A stretch of DNA of 64,000 nt from Liolophura sinensis (taxonomy: Eukaryota > Mollusca > Polyplacophora > Chitonida > Chitonidae): positions 26,899,915-26,963,914 of the forward strand of contig NC_088297.1 of the NCBI RefSeq assembly GCF_032854445.1, in the 5' to 3' direction. A model generated the notes under the pieces. It was not told where the DNA came from, did no database searches, and worked only from the letters and a program-made list of their open reading frames with translations. Of the stretch, positions 1-64,000 are shown in pieces (positions within the stretch are counted from its first letter, which is position 1; every line of letters begins with the position of its first letter). The position numbers and the translations under genes are program-made.

Positions 1-719
1 TATGCGCTCAGGACGACTGGGTGACTTATATACAGTCTCTCTATATACAGTCACATATACCAAAGCAAAGAGAAATACGCGCGAAATGTTCAGTAAAATG
101 AGAGTGCCACAATTTGGGCTTGAACTCATATCCCATGCACATTTACAAGCATGGTAATGAATATATGACAAAAATGGTAACCTGGTCACCTGTTTTCAGA
201 AACCATTATCGTTAATTGAAGCTTTGATCTTTGTAGCACATAGCACAGTTACTATCCTTGTCAATTTGAAAAGACGCGGCCGTGATTCGAACCATGCAGT
301 AGCCTGTCCACCATACTAAGGTATATTTCCATATACGACTTAAGATGAGCATATATGTCATAGCACAGTGAAATCAGCACAATATTTCCATGCAGTAAAG
401 TAAGGGTTTGGGTTCGATTGTTGTTACACTACCTTCATCGGCGCAGAAGAGGGTATAATAAACATATTACCATATGATCACACACTTAGAAAATATATCG
501 CTGTTTTTAGGATTCGACCTTTGTACAGGGCATAACACGTATATTCTTGTCTGGAAATATGAAAAGACAAAACCCCAAAATTTATATACTAGGACATAAC
601 TGGTATACTTCGTTGCCCTTGCGTTTACAGACTCCCGTTCGCGGTATGTAATAATCAGGTATATAGAGGCTCTATGTACTGTGTGTTATTGCAACGATTC
701 GTTTTATTTGTGCATGGAA

Positions 720-770
<51 letters not shown>

Positions 771-1560
771 CTCTACATAGACCATTATAACGAAAATAGC
801 AATGTATGTACTGGCAAACTGTGTATATACAAAACGTATATATCAGATATATTTATTAGAGATCCTGTACAATCCTGTATCTCAAGTTGACGATCAGTGT
901 GTCGAAACTGAAGTTGACCCAGGGCATATATACTTTCACTAACACATAGCTCTATGGGCGACATATCTGTGTAGAAACTAATGCACCTTTTAACTAATCG
1001 ACATAACATTCTGTAAATGTCAAACATATACACAACAGTCATAACAAAAATGATTAACGAGTTATAAGCAACAGATGACAAAGCATCGCAAGAGATGAGG
1101 CATGATAGGGAAACTCTTTATGCAATATACAGTTATTTCAGCAGACTGGCCGGACATTGGCAATATAGCGTAACATTTTGAGCACTTAACTGAAGTGTCT
1201 AGCTACTTAAAACAAGACATGCATTATTGGGTGGAGTGAATATATCATGCAGTAAGCGATAAGTTTTGTGCATTTTCATCCAAATCTGGACATAAAAGAT
1301 ACATACGCGTTTCTGCATCGTGCATGTTTCAGGCAGCCCATTAAATCTGAATATGTCATATTGGATTGCCCAAGCTCAGACTGATGTAAACCAAATAAAC
1401 ACAAAGGGTTTTTTTACACATAAATAACATGCCCAAACTGCCTGGTAATGATAAATGCGTCCAAACACCATCATGTCCACCTGTAATCTGTAATTTCGGT
1501 TATTTTTTATAGGGCTTTGGCACGGGGAAATGATTCTAACCCAGCAAGAAACCAAGTAGT
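1..1560. other. AT-rich sequence without a recognisable gene
   Basis: I see no credible coding exon, RNA gene or named repeat here apart from the TA microsatellite inside it. The short open frames have no recognisable motif and run through low-complexity sequence. Confidence 0.6.
722..766. repeat. (TA)n microsatellite
   Basis: An uninterrupted TA dinucleotide run of about 45 bp, seen directly. It creates a spurious Tyr-Ile open frame. Confidence 0.97.
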
Positions 1561-1634
1561 CAACAGTCTTAGCCAGATGATACATCTGTTTCCCACTAAC
1601 ACCACGAGGAGGTTCTGCTGAGTGGTTAGTGATA
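1560..1634 (-). repeat. Conserved block of the hairpin cassette (copy A)
   Basis: Read on the minus strand, this is the block with CCTCCTCGTGGTGTTAGTGG followed by a CATCTGGCTAA motif. The same block lies downstream of both RING-like ORFs near 13.8 and 18.5 kb, and partly at 11.42 kb. As in those loci it lies just beyond a hairpin array on the coding-strand side. The sequence diverges from the other copies beyond it. Confidence 0.8.
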
Positions 1635-1736
1635 GGAACCAATTACTGGGTTCCAGGGGCCAATTACCGTGCCCCAGCTCCTAATTAGAGGAGCAAAACA
1701 AAATGTCACACAAACGACTCCCAATTACACTGGAGT
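1635..1736 (-). repeat. Hairpin array A: four stem-loops with AATTA loops
   Basis: Four short perfect stem-loops at 1635-1654, 1656-1675, 1677-1694 and 1717-1736. Their stems differ completely (GGAAC/GTTCC, GGGGC/GCCCC, GCTCCT/AGGAGC, ACTCC/GGAGT), yet every loop holds AATTA, usually as CAATTACNNN. The array starts about 16 nt past the stop codon of the minus-strand ORF at 1752-2162. Function unknown; pairing maintained with different bases argues for selection on structure. Confidence 0.85.
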
Positions 1737-1751
1737 AAAGTAAACAGTTTC

Positions 1752-2162
1752 TTAATCACGAAGACTTTCGATCTGAGCATCCCGCTCAGCAGTCAGAACA
1801 GCCATGGCGTCTGTAAGCTCTTGAAACGAGGAGCATCCTTCAGTGGGTGATGGGGATGGCGCGGCTTGCGCTGATGGAACTGTTGTCCCGGGCTGTTTAT
1901 CACCCTTTGTTGCAGCCAGGGCGTCGGCAAGCTGTGCAAATGAGGGGCCTCCTCCAAGGAGTGGTGCCAGTTCTTCGGATGAAGCGAGTGAAGCAGGAAG
2001 AGCCTGTAATTCTGGGGGAAATGGTGGTGGTGCGCGGCCTAGACCCCACATCGATCTCCACCTAGTCATCCGTGGTTCTTCTTGTTCCATCTCTACAAGG
2101 GGGATCGCTTCTGCAACGTCCTCAGGCTCGGACCGAGCCCTCCTGGAAACGCAACTGCCCAT
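1752..2162 (-). CDS. Small putatively myristoylated/palmitoylated protein (element-borne)
   Basis: An open frame of 136 codons from the ATG at 2162. I preferred this start over an upstream in-frame one because it creates MGSCVSRRAR, a textbook dual-acylation N terminus: Gly2 with Ser6 for N-myristoylation, Cys4 for palmitoylation, then Arg7, Arg8 and Arg10. Next come an acidic stretch (residues 11-30), a Trp/Met-rich patch (32-40) and a Pro/Ala-rich middle. A ten-residue motif occurs twice, SFAQLADALA at 74-83 and SFQELTDAMA at 112-121. The ORF is strikingly GC-rich against AT-rich flanks. Downstream it shares the hairpin array and conserved block with the two RING-like ORFs, so I infer it belongs to the same mobile or virus-like family. 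Membrane attachment is inference; I do not recognise the family. It could be a captured or relict viral gene. Confidence 0.55.
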   Translation of the reverse strand: MGSCVSRRARSEPEDVAEAIPLVEMEQEEPRMTRWRSMWGLGRAPPPFPPELQALPASLASSEELAPLLGGGPSFAQLADALAATKGDKQPGTTVPSAQAAPSPSPTEGCSSFQELTDAMAVLTAERDAQIESLRD

Positions 2163-2324
2163 TGAAATCAAAAGAAGTGAAAGAAATGAAAAAGAATTTG
2201 TCCGAGTGTCCGAGTAAAAACAAATCACCTCGTAAATATAGCCTCTGTCGAGGTGGGTATAGCAACTTTTCATAGCGCATCCACAACGCTGTAAATGAAC
2301 CAGTCCGGACAGAACTCAGAATTT

Positions 2325-3235
2325 TTTAGTGCAACCACTTAAAAAGTTGTTTAACATTGTCGCTGAAATTTAGTTCACACGTGCATCAAGATTACAAATC
2401 TGCAATAATTATATTTGTACTTTTCTTAGCACCAACAATTTGACAAAACCATCGTATGTAAATAACACTAGAGCTTCGTGCTAGACTGCATGAAACCATT
2501 GACTGCAGTTTACCGTGGGAACGGGCATGAGCTCTGTAACAATGTATTCTTTCTCCCCGTTGTCCTCAGCTATCAGCCGAAGATCAGAGCCGCCTAATCT
2601 CTATGCTAGTCTTCAGTACTTGCTCCATTGTAAATGATGCCCGGCAGTCTTGTGGTTCAAATCCAGTACATTCCTTTCAATTTTTTTTTTGCGTTTTTTC
2701 AATATCATGAACTTTGTAAACACCAGGCTACCAGAAGTCGTAGAAGATTTGTGGCGTGTACCCCGGCAATGCTGTTGGATAACAGCTTTAATTATTATTA
2801 TTTTCGGCAATACTCGTGCTTCTAGCAAAAACGGTCAGTTCGATGTTGATGAAATTTTATCATGTTTGTCTCCAGGACATGAAATTGTGCATCGGCAGAT
2901 AAGGACATGTGACTTGGCTGCCATCTTGATCAAAACCTAAAATATCTAGAACGACTAAAGCAAATGCGCTGAGATTTGAGCTGCAGTTGCACAAAGCCAA
3001 GGTGCATTCAGAGTGTGATTGTGTACTTTCTCCTTTGAAAATTGTACAAGCTCGCTATTGGGTGAAAATGTCATGTGACAAAAAACCCGGTTTTTGCCAA
3101 TAATGTCTACAATTTCAAAGATAATGTCCAGCAAATATTCATATCTGATGCAGATTTGGACGCTGATTCTGAATATTCAATTTTTGAAAAACCGGAAGTG
3201 ACGCTAGAGATGCAATCTTAAGGCCTTATATCATC
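2325..3235. repeat. ~0.9 kb dispersed repeat R1, copy 1
   Basis: The first of four copies of one interspersed repeat (others at 5253, 5998 and 10325). Shared landmarks include TTGACTGCAGTTTACCGTGG, a Pol III B-box-like GGTTCAAATCC near 2656, CACCAGGCTACCAGAAG, and a 3' portion containing CCGGAAGTGACGCTAGAGATG. No protein is encoded. The B box suggests a SINE-like or Pol III-derived origin for part of it, but no matching A box was found. Confidence 0.8.
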
Positions 3236-3330
3236 CCATGGAAAGCAGGTAGCTTTCACATAGCCGGAAGGCGATGAAACGCTATCTCCCGTTTTTCCAG
3301 GTCAAGTGACACAAAACGATAATGATATGT

Positions 3331-4842
3331 TTAGTTTTCCTAGATGTAAGCAAGGCTTTTGATCAAGTCTGATATGAGGGTCTTTTGTTTAAATTGAGAC
3401 TGTTGAGTGTTGAGGACCCATTACTGACATGGATTACGAATTATTTATCTGATAGAAAAATTAAAGTGTGTTTAAACGGAGCAGATTCAGACATATATTC
3501 TATCCAAAGCGGAGTTCCACAAGGCTCCGTTCTAGGACCGCTTCTTTTCCTAATTTTTGTAAATGACATAAATGTGAACATTGAATGTAATATCAATATT
3601 TTTGCTGATGACACATCTTTGTCCGAAGAGATGACTTAGTTTGATGCATGTGAAAGTAAAATAAATGGAGATCTAGGTCGCTTGTCTGAATGGGCCAAAC
3701 AGTGGTTGATAACATTCAATGCACAGAAAACTGTATACTTACTTGTTTCCTTAAAAAAGAACCCGATATACCCAAAACAATATTTAGATGGTATTGAAGT
3801 GACGAGCGTTCAGTACCATAAACACCTTGATATCATTCTACAGCACGATGGTAAATGGGACGAACTTACAACATCACTCGTAAATAAATGTAATAAGAAA
3901 TTAGGTATTATAAATAGAGTGAAGAGGATATTAACAAGGAAGTGTTTAATAACTTTATACAATAGCATCAGTAGATCTACAATAGAGTATGGCGACATAT
4001 TATATGATAACTGTAGTATTGCGCTTTCCCAAAAACTGGAAAATGTTCAACGGCGCGCGGCTTTGCTTTGTACAAGTGGAATGCGTCGTACATCAGATAA
4101 AGCTCTGCTGAGTGAACTCAATTGGACACCACTATATGTTCGGCGTAGACACCATAGGATTCTGCTATTTTTTAAAATTGTAAATGGACTTTACCCGCCT
4201 TACTTACAGTCCCTATTATAGAGACGATCAACAGAGTATAATATAAATAACTTAAGGTATAATGAAAATTTACGTATATTTAGATGCCGCCTCAGTATAT
4301 ATAAATCTTCCTTCTTCCCGAAAACAACTAAGGACCGGAATAACTTACCTAAACATATTCGCCATTCTTCACTGAAAGAACTTCAAAAATTTCTATCTCC
4401 ATCAATTATTACTACATCTAGTGATTTAATATCGTTATATAATGACTTTAGCAACTTTTCATCTGTCCAGCACCGCAGAATGAGAATGGCATTCAGCGCT
4501 TTTCGGGCAGGCCTTATTAGGTATAATATTATCGAAGACACTACTTGCCATTACTGTAATGATACATGTGAAGATACCTTTCATTATCTTTTTATTTGCT
4601 CTCAATTTGCCACCCATAGGAAGCATATGCTACATACTCTCACACAAATTATTTCACCTGGTGCAAATTATTCTGTTTTTATTCCACAATGTTCACGATA
4701 TATATGTAACATACTTTTGTTTAGCTCTAAAGATTTAAATTACGAAGACAACAACCTTGTTTTTCAATGTGTGCATAAATTTATCAATGATACAGAAAGA
4801 TTTTTGACCATGGTAATGGTAATAACGATGTTAACATTGTAA
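3331..4842 (+). pseudogene. Non-LTR retrotransposon (Jockey/CR1-like) reverse transcriptase, 5'-truncated
   Basis: Encodes the C-terminal half of a LINE ORF2. Visible RT motifs are FLDVSKAFD, SVLGPLLFLIFVNDI and the catalytic FADD at 3601-3612, then a thumb/C-terminal region ending in a Cys/His cluster (CHYCNDTCEDTFHYLFIC, near 4540-4600). The frame is continuous for 1.5 kb, interrupted only by three nonsense codons: TGA at 3370, TAG at 3637 and TAG at 4219. The TGA replaces the Trp expected after the AFDxV motif. No frameshift was needed. The endonuclease domain and part of the RT fingers are missing, as expected of a 5'-truncated insertion. The 3' UTR resumes after an inserted SINE and ends near 5249 in TAAATAAATAAAG. 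Clade placement is from motif style only. Confidence 0.9.
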
Positions 4843-4849
4843 ATAATAA

Positions 4850-5105
4850 TTAATTTATTAATTTTTACGCCGTACTGAAGAATATTTCACCTATACGACG
4901 GCGGCCAGCATTATGGTGGGTGGAAACCGGGCACAGCCCGGGGGAAACCCACGACCATCCACAGGTTGCTGTCAGATCTTCCCACGTACGGCCGGAGAGG
5001 AAGCCAGCATGAGCTGGACTTGAACTCACAGCGACCGTATTGGTGAGAGACTCCTGGGTCATTACGCTGCGCTAGCGCGCTAACTAACTGAGCCACGGAG
5101 GCCCC
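4850..5105 (-). mobile_element. tRNA-derived core SINE, near full length, inserted in the LINE 3' UTR
   Basis: Read on the minus strand it starts GGGGCCTCCGTGGCTCAG, an A-box-like TGGCTCAGTTAGTTAGC, and has a B-box-like GTGAGTTCAAGTCC. A conserved core follows (GGTCGTGGGTTTCCCCCGGG, then GGCCGCCGTCGTATA), with a 3' tail ending near GAATATTCTTCAGTACGGCG and A/T-rich repeats. Layout resembles the mollusc tRNA-SINEs with a deeply conserved central domain (established knowledge; exact family not checked). It splits the LINE 3' UTR, so it inserted later. Confidence 0.9.
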
Positions 5106-5249
5106 ATTTCAACTTATAACTGAAATATGTATTCTCGTATGTATCTACTTCGTTAGTTATTATGTTGTTAATTGTTGCTTTGAGGAGATCTCCGTAGTAG
5201 CCATTAGGCTGTGAGAAATCCTCGTTAAATAAATAAAGAATCAAATTAA
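5106..5249 (+). mobile_element. LINE 3' UTR remainder
   Basis: Continuation of the retrotransposon after the SINE. It holds no ORF and ends in a short TAAATAAATAAAG tail typical of LINE 3' ends. Confidence 0.65.
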
Positions 5250-5252
5250 AAT

Positions 5253-5612
5253 TAAAACCATTGTATGTAAATAAAACGGGAGCTTTGTGCTAGACTGCAT
5301 TAAATCATTGACTGCAGTTTACCGTGGGAACGAGCGTCTTCTCTGCAACAATGTATTCTTTCTCCCTGTTGTCCTCAGCTATCAGCAGAAGGTCAAAACT
5401 GCCAAATCTCTACGCTAGTCTTCAGTACTCGGTCCATTGTAAATGGTGCTCGGCAGTCGAGGGGTTCAAATCCAGTACATTCCTTTCCATATTTTTCGCG
5501 TTTTTTCTTTATCATGAACTTCATAAACACCAGGCTACCAGAACTGGTAGAAAATTAGTGGCGTGTTCCCCGGCAACGCTGTTGGATAACAGCTTTAATT
5601 ATTATTAGTATT
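5253..5612. repeat. R1 repeat, copy 2 (partial)
   Basis: Matches the first ~360 bp of R1, including the TTGACTGCAGTTTACCGTGG block and GGGTTCAAATCC near 5463. It stops at the ATTATTATT run. The following 5613-5997 is AT-rich and holds no gene or repeat I recognise. Confidence 0.75.
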
Positions 5613-5997
5613 ATTATTATTTTTCTTAGTCGTCTCGTAAGTTTGCAACATGTCAAAAAATATAAAAGGAAGAAAAAAACAAACTTTGGAGTCTTAATAA
5701 GGAACATATGAAGCAGCTTTTGACGTTGAGTGCTGTTTTACCACTCACCTGATTTAGCGGCCATTTTGAATTTTTATGATACGCTAAAAAAATCTTCTCC
5801 AAAACGGCTAAACCTATCGAGCTAAACGTTTTGTTTACAGTTTATAGGTGGATCGTCCTACCCAGATTGTAAACAGCTTTTAGTTCGGTATGCAAATAAG
5901 GTCAAAACTGACCAACGAACATGGTTCAAAAACACGTCGTTTTTAAAAACCGCTTAAAATCACAAAATAACACATACACTATCTTGTGTCCCATGAC

Positions 5998-6905
5998 ATC
6001 ACGATTACAAATCTGCAAGAATTATTTTTGTACTTTGCGTTGTTTTACCTTATGACCAAAAAACACCAGCAAAAATCCGACAAAATCGTCGTATGTAAAT
6101 AACACGAGAGCTTCGAGCTAGACTGCATGAAACCATTGACTGCAGTTTACTGTGGGAACGGGCATGAGCTCTGTAACAAGGTATTCTTTCTCCCTGTTGT
6201 CCTCGGCTATCAGCCGAAGATCAAAGCCGCCTAATCTCTATGCTAGTCTTCAGTACCTGGTCCAGTGTAAATGATGCCCGGCAGTCTTGGGGTTCAAATC
6301 CAGTACATTCCTTTCCATTTTTTTTTTCGCGTTTTTCCATTATCATGAACTTTATAAACACCAGGCTACCAGAAGTGGTAGAAGATTTATGGCGTGTACT
6401 CCGGCAAGGCTATTGGATAACAGCTTTAATTATTATTATTCTCGGCAAAACTGTTCCGAGTTTCTAGCAAAAACGGTCGGTCCAATGTTTATAAATTTTA
6501 TCATGTTTGTCTCTAGGACTTGAAGCTGTGCATCGTAACTTTTTCGGCAGATAGGGACATGTGACTTGGCGGCCATCTTGATCAAAACCTAAAATATCTA
6601 GAACAAATAAAGCAAATGCGCTGAGATTAGAGCACCAGTTGCACAAAGCCAAGGTACATTCAGAGTGTGATTGTGTACTTTCTCCGTTGAAAATTGTACA
6701 AACTCGCTATTGGGTGAAAATGTCATGCGACCAAAAAAACCGTTTTTTGTCAAAAATTTCTACAGTTTCAAAGATAATGTCCAGCAAATACTCATATCTG
6801 ATGCAGATTTGGACGCTGGTGCCGAATATGCAATTTTTGCAAAACCGGAAGTGACGCTAGAGATGCTATCTTAATTCCTAACATCATCTCAAAGAAAGCA
6901 GACAG
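5998..6905. repeat. R1 repeat, copy 3
   Basis: A full-length copy of R1, colinear with copies 1 and 4, with the B-box-like GGGGTTCAAATCC near 6290. Its right end abuts the Tc1/mariner element, which starts at 6910, so the transposon inserted at or near the R1 terminus. Confidence 0.8.
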
Positions 6906-6909
6906 CTTT

Positions 6910-8414
6910 TACACTCTTCAAAAAGAAACGCAAAATGAAATTCAAAAATGATACTTACAATTTTGTACACATGTGTTAACTCAAACAGTTTTGTAGGGTT
7001 GCACATTGTTACTGGAATGTTTCTGAAGATCATCCTTGACCAAACGCAACCAAAAATGATTTTGAACGGTTTTATCAATTAGGATTGTTATGATGTGCGT
7101 TGATGTCGTGCAGCACGAAGTTCAGGCACAATGATTGTTTGTCACGTTCAAAACATGAGTACAGCATGTGACTATAAAAGACCCAAACGAATCTCACAAT
7201 TTTATCCAATATCTTTGCAAGTACTATCCACGAAAATGGGACGTCTCAACGCTGCCGACCGAAATCAGGCAATTGGACGATTGCAAGCTGGGGAATCAAA
7301 GAGTGAGGTGGCAAGGATCTTCAACGTTCATCCCAGCACAATAACTCGGTTGTGGGATCGATTTCGTCAAACAAATGTGACAAATGGCCGTCCAAATTCA
7401 GGAAGACCTAGAGTCACCACACCTGCCCAAGATCGGTACACCCGGGTAACCCGCCTACGTACCGCCCAGGACACAGCACAAGAACAGTTTGGAGCCCGAA
7501 GAGTGTCCGATCAGACAATCAGGAACCGTCTCTGAGAAGTAGGAATACGTGCCAAAAGTTGCCCCCTCCTTGACACGACTACATCGACGTCGACGAGTGA
7601 GATGGTGTACCACGGTGCTGCCATGGAACCTGGCAAAGTGGAGGCGCATATGATTTAGCGATGAATCCCGTTATCTCCTCAGGCGACGTGATGGTAGAGA
7701 CGTGTCTACAGACGACGTCATGAACGTTTTGCTCCTCACTGCATCAGACAGGTGGGCAGATTCGGTGGAGGGAGTGTTATGGTGTGGGCAGCGAGCTCCT
7801 ACACCTGCAGATCTGAGCTTATGCTTGTCCAAGGCAATCTGACGGCCAATCGATACATCGACCAGATTCTCCGCTTGCACGTCCTTCGCCTTGTTGACTT
7901 TCAACGGCAGCTCTTCCAACAGGACAACGCCAGGCCCCATACAGCACGTGCCACCGTGGACTACCTGGCCAATAACATCAATGCCCTTCCCAGGCCCTCC
8001 AAATCCCCGGATCTAAACCCAATCGAACACCTTTGGGATCAGATCGATAGACGGCTGCGTCCACGTCGTATTCCACCACAGAATCTTCAACAGTTGTTCC
8101 ACATGCTGTAGGAGCAATGGAGAAGGATTCCACAACAAAACATCAAACGGCTGATCCGATCTGTACCCCGGACGTGTCTGGCAGTGGTAGCAGCTGGGGG
8201 TGGTCATACGAGGTACTGACTTCAACACCACCTGGTGGACAGCAGTAATGACTGTGATAACTGTTAATCTCATGAAATATGGACAACATAGTAATGCATT
8301 ACTCCACAAAATTTCATTCATGTATGTTTGTTTTCCGCTGATCTACACGTCCTTGAATAACATCAAATTTACATTGATATTTGGGTTTTGCGTTTCCTTT
8401 TTTGAAGAGGTGTA
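6910..8414 (+). mobile_element. Tc1/mariner-type DNA transposon, complete but inactive
   Basis: A ~1.5 kb element flanked by TA on both sides (6910-6911 and 8413-8414), the signature target duplication of the IS630-Tc1-mariner superfamily. The terminal inverted repeats are 6912-6935, beginning CACTCTTCAAAAAGAAACGC, and 8386-8412, whose complement begins CACCTCTTCAAAAAAGGAAA; they differ by small indels. It carries a single broken transposase gene. The host sequence is R1 copy 3 on the left. Confidence 0.93.
7236..8111 (+). pseudogene. Tc1-like transposase, frameshifted
   Basis: The first frame (7236-7535, start MGRLNAADR) has the paired helix-turn-helix DNA-binding region: EVARIFNVHPSTITRLWDRF, then the GRPRVTT linker typical of Tc1 proteins. 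It ends in a premature TGA at 7533. The first catalytic Asp lies in FSDESRYLL at 7654 in another frame. The second and third catalytic residues are in a third segment: QQDNARPHTA (Asp) and SPDLNPIEHLWD (Glu). One nonsense codon plus at least two frame changes are needed to explain this, so the gene is dead. The residues of the DDE triad are themselves still present. Confidence 0.92.
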
Positions 8415-8429
8415 TATTTGGGCCTTTTT

Positions 8430-9480
8430 GACGTCCCCATGTTATGATGCATTTTAAATGCATTTATGACTAGGGTAAATGCACAAACATTATAAGCATG
8501 CTACGCGACGTACTTCAACGTCCTGATCATGAATATGTACATATTTCTTTCCTGCGACGTATAGTGTTGTAAATTGCGATAAAATTGCGAAAAATGCAAT
8601 TTCCACCATACTAGATTTCTCGTGACCGGAAACTGTGACAGTTGTAAAGCTGAAAATTACTGAGTGTAAATCGCTGTACATGTACTCCTATTTGTGCTAA
8701 AAATCGTTGAGCTGTGTTGAAAAGACGAGAAAAATGACTATAAAGAATGTAGACTAAGTAAGTTAATTATGTATCTATACACGGACACCATTAAGGTAAA
8801 CGGAAGTGACACATCACGTGTTCTCATCACGAATCTGGACGATTTTTCTCTTCTCCCACGCACAGTTTTGTCGCCAGTTGCCAGTTAACTGCGAAAAAGT
8901 GCAATTTGCCCCCATGTTTGGAGGGCACGTGACACAAAATCGTTACAGGTGTATAGCTGAAAATGGCTGCATGCAAAGGGCTATATGTGTACTGTTTGCG
9001 CGCAGAAAATTGTTCCAGTGTCTTAATAAATGCGGGAGTTTTGAAAAATTGTGCAATTGTTGATTTACAATATTTGACATTTTGACGTCCCCATGTTATA
9101 TGATGCATTTTAAATGCATTTATGACTACGATAAATAAAATGTACGAACAATGCAAGCATGTTACTCGACGTAGTTTGACCTCCTGATCATGAATGTGGA
9201 TTTATTTCTATCCTGTGACGTATAGTTTTGATTACTGAATGCAAAGCGCTATACATGTACTCTGTGTGATGAAAATCGTTGAGCTGTGTTGATGAAGATG
9301 GGACCTGCACGCCTTCAAATATTGTCCAAAGGTCGATTTGCTCCGTTTGGCACCTTTTCATACACGTTATATAGTGTACTTACAAAGCACTAATGGCTAC
9401 TAAGAATGTAGGCTTTCTAAATAAGTTGGTAATGTATCTATACATGAACACCATTAAGGTAACCCGAAGTGACACTGTAT
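8430..9480. repeat. Diverged direct repeats (~0.65 kb unit with internal ~0.33 kb copies)
   Basis: GACGTCCCCATGTTAT and the palindromic GATGCATTTTAAATGCAT occur at 8430-8465 and again at 9083-9121. Both are followed by colinear blocks (GACGT...CCTGATCATGAAT, AAAATCGTTGAGCTGTGTTG, GAACACCATTAAGGTAA). Part of the unit also recurs near 8860-9010 (GCGAAAAAGTGCAATTT, AGCTGAAAAT). No coding potential or terminal repeats were seen. The rest, to 10320, is anonymous apart from short GAGA-rich duplications near 9930 and 10190. Confidence 0.7.
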
Positions 9481-10324
9481 AAGCGGGAAACCGGTGATTT
9501 CCTTCCCAAAACAAACGCAGAATGCCCACTAATCTGTGATCCCTTTGATCATGATGTGAGCAATTACACCCGAAAGACAAATTTCCGAAAGAAATAATAT
9601 ACACTAGTAGAATTTGGAAAAAGTCAATGGTGTCAGTAGCCAGTGATTAGTTAAAGTAAAGGTAGGAAAAATATTTGATATTTAACCAATTGTTTCTAAT
9701 TAACTAATCGTGTAGATGCATTGATGCAAGCACCGTAGTATGAAACTCCCCTCAGTGCTACGGGAATTATTGCATAATACTTTGTTGCAGAAGTTAGGCC
9801 TAAGACTCGTACCGGACCTAGTGACTGATCAGTTAACAATAACATGTACTGTGTTACAAACTTGTGCATTCCAGTAATTGTGCTGGTTGAATGTGAATGT
9901 CTTGTGACAAACAGGGATAACCTAACTTTCAGTGGGAGAGAAAGTAGTTTGGGGCGAGAGAAAGAGAATAAATTAGTCTATTTGCGACATGTGCTCAACG
10001 ATATGTAGATAGACAGTGTTTGACTACTTAACGTTTGAGATAATTACTTCATATTGATGCATCATACGAAGTCGTGATCTACGTACGTATGAGATGCGGC
10101 GCACAGTTAACAGAGTAAAGTTATTCGTTAAGCTATCCAAGCTTTATTGTTCACAAAGATGGAAGCAAATAGAGAGACAGAGAGGGAGACGTGGAATCAA
10201 AGAGGTGAACAGAGAGAGAGTGGGTGGGTGTAGTGTGGAGAGAAAGAATTATTTTACACGCGGCATGTACTAACCGATAATTAGACATATATTTCTTGAC
10301 TAATTTAATTTGTAGACTAATCTA

Positions 10325-11256
10325 GTCTACAACTTAAAAAGTTGTTCAACATTTTCGCTGAAATTTAGTTCACGCGTGCATCACGATTATAAATCTGCAA
10401 GAATTATTTTTGTACCTTTTTTACCACCAACAATTTGACAAAACCATCGTATGAAAATAACACGGGAGCTTCGTGCTAGACTGCATTAAACCATTGACTG
10501 CAGTTTACCGTGGAAACCGGCGTCAGCTCTGCAACAATGTATTCTTTCTCCCTGTTATCCTCAGCTGTCAGCCGAAGATCAAAGCCGCCTAATCTCTATG
10601 CTAGTCTTCAGTACTTGGCCCATTGTAAATGCTGCCCGGCTGTCTTGAAACTCAAATCCAGTACACTCCTTTCCATTCTTTTGCGCGTTTTTTCATTATC
10701 ATGAACTTTATAAACACCAGGCTACCAGAAGTCGTAGAAGATTTGTGGCGTTGTGACCCGGCAATGCTGGTGGATAACATCTTTATTTATTATTCTCGGC
10801 AAAACTGTGCCGAGTTTCTAGCAAAAACGGTCAGTTCGTTGTTGATGAAATTTTATCATGTTTGTCTCTATGACATTGTGCATAGTAAGTTTTCCGGCAG
10901 ATAGGGACATGTGACATGGCGGCCATCTTGATCAGAACCTAAAATATCTCGAACGGCTAATGCAAATGCGCTGAGATTTGAGCTGCAGCTGCACAAAGCC
11001 AAGGTACATTCAGAGTGTGATTGTGTACTTTCTCCGTTGAAAATTGTACAAGCTCTCTATTGGGTGAAAATTTCATGTGAACAAAAAAAACCCGTTTTTG
11101 GCCAATAATGTCTACAATTTCAAAGATAATGTCCAGCAAATATTCATATCTGATGCAGATTTGGACGCTGATTCTGAATATTCGAGTTTTGCAAAACCGG
11201 AAGTGACGCTAGAGATGCAATCTTAAGGCTTACATCATCCCAAGGAAAGCAGACAG
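10325..11256. repeat. R1 repeat, copy 4
   Basis: Colinear with copies 1 and 3 from the AAAAAGTTGTTCAACATTTT start to the CCGGAAGTGACGCTAGAGATG end. The B-box region has decayed here (CTCAAATCC). The next 110 bp are a short CA/T-rich stretch. Confidence 0.8.
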
Positions 11257-11370
11257 CACAAAAAAAAACACACACTCACACACGGACTATCTTGTGTTTG
11301 CAAGAAATATTTTTGTACTTTGTGTTGGTTTTATCTTATCTTGTTTTTTGTGTCGTATTTTTTTGTGTTT

Positions 11371-11530
11371 TTGGGCACGGTAATTGGCCCCGGGGCACAG
11401 TAATTGGCAACTTTTACAATGCATCATCTGGCTAATGCTGCTGACTCTTTGGTTTCTTCTTTTGAGCAACAATTTTTATGAATGTCCTTGCGCGATTTCT
11501 TACCGTATTTTGTATAGGCCTTCCTGAATC
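11371..11530 (+). repeat. Hairpin cassette D (partial): two stem-loops plus conserved block
   Basis: One intact hairpin (11373-11390, GGGC/GCCC) and one decayed hairpin (11392-11410), both with the loop ACNGTAATTG. The conserved block containing CATCATCTGGCTAATGCTGC and the end GGCCTTCCTGAATCTGCGAG follows. No ORF remains upstream, so this is probably a truncated element copy. Confidence 0.75.
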
Positions 11531-11589
11531 TGCGAGGCAAATTTAAAGGTTGCGTGTTTAAAAAGAAATGTTATAGATTAAGTAGGGTT

Positions 11590-12785
11590 TTTCAAAAAAA
11601 TTTCAAAATCGAAGTCAAATTTCGACCTCCGTTTGGGAGGTCAAGATGGAGGTGGAGGTCAAAACTGACCTTATATTCGTAATTTGCTACCTCGATTACC
11701 CCCGGTATTAAATTTTCAGGTCAATCGGAGAAAAAAAAGTGGTCCACCCATTTCTTGGCTCCGTGAAAAATGGCGGAAATTTTTTTTTGGCTCCGATTAA
11801 CCAGAAACTTTAATCCCAGGGGTTATGGAGGTCGTAGATCACTAAGTCGAGGTCACACAGATTTGACATTGATCTCGATCTCGACCTCAAAAGGGCGATG
11901 TATTTATTAGGACCGCCATTTTTGAGATTAAGATGGAAGTTGGGGTCAAAACTGACTGAATCATAATTTGCGACTTCGATTACCCCTGTAATAAATTTTC
12001 AGGTAAATCGGAGAAAAAAAGGATTCAACCCATTTTTAAATCCCATGTTAACCTTATGGATGAAAAATGGCGGGAATTTTTTTTGTCTCCGATTGACCTC
12101 ATGAGGTCGTAGATCACGAATCCGAGGTCAGGTATGACATTGACCTCAATCTTGACCCCAAAAATTGCGGTATAAATATTAAGACCGCCATTTTCGAGAT
12201 TAAGATGGAAGTTAGGGTCAAAACCGACCTGGTATTCGTAATTTGCAACCTCGATTATCCATGTAATAATCTTCCAGGTCAATCCGAGAAAAAAAAGTGT
12301 TACACCCATTTTTTGGCCCCATATTAATCTTATGGGTGAAAAATGGTGGGAAAATTTTTTGTCTCCGATTGACCTAAAACTTTACTAGCAGGGGTAATCA
12401 AGGTCATCACGAATCTGAGGTCAGATTTGACATTGACATCGACCGCCATTTTGAAGGTTAAAATCGAAGTCAAGGTCAGATCTGATTTCATATTCGTAAT
12501 CTCCGATCTCGGTTACCCTTTGAGTCAAAGTTTGAGTTTGATCGGGAAAAAAAGTTTTAGACCCATTTTCCACGTTGAAGCATAGTGCCCATTTTATAAG
12601 ATAGCCCGAGGTTAAAGCATATGGCCCTTGTTATTAGATAACCCTAGGTTAAAGCATAGGGCCAATGTTATTAGGTTGGTGTCAGAAAACTTTTTTCCGT
12701 GATTGACGTCAAACCTTGATACCAGGGGCAATCAAGGTCGCACATCAAGAATCCGAGGTAAGATCTGTCCTACACCTCGATAGTT
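11590..12785. repeat. AGGTCA-rich tandem repeat block 1
   Basis: Roughly four imperfect units of ~290 bp. Each has a half reading GACCGCCATTTT...AGGTCA...CTCGATTACCCC...AGGTCAATCGGAG and a second half that is largely its reverse complement (CTCCGATTGACCT...TCGAGGTC). The units are internally palindromic and dense in AGGTCA/TGACCT. The tail (12585-12680) carries the AAAGCATAGGGCC / TGTTATTAGAT motif also found near 17.04, 18.1 and 20.5 kb. No protein coding. Confidence 0.8.
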
Positions 12786-13046
12786 TCCGGCGGTAACTTA
12801 TACTGCCCATGCTAAATTCGTCGAATGTAGTAGTGTAATCCAGTGTCGTGAGATAAACCATCTTGTCTACAGCTGAAGATGTATATGGCTAACTTTATCC
12901 TTACAAAAGGCACACGTCCCAAGTGATACGACTTTCTGCTAGCTAAGACACTTTCGGACTTCACGACATACTCCCCAGGTAATAGGTCGTGCTGAGCTCA
13001 AGAATAACAGTATTTCGTCTCTTAAATTCCAGAACACCAGACAACC

Positions 13047-13541
13047 ATGTCTTGCCGTCTGTGCGAAAGCCCGACGGGCCGGAGGAACCTGCCCGTGAGA
13101 ATGAGGTGTGGCTGTGTCCTTTGCATCAGATGCCTACGCCACACGATGATGGCAGCATACACTATGACTAGAGACTGGAGCCCAATAACCTTTGGCAGCG
13201 GGAACCTTTGTCCCCACTGCAGCGCCGACTCCAGGTGGCGCCAGTACGTCGCGCCACCGCAGCCCATGATAGGAAGGCGGCAGCTGCCGGGGCGCACGTT
13301 GATCGTGCTCTTCACAAACCTGGCGGTTTGGCGATACGCCAGGCTGCACCTCAGAGAATTGCCCAGCGTGGTTAGCTGTTACCCTGTCGCAGGACAGCTC
13401 TCATGCCAGGTCCACCTCAAGTTCGAACAGGCCATCCGCGTCTTGAGGACACTTAACATGCCGTGCAGCTGTTACTTCGTTGGACGCCGCCACTTCCTCG
13501 ACGCCTTGCGTTTGACGTCGTCAGGCTCCCTGGCGCTGTGA
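13047..13541 (+). CDS. RING-like zinc-finger protein of unknown family (element-borne)
   Basis: A 164-codon frame with start context ACAACCATGTC, conserved in the inverted partner. The N-terminal ~60 residues hold an eight-cysteine treble-clef/RING-like arrangement: CRLC, then CGC-x2-C-x2-C (RCGCVLCIRCLRHT), then CPHC. His is absent from the fourth ligand position, so it is a C8 variant rather than classical C3HC4. The remainder is basic, with WRQYVAPPQP near residue 65 and a Leu/Arg-rich segment (FTNLAVWRYARLHLRELPS). RING domains usually act as E3 ubiquitin ligases or assembly modules; here that is inference. It is GC-rich in AT-rich surroundings. The partner at 18848-19255 is alike over ~120 residues, so the frame has been under protein-level constraint. 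The hairpin array begins ~70 nt past the stop. Confidence 0.7.
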   Translation: MSCRLCESPTGRRNLPVRMRCGCVLCIRCLRHTMMAAYTMTRDWSPITFGSGNLCPHCSADSRWRQYVAPPQPMIGRRQLPGRTLIVLFTNLAVWRYARLHLRELPSVVSCYPVAGQLSCQVHLKFEQAIRVLRTLNMPCSCYFVGRRHFLDALRLTSSGSLAL

Positions 13542-13608
13542 ATTTCTTCCTGCCACGGTGATCGTCAGTATGTTTTTGTGTGGTGTGTTTTTGTTTGTCC
13601 TTGTGTAT

Positions 13609-13788
13609 GGGCACAGTAATTGGCCCCTGTCCCTGCGTTCAACACAATGCTTTTGTGTCCTGTTTTTTGTGTTTTTTGGGCAGAGTAATTGGCCCAGCGG
13701 CAGAGTAATTGGCCGTCTTCCATGTTTGTATCTGTTTGTCCTTGTCCGTGGGCACGGTAATTGGCCCCGGGGCACAGTAATTGGCCCC
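13609..13788 (+). repeat. Hairpin array B: five stem-loops with loop ANNGTAATTG
   Basis: Stem-loops at 13609-13626, 13678-13695, 13698-13715, 13750-13767 and 13769-13788. All loops are 10 nt: ACAGTAATTG, AGAGTAATTG, AGAGTAATTG, ACGGTAATTG and ACAGTAATTG. Four stems are GGGC/GCCC or GGGGC/GCCCC, while the third is CGGC/GCCG, a compensated change. The array lies in the 3' region of the RING-like ORF. Confidence 0.88.
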
Positions 13789-13789
13789 T

Positions 13790-13960
13790 TTCACTAACCA
13801 TTCAGCAGAACCTCCTCGTGGTGTTAGTGGGAAACAGATGTATCATCTGGCTAATGCTGCTGACTCTTTGGTTTCTTCTTTTGGGAAACAATTTCCATAA
13901 ATGTCCTTGCGTGATTTCTTACCGTATATTGCACAGGCCTTCCTGAATCTGCGAGGCAAA
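13790..13960 (+). repeat. Conserved block of the hairpin cassette (copy B)
   Basis: Contains CCTCCTCGTGGTGTTAGTGG through GGCCTTCCTGAATCTGCGAG. One reading frame stays open and hydrophobic here: LLVVLVGNRCIIWLMLLTLW, then CPCVISYRIL, ending at a TGA. Much of that frame is preserved in copies at 11.4 and 18.4 kb, although 18.4 has an early TGA. It may be a small membrane peptide or just shared ancestry. Confidence 0.65.
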
Positions 13961-13989
13961 TTTCAAGGCTGCGTGTTTAAAAATTAATA

Positions 13990-14575
13990 TCACAGGTCAG
14001 GTAGAGTTTTTTAAAAAAATTTTCAAAATCGAAGTCAAATTTCGACCGCCATTTTGGAGGTCAAGATGGAGGTGGAGGTCAAACCTGACCTTATATTCGT
14101 AATTTACTACCTCGATTACCCCCTGTATTAAATTTTCAGGTAAATCGGAGAAAAAAAAGTGGTCCACCCATTTCTTGGCTCCGTCAAAAAATGCGGAAAA
14201 ATTTTTTGGTCTCCGATTGACCTGAAACTTTAATACCAGGGGTTATGGAGGTCGTAGATCACGAATTCGAGGTCACACAGATTTGACATTGATCTTGATC
14301 TCAAAAGGGCGATGTATTTATTAGGACCGCCATTTTTGAGATTAAGATGGAAGTTGGGGTCAAAACTGACGTCATATTCGTAATTTGCGACTTCGATTAC
14401 CCCTGTAATAAATAATAAAAATGGCGGGAAAATTTTTTGTCTCCGATTGACCTCAAAGTTTACTAGCAGGCGTAATCGAGGTCGTAGATTACGAATCCGA
14501 GGTCAGATATGACATTGATCTCGACCTTCAAAATGGCGATCTTAGGCATTGGTCACAGAAACCAAGGATTTAAAG
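13990..14575. repeat. AGGTCA-rich tandem repeat block 2
   Basis: Two imperfect units of the same ~290 bp repeat as at 11590, opening with TTTCGACCGCCATTTTGGAG. It ends at a C-run near 14579. Confidence 0.8.
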
Positions 14576-15120
14576 ATACCCCCCCCCACCCAAAATCATC
14601 CGACTTCTGATTATTTGTGAATAAACTAAATGCATTGCTGATTCTCCATGCCAAGTGTCAAGGGAGTTATTTACAAAGTTGCAAAAACAGAGGTACCCAT
14701 CCCAAGGAAGGATTCGATAAAGGCATCATGCCACCTCTTTTACATATTATCGATACAGACGTAAGGATGTATTTTTGCAACTGCAGGCTTGTCATATACA
14801 TAGATACATACATACGTATCCCCCGATTCTCCGAATTCCGAGAGAGTATGTCCCATACTAGACACACATACCTGCCATACTCACCCTTCAACTCCCACAC
14901 TTGCATCATACTCACCTTTCCGTCTCAAATCTGTGACACTTCCCCGCACTCTCTAGTGGAGAACTATCGCTTAACACAGGAGAAGAGACAACTATTGCAG
15001 ATTTAAAAATCAGATAAAATCGTCTTTTTCACTGAGCTTTCGGTATATGATGGCCTGAACACTTGAAGGCCATCCCACGACATTTCCGTTGACCTCTGAC
15101 CTACATTTTGGACACCCTAC
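14576..15120. repeat. Anonymous sequence shared with 19.55-20.8 kb
   Basis: GTACCCATCC...AAGGA..GATTCGAT at 14690 recurs at 20698. The CATACTCACC/CCAC-rich stretch near 14880-14945 recurs at 19565-19635. These look like the same module on both flanks of the inverted pair. No gene seen. Confidence 0.6.
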
Positions 15121-15124
15121 TGTG

Positions 15125-16245
15125 TTGCCATACCTGTACTTCAAGGTTGACATGTGCAAATATGCATTCAGATTTGGATATGATTCCTTTAATTTCACAC
15201 ACATAGCATTCAAAATTGGCATGCTCAATCAACAATGCAAGTAGATTACTCACAAATAGGCAGAAGTTGTATAAAAAACTTACTAAAATATTTTGGGGGG
15301 AAATCTATCAGTCAAGCCATGCCTTTCATGTTAGTGGGTGCAAATATCCAATGGGATTTGGACATGATTCCTTTAAGTTCACACACACAGCATTCACAAT
15401 TGGCATGCTGAGACAGGAATGCATGTAGATTACTCACAAACAACCAGAGGTTCCATAAAAAATTTCTAAAAAAATATTTGGGGAACTACATGTATGTGTC
15501 ATACCTGTATTTCAGTGTTGAAGGGTGCAAATCTACAGATTTGGATATGATTTCTTTAATTTAACGCATATAGCACTCAAAGTTGGCAAGCAAAATCAGG
15601 AGTACATGTAGATTATTCACAAATAACCAGAAGTTGGATAAAAAAATTTAAAAAAAATATTTTGGGGGGAAATCTATCTCTCAAGCCATGCCTTAAATGT
15701 TAATGGGTGCAAAAGTGCATTTAGATCTGAAAATGATTCCTCATTTCATACACACAGCATTCAAAATTGACATGCTGAATCAGGAATGCATGTAAATTAA
15801 TCACAAACAACCAGATGTTCGATAAAATTTTTTGAAAAAAATATTTGGAGGTGGGAACTATATGTCATACCTGGATATCAATGTTGACAGGTGCAAATAT
15901 GCATTCAGATTTGGATCTGATTCCTTTAATTTCACACACATAGCATTCAAAATTGGCTTGCTTAATCAGCAATGCATGTAGATTGTTCACAAATAACCAG
16001 AAGTTGGATAAAAAGAATGTAAAGAAATATTTGGAGGAGAAATCTATCTCTCAAGCCATGCCTTAATTGCTGACGGCTGACAATGTGCATTTGAATTTGA
16101 CAATAACTCCTTTGATTTTACACACACAGCATTGAAAATTGACATGGTGAATGGAGAATGCATCTATATTATTCACAAATAATCAAGTTGAATAAAAGTA
16201 TTTTAAAAAATATTTGGCTGGGGGGGGGGGAGGCTATCTGTCATT
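15125..16245. repeat. ~184-bp satellite, six units
   Basis: A direct tandem array. Each unit contains GGGTGCAAATNTGCATTCAG, GATTCCTTTAATTTCACACA, AAAATTGGCATGCT, CAATGCATGTAGATTATTCA and a G-rich TATTTGGGGGGAAATCTATC. Period estimated from landmarks at 15156, 15340, 15525, 15709, 15892 and 16080. Confidence 0.88.
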
Positions 16246-16249
16246 CCTT

Positions 16250-17205
16250 AGTTTATGTTATCATCCCTCATGATCGCCATTTTGAAGGTTAAGGTCGAGG
16301 ACAAGGTCAGATCTGACCTCGGATGCGTGATCCACAACCTCGATTACCCCTGGTATTAAAGTTTGAGGTCAATCGGAGACAAAAAATTTTCAAGCCATTT
16401 TATCCTCAAAGGACTACCTCCCCTTAGGCCAAAAATGGGTCGAAAACTTTTGTTCTCAGATTGACCTCAGACTTTAACACAAAGGGTAATCGAGATTGGA
16501 AATCACGAATCCGAGGTTAGAGTTGACATTGACCTTGACCTTAAACTCTAGAACGGCGTTTGAAATATTGACTCCCATTTCAAAATTTCTTTTAAAAATC
16601 GCTGGTTAACCCTTCACCTTGACCTTTTGATATGTGATGACCCTATTACTTGCCCATAAATGCGTGACCTATTTTTTGACCTTTAACCCTTAGCCTATAC
16701 GTCAGATAGTACATTCCAAATGCACTATTCCAAAAGTACGTCAGAGGTTAGAAATCAATTAGGAGGCCATGCTTCGATGGGGAGGTGATGTGGTCATTAT
16801 ATATCAAGAGACGAAAGTCAGAGGTCAACCAGGAATTTTTTTAAAAAAATTTTAAAATGGGGATAAAGATTTTGACCGCCATTTTGAAGGTTAAGATCGA
16901 AGTCAAGGTCAGATCTGATTTCATATTTGTAATTTCCAAACTTGATTACCCTTTATGTTAAAGTTTCAAGTCGATCCAAGAAAAGAGTTTTTCACCCATT
17001 TTCCCATGTTAACGCATAGACCCATGTAAAAGCATAGGGTCTATGTTATTAGATATGTCATAAACTTTTTTCTCTGATTGACCTCAAATTTTTATACCAG
17101 AGGTAAATGAGGTCGTACATCACGAATCCGAGGTCAACTCTGACCTTGACCTCCTCCTTGACCTGCAAAATGGTGGTTCAATGTCTCAATTTGCACATGA
17201 TTTAA
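16250..17205. repeat. AGGTCA-rich tandem repeat block 3
   Basis: About three units of the AGGTCA repeat. Notable sites are AAGGTCAGATCTGACCTCG at 16302-16320, a palindromic pair of half-sites, and AGTCAAGGTCAGATCTG near 16900. Lies between two 184-bp satellite arrays. Confidence 0.8.
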
Positions 17206-17900
17206 TCATTTAATCATTTCATGACACTTTTAATTTTACACACACAACATTCAAAATTGGCATGCTCAATTAGCAATGCATGTAGATCATTCACAAATAA
17301 GCAGAATTTGGATAAAACAATTTTAAGAAAATATTTGGTAGGGGAAACTATGTGTCATACCTGTATTTTAATGTTGACGGGTGCAAATCTGCATTCAGAT
17401 TTGGATATGATTCCTTTACTTTCACACATACACCATTCAAAATTGGCATGTTTAATCAGCATTGGATGTAGATTATTCACAAATGATCAGAAGTTGCATA
17501 AAACACTTTAAAAAAAATATTGGGGGGGGGGGGGCGAATCTATCTCTCAAGCCATGTCTTCATGTTGATGGGTGCAAATATGCATTCATATCTGGACATG
17601 ATTCTTTTAATTTCACACACCATTCTAAATTGGCATGCTCAATCAGCAATGCATGTAGATTATTCACAAATAACCAGAAATTGGATAAAACAATTTTAAG
17701 AAAATTATTTGAGGTGGAAATCTATCTCTCAACTTATCCTTCAATGTTCACAATTCACAATGTGCATTTGAATTTGGAAATAACTCTTTTAATTTTACAC
17801 ACACAGCTTTGAAAATTAGCATGGTGAATCAGTAAGGCATCTACTTTATTCACAAATAATTAAAAGTTGGATAAAAAAAACCTTTAAAAAATACTAGGGC
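17206..17900. repeat. ~184-bp satellite, four units
   Basis: Same unit and orientation as the array at 15125-16245. Includes a G12 run near 17522. Confidence 0.85.
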
Positions 17901-17934
17901 TGGTGAGCTATCTGTCGTTCTTTGATTTATGTTA

Positions 17935-18310
17935 CTGTCCCTCAAGAATGCCTTTTGAAGGTCAAGGTCGAGGTAAAGGTCAGATCTGACCTCAGATTTG
18001 TGATTTACGACCTCGATTACCCGTGGTATTACAGTTTGAGGTCAATCAGGGAAAAAGAGTTTTTGACCCCTATCTAATAACATGGGCCCCATTGCTTTAA
18101 CTTTGGGGCTATCTAATAACATGGGCCCAATGCTTTAACATGGAAAATGGGTCCAAAACTTTTTTTTTCTGATCGACCTCAAAGTTTCATACAAAAGCTA
18201 ATCCAGGTCAGGGGTCAGGAATATGGGGTGAGTTTTGATCTCCACGGCCATCTTGACCACCAAAACGGCGGTTGAAATTTGACTTCGACTTTGAAATTTT
18301 TTTAAAAAAC
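17935..18310. repeat. AGGTCA-rich tandem repeat block 4
   Basis: Carries GGTCAAGGTCGAGG, a GGTCAGATCTGACC palindrome near 17980, and the GGGCCCAATGCTTTAACATG motif. Merges into the right inverted arm. Confidence 0.75.
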
Positions 18311-18339
18311 CCTACCTGACCTATTCTTCTTAAACACAC

Positions 18340-18515
18340 AGACTTCAAATTTGCCTCGCAGATTCAGGAAGGCCTGTACAATATACAGTAAGAAATCACG
18401 CAAGGACATTTATGGTAATTGTTTCCCAAAAGAAGAAACCAAAGAGTCAGCAGCATTAGCCAGATGATTCATCTGTTTCCCACTAACACCACGAGGAGGT
18501 TCTGCTGAATGGTTA
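18340..18515 (-). repeat. Conserved block of the hairpin cassette (copy C)
   Basis: Minus-strand copy of the block at 13790-13960, running from CCTCCTCGTGGTGTTAGTGG to GGCCTTCCTGAATCTGCGAG. The hydrophobic frame is interrupted by a TGA after VLVGNR. Confidence 0.8.
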
Positions 18516-18522
18516 GTGAAAG

Positions 18523-18694
18523 GGGCCAATTACCGTGCCCAAGGACAAACAGACACAAACACAGAAGACGGTCAATTACTCTGCCGCTGGGCCAATTACC
18601 GTACCCCACCCCCCACACACACACAAAAAAAAAAACTGAGACAAGCACAGGTACATGGGCCAATTACTGTGCCCCGGGGCCAATTACCATGCCC
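18523..18694 (-). repeat. Hairpin array C: five stem-loops with AATTA loops
   Basis: Stem-loops at 18523-18540, 18569-18586, 18589-18606, 18657-18674 and 18677-18694. On the plus strand the loops read CAATTACCGT, CAATTACTCT, CAATTACCGT, CAATTACTGT and CAATTACCAT. Two stems show single mismatches that would be G-U wobbles on one strand. The CGG-type stem stands at the homologous position to array B. Confidence 0.85.
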
Positions 18695-18847
18695 ACGGAC
18701 AAGGACAAACAAAAACACACCACACAAAAACATACTGACGATCACCGTGACAGGGAGAAAGTCCACAGGGCCAGGGAGCCTGACACCATCGTACGCAAGG
18801 CGTTGAGTTAGTGGAGCCATCCAACGAAGTACCAACGGCACTGCATG

Positions 18848-19255
18848 TTAAATCCATTCAAGACGACCATGGCCCCTGTCCAGGTTTGTGTGGACCTGCA
18901 ACGCGAGCTGTCCTGCGACAGGGTAACTGCTGACCACAGCGGGCAATTCTCTGAGGAGCAACCTGGCGTGTCGCCAAATCAGTAGGTTTGTGAAGCGCAC
19001 GATCAACTTGAGCCTCGGCGCCATCGGCCTTCTCCTGGGCTGCGGTGGCGCGACGTACTGGCGCCACCTGGGGTCGGGGCTGCAGTAGGGACAAAGGTTA
19101 CTCATGGCAAAGGTTACTGGGTTGCCGTCTATAGCCAAACCGTATGCTGCCATCAGCGTGTTGCGTAGGCATCTGATGCAAAGAACACAGCCACATCTCA
19201 TTCTCATGGAAGGGTTTCTCCGGCCCATCAGCCTTCCGCACATACGGCAAGGCAT
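18848..19255 (-). pseudogene. RING-like zinc-finger ORF, inverted partner, C-terminally truncated
   Basis: A 135-codon frame (start MPCRMCGRLMGRRN) paralogous to 13047-13541. All eight cysteine ligands are kept: CRMC, CGC-x2-C-x2-C, CPYC. The RING-like region and WRQYVAPPQP are closely conserved. After residue ~120 the frame shifts relative to its partner and meets an early TAA, losing the last ~30 residues, although the DNA similarity continues past the stop. It may still make a protein, but I call it damaged. The shared leader and 3' hairpin array show that both copies derive from one unit. Confidence 0.7.
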
Positions 19256-19525
19256 GGTTGTCTGGTGTTCTGGAATTTAAGAGACGAAATACTGTTATTC
19301 TTGAGCTCAGCATGACCTATTATCTGGCGAGTATGTCGTGAAATCTGAAATTGTCTTGGCGAGCAGAAAGTCGTATCACTTGGAGCGTGTGGTCTGTTGT
19401 AAGGGTAAAGTTAGCCATATGCATCTTCAGCTGTAGACAAGATGGTTTTATCTCATGTACATTGGATTACACTAAGGCATTCGACGAATTTAACATGGGT
19501 AGTATAAGTTACCGCAGGGAACGGC

Positions 19526-20820
19526 GGTTTCGCGTTGTACATAGGCACAAATTCCCACCCATAGTCACCCTTCAACACCCACACTTGTATCATACTCACC
19601 TTTCGGTCACAAATCTGTGGACACTTCCCCGTATTCTGCATAGGCGAAAAGGGATTTGTCACTTCGACACACTCCCCACAATTCCAGATTCCGTCATACT
19701 CACCTTCTAACAGACTGTACTCATGATCTGCTCATCTCAGTGCCATAACACTCCGCAGGTATCTAGCACAATAAATTGTCTACTGACCTGTTAAATTTCA
19801 GCACCATCGGACAGTAATTAACGGGATACGGGACTCCACACCGACACTACCCACCTTTATCCACCCTTGTGCTATAGCCCATTCCATTACAGTACGGCAC
19901 TAAATTAGCCCATACTCACCTTCAACTCATTCCAATTTCACCAAACTCACTTAGCTGGTAGAGCCATACCTATGGTAATCACCTGTCAAAAGTTACCGCC
20001 GGGAACGTCGGTTTCGCGTTGTACATAGGCAACGCGGAGCCAAGTTTTAATTTTCCGTTTGGGTTGGAGTCTATAAATACCTTATAAACCACTGACACTG
20101 CAATATTCAGTACTCGGGAGCCAAAAATGCTGTAAAATGCTGCAGATGGGGAGCCATATTGCTTTTGATTCAACTGCTCTTCTAACGCTCTACTCTTCTG
20201 TGACCTGAACTTCACTGAAAGGGCAGTTGTCGTGACCCTACGTATGTATTACGTGCTGTAATTTTTGTTTTTGCCTTTTTTGTCGCATGTTACATATATC
20301 TAACAGCTGACATGGCAATATTTAGTACTTACCACGTCGTAAGTCAGTCAAAATGGAAGCAAAATTCTGCAATGCTGTTACTGCTGTACGACAACACGCT
20401 GCTGTCACTAGAACTTGTCACTTGAAGCGCCCTCTGTTGCCAACAACTTCAGCTTCCACTTTTTAGAGACCAAAAACTTCTGACCTATCCAATAACATGG
20501 GCCCTATGCTTTAACATGGGGCTATCTAATAACATTGGCCCTATGTGCTTTAAAACAACTACACCTTCCATGCCTTACATACTACCTCTCTAACACCACA
20601 CACATCACCCTAACACTCCTATTGCCTCACACTCTAACAATAACCACTATTTTCCATTTTATTTACAATCACACATCAGCCACCATTTACAAAAACAGAG
20701 GTACCCATCCTAAGGCAGGATTCGATCCAGGCATCTCGCCACCTATTTTACATAATATCTACACATATAGGGATGTATTTTTGCAACTTTGATGCCTGTC
20801 ATAAATACATGCATACATAC
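19526..20820. other. Mixed flanking sequence of the composite repeat
   Basis: Carries a second copy of GTTTCGCGTTGTACATAGGC (19525 and 20010), AGGTCA-repeat tail fragments (20480-20550) and sequence shared with 14.6-14.95 kb. A minus-strand frame at 19979-20215 (78 codons, starting MKFRSQKSRALEEQ) looks mildly coding. Its C-terminal PMYNAKPTFPAVT also appears in the duplicate near 19510. I do not recognise it. Confidence 0.45.
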
Positions 20821-20824
20821 GTAC

Positions 20825-21400
20825 ATATATGTTAAAAAAATATTTGGGGAGGAAATCTATCTCTCAAGCCATGTTGATGGGTGCAAATGTGCATTCAGAT
20901 CTGGACATGATTCCTTTAATTTCACACAAACACCATTCAAAATTACCATGCTCAATAAGCAATGCATGTAGATTATTCACCAAACAACCAGAAATTGGAT
21001 AAAACACTTTTAAGAAAATATTTTGGTGGGGGAAACTATGTGTCATACCTGTATTTCAATGTGAGGGGTGTAAATCTGCATTCAGATTTGTATATGATTC
21101 CTTTAATTTCACACACACACAGATTATTCACAAGTAAGCGAGAAGTTGGATAAAACACTTTAAGAAATATTTGGTGGGGGGTGAGGGGTGGGGGGGGGAT
21201 CTATCTCTCAAGCCATGTCTTCAATGTTGATGGGTGCAAATCTTCATTCAGATCTTGACATGATTCCTTTAATTTCACGCACACACCATGCAAAATTCGC
21301 ATGCAGAATCAGCAATGTATCTACATTACTCACAAATAAACAGCAGTTTGAAAAACCGTTAAAAAAATTTATAGAGGGGAAACTAGGTGTCATAGCCGTA
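20825..21400. repeat. ~184-bp satellite, three units
   Basis: Same satellite as at 15.1 and 17.2 kb, with landmarks GGTGCAAATGTGCATTCAG at 20880 and near 21067 and 21235. Confidence 0.83.
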
Positions 21401-21690
21401 TTTCATACCCTATCTCTTAACACAGGAGGGGAGACAACTCTAATACACTTGAAGACTCGAGTGCTGTCACATTTTGTTAAATTTAGAGTTATTGCCCCTG
21501 TCTGGTAGCTCTGTTGCTACTTATGTGTTGACGTTATTATTATGCGGAAAAACGGGTGTAGACCCCACAAAAGAGGGGGTAGTATAAACACATCACTGTG
21601 GAAGAACGAGTGCAGTCCAATTCTTTGTATGGAAAAACGAGAGTTGTCCACTCATGTGCCTTGGCTTTGCATCATGTGACTGTCTGACCA

Positions 21691-22180
21691 ATGACTGTTC
21701 GTCTGGATGGCAACATAAGATTCAAGATGGTGGACAATCAATGTGCACATCCTCATCCCACTGATAAACCCAAGAAAAGAAAGAAAACAGGTAGATCAAG
21801 AGGAAAAGCTAAAAGACAGAGGCTTTGTAGTCATGTCAGTGGCCCAGACTGTAGTGTAGAAGACACAAGTGCTTCGAGAATATAACAGATGAGGAGAGAC
21901 AGGCATTAGTCAATGCTTTAACAACAACTAGGCCTATACAACAAAAGATGCTCAAGATGCATGTCTTTCACACTTACAGAATTCATGGTGTGCAAAGACG
22001 AAGGCCACGTAAACCAGAGATGACTGCTAATCTGCATGATAGCTCCTATAATTACTGTGTACGTATTCAGGGGAACAATCATCACGGAAAGTCAAGGTGT
22101 GTCTGAAAGCTTTTGTAGCGATATTTGGGATCTCAGTAAAGCGAGTGGAAATCATCAGGAAATCCATTGCTCAAACAGGT
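21691..22180 (+). pseudogene. Decayed transposon-associated protein gene
   Basis: Three successive frames give a Lys/Arg-rich start (KPKKRKKTGRSRGKAKRQR), a Cys pair (CSHVSGPDC), ITDEERQALVNAL, then YNYCVRIQG and VCLKAFVAIFGISVKRVE. This order (basic stretch, Cys pair, EERQ helix, then VCxKxFxxxxGIxxxRV) matches an animal protein type commonly encoded by DNA transposons or domesticated from them (general knowledge; family name not certain). Two frame breaks (near 21875 and 22093) separate the parts. A possible donor, CAAACAG followed by GTGATT, follows the last segment. Confidence 0.55.
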
Positions 22181-22261
22181 GATTCTAATCTGCTATTCCA
22201 CTTTCTTTTTATTTATTATTTGTATCTGCTCAATGTCTGCTCTAGAGATGCTTTTATCCAG

Positions 22262-22500
22262 CCTTCATTTATTATAAATTGGCCCCGGTGACTCCGTCTG
22301 TCTCGTGGACCCAAGTTCGATCCTGGGTCGGGTCATACTTAAAAACCGTAGTTTTAAAAGGACTTTAGAATGGTAGTTGCATTGCCTCGTTTCACGCTCA
22401 GCTTTATGGGGTTACAGCAACGACCCGGTGTCCAGTATAATGTAACTGGGTTTGGTGTCATGTTGAGTGTCTTTGACCTGACATTGAGAGGCGCATAAGA
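22262..22500 (+). mobile_element. Second SINE-like family (CACTCA type), diverged copy
   Basis: The head holds AAGTTCGATCCTGGGTC, a good Pol III B box. The body (GGTGTCCAGTATAATGTAACTG) resembles copies at 45.3, 54.2 and 63.0 kb. It lacks the terminal CACTCA run. Confidence 0.6.
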
Positions 22501-22750
22501 TTTTTTTTTTTTTTTTTTTTTTTGATTGGTGTTTTACGTCATACTCAAGAATATTCACTTATACGACGGCGGCCATAATTATGGTGGATGGAAACCGGGC
22601 AGAGCCCGGGGAAACCCACGACCATCCGCAGGTTGCCAGAGAGGAAGCCAGCATAAGCTGGTCTTGAACTCACAGCGACTGCATTGGTGAGAGGCTTCTG
22701 GGTCACTACGCAGTGCTAGCGTGCTAACCGACTGAGCAACGGAGGCCAGA
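22501..22750 (-). mobile_element. tRNA-derived core SINE, near full length
   Basis: On the plus strand: a T23 run, GATTGGTGTTTTACGTCATA, ACGACGGCGGCC, the CCGGGCAGAGCCCGGGG core and the complement of the tRNA-like head ending ACTGAGCAACGGAGGCC at 22746. Duplicated GAGAGGCGCATA / AGAGGCGCATA flanks (near 22487 and 22750) look like a target-site duplication. Confidence 0.9.
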
Positions 22751-22864
22751 GGCGCATAGGAGACCCAGCCTTTATATGGCTTACATACTCCCAACAACCT
22801 GCAGAAAGGTGTGGGTTGCCCCCATGCAGGCACTGCCCGGTTTTCTCACACACTCATATGATGG

Positions 22865-23064
22865 NNNNNNNNNNNNNNNNNNNNNNNNNNNNNNNNNNNN
22901 NNNNNNNNNNNNNNNNNNNNNNNNNNNNNNNNNNNNNNNNNNNNNNNNNNNNNNNNNNNNNNNNNNNNNNNNNNNNNNNNNNNNNNNNNNNNNNNNNNNN
23001 NNNNNNNNNNNNNNNNNNNNNNNNNNNNNNNNNNNNNNNNNNNNNNNNNNNNNNNNNNNNNNNN
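22865..23064. other. Assembly gap (200 N)
   Basis: A run of exactly 200 N. A placeholder length is likely, so the real distance is unknown. Confidence 1.
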
Positions 23065-23639
23065 GATTACACAGCCGAGTCCGGAGCTAAGACTGATCAT
23101 GTAAAAAGCAAACTCTTGTACAAGATCACAGGAAGTATTTTTAAAATCCTACGCCGGAAAGAAACCAAATACATGCTTAAAACTGACAAATCCTTACTTG
23201 ATTGGTCTTTCATGCCGTAACTAAAGATTAAAACTGAAGCCGATGTTCATCTGCCCTCGTAGTACATGATTCAAATTTTGCCCGTGACTACATGTGTTAT
23301 GTGGAACATTTGCCTCATTTGCAGAGTTTGGAAGGACGATACTGCCAACATGATATCCTGCTAGAAAAATTAAGTTTCAGAACCAAATGCAATATTTTAT
23401 GACGTTTATTTGCTGTTAAAATGACACTTTTTTCAGTGGTGGGGGTGGAAGGTGGAGGAATTTTAGATCATTCACCATACAGGGGTTAATGGCCAGCAGA
23501 AAACAAACAGTCAATGGGTGTGTGAGTGTCAGAAGAACTTCGTGACGAGACTAGGGTTTGAGAACACACAACACAGAAACACTCACAGGAAAAAACCTCG
23601 GGAAGTGAGGACAGTTTAGAGAGTGTAATCAATAAGTTA

Positions 23640-23810
23640 ACGGCCCGCCACAAAACTCCTCGTTCCCTCAAACAGCGTAATTAGGGGAATATTCATTCAA
23701 GTTAGAAAACGCGGATGCGTGTGTGCGTGCGACAGTGTGGTGTGAGATGCACTGGCCGCGGCCGCTTTGCTGAGCTCCTCCCATTCCCAAGGGAGCCAGA
23801 TGTGGAGAGG
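23640..23810 (+). other. CpG-rich patch with a strong splice-donor candidate
   Basis: Unlike its AT-rich flanks it is GC-rich, with GCGGCCGC at 23756-23763, and ends ATGTGGAGAGG before GTGAGTGAAT at 23811. It could be a first exon and promoter of a plus-strand gene, but I found no following exon. 23065-23639 and 23811-25240 show nothing else. Confidence 0.25.
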
Positions 23811-25251
23811 GTGAGTGAATTTGTAGACAACTAGTCCGTCGTTGGTGTAATGGGCTGTCCAAACTCCACCTGTCCATCCCTAGGGATGCAGTTTCGCATT
23901 CGCGATCTACTCTATTAGCTTTAGTAGGACATGGACATGACACTGTGTGATCTATTGTATCAAGTCTCCCGATAAAGCACAGCCATGATTTAATGTAAAG
24001 AAAACTGCTACATGAAAATGGGATCTAGATCTGGAATAACAATGAAATCTCCGGGGAAACTTATTAGTGCTAACGATACAATCTACCAATTACTGAAGCT
24101 CATGGTCATACATGCATACAGTACGTGGAGCACATAGAGAAAGGGCTTTAGGATATCCCAATTCAATTTTCTCCCTCAATGGGGTATCATACACTATTGA
24201 AGAAGCTTAACTTTAACAAAAGGCCAAATAACCCCCTAACACACTGTCATCAAGGTCCATCTTAAAGTGTACAAGCCAAATAATCACGCATTTCTATCAG
24301 GGCACAATTTACCCTGATTTTTTACCCTGCATAGTTCTTACCAAATGGCCTTGGCTGTACAAAGTACATGTACTTGTTAATACAACCAACGAAAAACACA
24401 ATCTTTTAATTCACCCAAAAAAAAACTTCATGTGAAAAATAAAAATCTTTCTTATTTTTTGCACTGCCATATCTGTAGAACCTGTGAGAACGGCTCTAGG
24501 AGTATTTCATTTACCGCTGCCGAATGTCATGGGATTTACTCTCTTCATACCATGGTGACAAAAACTTCTCTTATGTTACGAAAACTCTATCAATAATTAA
24601 TGAAAAACCGCTTGCAGTATCAGAGATGATCATACATAAAACAAGTCCAGGCGGACAGAAAACGTTCTCCAGGGCATAACAGCTAATGGCAGATTCATCA
24701 TTTACACCAGATTTTCATGTCGGCAAATGTTACTTGTACTCGCGTTTATAAATCTATATTCACCTCTTCTGTTTCATTAAAATATAGAAATGCACCAGTC
24801 ACACAGTTCTCAACACATACGTGTAGGACAATCACAATCTACGGGTATCGAATGTAGATTTTGATGTTTACACACACATATCTTGTACTTGGCTCTTCAC
24901 ATTCCGTCCATGACTAAGTTAGACATTTTGCCAGATTCTGAGCCAGATTTCTGTTGATCACAGAAAGGAAAGCTTTGAGGCTTCTTTGGAAGTACATGTA
25001 GGTTAGACTGCTCACTAAAAGTAATACTTTACTACAAAGTAAAGATAAACAAAGTTACAAAGACACGAAGCACTTACAACTTTCACTAGGTTTTTAAATT
25101 CTGTGTATGAATACAAATACAGGCTCAGAATCCTCTTTGTGGCACACAGGTGTCACTTCTGACTGAAGGCAAAGTCGCAAGAGCAATAACATATATAAGA
25201 TGGAATGCGAAATATCATAGCACATGTAACAAAAATAACAGACACTTACAC

Positions 25252-25470
25252 ATTGTAAATCGTCAACCTCTTCAACCACCAGAGCGCTTTTTGTTTCCTC
25301 AGTGGAATTTGATCGTACAATTATTATCAAATTGACGCTAAAATCGTTTGTTGTGTCGCTAAAGATGCGAGCTTCACAGAACAGTGTAAAGTAGTTCTCT
25401 ACACCTCAGGGCTTTGAAAAAATGGCTCAAAGTATTGGTTGTAGAAACGGTCGAAAGTTGAAGAATTGGG
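25252..25470. mobile_element. MITE-1 copy (TTCAAC-type ends)
   Basis: One of three clear ~200 bp copies (others at 36865 and 39155). They share GTAAATCNTCAAC...TTTNTCAACCACC at the left, TTCTCTACACCTC in the middle and a right end with GTTGAAGAAT, which is inverted relative to the left. Confidence 0.6.
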
Positions 25471-26194
25471 GTATACGTATACTGAGCACTGGAAGATGAG
25501 AAATGCCAGTCATACATACATGTATACTGTACCTGTCAATCTGGTCAACAGACTGGACAGTGCAGACCTGTGGATATAGCAATGTGGTCACTTCAGTCCA
25601 GTCAACACACTGCCAGTGGTCATCTGTGTACTCTTTACATCACACTGTTGACCTTATTCATCCCCAATGCCACGTGGAATCATATTTGAAGCGGATCAAT
25701 TCATGCAGAGATGTGTGAAGTGTGGATTAAGAGGAGAAGATTATAGATCAGGGGATACTGTACATGTATACAAGTTTGAGATCAAAGAGCCGTTTGTCTG
25801 TTCAACAGGCCAATGAGGCCAGCCACAAGTATATCCTCACTTCTGATAAGAGCTGTAAAGGTCTGAGGACATGCGAATAAAATGGAAACATTTGGGAACA
25901 ATGAAAACACTACATTACAATCCTATCAGTCAAAAGTCAAACACATACGTATGCTTGGGGCTTAACGTCATACTTAACAATGTTTCAGTCATATGACAAC
26001 AAGGAGTCATTCAGTATTGTGTCTTCTTGTTGCAGGATGAGTCTATGCTGCCACCACTGAAGCATCATGCCGAAGACGCCAGACATGACACCCTACCCAG
26101 TCACATTATACTGACAACGGGCCAACCAGTTTCCTTGCTCTATAACCTGCCAGTGCTTAGTGTCAAGCAGCAAGTACCATTTTTAAAATCTTTA

Positions 26195-26570
26195 GTATGA
26201 CGTGACCTGGGTTTGATCCCAGGGTCAAACACATAGTTGTAGTAGTACCCTATCCTGTACTTGACAGTGTTGATGCCACAATTGTTTAAGATACATTTAA
26301 ATTAGGAGTACTACTGTTATTGTTCAACTTTTTCGCATGTTTACAAGCTGTTTATTCAAGTGCACTCTGAAGACATTATTCTGGGCAGACTGATAAAATT
26401 ATACTTTTGGTGAAGACCTGAAATTGACCAATTTAACCAGTGTTGTTTCGTTTCCAAAATTTAATGATAAATGTACATAAATAAAGTTGTTCTTTTCACA
26501 TACCGCTGTCGTATAAGTGAAATATTCTTGAGTACGGCGTAAAACACCAATCAAATAAATAAATCTTTTC
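26195..26570. mobile_element. Fragments of SINE2, MITE-2 and core SINE
   Basis: GGGTTTGATCCCAGGGTC at 26209-26226 resembles the SINE2 head. 26317-26450 is a MITE-2 piece (TTCAACTTTTTCGCATGTTT). 26504-26570 is a 3' fragment of the core SINE in plus sense (TCGTATAAGTGAAATATTCT). Confidence 0.6.
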
Positions 26571-27950
26571 ACATGTGAAAATGTTGAGGGATTCGGGTAT
26601 TAAGGGACTTCTTCAACCAAGCTGATAACTTTGTTTTTGTTTTTCACAACACATCTTTAATACCCGTTTTATTTAGCAATTGTGTCTTTTCTTCAGCAGC
26701 ACACACTGGCACTTTTTCAAATCATTCCTCATACAGTGGTTATTGCTTCACAGGATGCCCACTTCACCTGAGGTGGGCATGTACTTTACACAGTCTCGCC
26801 CTTAAGCTACAACATGTACAAGGGTTTCAGCTTCGGCTACAGGATAGTCCCTTTGCCTTAATGGCACACCCTTTACAGTGTCCATGTTACACAATGTGTG
26901 CCTTCAACAAGGAACTCGCCTAAAACTGAACTGGTACCCACTTTCAACATTGTACACCGTAAACAATGTGCCCAGTTTTAGTCAAAGAAAATGATCTGCA
27001 AAAGCACAAACTGGAAAAATAAGTATTATTCAGGATGGCCTAACACAGTTACAGTGTACACACAGTATATATATAAATGAAGGGCTGAATGAAGTCAATG
27101 GATGGACTGTCGCAGTGTGATGGCCAACGACTGTCGCAAGATCTATAATATTTGCCCTTGACCCAGGTAAATAATGTCATCTTGTAGATCAACAAAAGGC
27201 CTGACAGTGTCCCCTGCCGAATATTCCAACTTCTGTCAACATACAGGCCTTTGTTGATTTTGTCTAAAATGTGCCTCTCTTCGCAAACTTTGAACAAATC
27301 CTTGCCACAAGAGAAAGGATGGATGGAAAACCTGGGCCACTGAACTCTGAATGCTCACAATGGGTGTTTGCAGAGAGGGCCTCCGCGGATGTGAAGTCAA
27401 TCGTCATGGATACAAAGTGATCAGGCTGATATCACAATTACAGGAACTTATGTGGTGCAGAGATAAACATTATAGCCAGGTCTCCAAATTGATGTTCGTG
27501 CAATCAACAGTCCCACCTCCCTCCCACAGATTTAGCCAGAACTTGAAATCAGGCCGTCTCATTTCTAATTTTCTCCTACTCTCCCTATCTCTACTGTGTT
27601 AATTTTTTGTCAGAATTGGGCGTCTCAAAGACACTGAGACACCCGCATGGCTAAGCCTATGCCCCTCGTCCTTAACAGCGATGCCACCCACTCACCCACT
27701 GGATGAAGCTCTCCATGGAGGATAGACAGGTTGATTCAACCACCTCTACGTGAAACTCCCAATTGCCTGAACCTTCCAGCACAAACCTCTGCACTGAACT
27801 GTACTACCCATATGTTGAATTTCCTACAGTACCCAAACCCCCAAAAACATACTGCAGGCTTACATTTCATAGATTAAAATTTGTCCACCAATTTTACATT
27901 TGACTGTTTCAGGAGTATATATTTCTTAATTTTTTTTTAATGTAGTTTTT
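26571..27950. other. No recognisable gene
   Basis: AT-rich anonymous sequence; short open frames only, none with a recognisable motif or convincing splice context. Confidence 0.5.
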
Positions 27951-27954
27951 GAAT

Positions 27955-28433
27955 TCTTCAACATTTTTGCATGTTTGCAAGGTGTTTATTTAAGCACATT
28001 CTGAAAAGCATACCGCAGGCTTATATTTCAAAGTTTAAAATTTGTTTACTGATTTTATTTTTGCCTTTTCATGCATACAGATTTCTTAAATTTTTTTTAA
28101 ATGTAGTTTTTGAACTGACCTATACAAACTTTCCCATCAATTCACTGAAGTGTACAATATACATGTATGTAAAGGCACAGCTACATGTATGAGTATATTT
28201 GGAAATATCAGGTGATATCTCAATACCCAGTTCCTCAACATTTTCGAACCTGAAAGAACAACTTTCAGTGCACATTATGCATACTTTTTAATATGATACT
28301 GGAGAAAATACTACATGGGTAGGATGGGTCATTTTCAGGGCTTCACAAAAAGTACAATCTTATCAGTGTAATAATGCCTTCATCAGAATATGCTTGAATA
28401 AAGAGCTTGCAAACAGGCGAAAAGGCTGAAGTA
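27955..28433. mobile_element. MITE-2 copies, two adjacent
   Basis: A partial copy at 27955-28140 (CTTCAACATTTTTGCATG) is followed by a longer copy at 28225-28433, ending CTTGCAAACAGGCGAAAAGG. The complement of that end matches the left terminus, so terminal inverted repeats of about 25 bp are inferred. Another copy lies at 34950-35156. Confidence 0.6.
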
Positions 28434-29190
28434 CACATAATCTGGAGATTATAGCAAATGACTTTCTACTTGTGGACCAAACGTATATTTGAAGGAATAC
28501 TGAGTGAACGACCGGGAATGGCTTAATACCACTTGGGCAAAAGTCCAACAAAATCATGGTGAGAGAACATCTTTGGGGCCCTAATGCTACACCTTCACAA
28601 GCTATGAGATCAAAGTCCTGATTCAGGTCAGTACATCAGGCACAGAATGCATACACATCACACACTATTGATAGAAGCTGCCAATAAATTCACCTCCACC
28701 AGAGAAGAGCTCCCAGTGGATCTCCCAGAATAAGGATCCAAGCTCACCTGGGACGACACGATTCAGAAGAGCACTTTGTACAGCTTATTGATTTTTGTCA
28801 ACATTTCTGATACGCACACACATGTTCAAATTAAACATACATATTCAGATGTGCCGGATAACGTAACATTTTTCACACATGACAGCTTCCAGAGGAGGTG
28901 ATTGATTGCAGTTTGGGTACTCATGGCCTCCAAATACTCAGACATTGATCTGTGGCATATTGGAGCCATGTACATACATGTACATTCATGGCCAGAGATC
29001 TAGTATGAGGAGAAAATTTGACAACTCTCTTTATAATCAATCAATCGTTTTGTTTTGATATAAAAAGCTAAAATGCAATGGATGATATGTAATAGAAAAC
29101 ACTAGACAAATGATTTGTGTTGGTCAAGTCCACTGCACGTACATGTGCACATATGACTGTATGATAGATGTGTATATATGAGATATTTAT
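28434..29190. other. No recognisable gene
   Basis: AT-rich with scattered TACATGTA motifs; nothing supported. Confidence 0.5.
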
Positions 29191-29310
29191 TTATTTATTT
29201 ATTTGATTAGTGTTTTATCAAACACAGCCATAGTCAACAATACATGTATCTCATGTATCTGACTTATACAATGGCAGTCAGCATTATAATAGGAGGAAAC
29301 CGGGCAGAGA
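29191..29310 (-). mobile_element. Core SINE fragment, degraded
   Basis: ATTTATTTGATTAGTGTTTT and AGGAGGAAACCGGGCAGAG are recognisable; the head is missing. Confidence 0.7.
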
Positions 29311-29524
29311 GGCATCAGACTGAATACTCTGCCTTTCATTGGACAACAAGGGTCACGTGGGGTACAGACATACATGTATTCTTGAATCCTGCAGATGACA
29401 TCAAATGTGTCTGCTGAGCAGGTTATCTCTCCTTTGGTGGGGTCCATCAACGGTTACATCGCTGAAGCGATTCACCTATAAAAAGGTCTGCACTGAATTG
29501 ATGGGTCTTTGCAGGATAAATTCG

Positions 29525-29636
29525 TTACATGGTGACACAGTGGCAGGATACACAAATATATGGAGTCAATAATATGAGGATTACTGACACCATGACACCA
29601 TATATTTACGTATCCTATCAACGAGTAACCATGTAA
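29525..29636. repeat. Imperfect ~44-bp inverted repeat
   Basis: 29525-29568 (TTACATGGTGACACAG start) and 29593-29636 (GTAACCATGTAA end) are reverse complements with a few mismatches around a ~24 nt loop. A foldback element or very short MITE. Confidence 0.65.
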
Positions 29637-32383
29637 TTAATAATACATGTACATACGATAGCATACATGTATGTCATGTTAGAGACACATCTGGCACCAT
29701 AAAGATGACCAACTCAATGCTAAGTAAACACAGCAAAAATTGCAGCTCAAATACATAAACAACTGCGTCAGATATATAAAAACAAAAAGCCACGATATTA
29801 AATGACTCGAGATGAACCTGTCATGTTTTGGATTAACTCTACTTGAGTTCAGCACATAAGAAGTTAGGCAAGTCATTTTAAGACAGGAACACTAAGAAGT
29901 AAACTCTGGAATGCAACAGATCAAGACGACAAGAAAGTTCAACAATCATGTCACTTGTGCATGTAATTTAGTGAAGGCTCTTAGTGTAGGACATTCATCA
30001 CATATACGGTAAATCTTGAAGATACTCTAGATTTATCAGATGTACAGAACATGTGTATTACTTCCTGATTGTACACAGCATTTCAGCATCAGTACAGTAT
30101 AAAAACTAACACCGGTCCATGCATCAAGAAGGTAGAGCAGCAAGTTCGGACATTTAGGTAACCTCAGAAATGATGGATGGCAAAGCTCAGGAAAATTGCT
30201 GGCAAACAAATTTAAAGTGACCAAGTCACTATAAATTGAACTGTGTCTGCAGGCATTTTGAAAAGTTAACTTTGCAGCAAATACTCTCCAATATCAGGAT
30301 TCTCAATCGTATTCAATCATATTTAATGTGGCTATTTCCATTGTCTGTCAATATAAAATGCAGAAAGATCTATGATTGCCATTTCAGAGTTTTGACATAA
30401 AATTTATTGTTGGCTCAAAATTCAGTGAACATTGCCAGCATCAAATGATGTACACGGTAGTCATCAAAATTGCAACCTACACAGAGCCATTTAGGATGTG
30501 GTAACTGCATGAAGTATTCATACAAGAAATACTACTGAAATATTTACAACAACAGAGGGTTTGAGCTCGAACTCTTTTATCGCTAAGGTAAAGAAGTAAT
30601 ACTCTATCAGATGGCATGTTAAAAATGTAAGACAACTTTTGTGGCATCACATTTACTAAGGCATGGGTATCTGAAAAAAAGGTTCACAAAAAGCTATTTA
30701 GAGCAGATAAACAATAGAGAAAATTGAGGAGATGAATGTTTGTGAACTTGAGAAGTTTCTAAAGGAAAGGTGTAATATATGCCTCTGGAATCAGTAAATT
30801 AATGTCTACAAAGGTTGCCTAACATTTTTCAAAACTCACAGGATACAGAAGATACAGGATACATCTAAAGACAAAGAGTATGCTGACGAGAAAAGACTAG
30901 TGTTAGCAGACACTGGTAAAGGATTAACCTTCAATCTTCCACACGAGCATGTGTCCACACGCCTGAGTACGGCTGTCTCTGAACTCATCGTAACATCAGA
31001 TGAAGCTACATTTCATATCAGCTTGATGAGGCATACCATCATCTGACTCCTTCACGTTTCGCTGAGGTCATGACTAACATAATGAGAGAGCCATCAGCCA
31101 TTTTGGACCCCTCAAAACAAACAAAAAATATAAATGGAGGCAGATGATTTGTTAAAAATTGCATATTTCCTGGTGAATCACGTTCTAACTTGAGCGTGGT
31201 TTATGGGGATAATTGTTGACGGTGTTATTATTTTACTTTTTTTTTCTGTTTGACATGTCAAACCGATGATCTAACAGCGGTAATTTGTCAGCTCGATTAA
31301 AACCAGATCACACTGAGTCATCCTGCTGCAAGCTTTGCCATGACAAGCCATTCCAAAAACATTACGGCTGTCAAAATTCCCAGACACTGAAATAGCTCAC
31401 AAAGCTCTTGACTGACATGTGTAATCAAATAAAAATAAATTTCTACAGCCATCATGTCCTTCTAAAGTGTCAACTGCAAACTGGTGCTTTTAAAGCTGAA
31501 TAACTCTATGATGCATATATGCGAAAATGCCAAAGACAGCTTAGGGAAGGCTGCTACTTCATTGTACATGTACTGGGACACGGAAACTAAAATATCATCA
31601 GGGTCTCAAATCCTGCCACCAAGCTAGCGTGGTACATGTACGTGCTCACCTGACCATTAACGGTAAAAAAACTCAAAGCATTCTTAGTTTTCCAGTTAAA
31701 AAACCATCCTGTCCAGTTTTTCTATAACTTAGAAGGAAACAATCTGGATTCATTGTCTATTTATTTGAAGTCCTGATGTTGACTTCTAATATGATGCAAT
31801 TTCACAAACATGTCAGCAGAATCAAAAGTTAGTAAAATAGTTCAGTTTTTACAAGTTTTACAACATAGATAATGTTAATCTAACAAAAACCATGCAGCTA
31901 CACGTAACAGGTAGGCAGAGTGAATCACTTTATTCATTTTTTCACAATAAGACGCTTTTTCACAAAAGTAATGACACAATTATTACGATTTGTGGCTTTT
32001 GTGACGTATCATGTGCCATACTGCATCATCATAAACACACATCTTCAGAATCAATGATTCTGTCAGGGTATATTCAGTCCCGATGATTGTACATTCCGTA
32101 GGCATAATCTCTATTCATGTACAGTATGGTGTTCTGGGCTCTCAGAACACAGGAAGAGCTCCATATATGTTTAAACTGTACCAGCACCTAAACTCCTCAC
32201 CTTCCACCCAGGCCACACTAATCCATCAAACCCACTGACAGATTTTCCATCTTCATATCCGAACCGAATACTCATAATGATCCCTACCGACTGGAAAGTC
32301 TTCGCTTCTCTGAACACAATAATAGATTTCAAGCCTGCCACTAATTAACTGGTTCTGAGGCTCCACCAGCACATGGTGATAAA
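29637..32383. other. No recognisable gene
   Basis: AT-rich; I found no exon with convincing splice sites on either strand. This could be intron or intergenic sequence. Confidence 0.45.
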
Positions 32384-32434
32384 TTTTCAGCCTTCGGACA
32401 TCTTATTACTAATAAGATGTCCGAAGGCTGAAAA
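32384..32434. repeat. Perfect 24-bp inverted repeat, 3-nt loop
   Basis: 32384-32407 and 32411-32434 are exact reverse complements separated by ACT. The stem centre reads TTCGGACATCTTATT. Perfect pairing in an otherwise decayed landscape implies a recent or selected structure. Confidence 0.95.
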
Positions 32435-33502
32435 ATAATAATATTAGTTTGTTATATGTACATTATGTACATGTATGTCTCATCTCTGAATTTAACTTGC
32501 CAGTTTTTTCCAGTCTTTCGGAGTGTGAGAAAACATGTCAGAATCAGAACATTCGAACTGTCGTCAATAACTTTACCCCAGTTTTTTCAACCTCTAAATA
32601 CCATATATTAGCTGAACGAAAGCCATATCAAACCAGAGATCCCAGCGTAAATGGCTGAACATTGGCAAGTTACTGACTAAGCCTCTGACATTCCTAAGCC
32701 TAGGATTGAACCCTGGATTCTCTCATACATTTACAAGACGGAAGTCCATCACTGCAGCCTTCTGCACCCTCTCTGTTCCAAGTTAATGAACAAATAAGTG
32801 GCTGGTTGACCTAGGGGATGACAGACCATCCCCGCCCCCGCAGATTAGCGGGCATTGTTTAGGAGATCAGCGGCAGGGAAATCCCACATAAACCCTAGCT
32901 GCCTTTATGAGCCGTGTAGATACAATGCTCTTCAAGTTCAACCAGCCTCAAGCTGAGGCTCACTGTCAACAACTGATCGTCCAGTGCGCTCAGTCCAGAC
33001 GGATGCTAATTTTCATGTGTACATTGCAATATCCAACACCAGCCATGTCACTGGCAAGTGTATAATAAGCCAATGTACAGGTACGCAATATTGGCATCAT
33101 CAGCATTCAAATTTGAATAATCCATAATTCTACAGGAAAAATGGACAATCCTCAAGAAAATCCAAGCACGGAGGGATCTTGGATCATTGCAATAGACATT
33201 TACTGCCAAGACGTAGTTCTGTCCGGAAAGGCCATCTACATAATCCTCTCAATGTCAGACTAATTAACAATATAATATTCAAAAATTTCTGAATCTTTTT
33301 TTTTTTTTAACAATGAAGTGAAAACTGACGATTCCTTGTTCCCACCCCGATTAATTGTTTCTGAAGTGAGTCAGTCACAACTAACAGGACATAACAAACT
33401 AACTAACAAACAAAATTCACATGTATAACATATTACTTTGTCGCAATGAATAATTATTACTAACTTAATTACTTAATAACTAACCTGATAGTTTTCCATG
33501 TA

Positions 33503-33547
<45 letters not shown>

Positions 33548-34470
33548 CACATACATACATACATACATGTATGTTTGTACAACATGGAAAAGAGTTTGTG
33601 TGTCAAAAGTTTGGCAAAATATTACAGAAAGAGTAGAGTTTGTACAGCTATGGCTAAAATTACGGACAATTCAGGCTGACAACGCCGTTCACTAGCTTCA
33701 TTACCATATTTAAAATACAAAATGGCAAGTAATGACAAGCATTTACAGGCTTATGCCTGTGTCCCAATGACAGCCTACGGGTTGCTCAATTAAGCGCTCA
33801 TTTCATCTTTATACTGGTGCATAAATAATTTTGACATAAGTATGATAACTGGCTTGCTTGGGCCCTGGGAATATCTGGAGAATGAGACATTCACCTACTC
33901 CATCTGTTAATAATGAATAATTATAATGCTGAATATAGAGGACACTATCATATTAAATGATTGTACAGCTTGTGGTAAATCACCTTAAATTTTGCCCCTA
34001 AAAATGTGCATGTATTTTTTCAAGGCAAATAATGTTACAAATACAATGTATTACTTTTGCTACTGAAATCTATATTTCCCCACTAGGGTACCTTCCTACA
34101 TATCAAACTTTCTACTGTGCTTTCCTTTTTGTGTGCTTGTCAGAACTTTCAAAATCTGCCAAAATGTGCAAGATGGCAAAATTTTAGGTCGTTTACAACT
34201 CTAAATGTACATGTAGAAGTCTTACATGAGAATATCACACATTTAATTTACCTGTCAAATGCCAATGGTTGCATCCATTTTATCCAAGAGGGTGGAAAGG
34301 TGATTCCATCCAACCATTCCTTGGTGTTTGTTCCATCTATATATTACATGGGTACAAAACCCCTATTATGTACGCAAAGTTCATCTGCAGTGTAAAGTGC
34401 TCACAATTTACCTCTGGCTGACAGACCCCATTATGGATATTCATCCACTGTGAACTTGTGTACACTGTGA
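32435..34470. other. No recognisable gene; (AT)n at 33505-33543
   Basis: Contains an AT dinucleotide run (33505-33543) followed by CATA repeats. Small open frames near 32925 and 33230 lack support. Confidence 0.5.
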
Positions 34471-34471
34471 A

Positions 34472-34690
34472 GGTACATTCACACCGCGATATGAAAGGTA
34501 CATTCACACGGCGATATGAAAGGCTGTTGCTTTGACAAAGATCCCACAGAAGTAGGGAAAGGTACATTCACACGGCGATATGAAAGGCTGTTGCTTTGAC
34601 AAAGATCCCACAGAAGTAGGGAAAGGTACATTCATACAGTGATCTTTAAGGCTGTTGCTTTGATAATGGTGCCACAGGTGTAGGGATTCC
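34472..34690. repeat. 64-bp tandem repeat, 3 units plus a stub
   Basis: GGTACATTCACACGGCGATA begins units at 34497 and 34561, with a diverged third at 34625 and a truncated one at 34472. Units continue with GCTGTTGCTTTGACAAAGAT. Confidence 0.9.
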
Positions 34691-34849
34691 TGCATGAATG
34701 TCCTCATATCGAAAGGTCTTAAGCGTAGCTTCCTTTAAAAGATGATGCATAAAAAAACAGCAAATGACCTAAAATATTGTACATCACTACAAAAACTACA
34801 TTTTTCACCTGATTCTGAGCTTTTTTTTTTTGATCTTACAATGGTGTTT

Positions 34850-35156
34850 TTTTTTTACTTATTTATCTGATTGGTGTTTTTGTGCTGTACTCAAGGATAT
34901 TTCACTCAGCATTATGGTGAGAGGAAACCGGCCATACATGTACATACCCCAATTCCTCAATATTTTCGCATATGAAAGACCATATCATTGTTATTCATGC
35001 ACCCTTTTTCACCGGATTTTGAAGACGAAACTACATTTGTTCGGTTGACCAATTTCAAGCCTTCACAAAAAGTGTAATTTTATGAGTCTACACAAACTAA
35101 TGCCCTCCGAATATGGTTCAATAAATCTCTTGCAAACAAGAGAAAAAAGTTGAAGA
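34850..35156. mobile_element. Core SINE fragment followed by MITE-2 copy
   Basis: 34855-34935 is a deleted core SINE (CTGATTGGTGTTTTTGTGC, GAGGAAACCGG). 34950-35156 is MITE-2, running from CAATATTTTCGCATATGAAA to CTTGCAAACAAGAGAAAAAA. Confidence 0.65.
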
Positions 35157-36860
35157 AGGACAGTAGTCATACACATGTATATATGTACACTGTTTGATAC
35201 GGCTCTGCTCGCTACAGTTTAATCAAGGTCCCCATACTCTCTCAGACATCTCTAGTTAGTACTCATACATGTAGGCCAGAGTAAATGCTTCTGTCCGCCC
35301 TACACAGGCCTTCTGGTTGAGACATAATAAATGTCCTATCAAGTCATATAAATAGGGCGCTAACCCCTGGGTACCAGCAGGATGTACATAACAATAACAA
35401 GGTGATGAATGGTATTAATGGGCAGGAGACAGTTCCCCTCTGCTGCCTTGGGTGACTATGGAAGATAAAGGCAGACATTGGGTAGGGTACTGAGCTGGGC
35501 AGTGAGGACAAACTAGAGTATGTTCTGAGCTTATTAAAGTCCTACAGGTTAAACTAAATAGCTACGGTTCAGACATCTGGCTATATACATCATGTATGTA
35601 CAATAACAGATATACATACTTGTACACAACTGTCGGATACATTGCCTTTTTGTTTAGATAAAAAATTACTTTTGTGGTAGAGGTCAGTTGTGCCAGGTTG
35701 ATGGCATCAGCGGGAGTAACCATATTGACATTTATGCCTTAGTTCAAAACTTTTAAAAATGGCAAAAAATCTGGTTTTGTTCATTGTTGACATCAGAGTG
35801 ATATATAATATTCACTTCATATGTATGAACATGATAATTATGCTGTTATTTACGTACCTACTTGAGTTTTGCTTGATTACCTGCTTTGTGAGTTAGTTTT
35901 ACAATAGATGAAGTATGACTGGATTCTCGGGATTCACGTAAAAACTGGCACCTATGCTGAAAATTCTAGCCCTGATCACCCTGACAGAGTTAAGGCTTGT
36001 TAAGGCCAAGCTGAATATACAATATGACTTCCAAAACTTAGCATCTACATGTACAAAAATAGTACCATAATTCCTCTCATATTTGGGACAGATATCAGTA
36101 GTATTGAAGGTAGAATATTACATTTCTTTACCAGGTTTTTGAACAAGTAAAGACATGAGTATGTTGTTCATTAGATGGTCTAACCATGTGAGAAAAAAGA
36201 ATCCGATATATATACTGACTAAAATGACCAGACCTGGTGTCCCAAATTTTACAGCATTTTTTTTAACAAAGTTATCAAGTCAGAAAGAGGCAGACAAAAT
36301 ACAAGAAGAAATGGAACTGGCCCATGAAACATAATAAAGCAAAAGCAGGAAAGACAGCAGTAGCCTCTAGTCAAGGAGTGTGGAAAATCAGACAACGTCC
36401 TACAGCTGGTACACCTCAATTCTGAAGCGTATCATACAGCAAAGCACTTGAACGACCGAAGAGCAGCCACCGTCACACAAATCAATGCGGTAATTGTTAG
36501 GAAATACAACCTCCACAGCTGTGCTGCACAGTTGACTGTATAACTATATCTAAGCTAGCCAGGCCACTGCATGGATCATTGAGCAGAGGCAAACTATTGT
36601 CACATCCATATATCCGCCCAATAGCTTCAAATACAGGGTATAAATATATAGAGTTCCGCAAAGAGATCAGAGTGGATAATCATAGTGAATAATGCTTGTG
36701 GCCCCAGGGGTGGATTTATACAGTCTATACAGTATCAGGTTGTGGGTAGATCATGGGAATGAACAACAACAACAAAGCATACTATGTGTCATAGAGCAAC
36801 AATGTACATGGATTTATAAGCCGTACCATTAACATGCATGGGCACTACCAGGAGTTACAT
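35157..36860. other. No recognisable gene
   Basis: Anonymous AT-rich sequence. One stretch near 35380-35520 is open on the minus strand for ~60 codons but has no motif or clear splice sites. Confidence 0.45.
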
Positions 36861-36864
36861 ATAC

Positions 36865-37090
36865 CGTAAATCTTCAACTTTTTTGACCTCTTTAGAGAAA
36901 GCAATTTTTGTCAGTGGAATTTATGGACACAATTATCAGGAAAATGACACCAAAGATGATTTGTTTGCTTCACTAAAAAGCTTCATTTAACTGTACAGAT
37001 TATTTCTCTACACCCCATAGTTCTCTCAAAAAGTTTCAAAACACAGGTCACAGTAGTTGTGCAAAATTTTAAAAACTTAGGGAAATCTAG
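36865..37090. mobile_element. MITE-1 copy
   Basis: GTAAATCTTCAACTTTTTTG at the left, TTTCTCTACACCCCATAG in the middle. Right end decayed. Confidence 0.55.
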
Positions 37091-37623
37091 TTGTTGCACT
37101 TTAAAAGGTAGAAAGGTCTATTTTTACCTCACTTTTTGTCAGTAAAATGTAATTTGAAAAGAAGCACCATCCAGGTATAAGGACTCTCAATTAAGGAAGA
37201 CTAGGCCCAGGCTACAATAGAACACCTGTACACATCGACAACCCTCACCTGGAATGAATCGTGAATAGCGCACAATAATTCAGTTTACAGGAATTTTGCT
37301 CCATGGAAAGAGGCCATTACAATTTAAAAATGATCTTCTCTTATCTCAACTAAATAATTCTAGCCAATCAGATTGTGTATGCCTTCAGTATCAGAAAATT
37401 TATACCCCATCTCCCCAAAAGGCATACATGTATATGATAAACTTACAGGTGAGCAGAGGTCTTTGCAATGCTTTGCTATAGTTCTGAAATAGGCCTGACC
37501 TCCCTTGCCGGGGCTCGACTGGAAACCTCTATTATCAAGTTTTCAATGGGAAATAACAGCCTCTGCTCTGCAGGTAAATGTGATCAAATTAATTCACCAC
37601 TGACAAGGTAAAATGAAAGAGAA

Positions 37624-40600
37624 TCAGTTCTTCAGCCGTGGAGAGGACAGTTTGGTGGAAGGAGGGGGTGGAGGGGACAGGAGCTTGGTTGTAAAGTCTG
37701 TCAGGCTCCAGTACACACGTCTTATAAACAGCAGTATGAGGACAGCCCCTTGCAGCACATAGGAAAACACATCAGCCCAGGTATGCTACCAACGTATAGT
37801 CAAATATGAAAAACCGGTTTCTGGCCTCTCGATCATTTCAGCTCATTTTCAATAGCAAAGGTCAGGTATAAAGCTAACACAGGTATGTGCAGTGCTAAAA
37901 TAGAACGAATGAGTTTGGTCACGATGACATATACATGTCAATGCACTGTGCATCCATGTATACAGACTCATACCAAGATTAAAATATGCATTTAAATGTA
38001 ACTCCTTGGTGGCATAAAACAAATGTTTAACAATGGCTGTCTGAAAATAAGCATATATGCATACATGTATCTGATGGGCAGTCATGGCCTCATTTTACAA
38101 TTTTTTTTTTTTTTTTTTTAACATCTTATCTTTTTAACAGGGCCTCCTATCCTTGTATCACGCTTCTCAGTGTGATGCAAGGTGATGCAAGGTGATGCAA
38201 AATCTTATATGGACGGTAAAGCTCTGTGGCAGTTATTAGAAATTTGTGCTTGTTCACCGATAGAGAAGCAGTCAGTGGGTCAGGTGGGGCCGTTCCCAGG
38301 GCAACCAGGGTAAATCTCTGCCTTCACTAATTATTTGCCAAACTTAAATCAAGGCATACGGTGTAAATCTGATGATTTATTTATTTACTTGATTGTTGTG
38401 TTACACTATACTCAAGATGACTTCACTCATACTACAGTAGCCAACATTATGATGGGAGGAATCGGGGCTGAGCCCGGGGAAAATCCACGCCAATCCGCAG
38501 CTTGCTGTTTTACTACTGCTTGATTTATTTATTTGATTGCTGTTTTATGCCGTACTCAAGAATATTTCACTTGTCCGACGGTGGCCAGCATTATGGCGGG
38601 AGGAAACCGGGCAGAGCCGGGGGAAACCCACGACCTTCCGCAGGTTGCTGTATACCTTCCCACGTACCGCCGGAGAGGAAGCCAGCATGAGCTGGACTTG
38701 AACTCACAGCGACCGCATTGGTGAGAGACTCCATGGGTCATTACGTTGCGCTAGCGTGCTAACCAACTGAGCCATGGTGACCCCCTACTACTCCATGAAT
38801 ACAGTCAGTCTCACCAATGTTGATAACACCCTCTTCTGTACATTAAACACATGCATATGTTTAGGAGTGCATTTGTTGGAATAGCCTCATATCAGGCTTT
38901 ATAGATACATGTATAAAATGTCAGACAGCGGAAGTGATCTGAAAGCCATTAATTCCACTATCAGTCTGAAGATCATGAAACCTTTCCTAACTAAACCTGC
39001 CATCTGTGATCTATTGCAGATTTAAACTGCACGTTGCCTAGTTCAAACAAACACATATAGAAGCTTTTATATGGTTTCTTGACACATTTTATTCTGCTGT
39101 CTGTTTCATGCATGCACCCCCTAAAAGTCTAAAGGATCTCAGTGAACATGTAGCTGTAAATCCTCAACTTTTTCAATCACCAAAGCAGTTTTTCCCCTGG
39201 AATTTATGCATGCAATTCTTCTGAAAATTTCCTAAAAATGACTGGTGTCATTTTAAAGATGCAAGCTTCATATAAGTGTGCAAATTACTTCTCTACACCT
39301 CGTAGTTCTCTCAGAATGTTTCAGAGGTGGTTGAACAGATTGAAGAATCAGGGTGGTTCAGCTGAAGTTATATAAATCTACAAGTCTATGTTAACTGTAG
39401 CCATCACCATCTTCACTTCCTGTGATGAATACTGGTCTAACATCATTCATTAAAAATAAATAAATAACCAATAGAAGAAACGCACAAAACGATTGAATCT
39501 CACAATATATGTGATAGAAACTAATTCTCACTCATCAATTTATTTATTTATTTTTTTGATTGGTGTTTTACGCCGTACTCAAGAAAATTTCACTTATACG
39601 ACGGCGGCCAGCATTATGTTGGGAGGAAACCGGGCACAGCCCGGGGGAAACCCACGACCATCCGCAGGTTGCTGCCAGACCTTCTTACTTACGGCCAGAG
39701 AGGAACTCACTCATCAAAGTTGGATTTTGAGAAATATCAACTCTGATAACATGGCTGTTAATTTCACAGTGAAAGTCATTTGAGTTATTCGGCAGTTGAA
39801 CTGATCAGGTAAATATTAACATAATTTCTATTAGCACCTCAACCTTAGATTACTTTGCTGGCTTCTGGTTCCAGCACTAATAAAAGTCCATTTCAATACT
39901 GTCTTACACGGAAAGTTAGGTTAGCTTTCAAGATCTGTACATAGTACCTGTCTATTTGGGTAATAGAAAGAAAAGTAATCTCAAAAATTTAATATCAAGC
40001 AATATGTAGGTTATTTATTTATTTATTAATAATTGTTTAACCGCACACCCAAGAATGTAGGCCTATGCATATTAAACACCTTTCGTATAAGCAGTCCTAG
40101 ACGTCAGACGAAAGACGATGAGCAGATATCGTGTACACTGTATATCGGAAATTCCTTACACACCCAGCTATATTCCTCTCCTTTCAGTCACGAAAGCTAA
40201 AAGGACCTCAAAAGATCTTAACTGTTACTAAAGACGATTTCGGTTGTAATGTAATTTGACTCTTAAACAGAAAATACGTGGGCAGACGGCCGTGAGTCAT
40301 CCAACTCCACGGCTACTTTCACAAACATTTCAAAGCAAATTCAACGCAATCAAACTAGGTCAGTTCTCTTTATCAGCAAACGCTTCACTCTGTCGCGATG
40401 TCGCCTGCGCTTGCCTGGGTTAGAACGGCTTTGTACGTTACAACACAACGTGGTGTTCTCATTTCTCCCCACAAGTTCATCCTACCCAGGAGATCGTGTA
40501 CAGACAACAGATTGAACAGTGACAATCAAAATTAAACAGCACTTACCTGTAGGTTTGAACGGAATTCCGAGTTCGTAAATACAAAGCCTAGTTTAGGCGG

Positions 40601-40642
40601 CCACTCAAACCACCTTCCGCTCTTCTCTGCAGGTAATATCAT
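37624..40642 (-). CDS. Small single-pass membrane protein, two exons (~85 aa)
   Basis: Exon 1 is 40642-40547: an ATG, then 32 codons (start MILPAEKSGRWFEWPP), ending at the donor CTACAG/GTAAGT in phase 0. Exon 2 is 37785-37624: it opens after an AG in phase 0 and runs 53 codons to TGA. The joined product has one strongly hydrophobic span at residues 38-53 (VFSYVLQGAVLILLFI) followed by RR, so by the positive-inside rule the C-terminal tail is probably cytosolic. The tail has a proline run (SPPPPPSTK). Codon choice in exon 2 looks coding despite AT-rich surroundings. The 2.76 kb intron holds three SINEs and a MITE. A phase-0 60-nt cassette at 38258-38317 is possible but has poor splice sites. 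I do not recognise the family. Exon 1's start is the first in-frame ATG in a CpG-rich region. Confidence 0.55.
38378..38508 (-). mobile_element. Core SINE, headless copy
   Basis: TTGATTGTTGTGTTACACTA through GCCCGGGGAAAATCCACG; the tRNA-like head is missing. It lies directly beside a second copy. Confidence 0.8.
38520..38785 (-). mobile_element. Core SINE, full length
   Basis: Best-preserved copy. Plus-strand order is TTTATTTATTTGATTGCTGT, core with GGCAGAGCCGGGGGAAACCC, then the complement of the tRNA-like head with B box (GGACTTGAACTCAC) and A box (CTAACCAACTGAGCCA). Confidence 0.93.
39155..39353. mobile_element. MITE-1 copy
   Basis: GTAAATCCTCAACTTTTTCA left, TACTTCTCTACACCTCGTAG middle, GATTGAAGAATCAGGG right. 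Lies in the intron of the membrane-protein gene. Confidence 0.65.
39540..39712 (-). mobile_element. Core SINE, headless copy
   Basis: TTTTTTTGATTGGTGTTTTA through the core to ACGGCCAGAGAGGAAC, where it stops before the tRNA-like head. A further decayed tail fragment is near 40013-40060. Confidence 0.85.
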
Positions 40643-40800
40643 ACGGGCACCTTACAACCGGATGTGCACAAAGAATCGTGACGTGGTACGCATGGTTGTC
40701 ACCGCCGAGGTTTTCCTTTTTTCAGCGCGTTTGCGCCATTATTTGTATAGCTACGGTAAAGACGTACACGCTTGCACATGTAGCACATGTTACCCTCTTA
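40643..40800 (-). promoter_or_regulatory. Probable promoter and 5' UTR of the small membrane-protein gene
   Basis: CpG-richer than its surroundings, with a CRE-like ACGTCACG near 40681 and an ETS-like CGGAAG just inside exon 1. No TATA box seen. Inferred from position upstream of the start codon. Confidence 0.35.
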
Positions 40801-41223
40801 AAATACCGTACATTATTTAGCTAACCGGAGACATTGTACAAATATTCCATGGTACATACACTGTGTACAGCGGTGACTTACAAGACTTTGTATTTATTTT
40901 TAAAGGCAGGGCCTATGAGCAATAGAAATTCTCTCAAAAAGAAAAAAAAAATCATAATTTTTTGGTGCATTTTAAATCAGTTTTTTTTTTCTTTTGAGTG
41001 CTTTTATATTTTATTTAAATGTATTTCTTTATTGCAGAAATAGTAAAGTTTTTTTTATGTAGTGCGTGAAAATTAGGTAGGCCTAATGCTTCATTCTGGA
41101 GTGGTTTTGTCTTTTTATTTGATTTGTGTATAACGCCGTATTCTGTTTATAGCTGCATAGATTATATAACAAAAATCGTGTAAAAAAGCACGTCAGCTGT
41201 CTTCCGGGACATAAACGGCCCCT

Positions 41224-41435
41224 GGCCCCGGGATCACAAAGCGACCTTTGTCAAAATTTCCATCATTAAACTTGATATCTTCCTGTCCTTTGTTTAGGCT
41301 GAAATTTGTGTAGAATAACTTGCCGGAATTTATACTGTCAAGGAATATTTTTGACCTTGTTACGTAAGAAGTAACAATTTTCAAGTAATTTCAAATTTTG
41401 ACTTAAGTCTCAGATATCTTGGTGATCCCAGGGCC
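41224..41435. mobile_element. MITE-3 copy (GGCCCCGGGATCAC ends)
   Basis: Begins GGCCCCGGGATCACAAAG and ends GTGATCCCAGGGCC, with inner inverted AAATTTTGACTTAAGTCT on the right. A second copy lies at 63591-63809. It codes for nothing. Confidence 0.8.
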
Positions 41436-41640
41436 TGAGCCACCTCAAGGACCTAAGTCTAGATTTCAGCGGCTTCCTACAATTTTAGCCACCACAAATT
41501 ATCTAAAGCCGCGTCCCAGGTTACATGTACATCTCAGAACACAGGACTTCCACTATTATCTTCCCCTAGATTCCCATTTGCAGCTATACAGCCAAGGTCC
41601 GCTTACATATATGTAGCATCTCCAGCTTACACCATATTCC

Positions 41641-41860
41641 TCCTAATTATCATCCAAAAGTGGCATAAAAAACGCACATCTGACTAGCAGAAAGACCAGA
41701 ATTTCCGGGGCCTATGAGGCCCCTAGACACGGTTATTTAGTTTTGATTACGCCTAATTACCATCCAAAAGTGGCATAAAAAAACGCACATCTGGCTAGCG
41801 GAAAGGCTAGAATTTCCGGGGCCTATGAGGCCCCTAGACACGGCTATTTTGTTTTGATGG
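41641..41860. repeat. 110-bp tandem duplication with hairpin
   Basis: Two units, period 110 bp (CATCCAAAAGTGGCATAAAA at 41651 and 41761). Each contains the perfect hairpin GGGGCCTATGAGGCCCC. Confidence 0.92.
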
Positions 41861-42017
41861 CTGTTAAGTTTTCTTCCTGAAGACCCCAAAAGGCTTGTGT
41901 ATCTTGCCATTATTTTAGTATACAGTATAGTATACTTCGTCTCTGCAGCCGCACCCCCCCCCCCCCAACCACCTGAGCCATCCACCCAACCACGTCAAAC
42001 AACATCCAGATAAATCT

Positions 42018-42118
42018 TATTTATTTTGGCGTTAACGGTGTTTCACGCAACAATGGAGAATATATCTGGTATATAATGGTGAAAGGAAACCGGACAGAGC
42101 CCAAGGGAAACCACCTGA
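42018..42118 (-). mobile_element. Core SINE fragment
   Basis: TTATTTATTTTGGCGTTAAC tail and AAAGGAAACCGGACAGAGCC core, strongly diverged. Confidence 0.65.
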
Positions 42119-42479
42119 AATAATTTATTGTTTCACACTTTGCTGGTCATCATAATTTTCAGCAATACTTGTAATCTCGCCTTACAGAGTCTTAAGCACT
42201 CGTCCATTGCTTATATTAGCAAACCCTGATCACGTGTTACATGGTTATACCATTTCCCAATATTTACTTATGAACGATATAAAATCCGGGTTTATTACCT
42301 GCCAATAAAAAAAATTGGGGCGTATTAAGTGGTGTAGGCCTATAAATCGGCCGTGATCAGTCTGGGATAATACCGCATGACTAATTTATTCCATAATATT
42401 GGATGAGGTGTTAGGCCCAATACTTCCCAGATTAGACGACGGCAAAGCACTGCCGGGGTTTACGTGTAATGTGGAGAGT

Positions 42480-43770
42480 AAAGTCACACCTATTTACAAG
42501 AGTGACACCTAATTACAGGATGAGGAGTAAAATCAAATCTATTTATACCAGTGACACCTAGCCTACATGCAGGATGGAAAATAAAATAAGATCTACTTAC
42601 AGCAGTGACTCCTACATACAGGGTGGAGAGTACAATAAGATCTACTTACAGCAGTGACATATACATACAGGATGGAGAGTAAAATAAGATCTACTTACAA
42701 CAGTGACACCTACATACAAGGTTGAGAGTAAAATCAGATCTACTGATACCAGTGACACCTACATACAGGGTTGAGAGTAAAATTAGATCTACTTATACCA
42801 GTGACACCTACATACAGGGTGAAGAGTAAAATCATATCTACTTATACCAGTGACACCTACATACAGGGTTGAGAGTAAAATTAGATCTACTTATACCAGT
42901 GACACCTACATACAGGGTTGAGAGTAAAATTAGATCTATTCATACCAGTGACACCTACATACAGGGTTGAGAGTAAAATTAGATCTATTCATACCAGTGA
43001 CACCTACATACAGGGTTGAGAGTAAAATTAGATCTAGTTATACCAGTGACACCTACATACAGAGTGGAGAGTAAAATCAGATCTACTGATACCAGTGACA
43101 CCTACATACAGGGTTGAGAGTAAAATTAGATCTACTTATACCAGTGACACCTACATACAGGGTGGAGAGTAAAATCAGACCTTCTCATACCAGTGACACC
43201 TAGATACAGGGTTGAGAGTAAAATTAGATCTACTTATACCAGTGACACCTACATACAGGGTTGAGAGTAAAATTAGATCTATTCATACCAGTGACACCTA
43301 CATACAGGGTGGAGATTAAAATCAGACCTACTTATACCAGTGACACCTACATACAGGGTAGAGAGTAAAATCAGATCTACTTATACCAGTGACACCTATA
43401 TAAAGGGTGGAGAGTAAAATCAGATCTACGTACACCAGCAACATCTGTATACAGGGTGGAGGGTAAAATCAGACGTACGTATACCAGTGACACCTACATA
43501 CAGGGTTGAGAGTAAAATTAGATCTACTTATACCAGTGACACCTACATACAGGGTGGAGAGTAAAATCAGGCATACTTACAGGAGTGACACCTACATACA
43601 TGGTAGAGAGTAAAATCAGATCTACTTACAGCAGTGACACATACATACAGGGTGGAGAGTAAAATCATATCTACTTACAGCAGTGACACCTACATACAGG
43701 GTGGAGAGTAAAATCAGACCTACTTACCCCAGTGGCACCTGCATACAGGCTACAGAGTAAAATCAGATCT
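42480..43770. repeat. 49-bp satellite, about 26 units
   Basis: Unit contains ACCAGTGACACCTACATACA, GGGTTGAGAGTAAAATTAGA and TCTACTTAT. Period measured as 49 bp (42841 to 42890). Ends of the array are more diverged than the centre. Confidence 0.95.
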
Positions 43771-44934
43771 GCTTGTAAACAATGAAAACAATGCAAAGTA
43801 AGCAGACCCCAGGACACATAGTCCACCAGCATAGTTCTGCGGATATGTACACATGCTCACCACAAAAGGCCACAGTATGCAGAATAATTTATTTTTAATT
43901 AAATCATACAAATGTGTCTTGGGATATTTGTAAATTGAGATGGAGATCGGTGTAAACAGCCGAATCTCCGTATTTTGTCCGTGTACAAGCTTACGGCATA
44001 AAACGCACAAGTTATATTATTACAAAAACTAGTGCAAATATAGGGATTCGTATTAAACCGAAATATTTCTCACAGCTTGCATAAATTCACATAAGTTAAA
44101 GAAATGCTCATGTTTGAACTAAGCTAAAAGCATTCCTCAAAACATGGAGCTAAATGAGCCAAAGGCTTATTTTTGCATATTCCTAAAGTTAAAAACATTG
44201 CAGGACATTGAAACTGTCACACCTGAAGGCTAAATACACTTTGATTACTTTTCCAGAAAGAATTTCTTACCTATAAGCTATATTTCTCATTTTTTATTTT
44301 TAAATCGTCTCAAATGCCTATCTGTTTGGGGTTAAATCCAGTTTGTTTTCACCGCCAGTACTCTAATCACGTGACCAAAGAGTTTACTGATGATTGGCTC
44401 AGAGGAGATTATGAATAGGCACAAGGACGCACAGGAGTAATTGGTGTCCAAGAGAATGAGGACCTATTAAACGTTCGGCAGCAGGACGTTGACGTCATTT
44501 CCCAGCCCATCATGATGACGTCACATTAAAGACAGTATGACATTACGACAGAAATTGATACACTGCAATGTTGTAGACACTACAATCTATTCTTGATGTA
44601 ACGATGACTCGAGGTCCTGTTTCACACTAGCGCCACCTCACGGGATTAAAAATTATGCCGCCTCCCCATTAGTGTTTAAAATGGTTTATAGAAACGTATG
44701 AGGGTTCTTGTAATTCATATATATCTGCACGAGGATGAGAATGACGTTTAAAATGAGAACAATGCAATCTGAGCACTTTGGGATAATATACAGAAACCAT
44801 TTTCTTCTTTTCCAAACACATTGACGTTACTGATCGCTTGTTATCGAGATCTTCTGGACCATGTTCGGGATTTACTTATCTATCTGATTGTTGTTTAACC
44901 CCATATAACACAAAATTCTTTGAGCAATATTCTA
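43771..44934. other. No recognisable gene
   Basis: AT-rich. 44480-44530 contains two CRE-like TGACGTCA sites and may be regulatory, but no exon was identified. A decayed SINE tail lies near 44875. Confidence 0.45.
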
Positions 44935-44939
44935 TCAGA

Positions 44940-45200
44940 CATTAAGCCTCAAAATTCTTTTGGCACACTAATGCTTTCAGCTATACCCATGAATGCAAAA
45001 TTCTGTTGGCACACTAATGCTGTCAGCTATACCCATGGATGCAAAATTCTGTTGGCACACTAATGCTATCAGCTATACCCATGGATGCAAAATTCTGTTG
45101 GCACACTAATGCTGTCAGCTATACCCATGGATACAAAATTCTGTTGGCACACTAATGCTGTCAGCTATACCCATGGATGCAAAATTATTTTGACACCCTA
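44940..45200. repeat. 46-bp tandem repeat, about 6 units
   Basis: Unit contains AAAATTCTGTTGGCACACTA, ATGCTGTCAGCTATACCCAT and GGATGC. Confidence 0.93.
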
Positions 45201-45239
45201 GTGCCGTCAGCCAGACCTATATATCTTCAAATTGTTTTG

Positions 45240-45592
45240 TAGAGCGTCCTCTTCGGGACCGGTAGATCCAGGATCAATCCTTGATTGAGTCACACCTAGT
45301 CACACCTAAGACTTTAAAAGAGGAACTTTCTCTCTTGGCGTTCAGCATGAAGGGGATAGTGCAACGACTGGTTGATCCGTATCAGTATAATGGCTCGGGC
45401 GGGGCGGCTCACTTGCCTTCGGTAAGTCGTCTTAGTGAAGCAGCACTAAATAAAAGAGCGGTGGAAATCCGTCCTGCAACAAGGAGGCACATTACACGTA
45501 CATGCACCCTAATGATTCCTTCGTCGTCATATGACTGAAAAATTGTTGAGTACGACGTTAAACCCCAAGCACTCACTCACTCAAATTGTTTT
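45240..45592 (+). mobile_element. SINE2 (CACTCA type), near full length
   Basis: B-box-like head (GGATCAATCCTTGATTGAGT), body with GGCGTTCAGCATGAAGGGGA and AGCAGCACTAAATAAAAGAG, end GTACGACGTTAAACCCCAAG followed by CACTCACTCACTC. Nearly identical body to the copy at 54.1 kb. Confidence 0.8.
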
Positions 45593-46500
45593 TGTAATAT
45601 ATTGCTCTTTAATATAGTTTTTACCGCGTAAGTCCATCGCAATTGATTAAAGCTTCGAGTTTCTTTCACAGTATCACTGTAAGACATACCTGATCAACAT
45701 TCTTTTGACACAATAACACGTCAAGCACAAAGCTTCAAGGTTCTTTTAAAACAGAACACATTGACTGGTTTGATTTCAGAAGATTATTTAGTCACAGTAA
45801 CACTGCCAAATATATTAGGCAACTCAAAGGATTTCTTCTGGACACGGTGAGACTGTAAGATAAACATATATAGTGCATTTAAGATTCCTTTGACACACAG
45901 ATACCGTCAAACATATCAAGTCAAGTTCCCTTGATACATTCATAATGCCAAACATTATGTTTCAAGGTTCTACTGACATAACAGCGCTAAGAGATAGAGC
46001 TCCAGTGTTCTTTTGCAGTAAGAATCTCTTCAACATTCTAAAAGTTGGGCGCAGTAACATCAAAAGACATAAGCTGATCTGCAGCGTTGGGAGTGTTTTT
46101 ATACAGGAGCCAAAAATACATGGCAGATAAAAGATGCAATAATACTGTCAAAGAGCTTCGCCAGAAACCCCCAAAGTGTAAATAAAGTCAAATGAAATGT
46201 TTTTACAAAAGATATCTTCCGCGCAACTAATAAAGTTTTACAGGAAAATACGGGTAACTTCTCCGACACAACTACAACGTATTGTTTCCTTTATAGTTTC
46301 ATATTCGGTGTGAAACTCTTTGGTGAAATTAATTTTATAAAGTCTGAAACCCCCATGGCGTGATGTAAAAAAGGGATTGTCTTTTACGATCGCCAATAGA
46401 CATTCTGCGCCTTTGTGATAAACAAAATGTTTCTGAAAATTTGGTTGGACAAAACTGGACCAAAGATGCTAAAACCGCCTTTGTCCTCCAAAAACTAATT
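45593..46500. other. No recognisable gene
   Basis: AT-rich. Diverged phrases such as TTCTTTTGACACA hint at an old tandem repeat related to the 46-bp array, but periodicity is lost. Confidence 0.4.
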
Positions 46501-46504
46501 TTTA

Positions 46505-46617
46505 AATGAGTGTTTTGCGCCATACGCAAGAATATTTTACTTATACTACGGCGTCCAGCATTATATTTGTAGGGCACCGGATAGAATCCCTGGGAAACTC
46601 ACGAATATCCTCAGGTT
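46505..46617 (-). mobile_element. Core SINE fragment
   Basis: GAGTGTTTTGCGCCATACGC tail side, then ACGGCGTCCAGCATTAT; head missing. Confidence 0.75.
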
Positions 46618-47122
46618 GCCGAAATAATCCGTTGTTAATGTATTGGACTGAGGTCACCATATACACTGAATTCTATTTACCATTTGCTCCTCTCAGTATA
46701 CGATGATGTACGTTTTTATGTCATGTTACACTTGTCCTCATTCTTAATGACATTTAATCATGCAAATATTCTCCGTCTGCAAGAAACTCAAAGTCACAAA
46801 GGTACAAATGTACCACGGAAATAGGTTTATCTAAACAGTCTACCGTGTTGTTTAAACAGGGGAACTAACTCTGATGGTGGTTGGCCTCAGCACTTGATAG
46901 GCGTGTGTGTGTCTTGCTCGTCATGTAGGTTTTCATCAGGACTCTTTTTCCAGTCCAGGATGCTGCTGACCAATAGTGATCAGTTATCCACTAAAACCTA
47001 AAATCTTACAGGTTTTAGGAAAACTCAAAAATGAAGTATACATAAGATGGAAAGTCGGAGAAAGTTAATTGTAAACATCGTCTTAAACATTTTTCCCATT
47101 TTTCTTTACCTACTATACGGTA

Positions 47123-47423
47123 GGTATTCGGGACCACCTTCTGGTATGCTAGTGTATCGTCTTTGCATAAAAAAGTCCTAAATAGGGATGTGATTTATGT
47201 CCAATAAATATATTTGAGCTTGAATTGTGTGTTTTCTCCTGACAAACGTTTAAAAGGCGTATTTTAATCATATTTATAATATATTCCTTACTAATATCCT
47301 GATTCAGATTTAACGCATTCGTTTAGATATAAACAACAATTTTACATTCCAAACAATCTATTAGACCAGCATCACATCATAAAATGGAACTTTCCTATGC
47401 ACTAAAAGGTGGTCCCAATTACC
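47123..47423. mobile_element. MITE-4, single copy
   Basis: Terminal inverted repeats GGTATTCGGGACCACCTT (left) and the complement of AAGGTGGTCCCAATTACC (right) agree at 16 of 18 positions over a 301 bp non-coding interior. Confidence 0.65.
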
Positions 47424-47574
47424 CCCCATACAAACAATATTTTAAAATGTTCCTTTCTCTGTAATGAAAAATTTAAAAAATATTTAAGACCAAGCTTACA
47501 AAGAACTTTTCACACCTTTTCAACCGAAATTTGCATGATTTTTAATAAATTCAACGACAGATACATGTAATGGA

Positions 47575-48535
47575 TTTTATGCCATGTCACAACAATGCAT
47601 ATTATCTAATCTGTACAGGTTATGCCATGTCACAAGAATGCATATTACCTTATCTGTACAGGTTACGCCATGTCACAAGAATGTATGTTATCTGATCTGT
47701 ATAGGTTACGCCATGTCACAAAAATGTATGTTATCTGATCTGTACATGCTACGCGATTTCACAAGAATGTGTGTTATTTGATCTGTATATTTTATGCCAT
47801 GTCACAAGAATGCATGTTATCTGATCTGTATATTTTATGCCATGTCACAAGAATGCACGTTATTTGATCTGTATATTTTATGCAATGTCACAAGAATGCA
47901 TGTTATCTGATCTGTACATTTTATGCCATGTCACAAGAATGCATGTTATCTGATCTGTGCAGGTTATGCCATGTCACAGAAAGGCATGCTATCTGATCTG
48001 TACAGATTATGCCATGTCATAGATAGGCATGTTATCTGATCTGTAAAGGTTAAGCCATTTCACAAGAATGCATGTTATCTGATCTGTACAGGTTATGCCA
48101 TGTCACAAAAATGCATGTTATCTGTTCTGTACATTTTATGACATGTCACAAGAATGCATGTTATCTGATCTGCACAGGTTATGACATGTCACAAGAATGC
48201 ACGTTATTTGATCTGTATAGGTTATACCTTGTCACAAGAATGCATGTTATCTGATCTGTACCGGTTACGCCATGTCACAAGAATGCATGTTATCTGATCT
48301 GTACAGGTTACGCCATGTCACAAGAATGCATGTTATCTGATCTGTGCAGGTTACGCCATGTCACAAGAATGCATGTTATCTAATCTGTACAGGTTACGCC
48401 ATTTCACAAGAATGCATGTTATCGGATCTGTACATTTTATGCCATGTCACAAGAATGCAAGTTATCTGATCTGTACATTTTTTGCCATCTCACAAAAATG
48501 CATGTTATCTCACTGTACAGGTTATTTTATAACTT
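47575..48535. repeat. 43-bp satellite, about 22 units
   Basis: Unit contains TTATGCCATGTCACAAGAAT, GCATGTTATCTGATCTGTAC and AGG; period 43 bp (48241 to 48284). Open frames across it are artefacts. Confidence 0.96.
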
Positions 48536-48719
48536 CTCCCCACAACTCGTGCTAGTCCTTAAAGTCTTATAAATTATGGTTTCAAACCGCATCTAAAATT
48601 ATACATTGCTGCTCGAGGATGTTGAGGATTTCGAATGTGTTAAATATATCTCAAACCGAAAGCCCAGTAAATAATACATATAATACAGTACGCAAATAGT
48701 AAATCGTGGTACCACTTGG

Positions 48720-50780
48720 ACAAAATAAAATAATATACTTTCTACCTTGTTAGCACAAATTGGACACACCAAAGCATATGTGCTGCCTACCTGGTTAGCA
48801 CAAAATGGACACACCAAGTATATGTACTATCTACCTGGTTAGCACAAATTGGACACACCACGTATATGCATTTTCTACCTGGTTAGCACAAATTGGACAC
48901 ACCAAAGCATATGCACTGCCTACCTGGTTAGCACAAATTGAACACACTAAGTATATGTACTACCTACCTGCTTAGCACAAAGTGGACACACCAAAGCATA
49001 TGTGCTGCCTACCTCGTTAGCACACACTGAACACACCAAGTATATGTCCTATCCACCTGGTTAGCATAAACTGGACACACCAAAGTATATGTACTATCTA
49101 TCTGGTTAGCACAAATTGGACACACCAAAGCATATGTGCTGCCTACCTCTTTAGCACACACTGAACACACAAAGTATATGTCCTATCTACCTGGTTAGCA
49201 TAAACTGGACACACCAAAGTATATGTACTATCTATCTGGTTAGCACAAATTGGACACACCACGTATATGCACTTTCTACCTGGTTAGCACAAATTGGACA
49301 CACCACATATATGCACTTTCTACCTGGTTAGCACAAATTGGACACACCACGTACATGCACTTTCTACCTGGTTAGCACAAATTAGACACACCAAAGCATA
49401 TGTGCTGCCTACCTGGTTAGCACAAACTGAACACACCAAGTATATGTCCTATCTACCTGGTTAGCACAAATTGGACACACTAAGTATATGTATTATCTAC
49501 CTCGTTAGCACAAACTGAACACACCAAGTATATGTCCTATCTACCTGGTTAGCACAAACTGGACACACCAAAGTATATGTACTATCTACCTCGTTAGCAC
49601 AAATTGGACACACTAAGTATATGTACTATCTACCTCGTGAGCACAAAGTGGACACACCAAAAGTATATGCACTATCTACCTGGTTAGCACAAACTGGACA
49701 CACCAAAGCATATGTGCTGCCTACCTCGTTAGCACAAACTGAACACACCAAGTATATATCCTATCTACCTGGTTAGCACAAATCGGACACACCAAAGTAT
49801 ATGTACTATCTACCTGGTTAGCACAAGTTGGACACACCAAGTATATGTACTATCTACCTGGTTAGCACAAATTGGACACACCAAATATATGTACCATCTA
49901 CCTCGTGAGCACAAAGTGGACACACCAAATTATATGTACTATCTACCTGTTTAGCACAAACTGGACACACCAAAGTATATGTCTTATCTACCTGGTTAGC
50001 ACAAACTGGACACACCAAAGTATGTGTACTATCTACCTGGTTATCACAAATTGGACACAGCAAGTATATGTGCTGCTTACCTGGTTAGAACAAATTGGAC
50101 ACCAGAAGTACATGTACTATCTACCTGGTTAGCACAAACTGGACATACCAAGTATATGTACTGTCTATCTCGTTAGCACAAATTGGACACACCAAATTAT
50201 ATGCACTATCCACCTCGTTAGCACAAATTGGACACACCAAAGCATATGTGCTGCCTACCTCGTTAGCACAAACTGAACACACCATGTATATGTACTATCT
50301 ACCTGGTTAGCACAAATTAGACACACCAAAGTATAAGCACTATCTACCTGGTTAGCACAAATTAGACACACCAAAGCATATGTGCTGCCTACCTGGTTAG
50401 CACAAATTGGACACACCAAGTATATGTACTATCTACCTGGTTAGCACAAATTGGACACACCAAAGCATATGTGCTGCCTACCTCGTTAGCACAAACTGAA
50501 CACATCAAGTATATGTTCTATCTACCTGGTTAGCACAAATCGGACACACCAAAGTATATGTACTATCTACCTCGTTAGCACAAATCGGACACACCAAGTA
50601 TATGTACAATCTACCTGGTTAGCACAAACTGGACACACCAAGTATATGCACTATCTACTTGGTCAGCACAAACTGGACACACCAAGTATATGTATTATCT
50701 TCCTGTTTAGTACTAACTGAACACACTAAGTATATGTACTATCTAACTGGTAGGCACAAATTGGGCACACCACGCACCAT
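48720..50780. repeat. 44/45-bp satellite, about 45 units
   Basis: Unit contains TGGTTAGCACAAATTGGACA, CACCAAAGTATATGTACTAT and CTACC. Length alternates between 44 and 45 bp through CCAAG or CCAAAG. Higher-order pairing of AAGCATATGTGCTGCC and AAGTATATGTACTATC variants is visible. Confidence 0.97.
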
Positions 50781-50864
50781 GTAGCATGTTGGTATAGACA
50801 CACACCTAGTATCTTCTAGAGTGATGACTCAGACTGGAAACACGATATTCTCATTTAAAGCGTA

Positions 50865-51112
50865 AGCGGAGGCCTCCATGACCCAGGTGGGTAGTGTGCA
50901 AGCACGACCCAATGACCCATGCTTTTCACTAGCTCATGCTGGCTTTCTCTCCGACAGTACGTGGGAAGATCTGTGAGGAACTTGGGGATGGTGGTGGTTT
51001 TCCCCAGGGGTTCTGCTCGGATTCCTCTCAGCATAACGCTGGCGGCCGTCGTATAAGTGAAATATTCTTGAGGACGGCATAAAACACCAAACAAATAAAT
51101 AAATAAAGAGCT
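50865..51112 (+). mobile_element. Core SINE, near full length
   Basis: Plus sense: GGAGGCCTCCATGACCCAGG head, then the diverged B-box region, GTGGTTTTCCCCAGGGG core, GGCGGCCGTCGTATAAGTG and an (AAAT)n tail. Confidence 0.88.
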
Positions 51113-51640
51113 AAAACAAATCGAATGCAAAAACCACAAACGCATATCTTCAAAATGCCGTGGATTAAAACTTCACAAATCACTATATAACCCACGTAGA
51201 ATTATGGATAGTCTGCTCGCTCTCTTATTAAACATGTGACATTTGGAGACATTTTGTTTCTGAACATTGGCATGACTGGAGTTAATAATTATCTTTTGGG
51301 CGTTATTTTGCTCCATTGACCTCCTATAACCTCAGATTTTCAGTTTTCCCAACAATGCCTACACTTTCATGTATGCATTTCAAGTTCGGTGATTTCCAGC
51401 TGATAGAGACATAAAACTTGACACCACTATAGCCCTTGGTTGATAAGATCCCTAGTTCGTATCCAGCAGCAGGGATTAGTCAAACGAAGGCTTTTGTCAA
51501 GAGGTTCTATTGTATACCAAAAACCCCTTAATATTCTTTAGTGCCTAAACTAAAACAGCCCTCAATCACGTAAATAAATATTAATTTAAAAAAGTCACTA
51601 AAGTACAGGAAATATGATCCCAGTTGCAGATTCTTACACT
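51113..51640. other. No recognisable gene
   Basis: AT-rich intergenic sequence between the SINE and MITE-5. Confidence 0.5.
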
Positions 51641-51887
51641 CAAACAATTAATCTGTTAATTTTAACAAAAAGTCTGTTGTCTGAGTGATGCTAGATTGTG
51701 TTCTGTTATTATGGCACAATATTCTCTCAAATTCAACACAACATCCTGTTAGTCTAATACAATTATTTTGCTGAACTGATAGAATGTGTGTATTCTATTC
51801 AACAGAACAATCTACTTCAATAATAGAAAACATTCTAGCATCACTCAGGCATCAGACGTTCTGTTAAATTAACAGAATAATTTTGGA
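51641..51887. mobile_element. MITE-5 with ~60-bp terminal inverted repeats
   Basis: Left end contains ATTAATCTGTTAATTTTAAC and TGAGTGATGCTAGA. The right end contains TCTAGCATCACTCA and GTTAAATTAACAGAATAAT, the near-exact reverse complement. Non-coding, about 247 bp. Confidence 0.8.
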
Positions 51888-52178
51888 TGGTACATTAACG
51901 AATCGTTAGACTCAATAAATCTTACTGTAAATAAACATCGTATCACCAGACAGTTTAAAAGACAGCTTTACGCGTCTTTGATAATAGACTGCGGAAGATA
52001 TCATTGACTTTTTAATGTGCGATTGTTAGCTCTATATGCTGCACAAACAAACCCTGGGATTAATCCGCAGGTGAGGGGACTTCTTTGTGGCATCTTGTGA
52101 CAGCTAAATGGTTTCTCATCATTAAGGTGTTTGATCAGGTTACTTCGGCTGTGTGTACAGTAACATCATCTAGTAGCC

Positions 52179-52185
52179 TATAAAA
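52179..52185 (+). promoter_or_regulatory. TATA box of the CUB-protein gene
   Basis: TATAAAA 37-43 nt upstream of the start codon at 52222. The 5' UTR must therefore be only about 5-15 nt, with CTCATCACTCCATC around the likely initiation site. This fits a highly expressed, tissue-specific secreted product (inference). Confidence 0.7.
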
Positions 52186-52221
52186 CACCAGCTTAACACC
52201 CTATCCTCTCATCACTCCATC

Positions 52222-55200
52222 ATGAAGACTCTCATCGCTGTTGTGTTAGCTCTGGCCGTTCTGCAGGCGACCGCTGTGGTAAGATTCCTTATCGGTTGTT
52301 TGCTTTGGTTGTGAAATTGGTATATTTTACATGCGCTCTGTTCGAGGGGACTATGTGACAAGTGGTCTAAGACGTTCGTGTGACCAATTACTCAGTCTTT
52401 AAGCTCGCCAATGACCCCTTATTCATTCCGCCAATATATATGATACGCATATCTGTACGTCACACGTCTTCAGTGAGCAAGGCCGTTTACGCACTCTTGA
52501 CGCTCTTTAACGACTCATGAGTTCAACCAATATCATCTGCACATCTGTACGTAACACGTGGGAAAGTTCGTCAGTAACCTGACAAAGGTTCATCGTTTAT
52601 TCCGGGCACTTAAGTTTCAACCACCCATGTATGCATGAAAATGACCGCCATCGGGCTAAACAACAATAAAATAAGTAAAACAAAAAAATAATATAAAACA
52701 ATAGCTCTTAATGTAACTCTTTACTACAGCGCATGTAAAGATGCACTGATTTCTTCTTGACGTGTGTTTTTTGTTTGACGGGTACGTTCTCAAACGTTCA
52801 TGAACGTCCTCGTACGTGTAGTGCTTCCACCAGGACGGCCGTTCACCTATTGGATTCCATGCTGACTGCACTTTTCATGACGATGTGTTTGCATAATTAT
52901 CTTGTCCGATTTCACTCTTTTGTGAAGCCCAAGCAACTCCAGATTCTTTCCTACAATGAAGTCCGTTATCAGTCTTCATTGATGTTCTGGATCTGCCGCC
53001 TGTCACGCTTGCATCATCACGTAGTCAGGATTCTGTTGCACCGAAAGAAGTCTGGTAACCCCGTCAGCCTGATTTCCTCCTCCCTTCAGACAGTTCACTA
53101 TTGTATATGCGAAATGCGTAATTTGACTTACAGAAATGAGCTTTGCAATTATACTTTAATGTTTGTCATTTATCACCTGCTTCCAGTTGGAGTCCTGTAT
53201 GTAGCTGAGCGCTTTAGTTAGCACCTGGTTAGTGTGCTTGTGCGTCACAATGACCCAGAAGCCTATCATCAGCGCGGTCGTTGTGAGATAAAGTTCAGCT
53301 GATGCTAGCTTCCTCTTCGGTCGCGCGTGGGAAGGCGTAAATAGGCCTAAGTAAATAAATAAATAAATGAATAAATAAAATGCTCTCAATTGGGATTACA
53401 GCCTTAACCCCGATAAGGCCTCATTCTGCTCATACTCTTCAAGTGTAAAATAAACCTATCCTTACTAAACATCGATCAATTAAGCACATAAATAAATTAC
53501 TGCATGTTAGACAGCAACTAATGAATTATTTCCTATTTCATGTGATGTTCTGCTTTTCCCTTGTATTCCCTTGTTCCCCGAATACAACGCCAGCCTCTGG
53601 ACGTGAATGAAGCGGAAGTTGACAGACCTGGTAGGGCTCTTTACACTTTTTTTTTAGAATCTTTCACTTCTTGACCTTTTTTGTTTCACCTTGGATTTGA
53701 ATTTTCAAGGCAAAACCTTCTTTACAGGGATGTTGCATTTGCTTTGTTTCCAGATAAAAGATTCATGTAGGCCTATATATACTATAACTATGGATACAGA
53801 CTACCTTAACATTTTGAACCGCTATTTGTTGCACTGAAGTTTATGCAAATGAAAATCTAGAAAATTAAATAGATTCTTTTTTCTGATGTATCATCATACC
53901 TGAAAACCTCTTTTAGACGCGTTCGCTGGTTATAAAAATAACTCACGCCTGACTGGGTAAAAGTGATAACATGGCGGCGCTTTAGATTTTTTGCTTTCTT
54001 TGAACCGGTGATATCAGGGTTATACGACATCACAAAAATAAACGGCATACTATATGGATGCATATATACATTGGGTCTAGTGATGTCTTTTCTCTTGTTG
54101 GGAGCGGAAGACCCAGGATCAACCCTGGGTCGAGTCACACCTAAGACTTTAAAAGAGGAAGTTGTAACTTCCTCGCTTGGCGTTCAGCATGAAGGGGATA
54201 GTGCAACGACTGGTTGACAATTATCAGCATAATGGCTCGGGCGGTGCGGCTTACTTGCCTTCGGTAAGGCGTCTCAGTGAAGCAGCACTAAATAAAAGAG
54301 CGGTGGAAATCCGTCCAGCAACAAGGAGGCACATTACACGCACTCTAAGGATTCCTTCGTCGTCATATGACTGAAAAATTAAGTACGACGTTCAACCTCA
54401 ATCACTCACTCACTTAAGAGCTTAGGCCAGAAAATTTAAATCAAATACATATATCATAAGTCAAGAGCTCCGTCCCACTCATCTGAACAACTCAGTACAT
54501 AACATCAATATTAGATAGGAAAATTAGGCAGACTAGATGTGAGTTCATTAATGTTTTCAATTTTCTTCTGTAACCAGCTCGCTGGGGGAGATACTGCGAC
54601 CAGTCCTATTACAACAACAGCGGTGTGATAACAAGTCCTAACTACCCTCAGGATTATGATAACAACCTAGACTGCGATTACGTCATCAACCCGACGCTGT
54701 ACGGACGCTATGAGATGCGATTTTACCTCTGTGACTTCGATGTGGAAGCGTCTGTATTCGGCGGATGCTCAGACTGGGTGGACTTCAACGGGACGCAGCG
54801 GATTTGTGGGATTCAATTGGGCGAGATGAAGTGTGAGTGTGGCGACCATATCGTTATCATTTGCGCGGTGGCAGTGCTATCCTGGTCGTCAGTTGGCAAG
54901 GAAGTTTTAGATTCTGATAACTGACTGCCCGTGAAGGCTTGGTGAAAGTAAACGAAAAGCTTCGCTCATTCAGGCGTTTAAAAGCCACTTGCCATACACG
55001 GGTATGGTGTGCATGGTTGTCTGTATGTCATGATTGTCTATACGTCATGAATGTCTGTACGTCATGGTTGTCTTTACTTCATGATTGTCTGTACGTCATG
55101 GTTATCTGTACGCCATGGTTGTATATGTGTCATGGTTGTCTGTACGTCATGGTTGTCTGTGCATCGTGGTTGTCTGTACGTCATGAATGTCTGTACGTCA

Positions 55201-56059
55201 TAATTGTCAGTATGTCATGCTTGTCTGTATGTCATGATTGTCTGTATGTCATGGTTGTCTGTACTTCATGATTGTCTGTACGTCATGGTTATCTGTACTT
55301 CATGATTGTCTGGACGTCATGGTTATCCGTACGTCATGATTGTCTGTACGCCATGGTTGTATGTTCGTCATGGTTGTCTGGACATCATGGTTGTCTTACG
55401 TCATGGTTGTCTGTACGTCATGGTTCTCTGTACGCCATAATTGTCAGTATGTCATGGTTGTCTGTACGTCATGATTGTCTGTACCTCATGGTTGTATGTG
55501 CGTCACGATTGTTTGTACATCATGCACAGGTCATGAAGGAACGTTTGTCTCTAGCATTGTTTGTACATATATAGAAGCTGACAAAGAAGTTTCTGTATGG
55601 CGTTAAAAGTCAATCACTATTAAATAAACGTGTAAAATACAATCCAATACAAGCCAGCAAATCAAGATTTCCCCATAAGTGATGGACAATACAGCAAAGA
55701 CATTACCTAGATACATACGAAACGTTTGACAAACTTAGCCACACTATTTTACTTAAATCGTACTTAGTTCAATTTTTTTTACGCTAAATTCGTTTAACAT
55801 CATTTCAGTTATGGGCACTGGGTTTTTCGAGTTGAAATTTCACACAGATTGGCGTACGACACGACGTGGCTTTAGGATTGCATATTGTGCCGGCTGTTAT
55901 AACTGGAACGCTGTGTCGGCAATGTGCAGGAACAGGCGTTCCCGTTTGGCGAATACAGGCTGGCAAAACGGATACTTCCCGAACGGTTCCTTCGGAAATG
56001 GATGGCCGAACATCACTCGCTACAACCAGTCCCAGCATTGGGGATGGCCTAGCCAGTAA
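52222..56059 (+). CDS. Secreted single CUB-domain protein, four exons (199 aa)
   Basis: Exons 52222-52278, 53594-53630, 54578-54832 and 55809-56059, with GT/AG borders and compatible phases 0, 1 and 1. Exon 1 is a signal peptide (MKTLIAVVLALAVLQATA). Exon 2 encodes a short acidic linker, perhaps a propeptide. Exon 3 and the start of exon 4 make one CUB domain: Cys38, SGVITSPNYPQDYDNN, Cys64, FYLCDFDVE, GGCSDWVDFNG, RICG, and the closing FFELKFHTDWRTTRRGFRIAY. Cys38/64 and Cys95/108 are the expected disulfide pairs; Cys83 and two more after the domain are extra. Acidic residues at 86, 88, 97 and 130 could form the calcium site seen in many CUB domains. The tail is rich in Trp, Asn and Gly. I chose donor 54833 (GTGAGT) because reading on breaks the CUB fold. 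CUB domains bind proteins or glycans extracellularly; the ligand is unknown. Confidence 0.88.
53290..53376 (+). mobile_element. Core SINE fragment in CUB-gene intron 2... intron 1
   Basis: In the first intron (52279-53593). AGTTCAGCTGATGCTAGCTT and TCGCGCGTGGGAAGG resemble the mid SINE, followed by an (AAAT)n tail. Internally deleted. Confidence 0.5.
54095..54416 (+). mobile_element. SINE2 (CACTCA type) in CUB-gene intron 2
   Basis: Head CCAGGATCAACCCTGGGTCG, body GGCGTTCAGCATGAAGGGGA, end AGTACGACGTTCAACCTCAA plus CACTCACTCAC. Lies in the second intron (53631-54577). Confidence 0.8.
54990..55540. repeat. 17-bp minisatellite in CUB-gene intron 3, about 32 units
   Basis: Unit CATGGTTGTCTGTACGT with frequent CATGATTGTCTGTACGT and CATGAATGTCTGTACGT variants. 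Lies wholly within the third intron, so the long open frames across it are not coding. Confidence 0.95.
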
Positions 56060-56116
56060 ACCGAAACTTTGAATACATAGCTTCTCTTAATGATACACAT
56101 CATTTGACAAATAATT

Positions 56117-56122
56117 AATAAA
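56117..56122 (+). terminator. Poly(A) signal of the CUB-protein gene
   Basis: AATAAA 58 nt past the stop codon, in an AT-rich 3' UTR. Confidence 0.65.
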
Positions 56123-56433
56123 ATACGTAACCGTGGATGAATCTGCATCAAATCAATTAAAAATACAAAGTCTGAGACCTTTGTTTATTCAAATAAATAA
56201 AACTTGTTCTGATGCTATCACATTCATGATTTCAGCTTACTTAACTGTCGACTAATTAAGGATTGGTTTTCAGTAGTGATAGGTACATGCTGAATGCGTA
56301 TAACCGGTTCTGGACTCATCACATATTCACATCAATGTGGTAAATGGATTACCTTTACGTTACCTTTATGGCCTTTGCGTTTTAGGAGCGGTCTGACTTT
56401 TTGTCATACTGTTCAGGTAGCAAATCTGTCAGC

Positions 56434-56439
56434 TTTATT
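56434..56439 (-). terminator. Poly(A) signal of the convergent minus-strand gene
   Basis: AATAAA on the minus strand, about 25 nt past the stop at 56464-56466. Confidence 0.5.
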
Positions 56440-56463
56440 TAAAAATCATATACATAGAGATTA

Positions 56464-56544
56464 TCACAACAATGTGTGATCGGCGATGATGTACCAGTTG
56501 TCTGAGGTCGGCATGTCGTAACAGCCGAACTCGAAGATGGAAAG
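56464..56544 (-). CDS. Candidate terminal coding exon of an unidentified gene
   Basis: After an AG acceptor (ATAATCATAG) the phase-0 frame encodes 26 residues and a TGA: it opens LSIFEFGCYDMP and continues TSDNWYIIADHTLL. The peptide has a balanced, folded-domain composition, and third-position GC is high for this region. A canonical AATAAA follows within 25 nt. The gene would converge tail to tail with the CUB gene. Its upstream exons, to the right, were not found; a nearer donor (GATTGCAG/GTAAAA) would leave an impossibly short intron of ~30 nt. Other frames are also open here, so this is a proposal. Confidence 0.35.
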   Translation of the reverse strand, partial: LSIFEFGCYDMPTSDNWYIIADHTLL

Positions 56545-57004
56545 CTATGATTATTTCTGACCAGTAAAATTTTACCTGCAATCTTTGCTTTCCATAATGA
56601 CAAAGCTGACAAATAAAGTAACATACTGATCTCATATTAGGAACGTTGTCATTTTTGTTTGCATGAATGGGTTGTAAAGGATGCCGTATATGATAAGGTG
56701 CTCCAAAACGAAGAGTATGTGGTTGTAAGGAAAATGAAGAAATATGTACCAAACCATCAGACAAACAACTTTCGTTTTCGTGGGATATTTCTTATTTCTT
56801 AACACCCCTGTATTTTATGCATACTTTCTGTCAGTGTTGGGAAATATTCGAAGATGACGTCATCGATGAATACACTGGGAACGCGTGACGAGCTTAGCGC
56901 CTGAAGTCCGGAATTTGTCCAGAGTTGATTAGACAGTTACCAACGATTAAGGTTACAGCAGCAGGTTACTTAATTTCACGACTGACCACTGGAGAATGTC
57001 ATTC
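56545..57004. other. No recognisable gene
   Basis: AT-rich, except 56850-56920, which is GC-richer with a CRE-like GATGACGTCATCG. May be regulatory; nothing else supported. Confidence 0.45.
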
Positions 57005-57215
57005 ATTTATTTACTTATTTGATTGGTGTTTTACGCCGTACTCAAGAATATTTCACTTATATGACGGCGGCCAGCATTATTGTGGGAGGAAACAGGGAAC
57101 AACCTGGGAGAAACCCACGACTATTCGCAGGTTGCTGGCAGACTTTCCCACGTACGGCCGGAGAGAAAAAAAGCATGAGCTGGACTTGAATTCACAGCGA
57201 CCACACTGGTGGGAA
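57005..57215 (-). mobile_element. Core SINE, missing the end of its head
   Basis: TTGATTGGTGTTTTACGCCG, ATGACGGCGGCCAGCATTAT, core, and GGACTTGAATTCACAGCGAC, where it ends. Confidence 0.88.
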
Positions 57216-57617
57216 CCGGAGAATGTGGTCTTAAACCATTTTCACGCCACGTGTTCAAATCCCCAAGGTTTCTATCCATGGCAGAGGGTGTTTTCCAACG
57301 TTTTCAAGGACAAATTATTTTCAGTGCAAACTTTCACAAAAAGATTTATAGACACTATCTGGATAATTGGTTTGGTATTAGCATGAAGGAAAGACAGGTC
57401 TACATTCAAAGGCATCCAAAACATTAAAAAAAAGTCTTTAAAAGGACTTTCATGCATCATCTTGAAAAATTTTTAAAATAATTCAGGGAGTTTATCACCT
57501 GTTGGCTCAGAAGTTTCCATACATCAGGAGGTTTGTCAGATCAATGATGCGGTGGCATTAACCTGGCTCTTTCTGTTCTTTCTACCTGTAAATAATGGAC
57601 CCAGGAAAAACGTGTTG
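57216..57617. other. No recognisable gene
   Basis: A 72-codon open frame overlaps the SINE edge (57209-57427) but has no recognisable motif. Confidence 0.4.
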
Positions 57618-57750
57618 GCGGAATATCTGCGGATGATCGTGGGTTTTCCCCAGGCTCAGCACGGTTTCCATCCACCAAAATGCTGACCGCCGTCGTACAA
57701 GTGAAATGTTGTACAGCGTAAAACACCTATCAAAGAAATAAATGAATAAA
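57618..57750 (+). mobile_element. Core SINE 3' fragment
   Basis: GATGATCGTGGGTTTTCCCC, GCTGACCGCCGTCGTACAAG, then the A-rich tail. Confidence 0.8.
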
Positions 57751-58999
57751 TTTTAAATATCTAACTACGCCATACCCAACAACGCTGATTGAAAAGTCAA
57801 CAACATGTGCAATGGCACCCATGGAAAACAAACTTGTATTTTAACACATGTGTACCTATTCTGTTTATGGGATCCACGCCTGAAAGCTCGATGCTAGTCA
57901 ACTTTTACGCCTAGCTTGATTAGAGAGCTGAGGTCCTATTCTTTTCATCCCCATTGATCCGAAGTGGACCAGGCCGCGTTCGGGCAATAAAACAAACGGT
58001 CAACTAATAAAGTGATGTATTGCGTATTGGCCTACAAATACGTGTACAAAGACGGCGTGCGGTGATTCTGACTGGTTTCCTCCATCCATAAATCTGAGAA
58101 CGTTCGCAAGTAAACAAATTATAATATGGTGAATCAAATAAATAAGTTAATACTGTATTTGATTGCTTTAAATTCTAATCTTAATAAAAGATGAGGCGTC
58201 ACCTTGTTATTACATAAAAAGTACTAACCTTTATTTTGCCGATGTAATTTCGCCGAATGTGAGGTAAAAGAAAGTTATGATACCAATGTGAATCGAGGCA
58301 ATCGTCTTGAGAATTTTATCCAGTTGAACCCTAACAGACTGCGCTATAAGATCATTACCCATTCGCCCAAAGGAGCGACGGCTAATATGACATTGACTTG
58401 ACTTCGGGATCATTTACAAGAATTTAGTTTGGCATTGTGTAGCCGGAGGTCCGCGAAGTCTGTGTCATCAAATGGATTGCAGTTGTACTGCACTGCATCT
58501 TTCTTGCTAAAATTGTGTGTATGTTAAATATGATAACAAGGCAGCATTTTGAGTAATTCTAGATCAGTGACGTCTTATAAGTTGCAATTAATATCACAGC
58601 ATTTTCCCCCTAATTCTGCTTTAGTCGTCGTGCTTTGGGCCGTGTAAATTACTACAATTTAAATGTTTCCATGAACAGTTAGAATAAAACCCTAAATGGT
58701 TGAACACTCTATTCTGTATTTTTTTTTCATGAGGAGAATAAAAACGTAACTGAAGTAAACTGATAAGAGGCCGTATTTCACGGATTACGCGTGACCATTT
58801 GTCATCTGCCACCCTGCAACGGCCATGCTGATACCTTTTGTTACAGCGTTCTGGTTAGAGATCACCATACAACCTGTACGTGTTGTGATTTCTCAGAAAA
58901 ATCCAAGGTTCCAGCCCGGCGCTCGGGCAGGGAAAATGTTCATTTCCACCATGATAGGTTTGGCATATCAACGTTATATATGTGGGAACGCACGTCAGT
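57751..58999. other. No firm gene; possible minus-strand exon at 58231-58413
   Basis: The minus-strand frame at 58231-58413 (60 codons, start MIPKSSQCH) ends with a hydrophobic stretch (TIASIHIGIITFFYLTF) and a stop overlapping AATAAA. The frame is not recognised and has no splice support, so I do not call it a gene. B-box-like GGTTCCAGCCC near 58909 is probably a SINE remnant. Confidence 0.35.
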
Positions 59000-59115
59000 A
59001 ACTTGACCGTGGACTTACCCCGGGCACTTCGGTTACTCCACCAATTAAAAACTATTGCCGCCGTGTAAGTGAAAAAAACCCTAAGTATTGCGTTGAGAAA
59101 CAATCAAGCAAATAA
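59000..59115 (+). mobile_element. Core SINE 3' fragment, degraded
   Basis: GACTTACCCCGGGCACTTCGG core and TTGCCGCCGTGTAAGTG tail side. Confidence 0.6.
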
Positions 59116-59561
59116 TTCAAGAAATTTTCCATCTATGGCGACAGTCAGGTTTTTGGGAGAAAGAAGCTAAAGAATTAAAAGTCTGCTAAACTTCGAGCAG
59201 AAGTGAAAACAGTTTGAGATGGATTCGAGCGGGAGACGTCCAGCAGTCAGAGATAACCAGAGCTTTTAGAGTAATAAAGCACTACTATTGCGGGACATTA
59301 CCATGGATTGCACAATTTGGGCGCAAATACTGTCAAAGACAAGAAATGTGACCAGTACGCGTACATTGCATAAGTAGGCGGACACGTATCTGTAATAAGG
59401 TAAAATCCGTCTAAGAAATTTTAATGATGAATTTCAATGCTCAATTCTGTTCTTGAACAAGCACGTTTGGAAATGAACTCTGACCTGCGCCAACTCACAC
59501 GAAGCCCTCTTGAAGTAACGAGCATGTAACTACCATGGCGACGTGCTTTTAACGTCGGCTG

Positions 59562-59633
59562 CGTGCAAATGGACACAGTTCGACTTCAACAACAACGGCG
59601 GGATAACAAGTCACGCCCGGCTCACTGTTAGTA
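59562..59633 (+). pseudogene. Decayed CUB-like exon fragment
   Basis: Reads QFDFNNNGGITSHA in the frame matching QSYYNNSGVITSPN of the CUB gene's third exon: 9 of 14 residues, with clear DNA similarity (AACAACAACGGCGGGATAAC). A Cys lies a few residues earlier, as in the real domain. The frame then hits TAA at 59632 and nothing further of the CUB fold follows. Most simply a relic of a tandem duplication of the CUB gene; chance similarity is not excluded over so short a span. Confidence 0.4.
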
Positions 59634-60274
59634 AATAAATGATCGTTCAGAATTGTACATACAGCACGAATAAAACAAATAAATGTGACTCAATTTTGAT
59701 TTTCCTAATTTCTTTTTATTCGTCAAATTTTAAGAAAAATAAATCAAGTAGAATCATTTTTAAGAGACTTATATAGAAACAAAAGAAACAGTTAAAGGAT
59801 TAATCAATACGTGGATATTTGCAGAAAGCATAAGCAAGGAACAACAAAAACTCCCCGGAGTTTTATGTGGATTCACGGCTTGCAACGAAAAAAGTACAAT
59901 AAACATTAAAACATGTGAATTAGTAGAAAAAAATCATGATATAAGGTCAGAAGAAACGTTTTGATATGACAACTATCCATTTCGTTAAGGGGCCTCCGAG
60001 GTGGTTAGCACGCCAGCGCAATGCACCTCCCCTTGGTCACACATAGTGGAGAAGACAAAGGAACAATGGAATGTATCTCAGACGCAAACAGCGACTTGCA
60101 AAGTGAGAGGAGATCAAATGTGGACAAGTGCGTGTTTCGACTGCAAACTGACGACATCTGTTTCTGTGTGAAATCTAGTCCCTTAGACGTTGGTGGACTC
60201 AACAGATTTTATATGTATCATTTTTGCGACACATAAACGATATATGTCGTGGTAACGTGGGCCTTTTGGGCAGA
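59634..60274. other. 3' flank of the minus-strand gene; no separate gene seen
   Basis: AT-rich. 59990-60025 holds a tRNA-like SINE head fragment (GGGGCCTCCGAGGTGGTTAG). The open frame at 60021-60236 has no recognisable motif. Confidence 0.4.
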
Positions 60275-60280
60275 TTTATT
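60275..60280 (-). terminator. Poly(A) signal overlapping the stop codon
   Basis: The minus strand reads GAGTAATAAATC: the stop TAA and an adjoining second TAA create AATAAA, so the 3' UTR may be very short. Confidence 0.5.
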
Positions 60281-61206
60281 ACTCTTGGTAGTCGTTGATG
60301 TCATCGTTTTCATCCCTGCAATTCAAGAGCAAAGTTAACCATAAGAGTGATTTTCTATAGACCTTGAATTAGTATGCGACTAGGTCGTGGATTTCTCCCG
60401 GGCTCTTCCTGGTTTCCTCCCACCATAATGTTGGCCACCGTCGTATCAGTGAGATTTTCATAAATACGGCGTATAACACAATTTAAACAAACAAACAAAG
60501 TAAAGGACTAAAATGGCATAAAACAGAAAACAAGTAAATAAATTATAAGCTCATTCTAAATGGTCCCTTGAATGGCATCCTTGACCTCCTAAGTTGCAGC
60601 TTACCTGTTCGTTACCACCAGGACACATATCTATCATGTTCCTACTTATTTTTCTCAGGATATAACAGTATTTCAGTATCAAAGAACTGAGTACATATTT
60701 TAAGGGATTCATAATTTTATTGGTAAAAGTGGGTCTTTGGGAGTTTGACTTACAGCCTATGCCCGCTTTCCACCTACCATAATGCTGGCCGCCGTCGTGT
60801 AAGTGAAATATTCCTGAGTACAAGGTGAAACACCAATCAAATAAAGAAATACCGGCTGACGGCGCTAACATGTGATTTGGATATTTCGAATCCACTATTC
60901 GTCATTCAGTGGGCTGTTTCAAAGCACATAATGTATATTACCGTACCAAAGAAAACGCTAGAAGTTTTAAGGATCGAAAGAAAAGTCAATCAGACACCAA
61001 AGCGACATCACAAAACAGAAGTTAGATCTCATTAATATGTTGTAAATGTCTAGCGGGCGCGCACTTTGCTTTCTACATTCAAAAGCACGTGTAAGAGCAT
61101 GCGCACAAGACACAGCAGACTCACGAGCGGTTTAGTTCCTGCATCTTGTTTTCCTCGGCTAACTCTTTCACAGGATCGTGTCCGGCCTGGCGCTCCCGTT
61201 TGTCCA
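60279..61206 (-). CDS. Last two coding exons of an unidentified gene (charged C terminus)
   Basis: Exon n-1 is 61206-61125, between CTTTTCAG and GTGAGT. The last exon is 60315-60279, after TTGAATTGCAG. Joining in phase gives a highly charged, probably helical segment (DKRERQAGHDPVKELAEENK, then MQELNR) followed by an acidic tail (SDENDDINDYQE) and tandem stops TAATAA. Both splice sites are strong and the codon phases fit (82-nt exon entered in phase 1, left in phase 2). The 809-nt intron holds two SINE fragments. Earlier exons must lie to the right, possibly beyond the window. I do not recognise the protein; acid-tailed helices of this kind occur in many cytosolic proteins. Confidence 0.6.
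60384..60500 (+). mobile_element. Core SINE 3' fragment in intron
   Basis: GGTCGTGGATTTCTCCCGGG, GGCCACCGTCGTATCAGTGA, then an AAAC-rich tail. Confidence 0.75.
60755..60850 (+). mobile_element. Core SINE 3' fragment in intron
   Basis: GCTGGCCGCCGTCGTGTAAG and CAATCAAATAAAG tail. Confidence 0.8.
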
Positions 61207-61239
61207 CTGAAAAGCACAACAGAGATATAACGATTAAAT

Positions 61240-61378
61240 TTGTGTATTTATTTGATTAGTATTTTACGCCGTACCCAAGAATATTTCACTTATACGACGG
61301 CGGTTAGCATTATTGTGGGAGGAAACCGGACAAAGCCCGAGGGAAACCCACGACCATCCGCAGGCTGCTGACAGACCA
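61240..61378 (-). mobile_element. Core SINE, headless copy
   Basis: GTATTTATTTGATTAGTATT, ACGACGGCGGTTAGCATTAT, GGAAACCGGACAAAGCCCGA, ending at TGCTGACAGACCA. Confidence 0.88.
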
Positions 61379-62400
61379 CGCGGGAAATCATTTACAACAC
61401 AGAAACAGATTAGCCTGTTTTGTGATTAAATCTGTGTAATGCATTACAGCGGCACATATCGTTGAACTTCGAAATGATCAAAGTCGCCTGATAGTGTATA
61501 GTGTAATTTTTCTTTAGTGTGAATAACATAGGTCTCAGATTGGTGTTTGGTGTTATGTATAGAAACACCGCTAAATTCTGACGTCATAAATACTAAATCG
61601 CCCCTTTCGAATCACCGATCACCGTCTTTACATACGTATCAGCAATCCATTTGAGCATAGTGCCAGATTATGGACGACATGTGAAATTGAGGCTATAGGC
61701 TAGCTGTAGAGGAGGCGTTCTGATCTCATGAGTTAACGCATTCGAATCCGGTTGTCTGTGATATGCCGGCAACTAAAAACAAATGCCGATGGTATTGACA
61801 GAGCTCTTAACCCAGTTTTAGACATCCTGGGACTCGATGGCTGTGGTTTTAATGTAATACGCATGGAAATGTGTTAAAAAACCAACTGAATGCATCAATA
61901 GGTGGAGAAGAAACCAAACGCAACAGAACGTTCTGTTCGCTTCTTTCTCATCGATAAATTATCCATGCATACAAACTTACCATTCTATCCAACAAAAATT
62001 AAACCAAAATACGAAAACTAATTTCGTTATATTTATTTCCTTTATTTTTTTTCTGTTTTGACGGTTGTTTGAAAATCTGATGAAAAGACTTGCGCATCAC
62101 ATTCGTCAACGACAAGTGGTCCTCAACGAACATTTGACGGCACAAACGGTCACTCGAGCATTCCCAGCCGCTTATTATCACCAAGGCCTCACTAATAAAG
62201 AGATTTGGCCAATTTACAAAGTCTCAGTCCAAGGCACGGGTTGAACTCCAACCTAGCCTGCTTAAAGTTGGAGTCGAGCACTAGTGAGCCACGTCATATC
62301 ATCGAACCTGAAAAATGTAAAAACTGCCGTCTGCATGTCTATTGGAAGAAGAGGGCGTTAGCACATCAGCGCGGTGCAATGACCCTGGAGGTTGTTTTTC
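61379..62400. other. No recognisable gene
   Basis: A stretch at 62060-62245 is open in several frames on both strands but shows no motif. A donor-like ATG/GTAAGT on the minus strand at 61979 lacks a coding context. Confidence 0.4.
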
Positions 62401-62402
62401 AA

Positions 62403-62785
62403 AGGGGTCGTAACGTTATGCCGGTCGTAAATACCAAGGCGGCATATGCCGTCAGTATCTCGCGTCATAGTGATTAGGCCGGCGTAACGTTATGGCGGTT
62501 GTAAATACCAAGACGGCATATGCCGTCAGTATCTGACGTCATGGTGATGAGGCCGGCGTAACGTTATGGCGGCTGTAAATACCAAGGCGGCATATGACGT
62601 CAGTATGCAACGTCATGGTGATTAGGCCGGCGTTACGTTATGGCAGTTGTAAATACCAAGGCGGCATATGACGTCAGTATCTGACGTCATGGTGATTAGG
62701 CCGGCATTACGTTATGGCGGTAGCAAATACCAAGGCGGCATATGACGTCAGTATGCGACGTCATTGTGATTAGGGCGCCCTAACA
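62403..62785. repeat. 74-bp tandem repeat, five units, with CRE palindromes
   Basis: Unit contains GGCCGGCGTAACGTTATGGC, GTAAATACCAAGGCGGCATA and TGACGTCAGTAT; period 74 bp (62477 to 62551). Perfect TGACGTCA palindromes occur at 62534, 62595, 62669, 62682 and 62743. GC- and CpG-rich, unlike the other satellites here. Confidence 0.92.
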
Positions 62786-62804
62786 TTACGAACCCTTTGA
62801 GAAA

Positions 62805-62985
62805 CAGCCCCCAGGAGCCTCTCGCCAATGCGGTAGCTGTTAGTCCTATAGTTCAGCTCATGCTGGCTTCATCTCCGGCCGTCCGTGGGAAGGTTTGCAG
62901 ATGGTCGTGAGTTTACCCGTGGCTCTAACCAGTTTCCTCTCACCATAATGTTGGCCGTCGTCGTGTAAGTGAAATATTCTTGGTA
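62805..62985 (+). mobile_element. Core SINE without 5' end
   Basis: CTCGCCAATGCGGTAGCTGT, CTCATGCTGGCTTCATCTCC, TTGGCCGTCGTCGTGTAAGT. Confidence 0.85.
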
Positions 62986-63250
62986 CCTGATGCTGCCTCG
63001 CTTGGCGCTCAACACTGAGAGATTAGAGCAAGAAAACAGGACTGGTTGACCTGGTATCAGTGTATAATGTGACTGGATGGGGTGTCATTTATGGTGTCTA
63101 GTGGCGGTAGCAATTTGGCAGCAGGAACTCGCCCGGCCACGAGGAGACGCTGTATATGTACACACACCTAATGACTCTTCGTCGTCATAGAACTCAAAAA
63201 TTGTTAAATACGACGTTAAATCCCAATCGTTCATTCACTCATTCATTCAT
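62986..63250 (+). mobile_element. SINE2 (CACTCA type), headless copy
   Basis: Body CTCGCTTGGCGCTCAACACT and ATGACTCTTCGTCGTCATAG, end TACGACGTTAAATCCCAATC plus (CATT)n. Confidence 0.75.
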
Positions 63251-63590
63251 TCTAGATTATGATTATGTCATCTGTACCCGATTTGTGATCCCTTTCAGGA
63301 GAGGCAGTAGATAGAAGGCTACAGTCCTCTGCATTAGGAGAGGCTTACTATTAAAATGACTTTTACCTTATTACTGGTCACATTAAAAAAACCTCTTTCC
63401 AGAAACACCACATAATATGCGTTATTTTTCAAAACAGTCTGGTCAAATGGTAAACAAATAAAGTCCAAAACTGATCAGTAAACCAATCAGAGTCGTCATC
63501 TTTTTCTGTGAAATAAGTTGCACGCGTGAATAGGAAGCGCGATGGTTTAGGGGCATGTTACGCTCTGTTTTAGACCAAAGGGAACGATCT
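63251..63590. other. No recognisable gene
   Basis: AT-rich; nothing supported. Confidence 0.5.
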
Positions 63591-63809
63591 GGCCCCGGGA
63601 TCACAAAATGATCTTAGAATTAAGTCAAAATTTCATGCATTAAGTTGGTAAATTCCTTTGCGTCATTTTAGTTCAATTTTGTTGTACAATAACTTATCCT
63701 AAATTTATCCTCTCAAGCAATATCTTACCCTTGGCACGTAAACAAAATCAATTTTACAGTGATTTGAAATTTTGACTTAAGTCTAATATTGCTTCGTGAT
63801 CCCGGAGCC
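63591..63809. mobile_element. MITE-3 copy (GGCCCCGGGATCAC ends)
   Basis: Begins GGCCCCGGGATCACAAAATG, ends CGTGATCCCGGAGCC. Inner arms AAGTCAAAATTTCA and TGAAATTTTGACTT extend the inverted repeat to about 45 bp with interruptions. Confidence 0.85.
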
Positions 63810-63929
63810 TGAGCGGCAACTCAGAATGTTTTCTACTGTAAAGCGTGGCTAAAACGTGGCTCTTTGTTCTTAACCAGAAAATGTCAACACATATTCGCGC
63901 GTGTCCCTACTGACATGGTTTCATTTTCG

Positions 63930-64000
63930 TTGATCCCAACAGAAAGACTGGCCACCGTCATGTACGTGAAATATTCTTGAGTACGCCGTAAATCACCAAT
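63930..64000 (+). mobile_element. Core SINE 3' fragment, cut by window end
   Basis: GACTGGCCACCGTCATGTAC, AATATTCTTGAGTACGCCGT, running off the window at CACCAAT. Confidence 0.85.

Follow-up and report, generated by a model that had tools for sequence, protein, structure and literature searches.

Arrays of fixed-loop hairpins adjoin a predicted HDV-like ribozyme 3' of small ORFs in the chiton Liolophura sinensis and may mark message ends

Short hairpins in which the stems change while the loop stays the same raise the question of what they are for. In the window, i.e. the entire 64,000-nucleotide stretch of Liolophura sinensis DNA analyzed here, the first-pass annotation had described 16 such units in four clusters, and every cluster is present, at 1635-1736, 11373-11410, 13609-13788 and 18523-18694. 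Beside them we found a ~71-nt RNA laid out like a self-cleaving ribozyme of the HDV type, with P1, P2, P3, P1.1, P4 and an active-site C; it begins 2-4 nt, in most cases 3 nt, past the last hairpin. The features, in order along the window, are:

1561-1631, minus strand: predicted HDV-like ribozyme (P1 to P2'); RF02682 41.1 bits at 1559-1630; predicted cut 1632/1631
1635-1654, minus strand: last hairpin, GGAAC/GTTCC, loop CCAGTAATTG, ending 3 nt before P1
1656-1675, minus strand: hairpin GGGGC/GCCCC, loop ACGGTAATTG
1677-1694, minus strand: variant hairpin GCTCCT/AGGAGC, loop CTAATT
1717-1736, minus strand: hairpin ACTCC/GGAGT, loop AGTGTAATTG
1752-2162, minus strand: class A ORF, 136 aa, MGSC start
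11373-11410, plus strand: damaged copy with two hairpin units (second stem 2 bp), upstream ORF not seen
11419-11458, plus strand: ribozyme module remnant, module positions 47-86 only, P1 lost
13047-13541, plus strand: class B ORF, 164 aa, RING-like; 8 cysteines invariant in 6 aligned copies
13609-13626, plus strand: hairpin GGGC/GCCC, loop ACAGTAATTG
13676-13697, plus strand: hairpin TTGGGC/GCCCAG, loop AGAGTAATTG
13697-13716, plus strand: hairpin GCGGC/GCCGT, loop AGAGTAATTG
13750-13767, plus strand: hairpin GGGC/GCCC, loop ACGGTAATTG
13769-13788, plus strand: last hairpin, GGGGC/GCCCC, loop ACAGTAATTG, ending 3 nt before P1
13792-13862, plus strand: predicted HDV-like ribozyme (P1 to P2'); RF02682 38.5 bits at 13793-13861; predicted cut 13791/13792
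18448-18518, minus strand: predicted HDV-like ribozyme (P1 to P2'); RF02682 37.7 bits at 18449-18517; predicted cut 18519/18518
18523-18540, minus strand: last hairpin, GGGC/GCCC, loop ACGGTAATTG, ending 4 nt before P1
18569-18586, minus strand: damaged hairpin CGGC/ACCG, loop AGAGTAATTG
18589-18606, minus strand: hairpin GGGT/GCCC, loop ACGGTAATTG
18657-18674, minus strand: hairpin GGGC/GCCC, loop ACAGTAATTG
18677-18694, minus strand: hairpin GGGC/GCCC, loop ATGGTAATTG
18848-19255, minus strand: class B ORF, shortened; its frame departs from the 163-164 aa homologues after ~129 residues

Three of the clusters had been placed 16-155 nt past stop codons, in agreement with the distances of 16, 68 and 154 nt measured here, and in all copies with an identified ORF the hairpins follow that ORF in the sense direction. 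The MGSC start of the class A ORF is a putative acylation signal, the AlphaFold2 model of the RING-like protein is poor (mean pLDDT 48.2), and for the class C copies no ORF was found. The hairpin-bearing genes are a fast-evolving family. A viral origin was considered and rejected: stretches with the peptide patterns occur in viral contigs (2 RING-like, 26 MGSC), tblastn confirmed none of them, and the best matches of a PHROGs search reached only E 0.11 and 0.16. The hairpin core alone occurs in at least 120 stretches of viral contigs, with one match each among the matches listed, and these are taken as chance in a large collection.

The loop had been described as nearly invariant and 10 nt long. 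GTAATTG stands at the loop in 15 of the 16 window units, the exception being that at 1677-1694 with its 6-nt loop, and is present in 38 of 44 distinct units; the length may have been overstated, as in 24 of those 38 two further pairs can form, leaving the first base bulged and a GUAAU pentaloop. The accompanying claim that stems vary yet stay paired is borne out by covariation beyond shuffles, save for two damaged window units, 11393-11410 (a mismatch after 2 bp) and 18569-18586 (closing pair lost). The covariation set held 98 model matches from the window and 35 genome loci, with units repeated by overlapping loci, and comes down to 44 distinct rows, one of them a lone hit on C11 in locus L022. 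In these 44 units 89.5% of stem cells are paired against 65.0 ± 2.1% in shuffles, 46 cells show a two-sided change against 12.1, and covariation is 0.606 against 0.165, each value being reached by none of 500 shuffles, so that stem changes are paired more often than expected. Sliding the columns by 1-3 gave pairing of at most 64.8% and covariation of at most 0.235. Neither the number of stem pairs with a two-sided change (4 vs 3.9 in shuffles; 420/500) nor that of further pair types (12 vs 10.5; 63/500) stands out, and the folding energies of three arrays, in which units are able to pair with one another, have no clear advantage over dinucleotide shuffles (z +0.12, -1.94 and -1.40). The hairpins are real and covarying.

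On sequence grounds the case for the ~71-nt module as an HDV-like ribozyme is strong. It shares with the known members (HDV, R2, L1Tc/Pr77, CPEB3, RF02682) a 7-bp P1 joined to P3', P2, P1.1, P4 and the C of J4/2, as well as a 3-bp P3 with a UCCUCG-type loop; it differs in lying 3' of small ORFs and behind a fixed-loop hairpin array. Across 31 copies (19 distinct), 98.0% of the cells of 24 pairs in P1, P2, P3, P1.1 and P4 form. P2 (CAGCAG/CTGCTG, 98.2% of cells paired) closes the double pseudoknot and was found though it lies outside the Rfam RF02682 model, P3 and P1.1 are both paired in 100% of cells (19 distinct rows), and P4, variable or absent in the R2 ribozyme, is present here with 95.5%. 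The J4/2 active-site C is found in 30 of the 31 copies, with T in L016. The first base of P1 is C; G is usual at this position in HDV-like ribozymes. P1 itself (CACTAAC/GTTAGTG, 7 bp, 98.5% of cells paired) agrees with the class rule of a ~7-nt P1 with its 3' strand immediately after P3/L3 (PMC3774820). Covariation inside the module is uninformative, its one two-sided change being equalled in 134 of 500 shuffles. RF02682 (HDV-F-prausnitzii) aligns over all 74 positions at the three window sites (E 3.5e-4 to 2.2e-3); membership in that family was rejected, the gathering score of 44 bits being reached by none of 30 genome matches (best 41.1). A fold descriptor that we built, with ranges set after the element had been seen, picks out the three P1 starts and nothing else in the window, and gave three matches in 20 Markov copies.

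Across the genome the two elements go together. The hairpin core GGCANNGTAATTGGCC has 67 matches in 609 Mb (reversed control, 0), and 66 of them are followed within 500 nt by a same-strand ribozyme module (63 full-length, 3 damaged), while the alternative arrangement, with the module on the 5' side or opposite strand, occurs at none of the 67. In 28 of 31 full-length copies a 4-6 bp hairpin ends 2-4 nt ahead of P1. All 30 RF02682 genome matches are at a cassette, and 14 control genomes have none. We found 36 module copies in the genome (35 on C3 and C28), and several cassette copies are damaged. A genome-wide hairpin search with GNNNCANNGTAATTGGNNNC, covering stems with a G...C outer pair, gave 53 matches; 26 lie outside cassettes and just two of these form all five pairs, which is about chance level. 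The hairpins are thus not scattered without association. Clustering 3' of RING-like or acylated ORFs, which the first-pass annotation would have counted as support, holds on the sense side where an ORF was found, but ORF-less copies have hairpins too. It is the ribozyme, not one kind of ORF, that the hairpins accompany: RING-like, MG-start and ORF-less copies all carry it.

Two other explanations were considered. As quasi-palindromes with a TAATTG that resembles homeodomain sites, the units might be protein-binding or cruciform sites in DNA, their RNA hairpins being incidental; that class C stems retain G-U pairs fits RNA better than DNA, and with the single orientation and side relative to the ribozyme in 66 of 67 matches it makes this extremely improbable. 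The hairpins might also merely stop the upstream sequence and the ribozyme from misfolding together: the last one adjoins P1, and upstream structure reportedly aids the HDV ribozyme. Such a role would need neither a fixed loop (38 of 44 distinct units) nor arrays that extend ~400 nt upstream, and we consider it very unlikely.

The DNA common to classes A, B and C runs from about -45 to +85 around the predicted cut, i.e. two hairpins and the ribozyme, and this block keeps 91-98% identity where the synonymous sites of the coding sequence appear saturated. Between L009 and both L017 and L031 the ribozyme is 91.5% and the last two hairpins are 95-98% identical, with dS of 2.2-3.4, values that depend on poor alignment of the proline-rich middle. 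In class A the upstream hairpins, at 76-87% identity, do not exceed the spacer (87%), and identity is still 86% in the flank 3' of the ribozyme. Conservation therefore extends beyond the ribozyme and the last hairpins, and gene conversion could contribute. AATAAA/ATTAAA is absent before the ribozyme in 29 of 32 loci, a test with little power.

HDV-like ribozymes have been reported, many of them, at retroelement 5' ends (PMC7761336, PMC3774820), and the Cpeb3 ribozyme sits in a Cpeb3 intron (PMC10919898). A mobile-element remnant, in which the ribozyme once freed a retroelement RNA, the cassette spread along with it and the hairpins belong to the element, would accord with the former precedent and with a retroelement-like ORF that sits immediately upstream in some class A copies and carries an integrase domain. 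In 5'-end ribozymes what is conserved is found 3' of the cut; here the block shared across classes takes in 45 nt on the 5' side of the cut and stops ~14 nt beyond the ribozyme. A 5'-end ribozyme of the R2 or L1Tc type was rejected on the same cross-class identity, which stops at ~+85 and reaches -45. Upstream neighbors also vary by copy, with the retroelement ORF beside some and another (hAT-like by eye) beside others. Its replacement in other class A copies marks the retroelement-like ORF as a neighbor, not part of the cassette, and a retroelement 3' end was likewise rejected. With only 36 module copies, nearly all on C3 and C28, an origin as a mobile remnant appears improbable.

The adjoining HDV-like ribozyme changes the meaning of the hairpins. 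The original suggestion of a structured recognition site for 3'-end processing stands insofar as the stems covary, G-U pairs are kept and the position is 3' in the sense direction, though it missed the ribozyme; replication initiation or recombination, also suggested, found no support in our analysis. We lean, with modest confidence, towards a 3'-end cassette in which the predicted ribozyme cuts after the hairpins and leaves a hairpin-tipped end without poly(A). Transcription would pass the small ORF, then the fixed-loop hairpin array and then the predicted ribozyme, which would cut just 5' of P1, a few nt past the last hairpin. The ORF-bearing 5' piece would lose all downstream sequence including poly(A) and finish in hairpins, and this cut RNA would be the working message, its fixed loop most simply serving as the binding site of an RNA-binding protein that stabilizes or regulates the end.

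Histone mRNAs end a few nt after a short conserved-loop hairpin without poly(A), and that stem-loop is read by an RNA-binding protein which stabilizes or regulates the message end. The predicted end here would be alike, with a different stem and loop, several hairpins in an array where histone messages have a single one, and a cut made by a cis ribozyme. In an Rfam scan the window hairpins match no family at E up to 1, the histone stem-loop included, RF02682 being the sole ribozyme- or stem-loop-type match near them; hence the likeness to histone messages is an analogy of function only. HDV ribozymes in reporter 3' UTRs usually lower expression, a point against a stable-message cassette.

The same anatomy would also serve an off switch, in which the ribozyme strips poly(A), the message is destroyed, and a hairpin-bound protein blocks or permits cutting and so gates expression. 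HDV-like sequences related to SIDER2/Pr77 occur in 3' UTRs of Leishmania protein genes, as here, and are tied to message decay; the extracts of these reports describe retroposons with two tandem signatures, unlike here, mention no hairpin array, and state that decay is thought to be protein-dependent, ribozyme function not having been detected in the 3' UTRs of down-regulated messages (PMC4035085, PMC5509151). The mammalian Clec2 genes likewise carry a natural self-cleaving ribozyme in the 3' UTR, a discontinuous hammerhead rather than an HDV-like one, for which the portion of the report consulted mentions no fixed-loop hairpin array (PMC6155905). A plain off switch has no need of several fixed-loop hairpins 5' of the cut, which in 28 of 31 copies come within 2-4 nt of it, and we regard this reading as unlikely. 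Judged by titles and abstract openings, from a search that was partly loose and covered few subscription papers, no listed paper describes mollusc protein genes followed by an HDV-like ribozyme, or a fixed-loop hairpin array in front of such a ribozyme.

Returning to the 3'-end cassette, the sequences suggest that a ribozyme may make the 3' ends of these messages and leave them tipped by hairpins. The broader proposal, of an animal message family with its mature 3' end made by a built-in HDV-like ribozyme, tandem fixed-loop hairpins replacing poly(A) and a dedicated loop-binding protein, is offered tentatively, as one that may well go too far. Few natural ribozymes have a clear host role in animals, and here gene, hairpin array and ribozyme keep a set order where coding sequences have diverged. 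The system would make it possible to ask directly whether a message cut by a ribozyme and lacking a tail can be stable, and would give a handle for finding a loop-reading protein. If the proposal is true, a host gene family would define its message ends by ribozyme, a second route, based on a ribozyme, to the kind of end that histone messages have.

The earlier observation of a hairpin family is confirmed, and its meaning shifts: the hairpins form the upstream half of what is predicted to be a ribozyme 3'-end cassette. The window corresponds to C3:26899915-26963914 in a genome of 609 Mb, and all sixteen units lie at the places claimed for them in it by the first-pass annotation. The loop described there as nearly invariant carries GTAATTG in 15 of the 16, the exception being the unit at 1677-1694 with a shorter CTAATT loop. 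The accompanying claim, that the stems change and yet stay paired, was borne out in the rows returned by a covariance model built from 15 units and matched against the window and 35 loci (98 matches, 44 distinct): 89.5% of stem cells are paired versus 65.0% in shuffles. Likewise, cells with two-sided change number 46 versus 12.1 and covariation is 0.606 versus 0.165, with 0 of 500 shuffles as high for any of the three; the rows are paralogues, and such counts are not independent events. Control slides of the alignment by 1-3 columns give far lower values. Pairs with two-sided change (4 versus 3.9 in shuffles) and further pair types in the stems (12 versus 10.5) show no excess. Stem types include GGGC/GCCC, CGGC/GCCG, GGAAC/GTTCC and ACTCC/GGAGT, with G-U pairs in the class C copies (those beside which no ORF was found). 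That stems so different should nevertheless all pair is hard to account for in another way. On the other side, three hairpin arrays show no clear advantage over shuffles in minimum free energy (z +0.12, -1.94, -1.40), and adjacent units can pair with one another. Two extra pairs are possible in the loop interior of 24 of the 38 distinct GTAATTG units.

A conserved stretch, here the module, adjoins the last hairpin on its 3' side and has the same orientation as the ORFs. In the window it aligns over the full span of the Rfam HDV-type ribozyme model RF02682, with scores of 41.1, 38.5 and 37.7 bits (E between 3.5e-4 and 2.2e-3), all under the gathering score of 44. Among 62 candidates scored genome-wide, more being possible, 30 match, all at cassettes and none above the cut-off; 14 control genomes gave 0 matches. 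The ribozyme class itself is already known. We assign its part names as follows:

Parts of the predicted ribozyme, read by hand
P1: CACTAAC/GTTAGTG
P2: CAGCAG/CTGCTG
P3: ACC/GGT, loop TCCTCGT
P1.1: present
P4: CAGATG/CATCTG, loop TAT
J4/2: GGCTAA

The names are in part those of PMC3774820. When 31 copies, 19 of them distinct, are aligned, 98.0% of cells over these 24 pairs are paired, including every cell of P3 and P1.1. All but one of the 31 copies keep the active-site C; locus L021 lacks two P4 bases and L018 has an altered P1. Covariation (one two-sided change, equalled by 134 of 500 shuffles) is uninformative because the copies are too alike. A fold descriptor, its ranges set after the element had been seen, matches the window only at 13792(+), 1631(-) and 18518(-), and 20 Markov copies of the window 3 times.

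The genome holds 36 module copies found (16 on contig C3, 19 on C28, 1 on C4), 31 full-length and five damaged:

Damaged modules
Window 11419-11458
C28, in loci L025 and L029
L019
L030, second copy

Scattered hairpins, which the first-pass annotation held to speak against its reading, are not what is seen: 66 of 67 genome matches to the hairpin core have a module within 500 nt 3' on the same strand (full-length for 63, damaged for 3), the remaining one being a lone match on C11, and none of the 67 has a module 5' or on the opposite strand. Conversely, 31 of 36 modules have a core match on their 5' side; the exact core is absent at the other five, of which L030, L031 and L034 keep hairpins with changed letters. 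The last hairpin is 4-6 bp long and stops 2-4 nt short of P1 in 28 of the 31 full-length copies, the gap being 3 nt in 17; of the exceptions, L020 is down to 2 bp, and the loop is changed in L005 and L011.

The neighboring genes fall into different classes. Class A ORFs mostly show an MG start with a nearby Cys, a proline-rich middle and a common C-terminal motif. Those of L015, L017 and L031 encode small proteins that begin MGC and contain a PPPPVPPRP-like stretch, reminiscent of membrane-anchored SH3-binding adaptors. Some class A ORFs are immediately preceded by an open frame of 744 aa that includes an integrase domain (L156 5555-7789 (+); L158 3694-5928 (-); in L014 a 421-aa part matches Pfam rve at E 4.5e-8), with gag- and protease-like parts by eye and no reverse transcriptase noticed. 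Class B ORFs are RING-like, eight cysteines being invariant in six aligned copies, with weak Pfam support (best E 0.067 and 0.018). For class C (L018, L023, L024, L026), a search upstream for ORFs of 60 aa gave none; these copies contain ~160-nt tandem units with half ribozymes, made up of the first 34 nt at ~85-88% identity, which precede one full-length copy:

Half ribozymes
L023: 1610, 1771
L024: 1083, 1243
L026: 1655, 1817
L018: 681

Counted from the predicted cut, the DNA common to the three classes reaches from about -45 to +85. Between class A L009 and L017 or L031, dS is 2.2-3.4 and dN/dS 0.17-0.31, from a coding alignment that is poor across the proline-rich middle; the ribozyme is 91.5%, the last two hairpins 95-98% and the 3' flank 83-88% identical. 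Six further pairs, with few changes each, give dN/dS 0.3-3.3. Among 14 copies of class A, identity is highest in the final two hairpins (94-100%) and the ribozyme segments (87-98%), which are thus the most tightly kept, next to spacer (87%), 3' flank (86%) and upstream hairpins (76-87%), the upstream hairpins being conserved no better than spacer. Gene conversion of the block could contribute.

On C28 (283,152 bases) the gene set recurs at a ~103.4-103.5 kb step, through either tandem duplication of a large segment or an effect of the assembly:

C28 repeat pairs
RING-like ORFs: 50289 / 153698
RING-like ORFs: 56353 / 159859
MG-start ORFs: 64920 / 168418

The window also carries minisatellite arrays with 43-49-nt units (42471-43774, 44950-45211, 47577-48525, 48736-50772) and, by eye, remains of a Tc1/mariner-like transposase (7104-8111) and a reverse transcriptase (3373-4842); Pfam found no transposon family in 3682-4218. 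Contig C8 has a row of eight molluscan-type hemocyanin domains, one unit matching, over most of its length, solved hemocyanin chains from molluscs; these domains mark the host as a mollusc.

HDV-like ribozymes cut on the 5' side of P1 (PMC3774820) and are otherwise described at retroelement 5' ends (PMC7761336, PMC3774820) and in the Cpeb3 intron (PMC10919898), neither of which arrangements fits the present cassettes; for a hammerhead in Clec2 3' UTRs, a role in controlling where polyadenylation occurs has been suggested (PMC6155905). The main rival is that the cassette acts as an off switch, the type of control to which SIDER2 is linked (PMC4035085, PMC5509151). A literature search, judged by titles and abstract openings, found no description of 3'-end use of the ribozyme or of the hairpin array. 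Under the favored reading as a 3'-end cassette, it follows from ribozyme anatomy that the predicted cut would leave a 5' product comprising ORF and hairpins, ending a few nt past a hairpin and without poly(A). We infer that the hairpins would serve as the end structure of the cut RNA, and the fixed loop as a protein contact.
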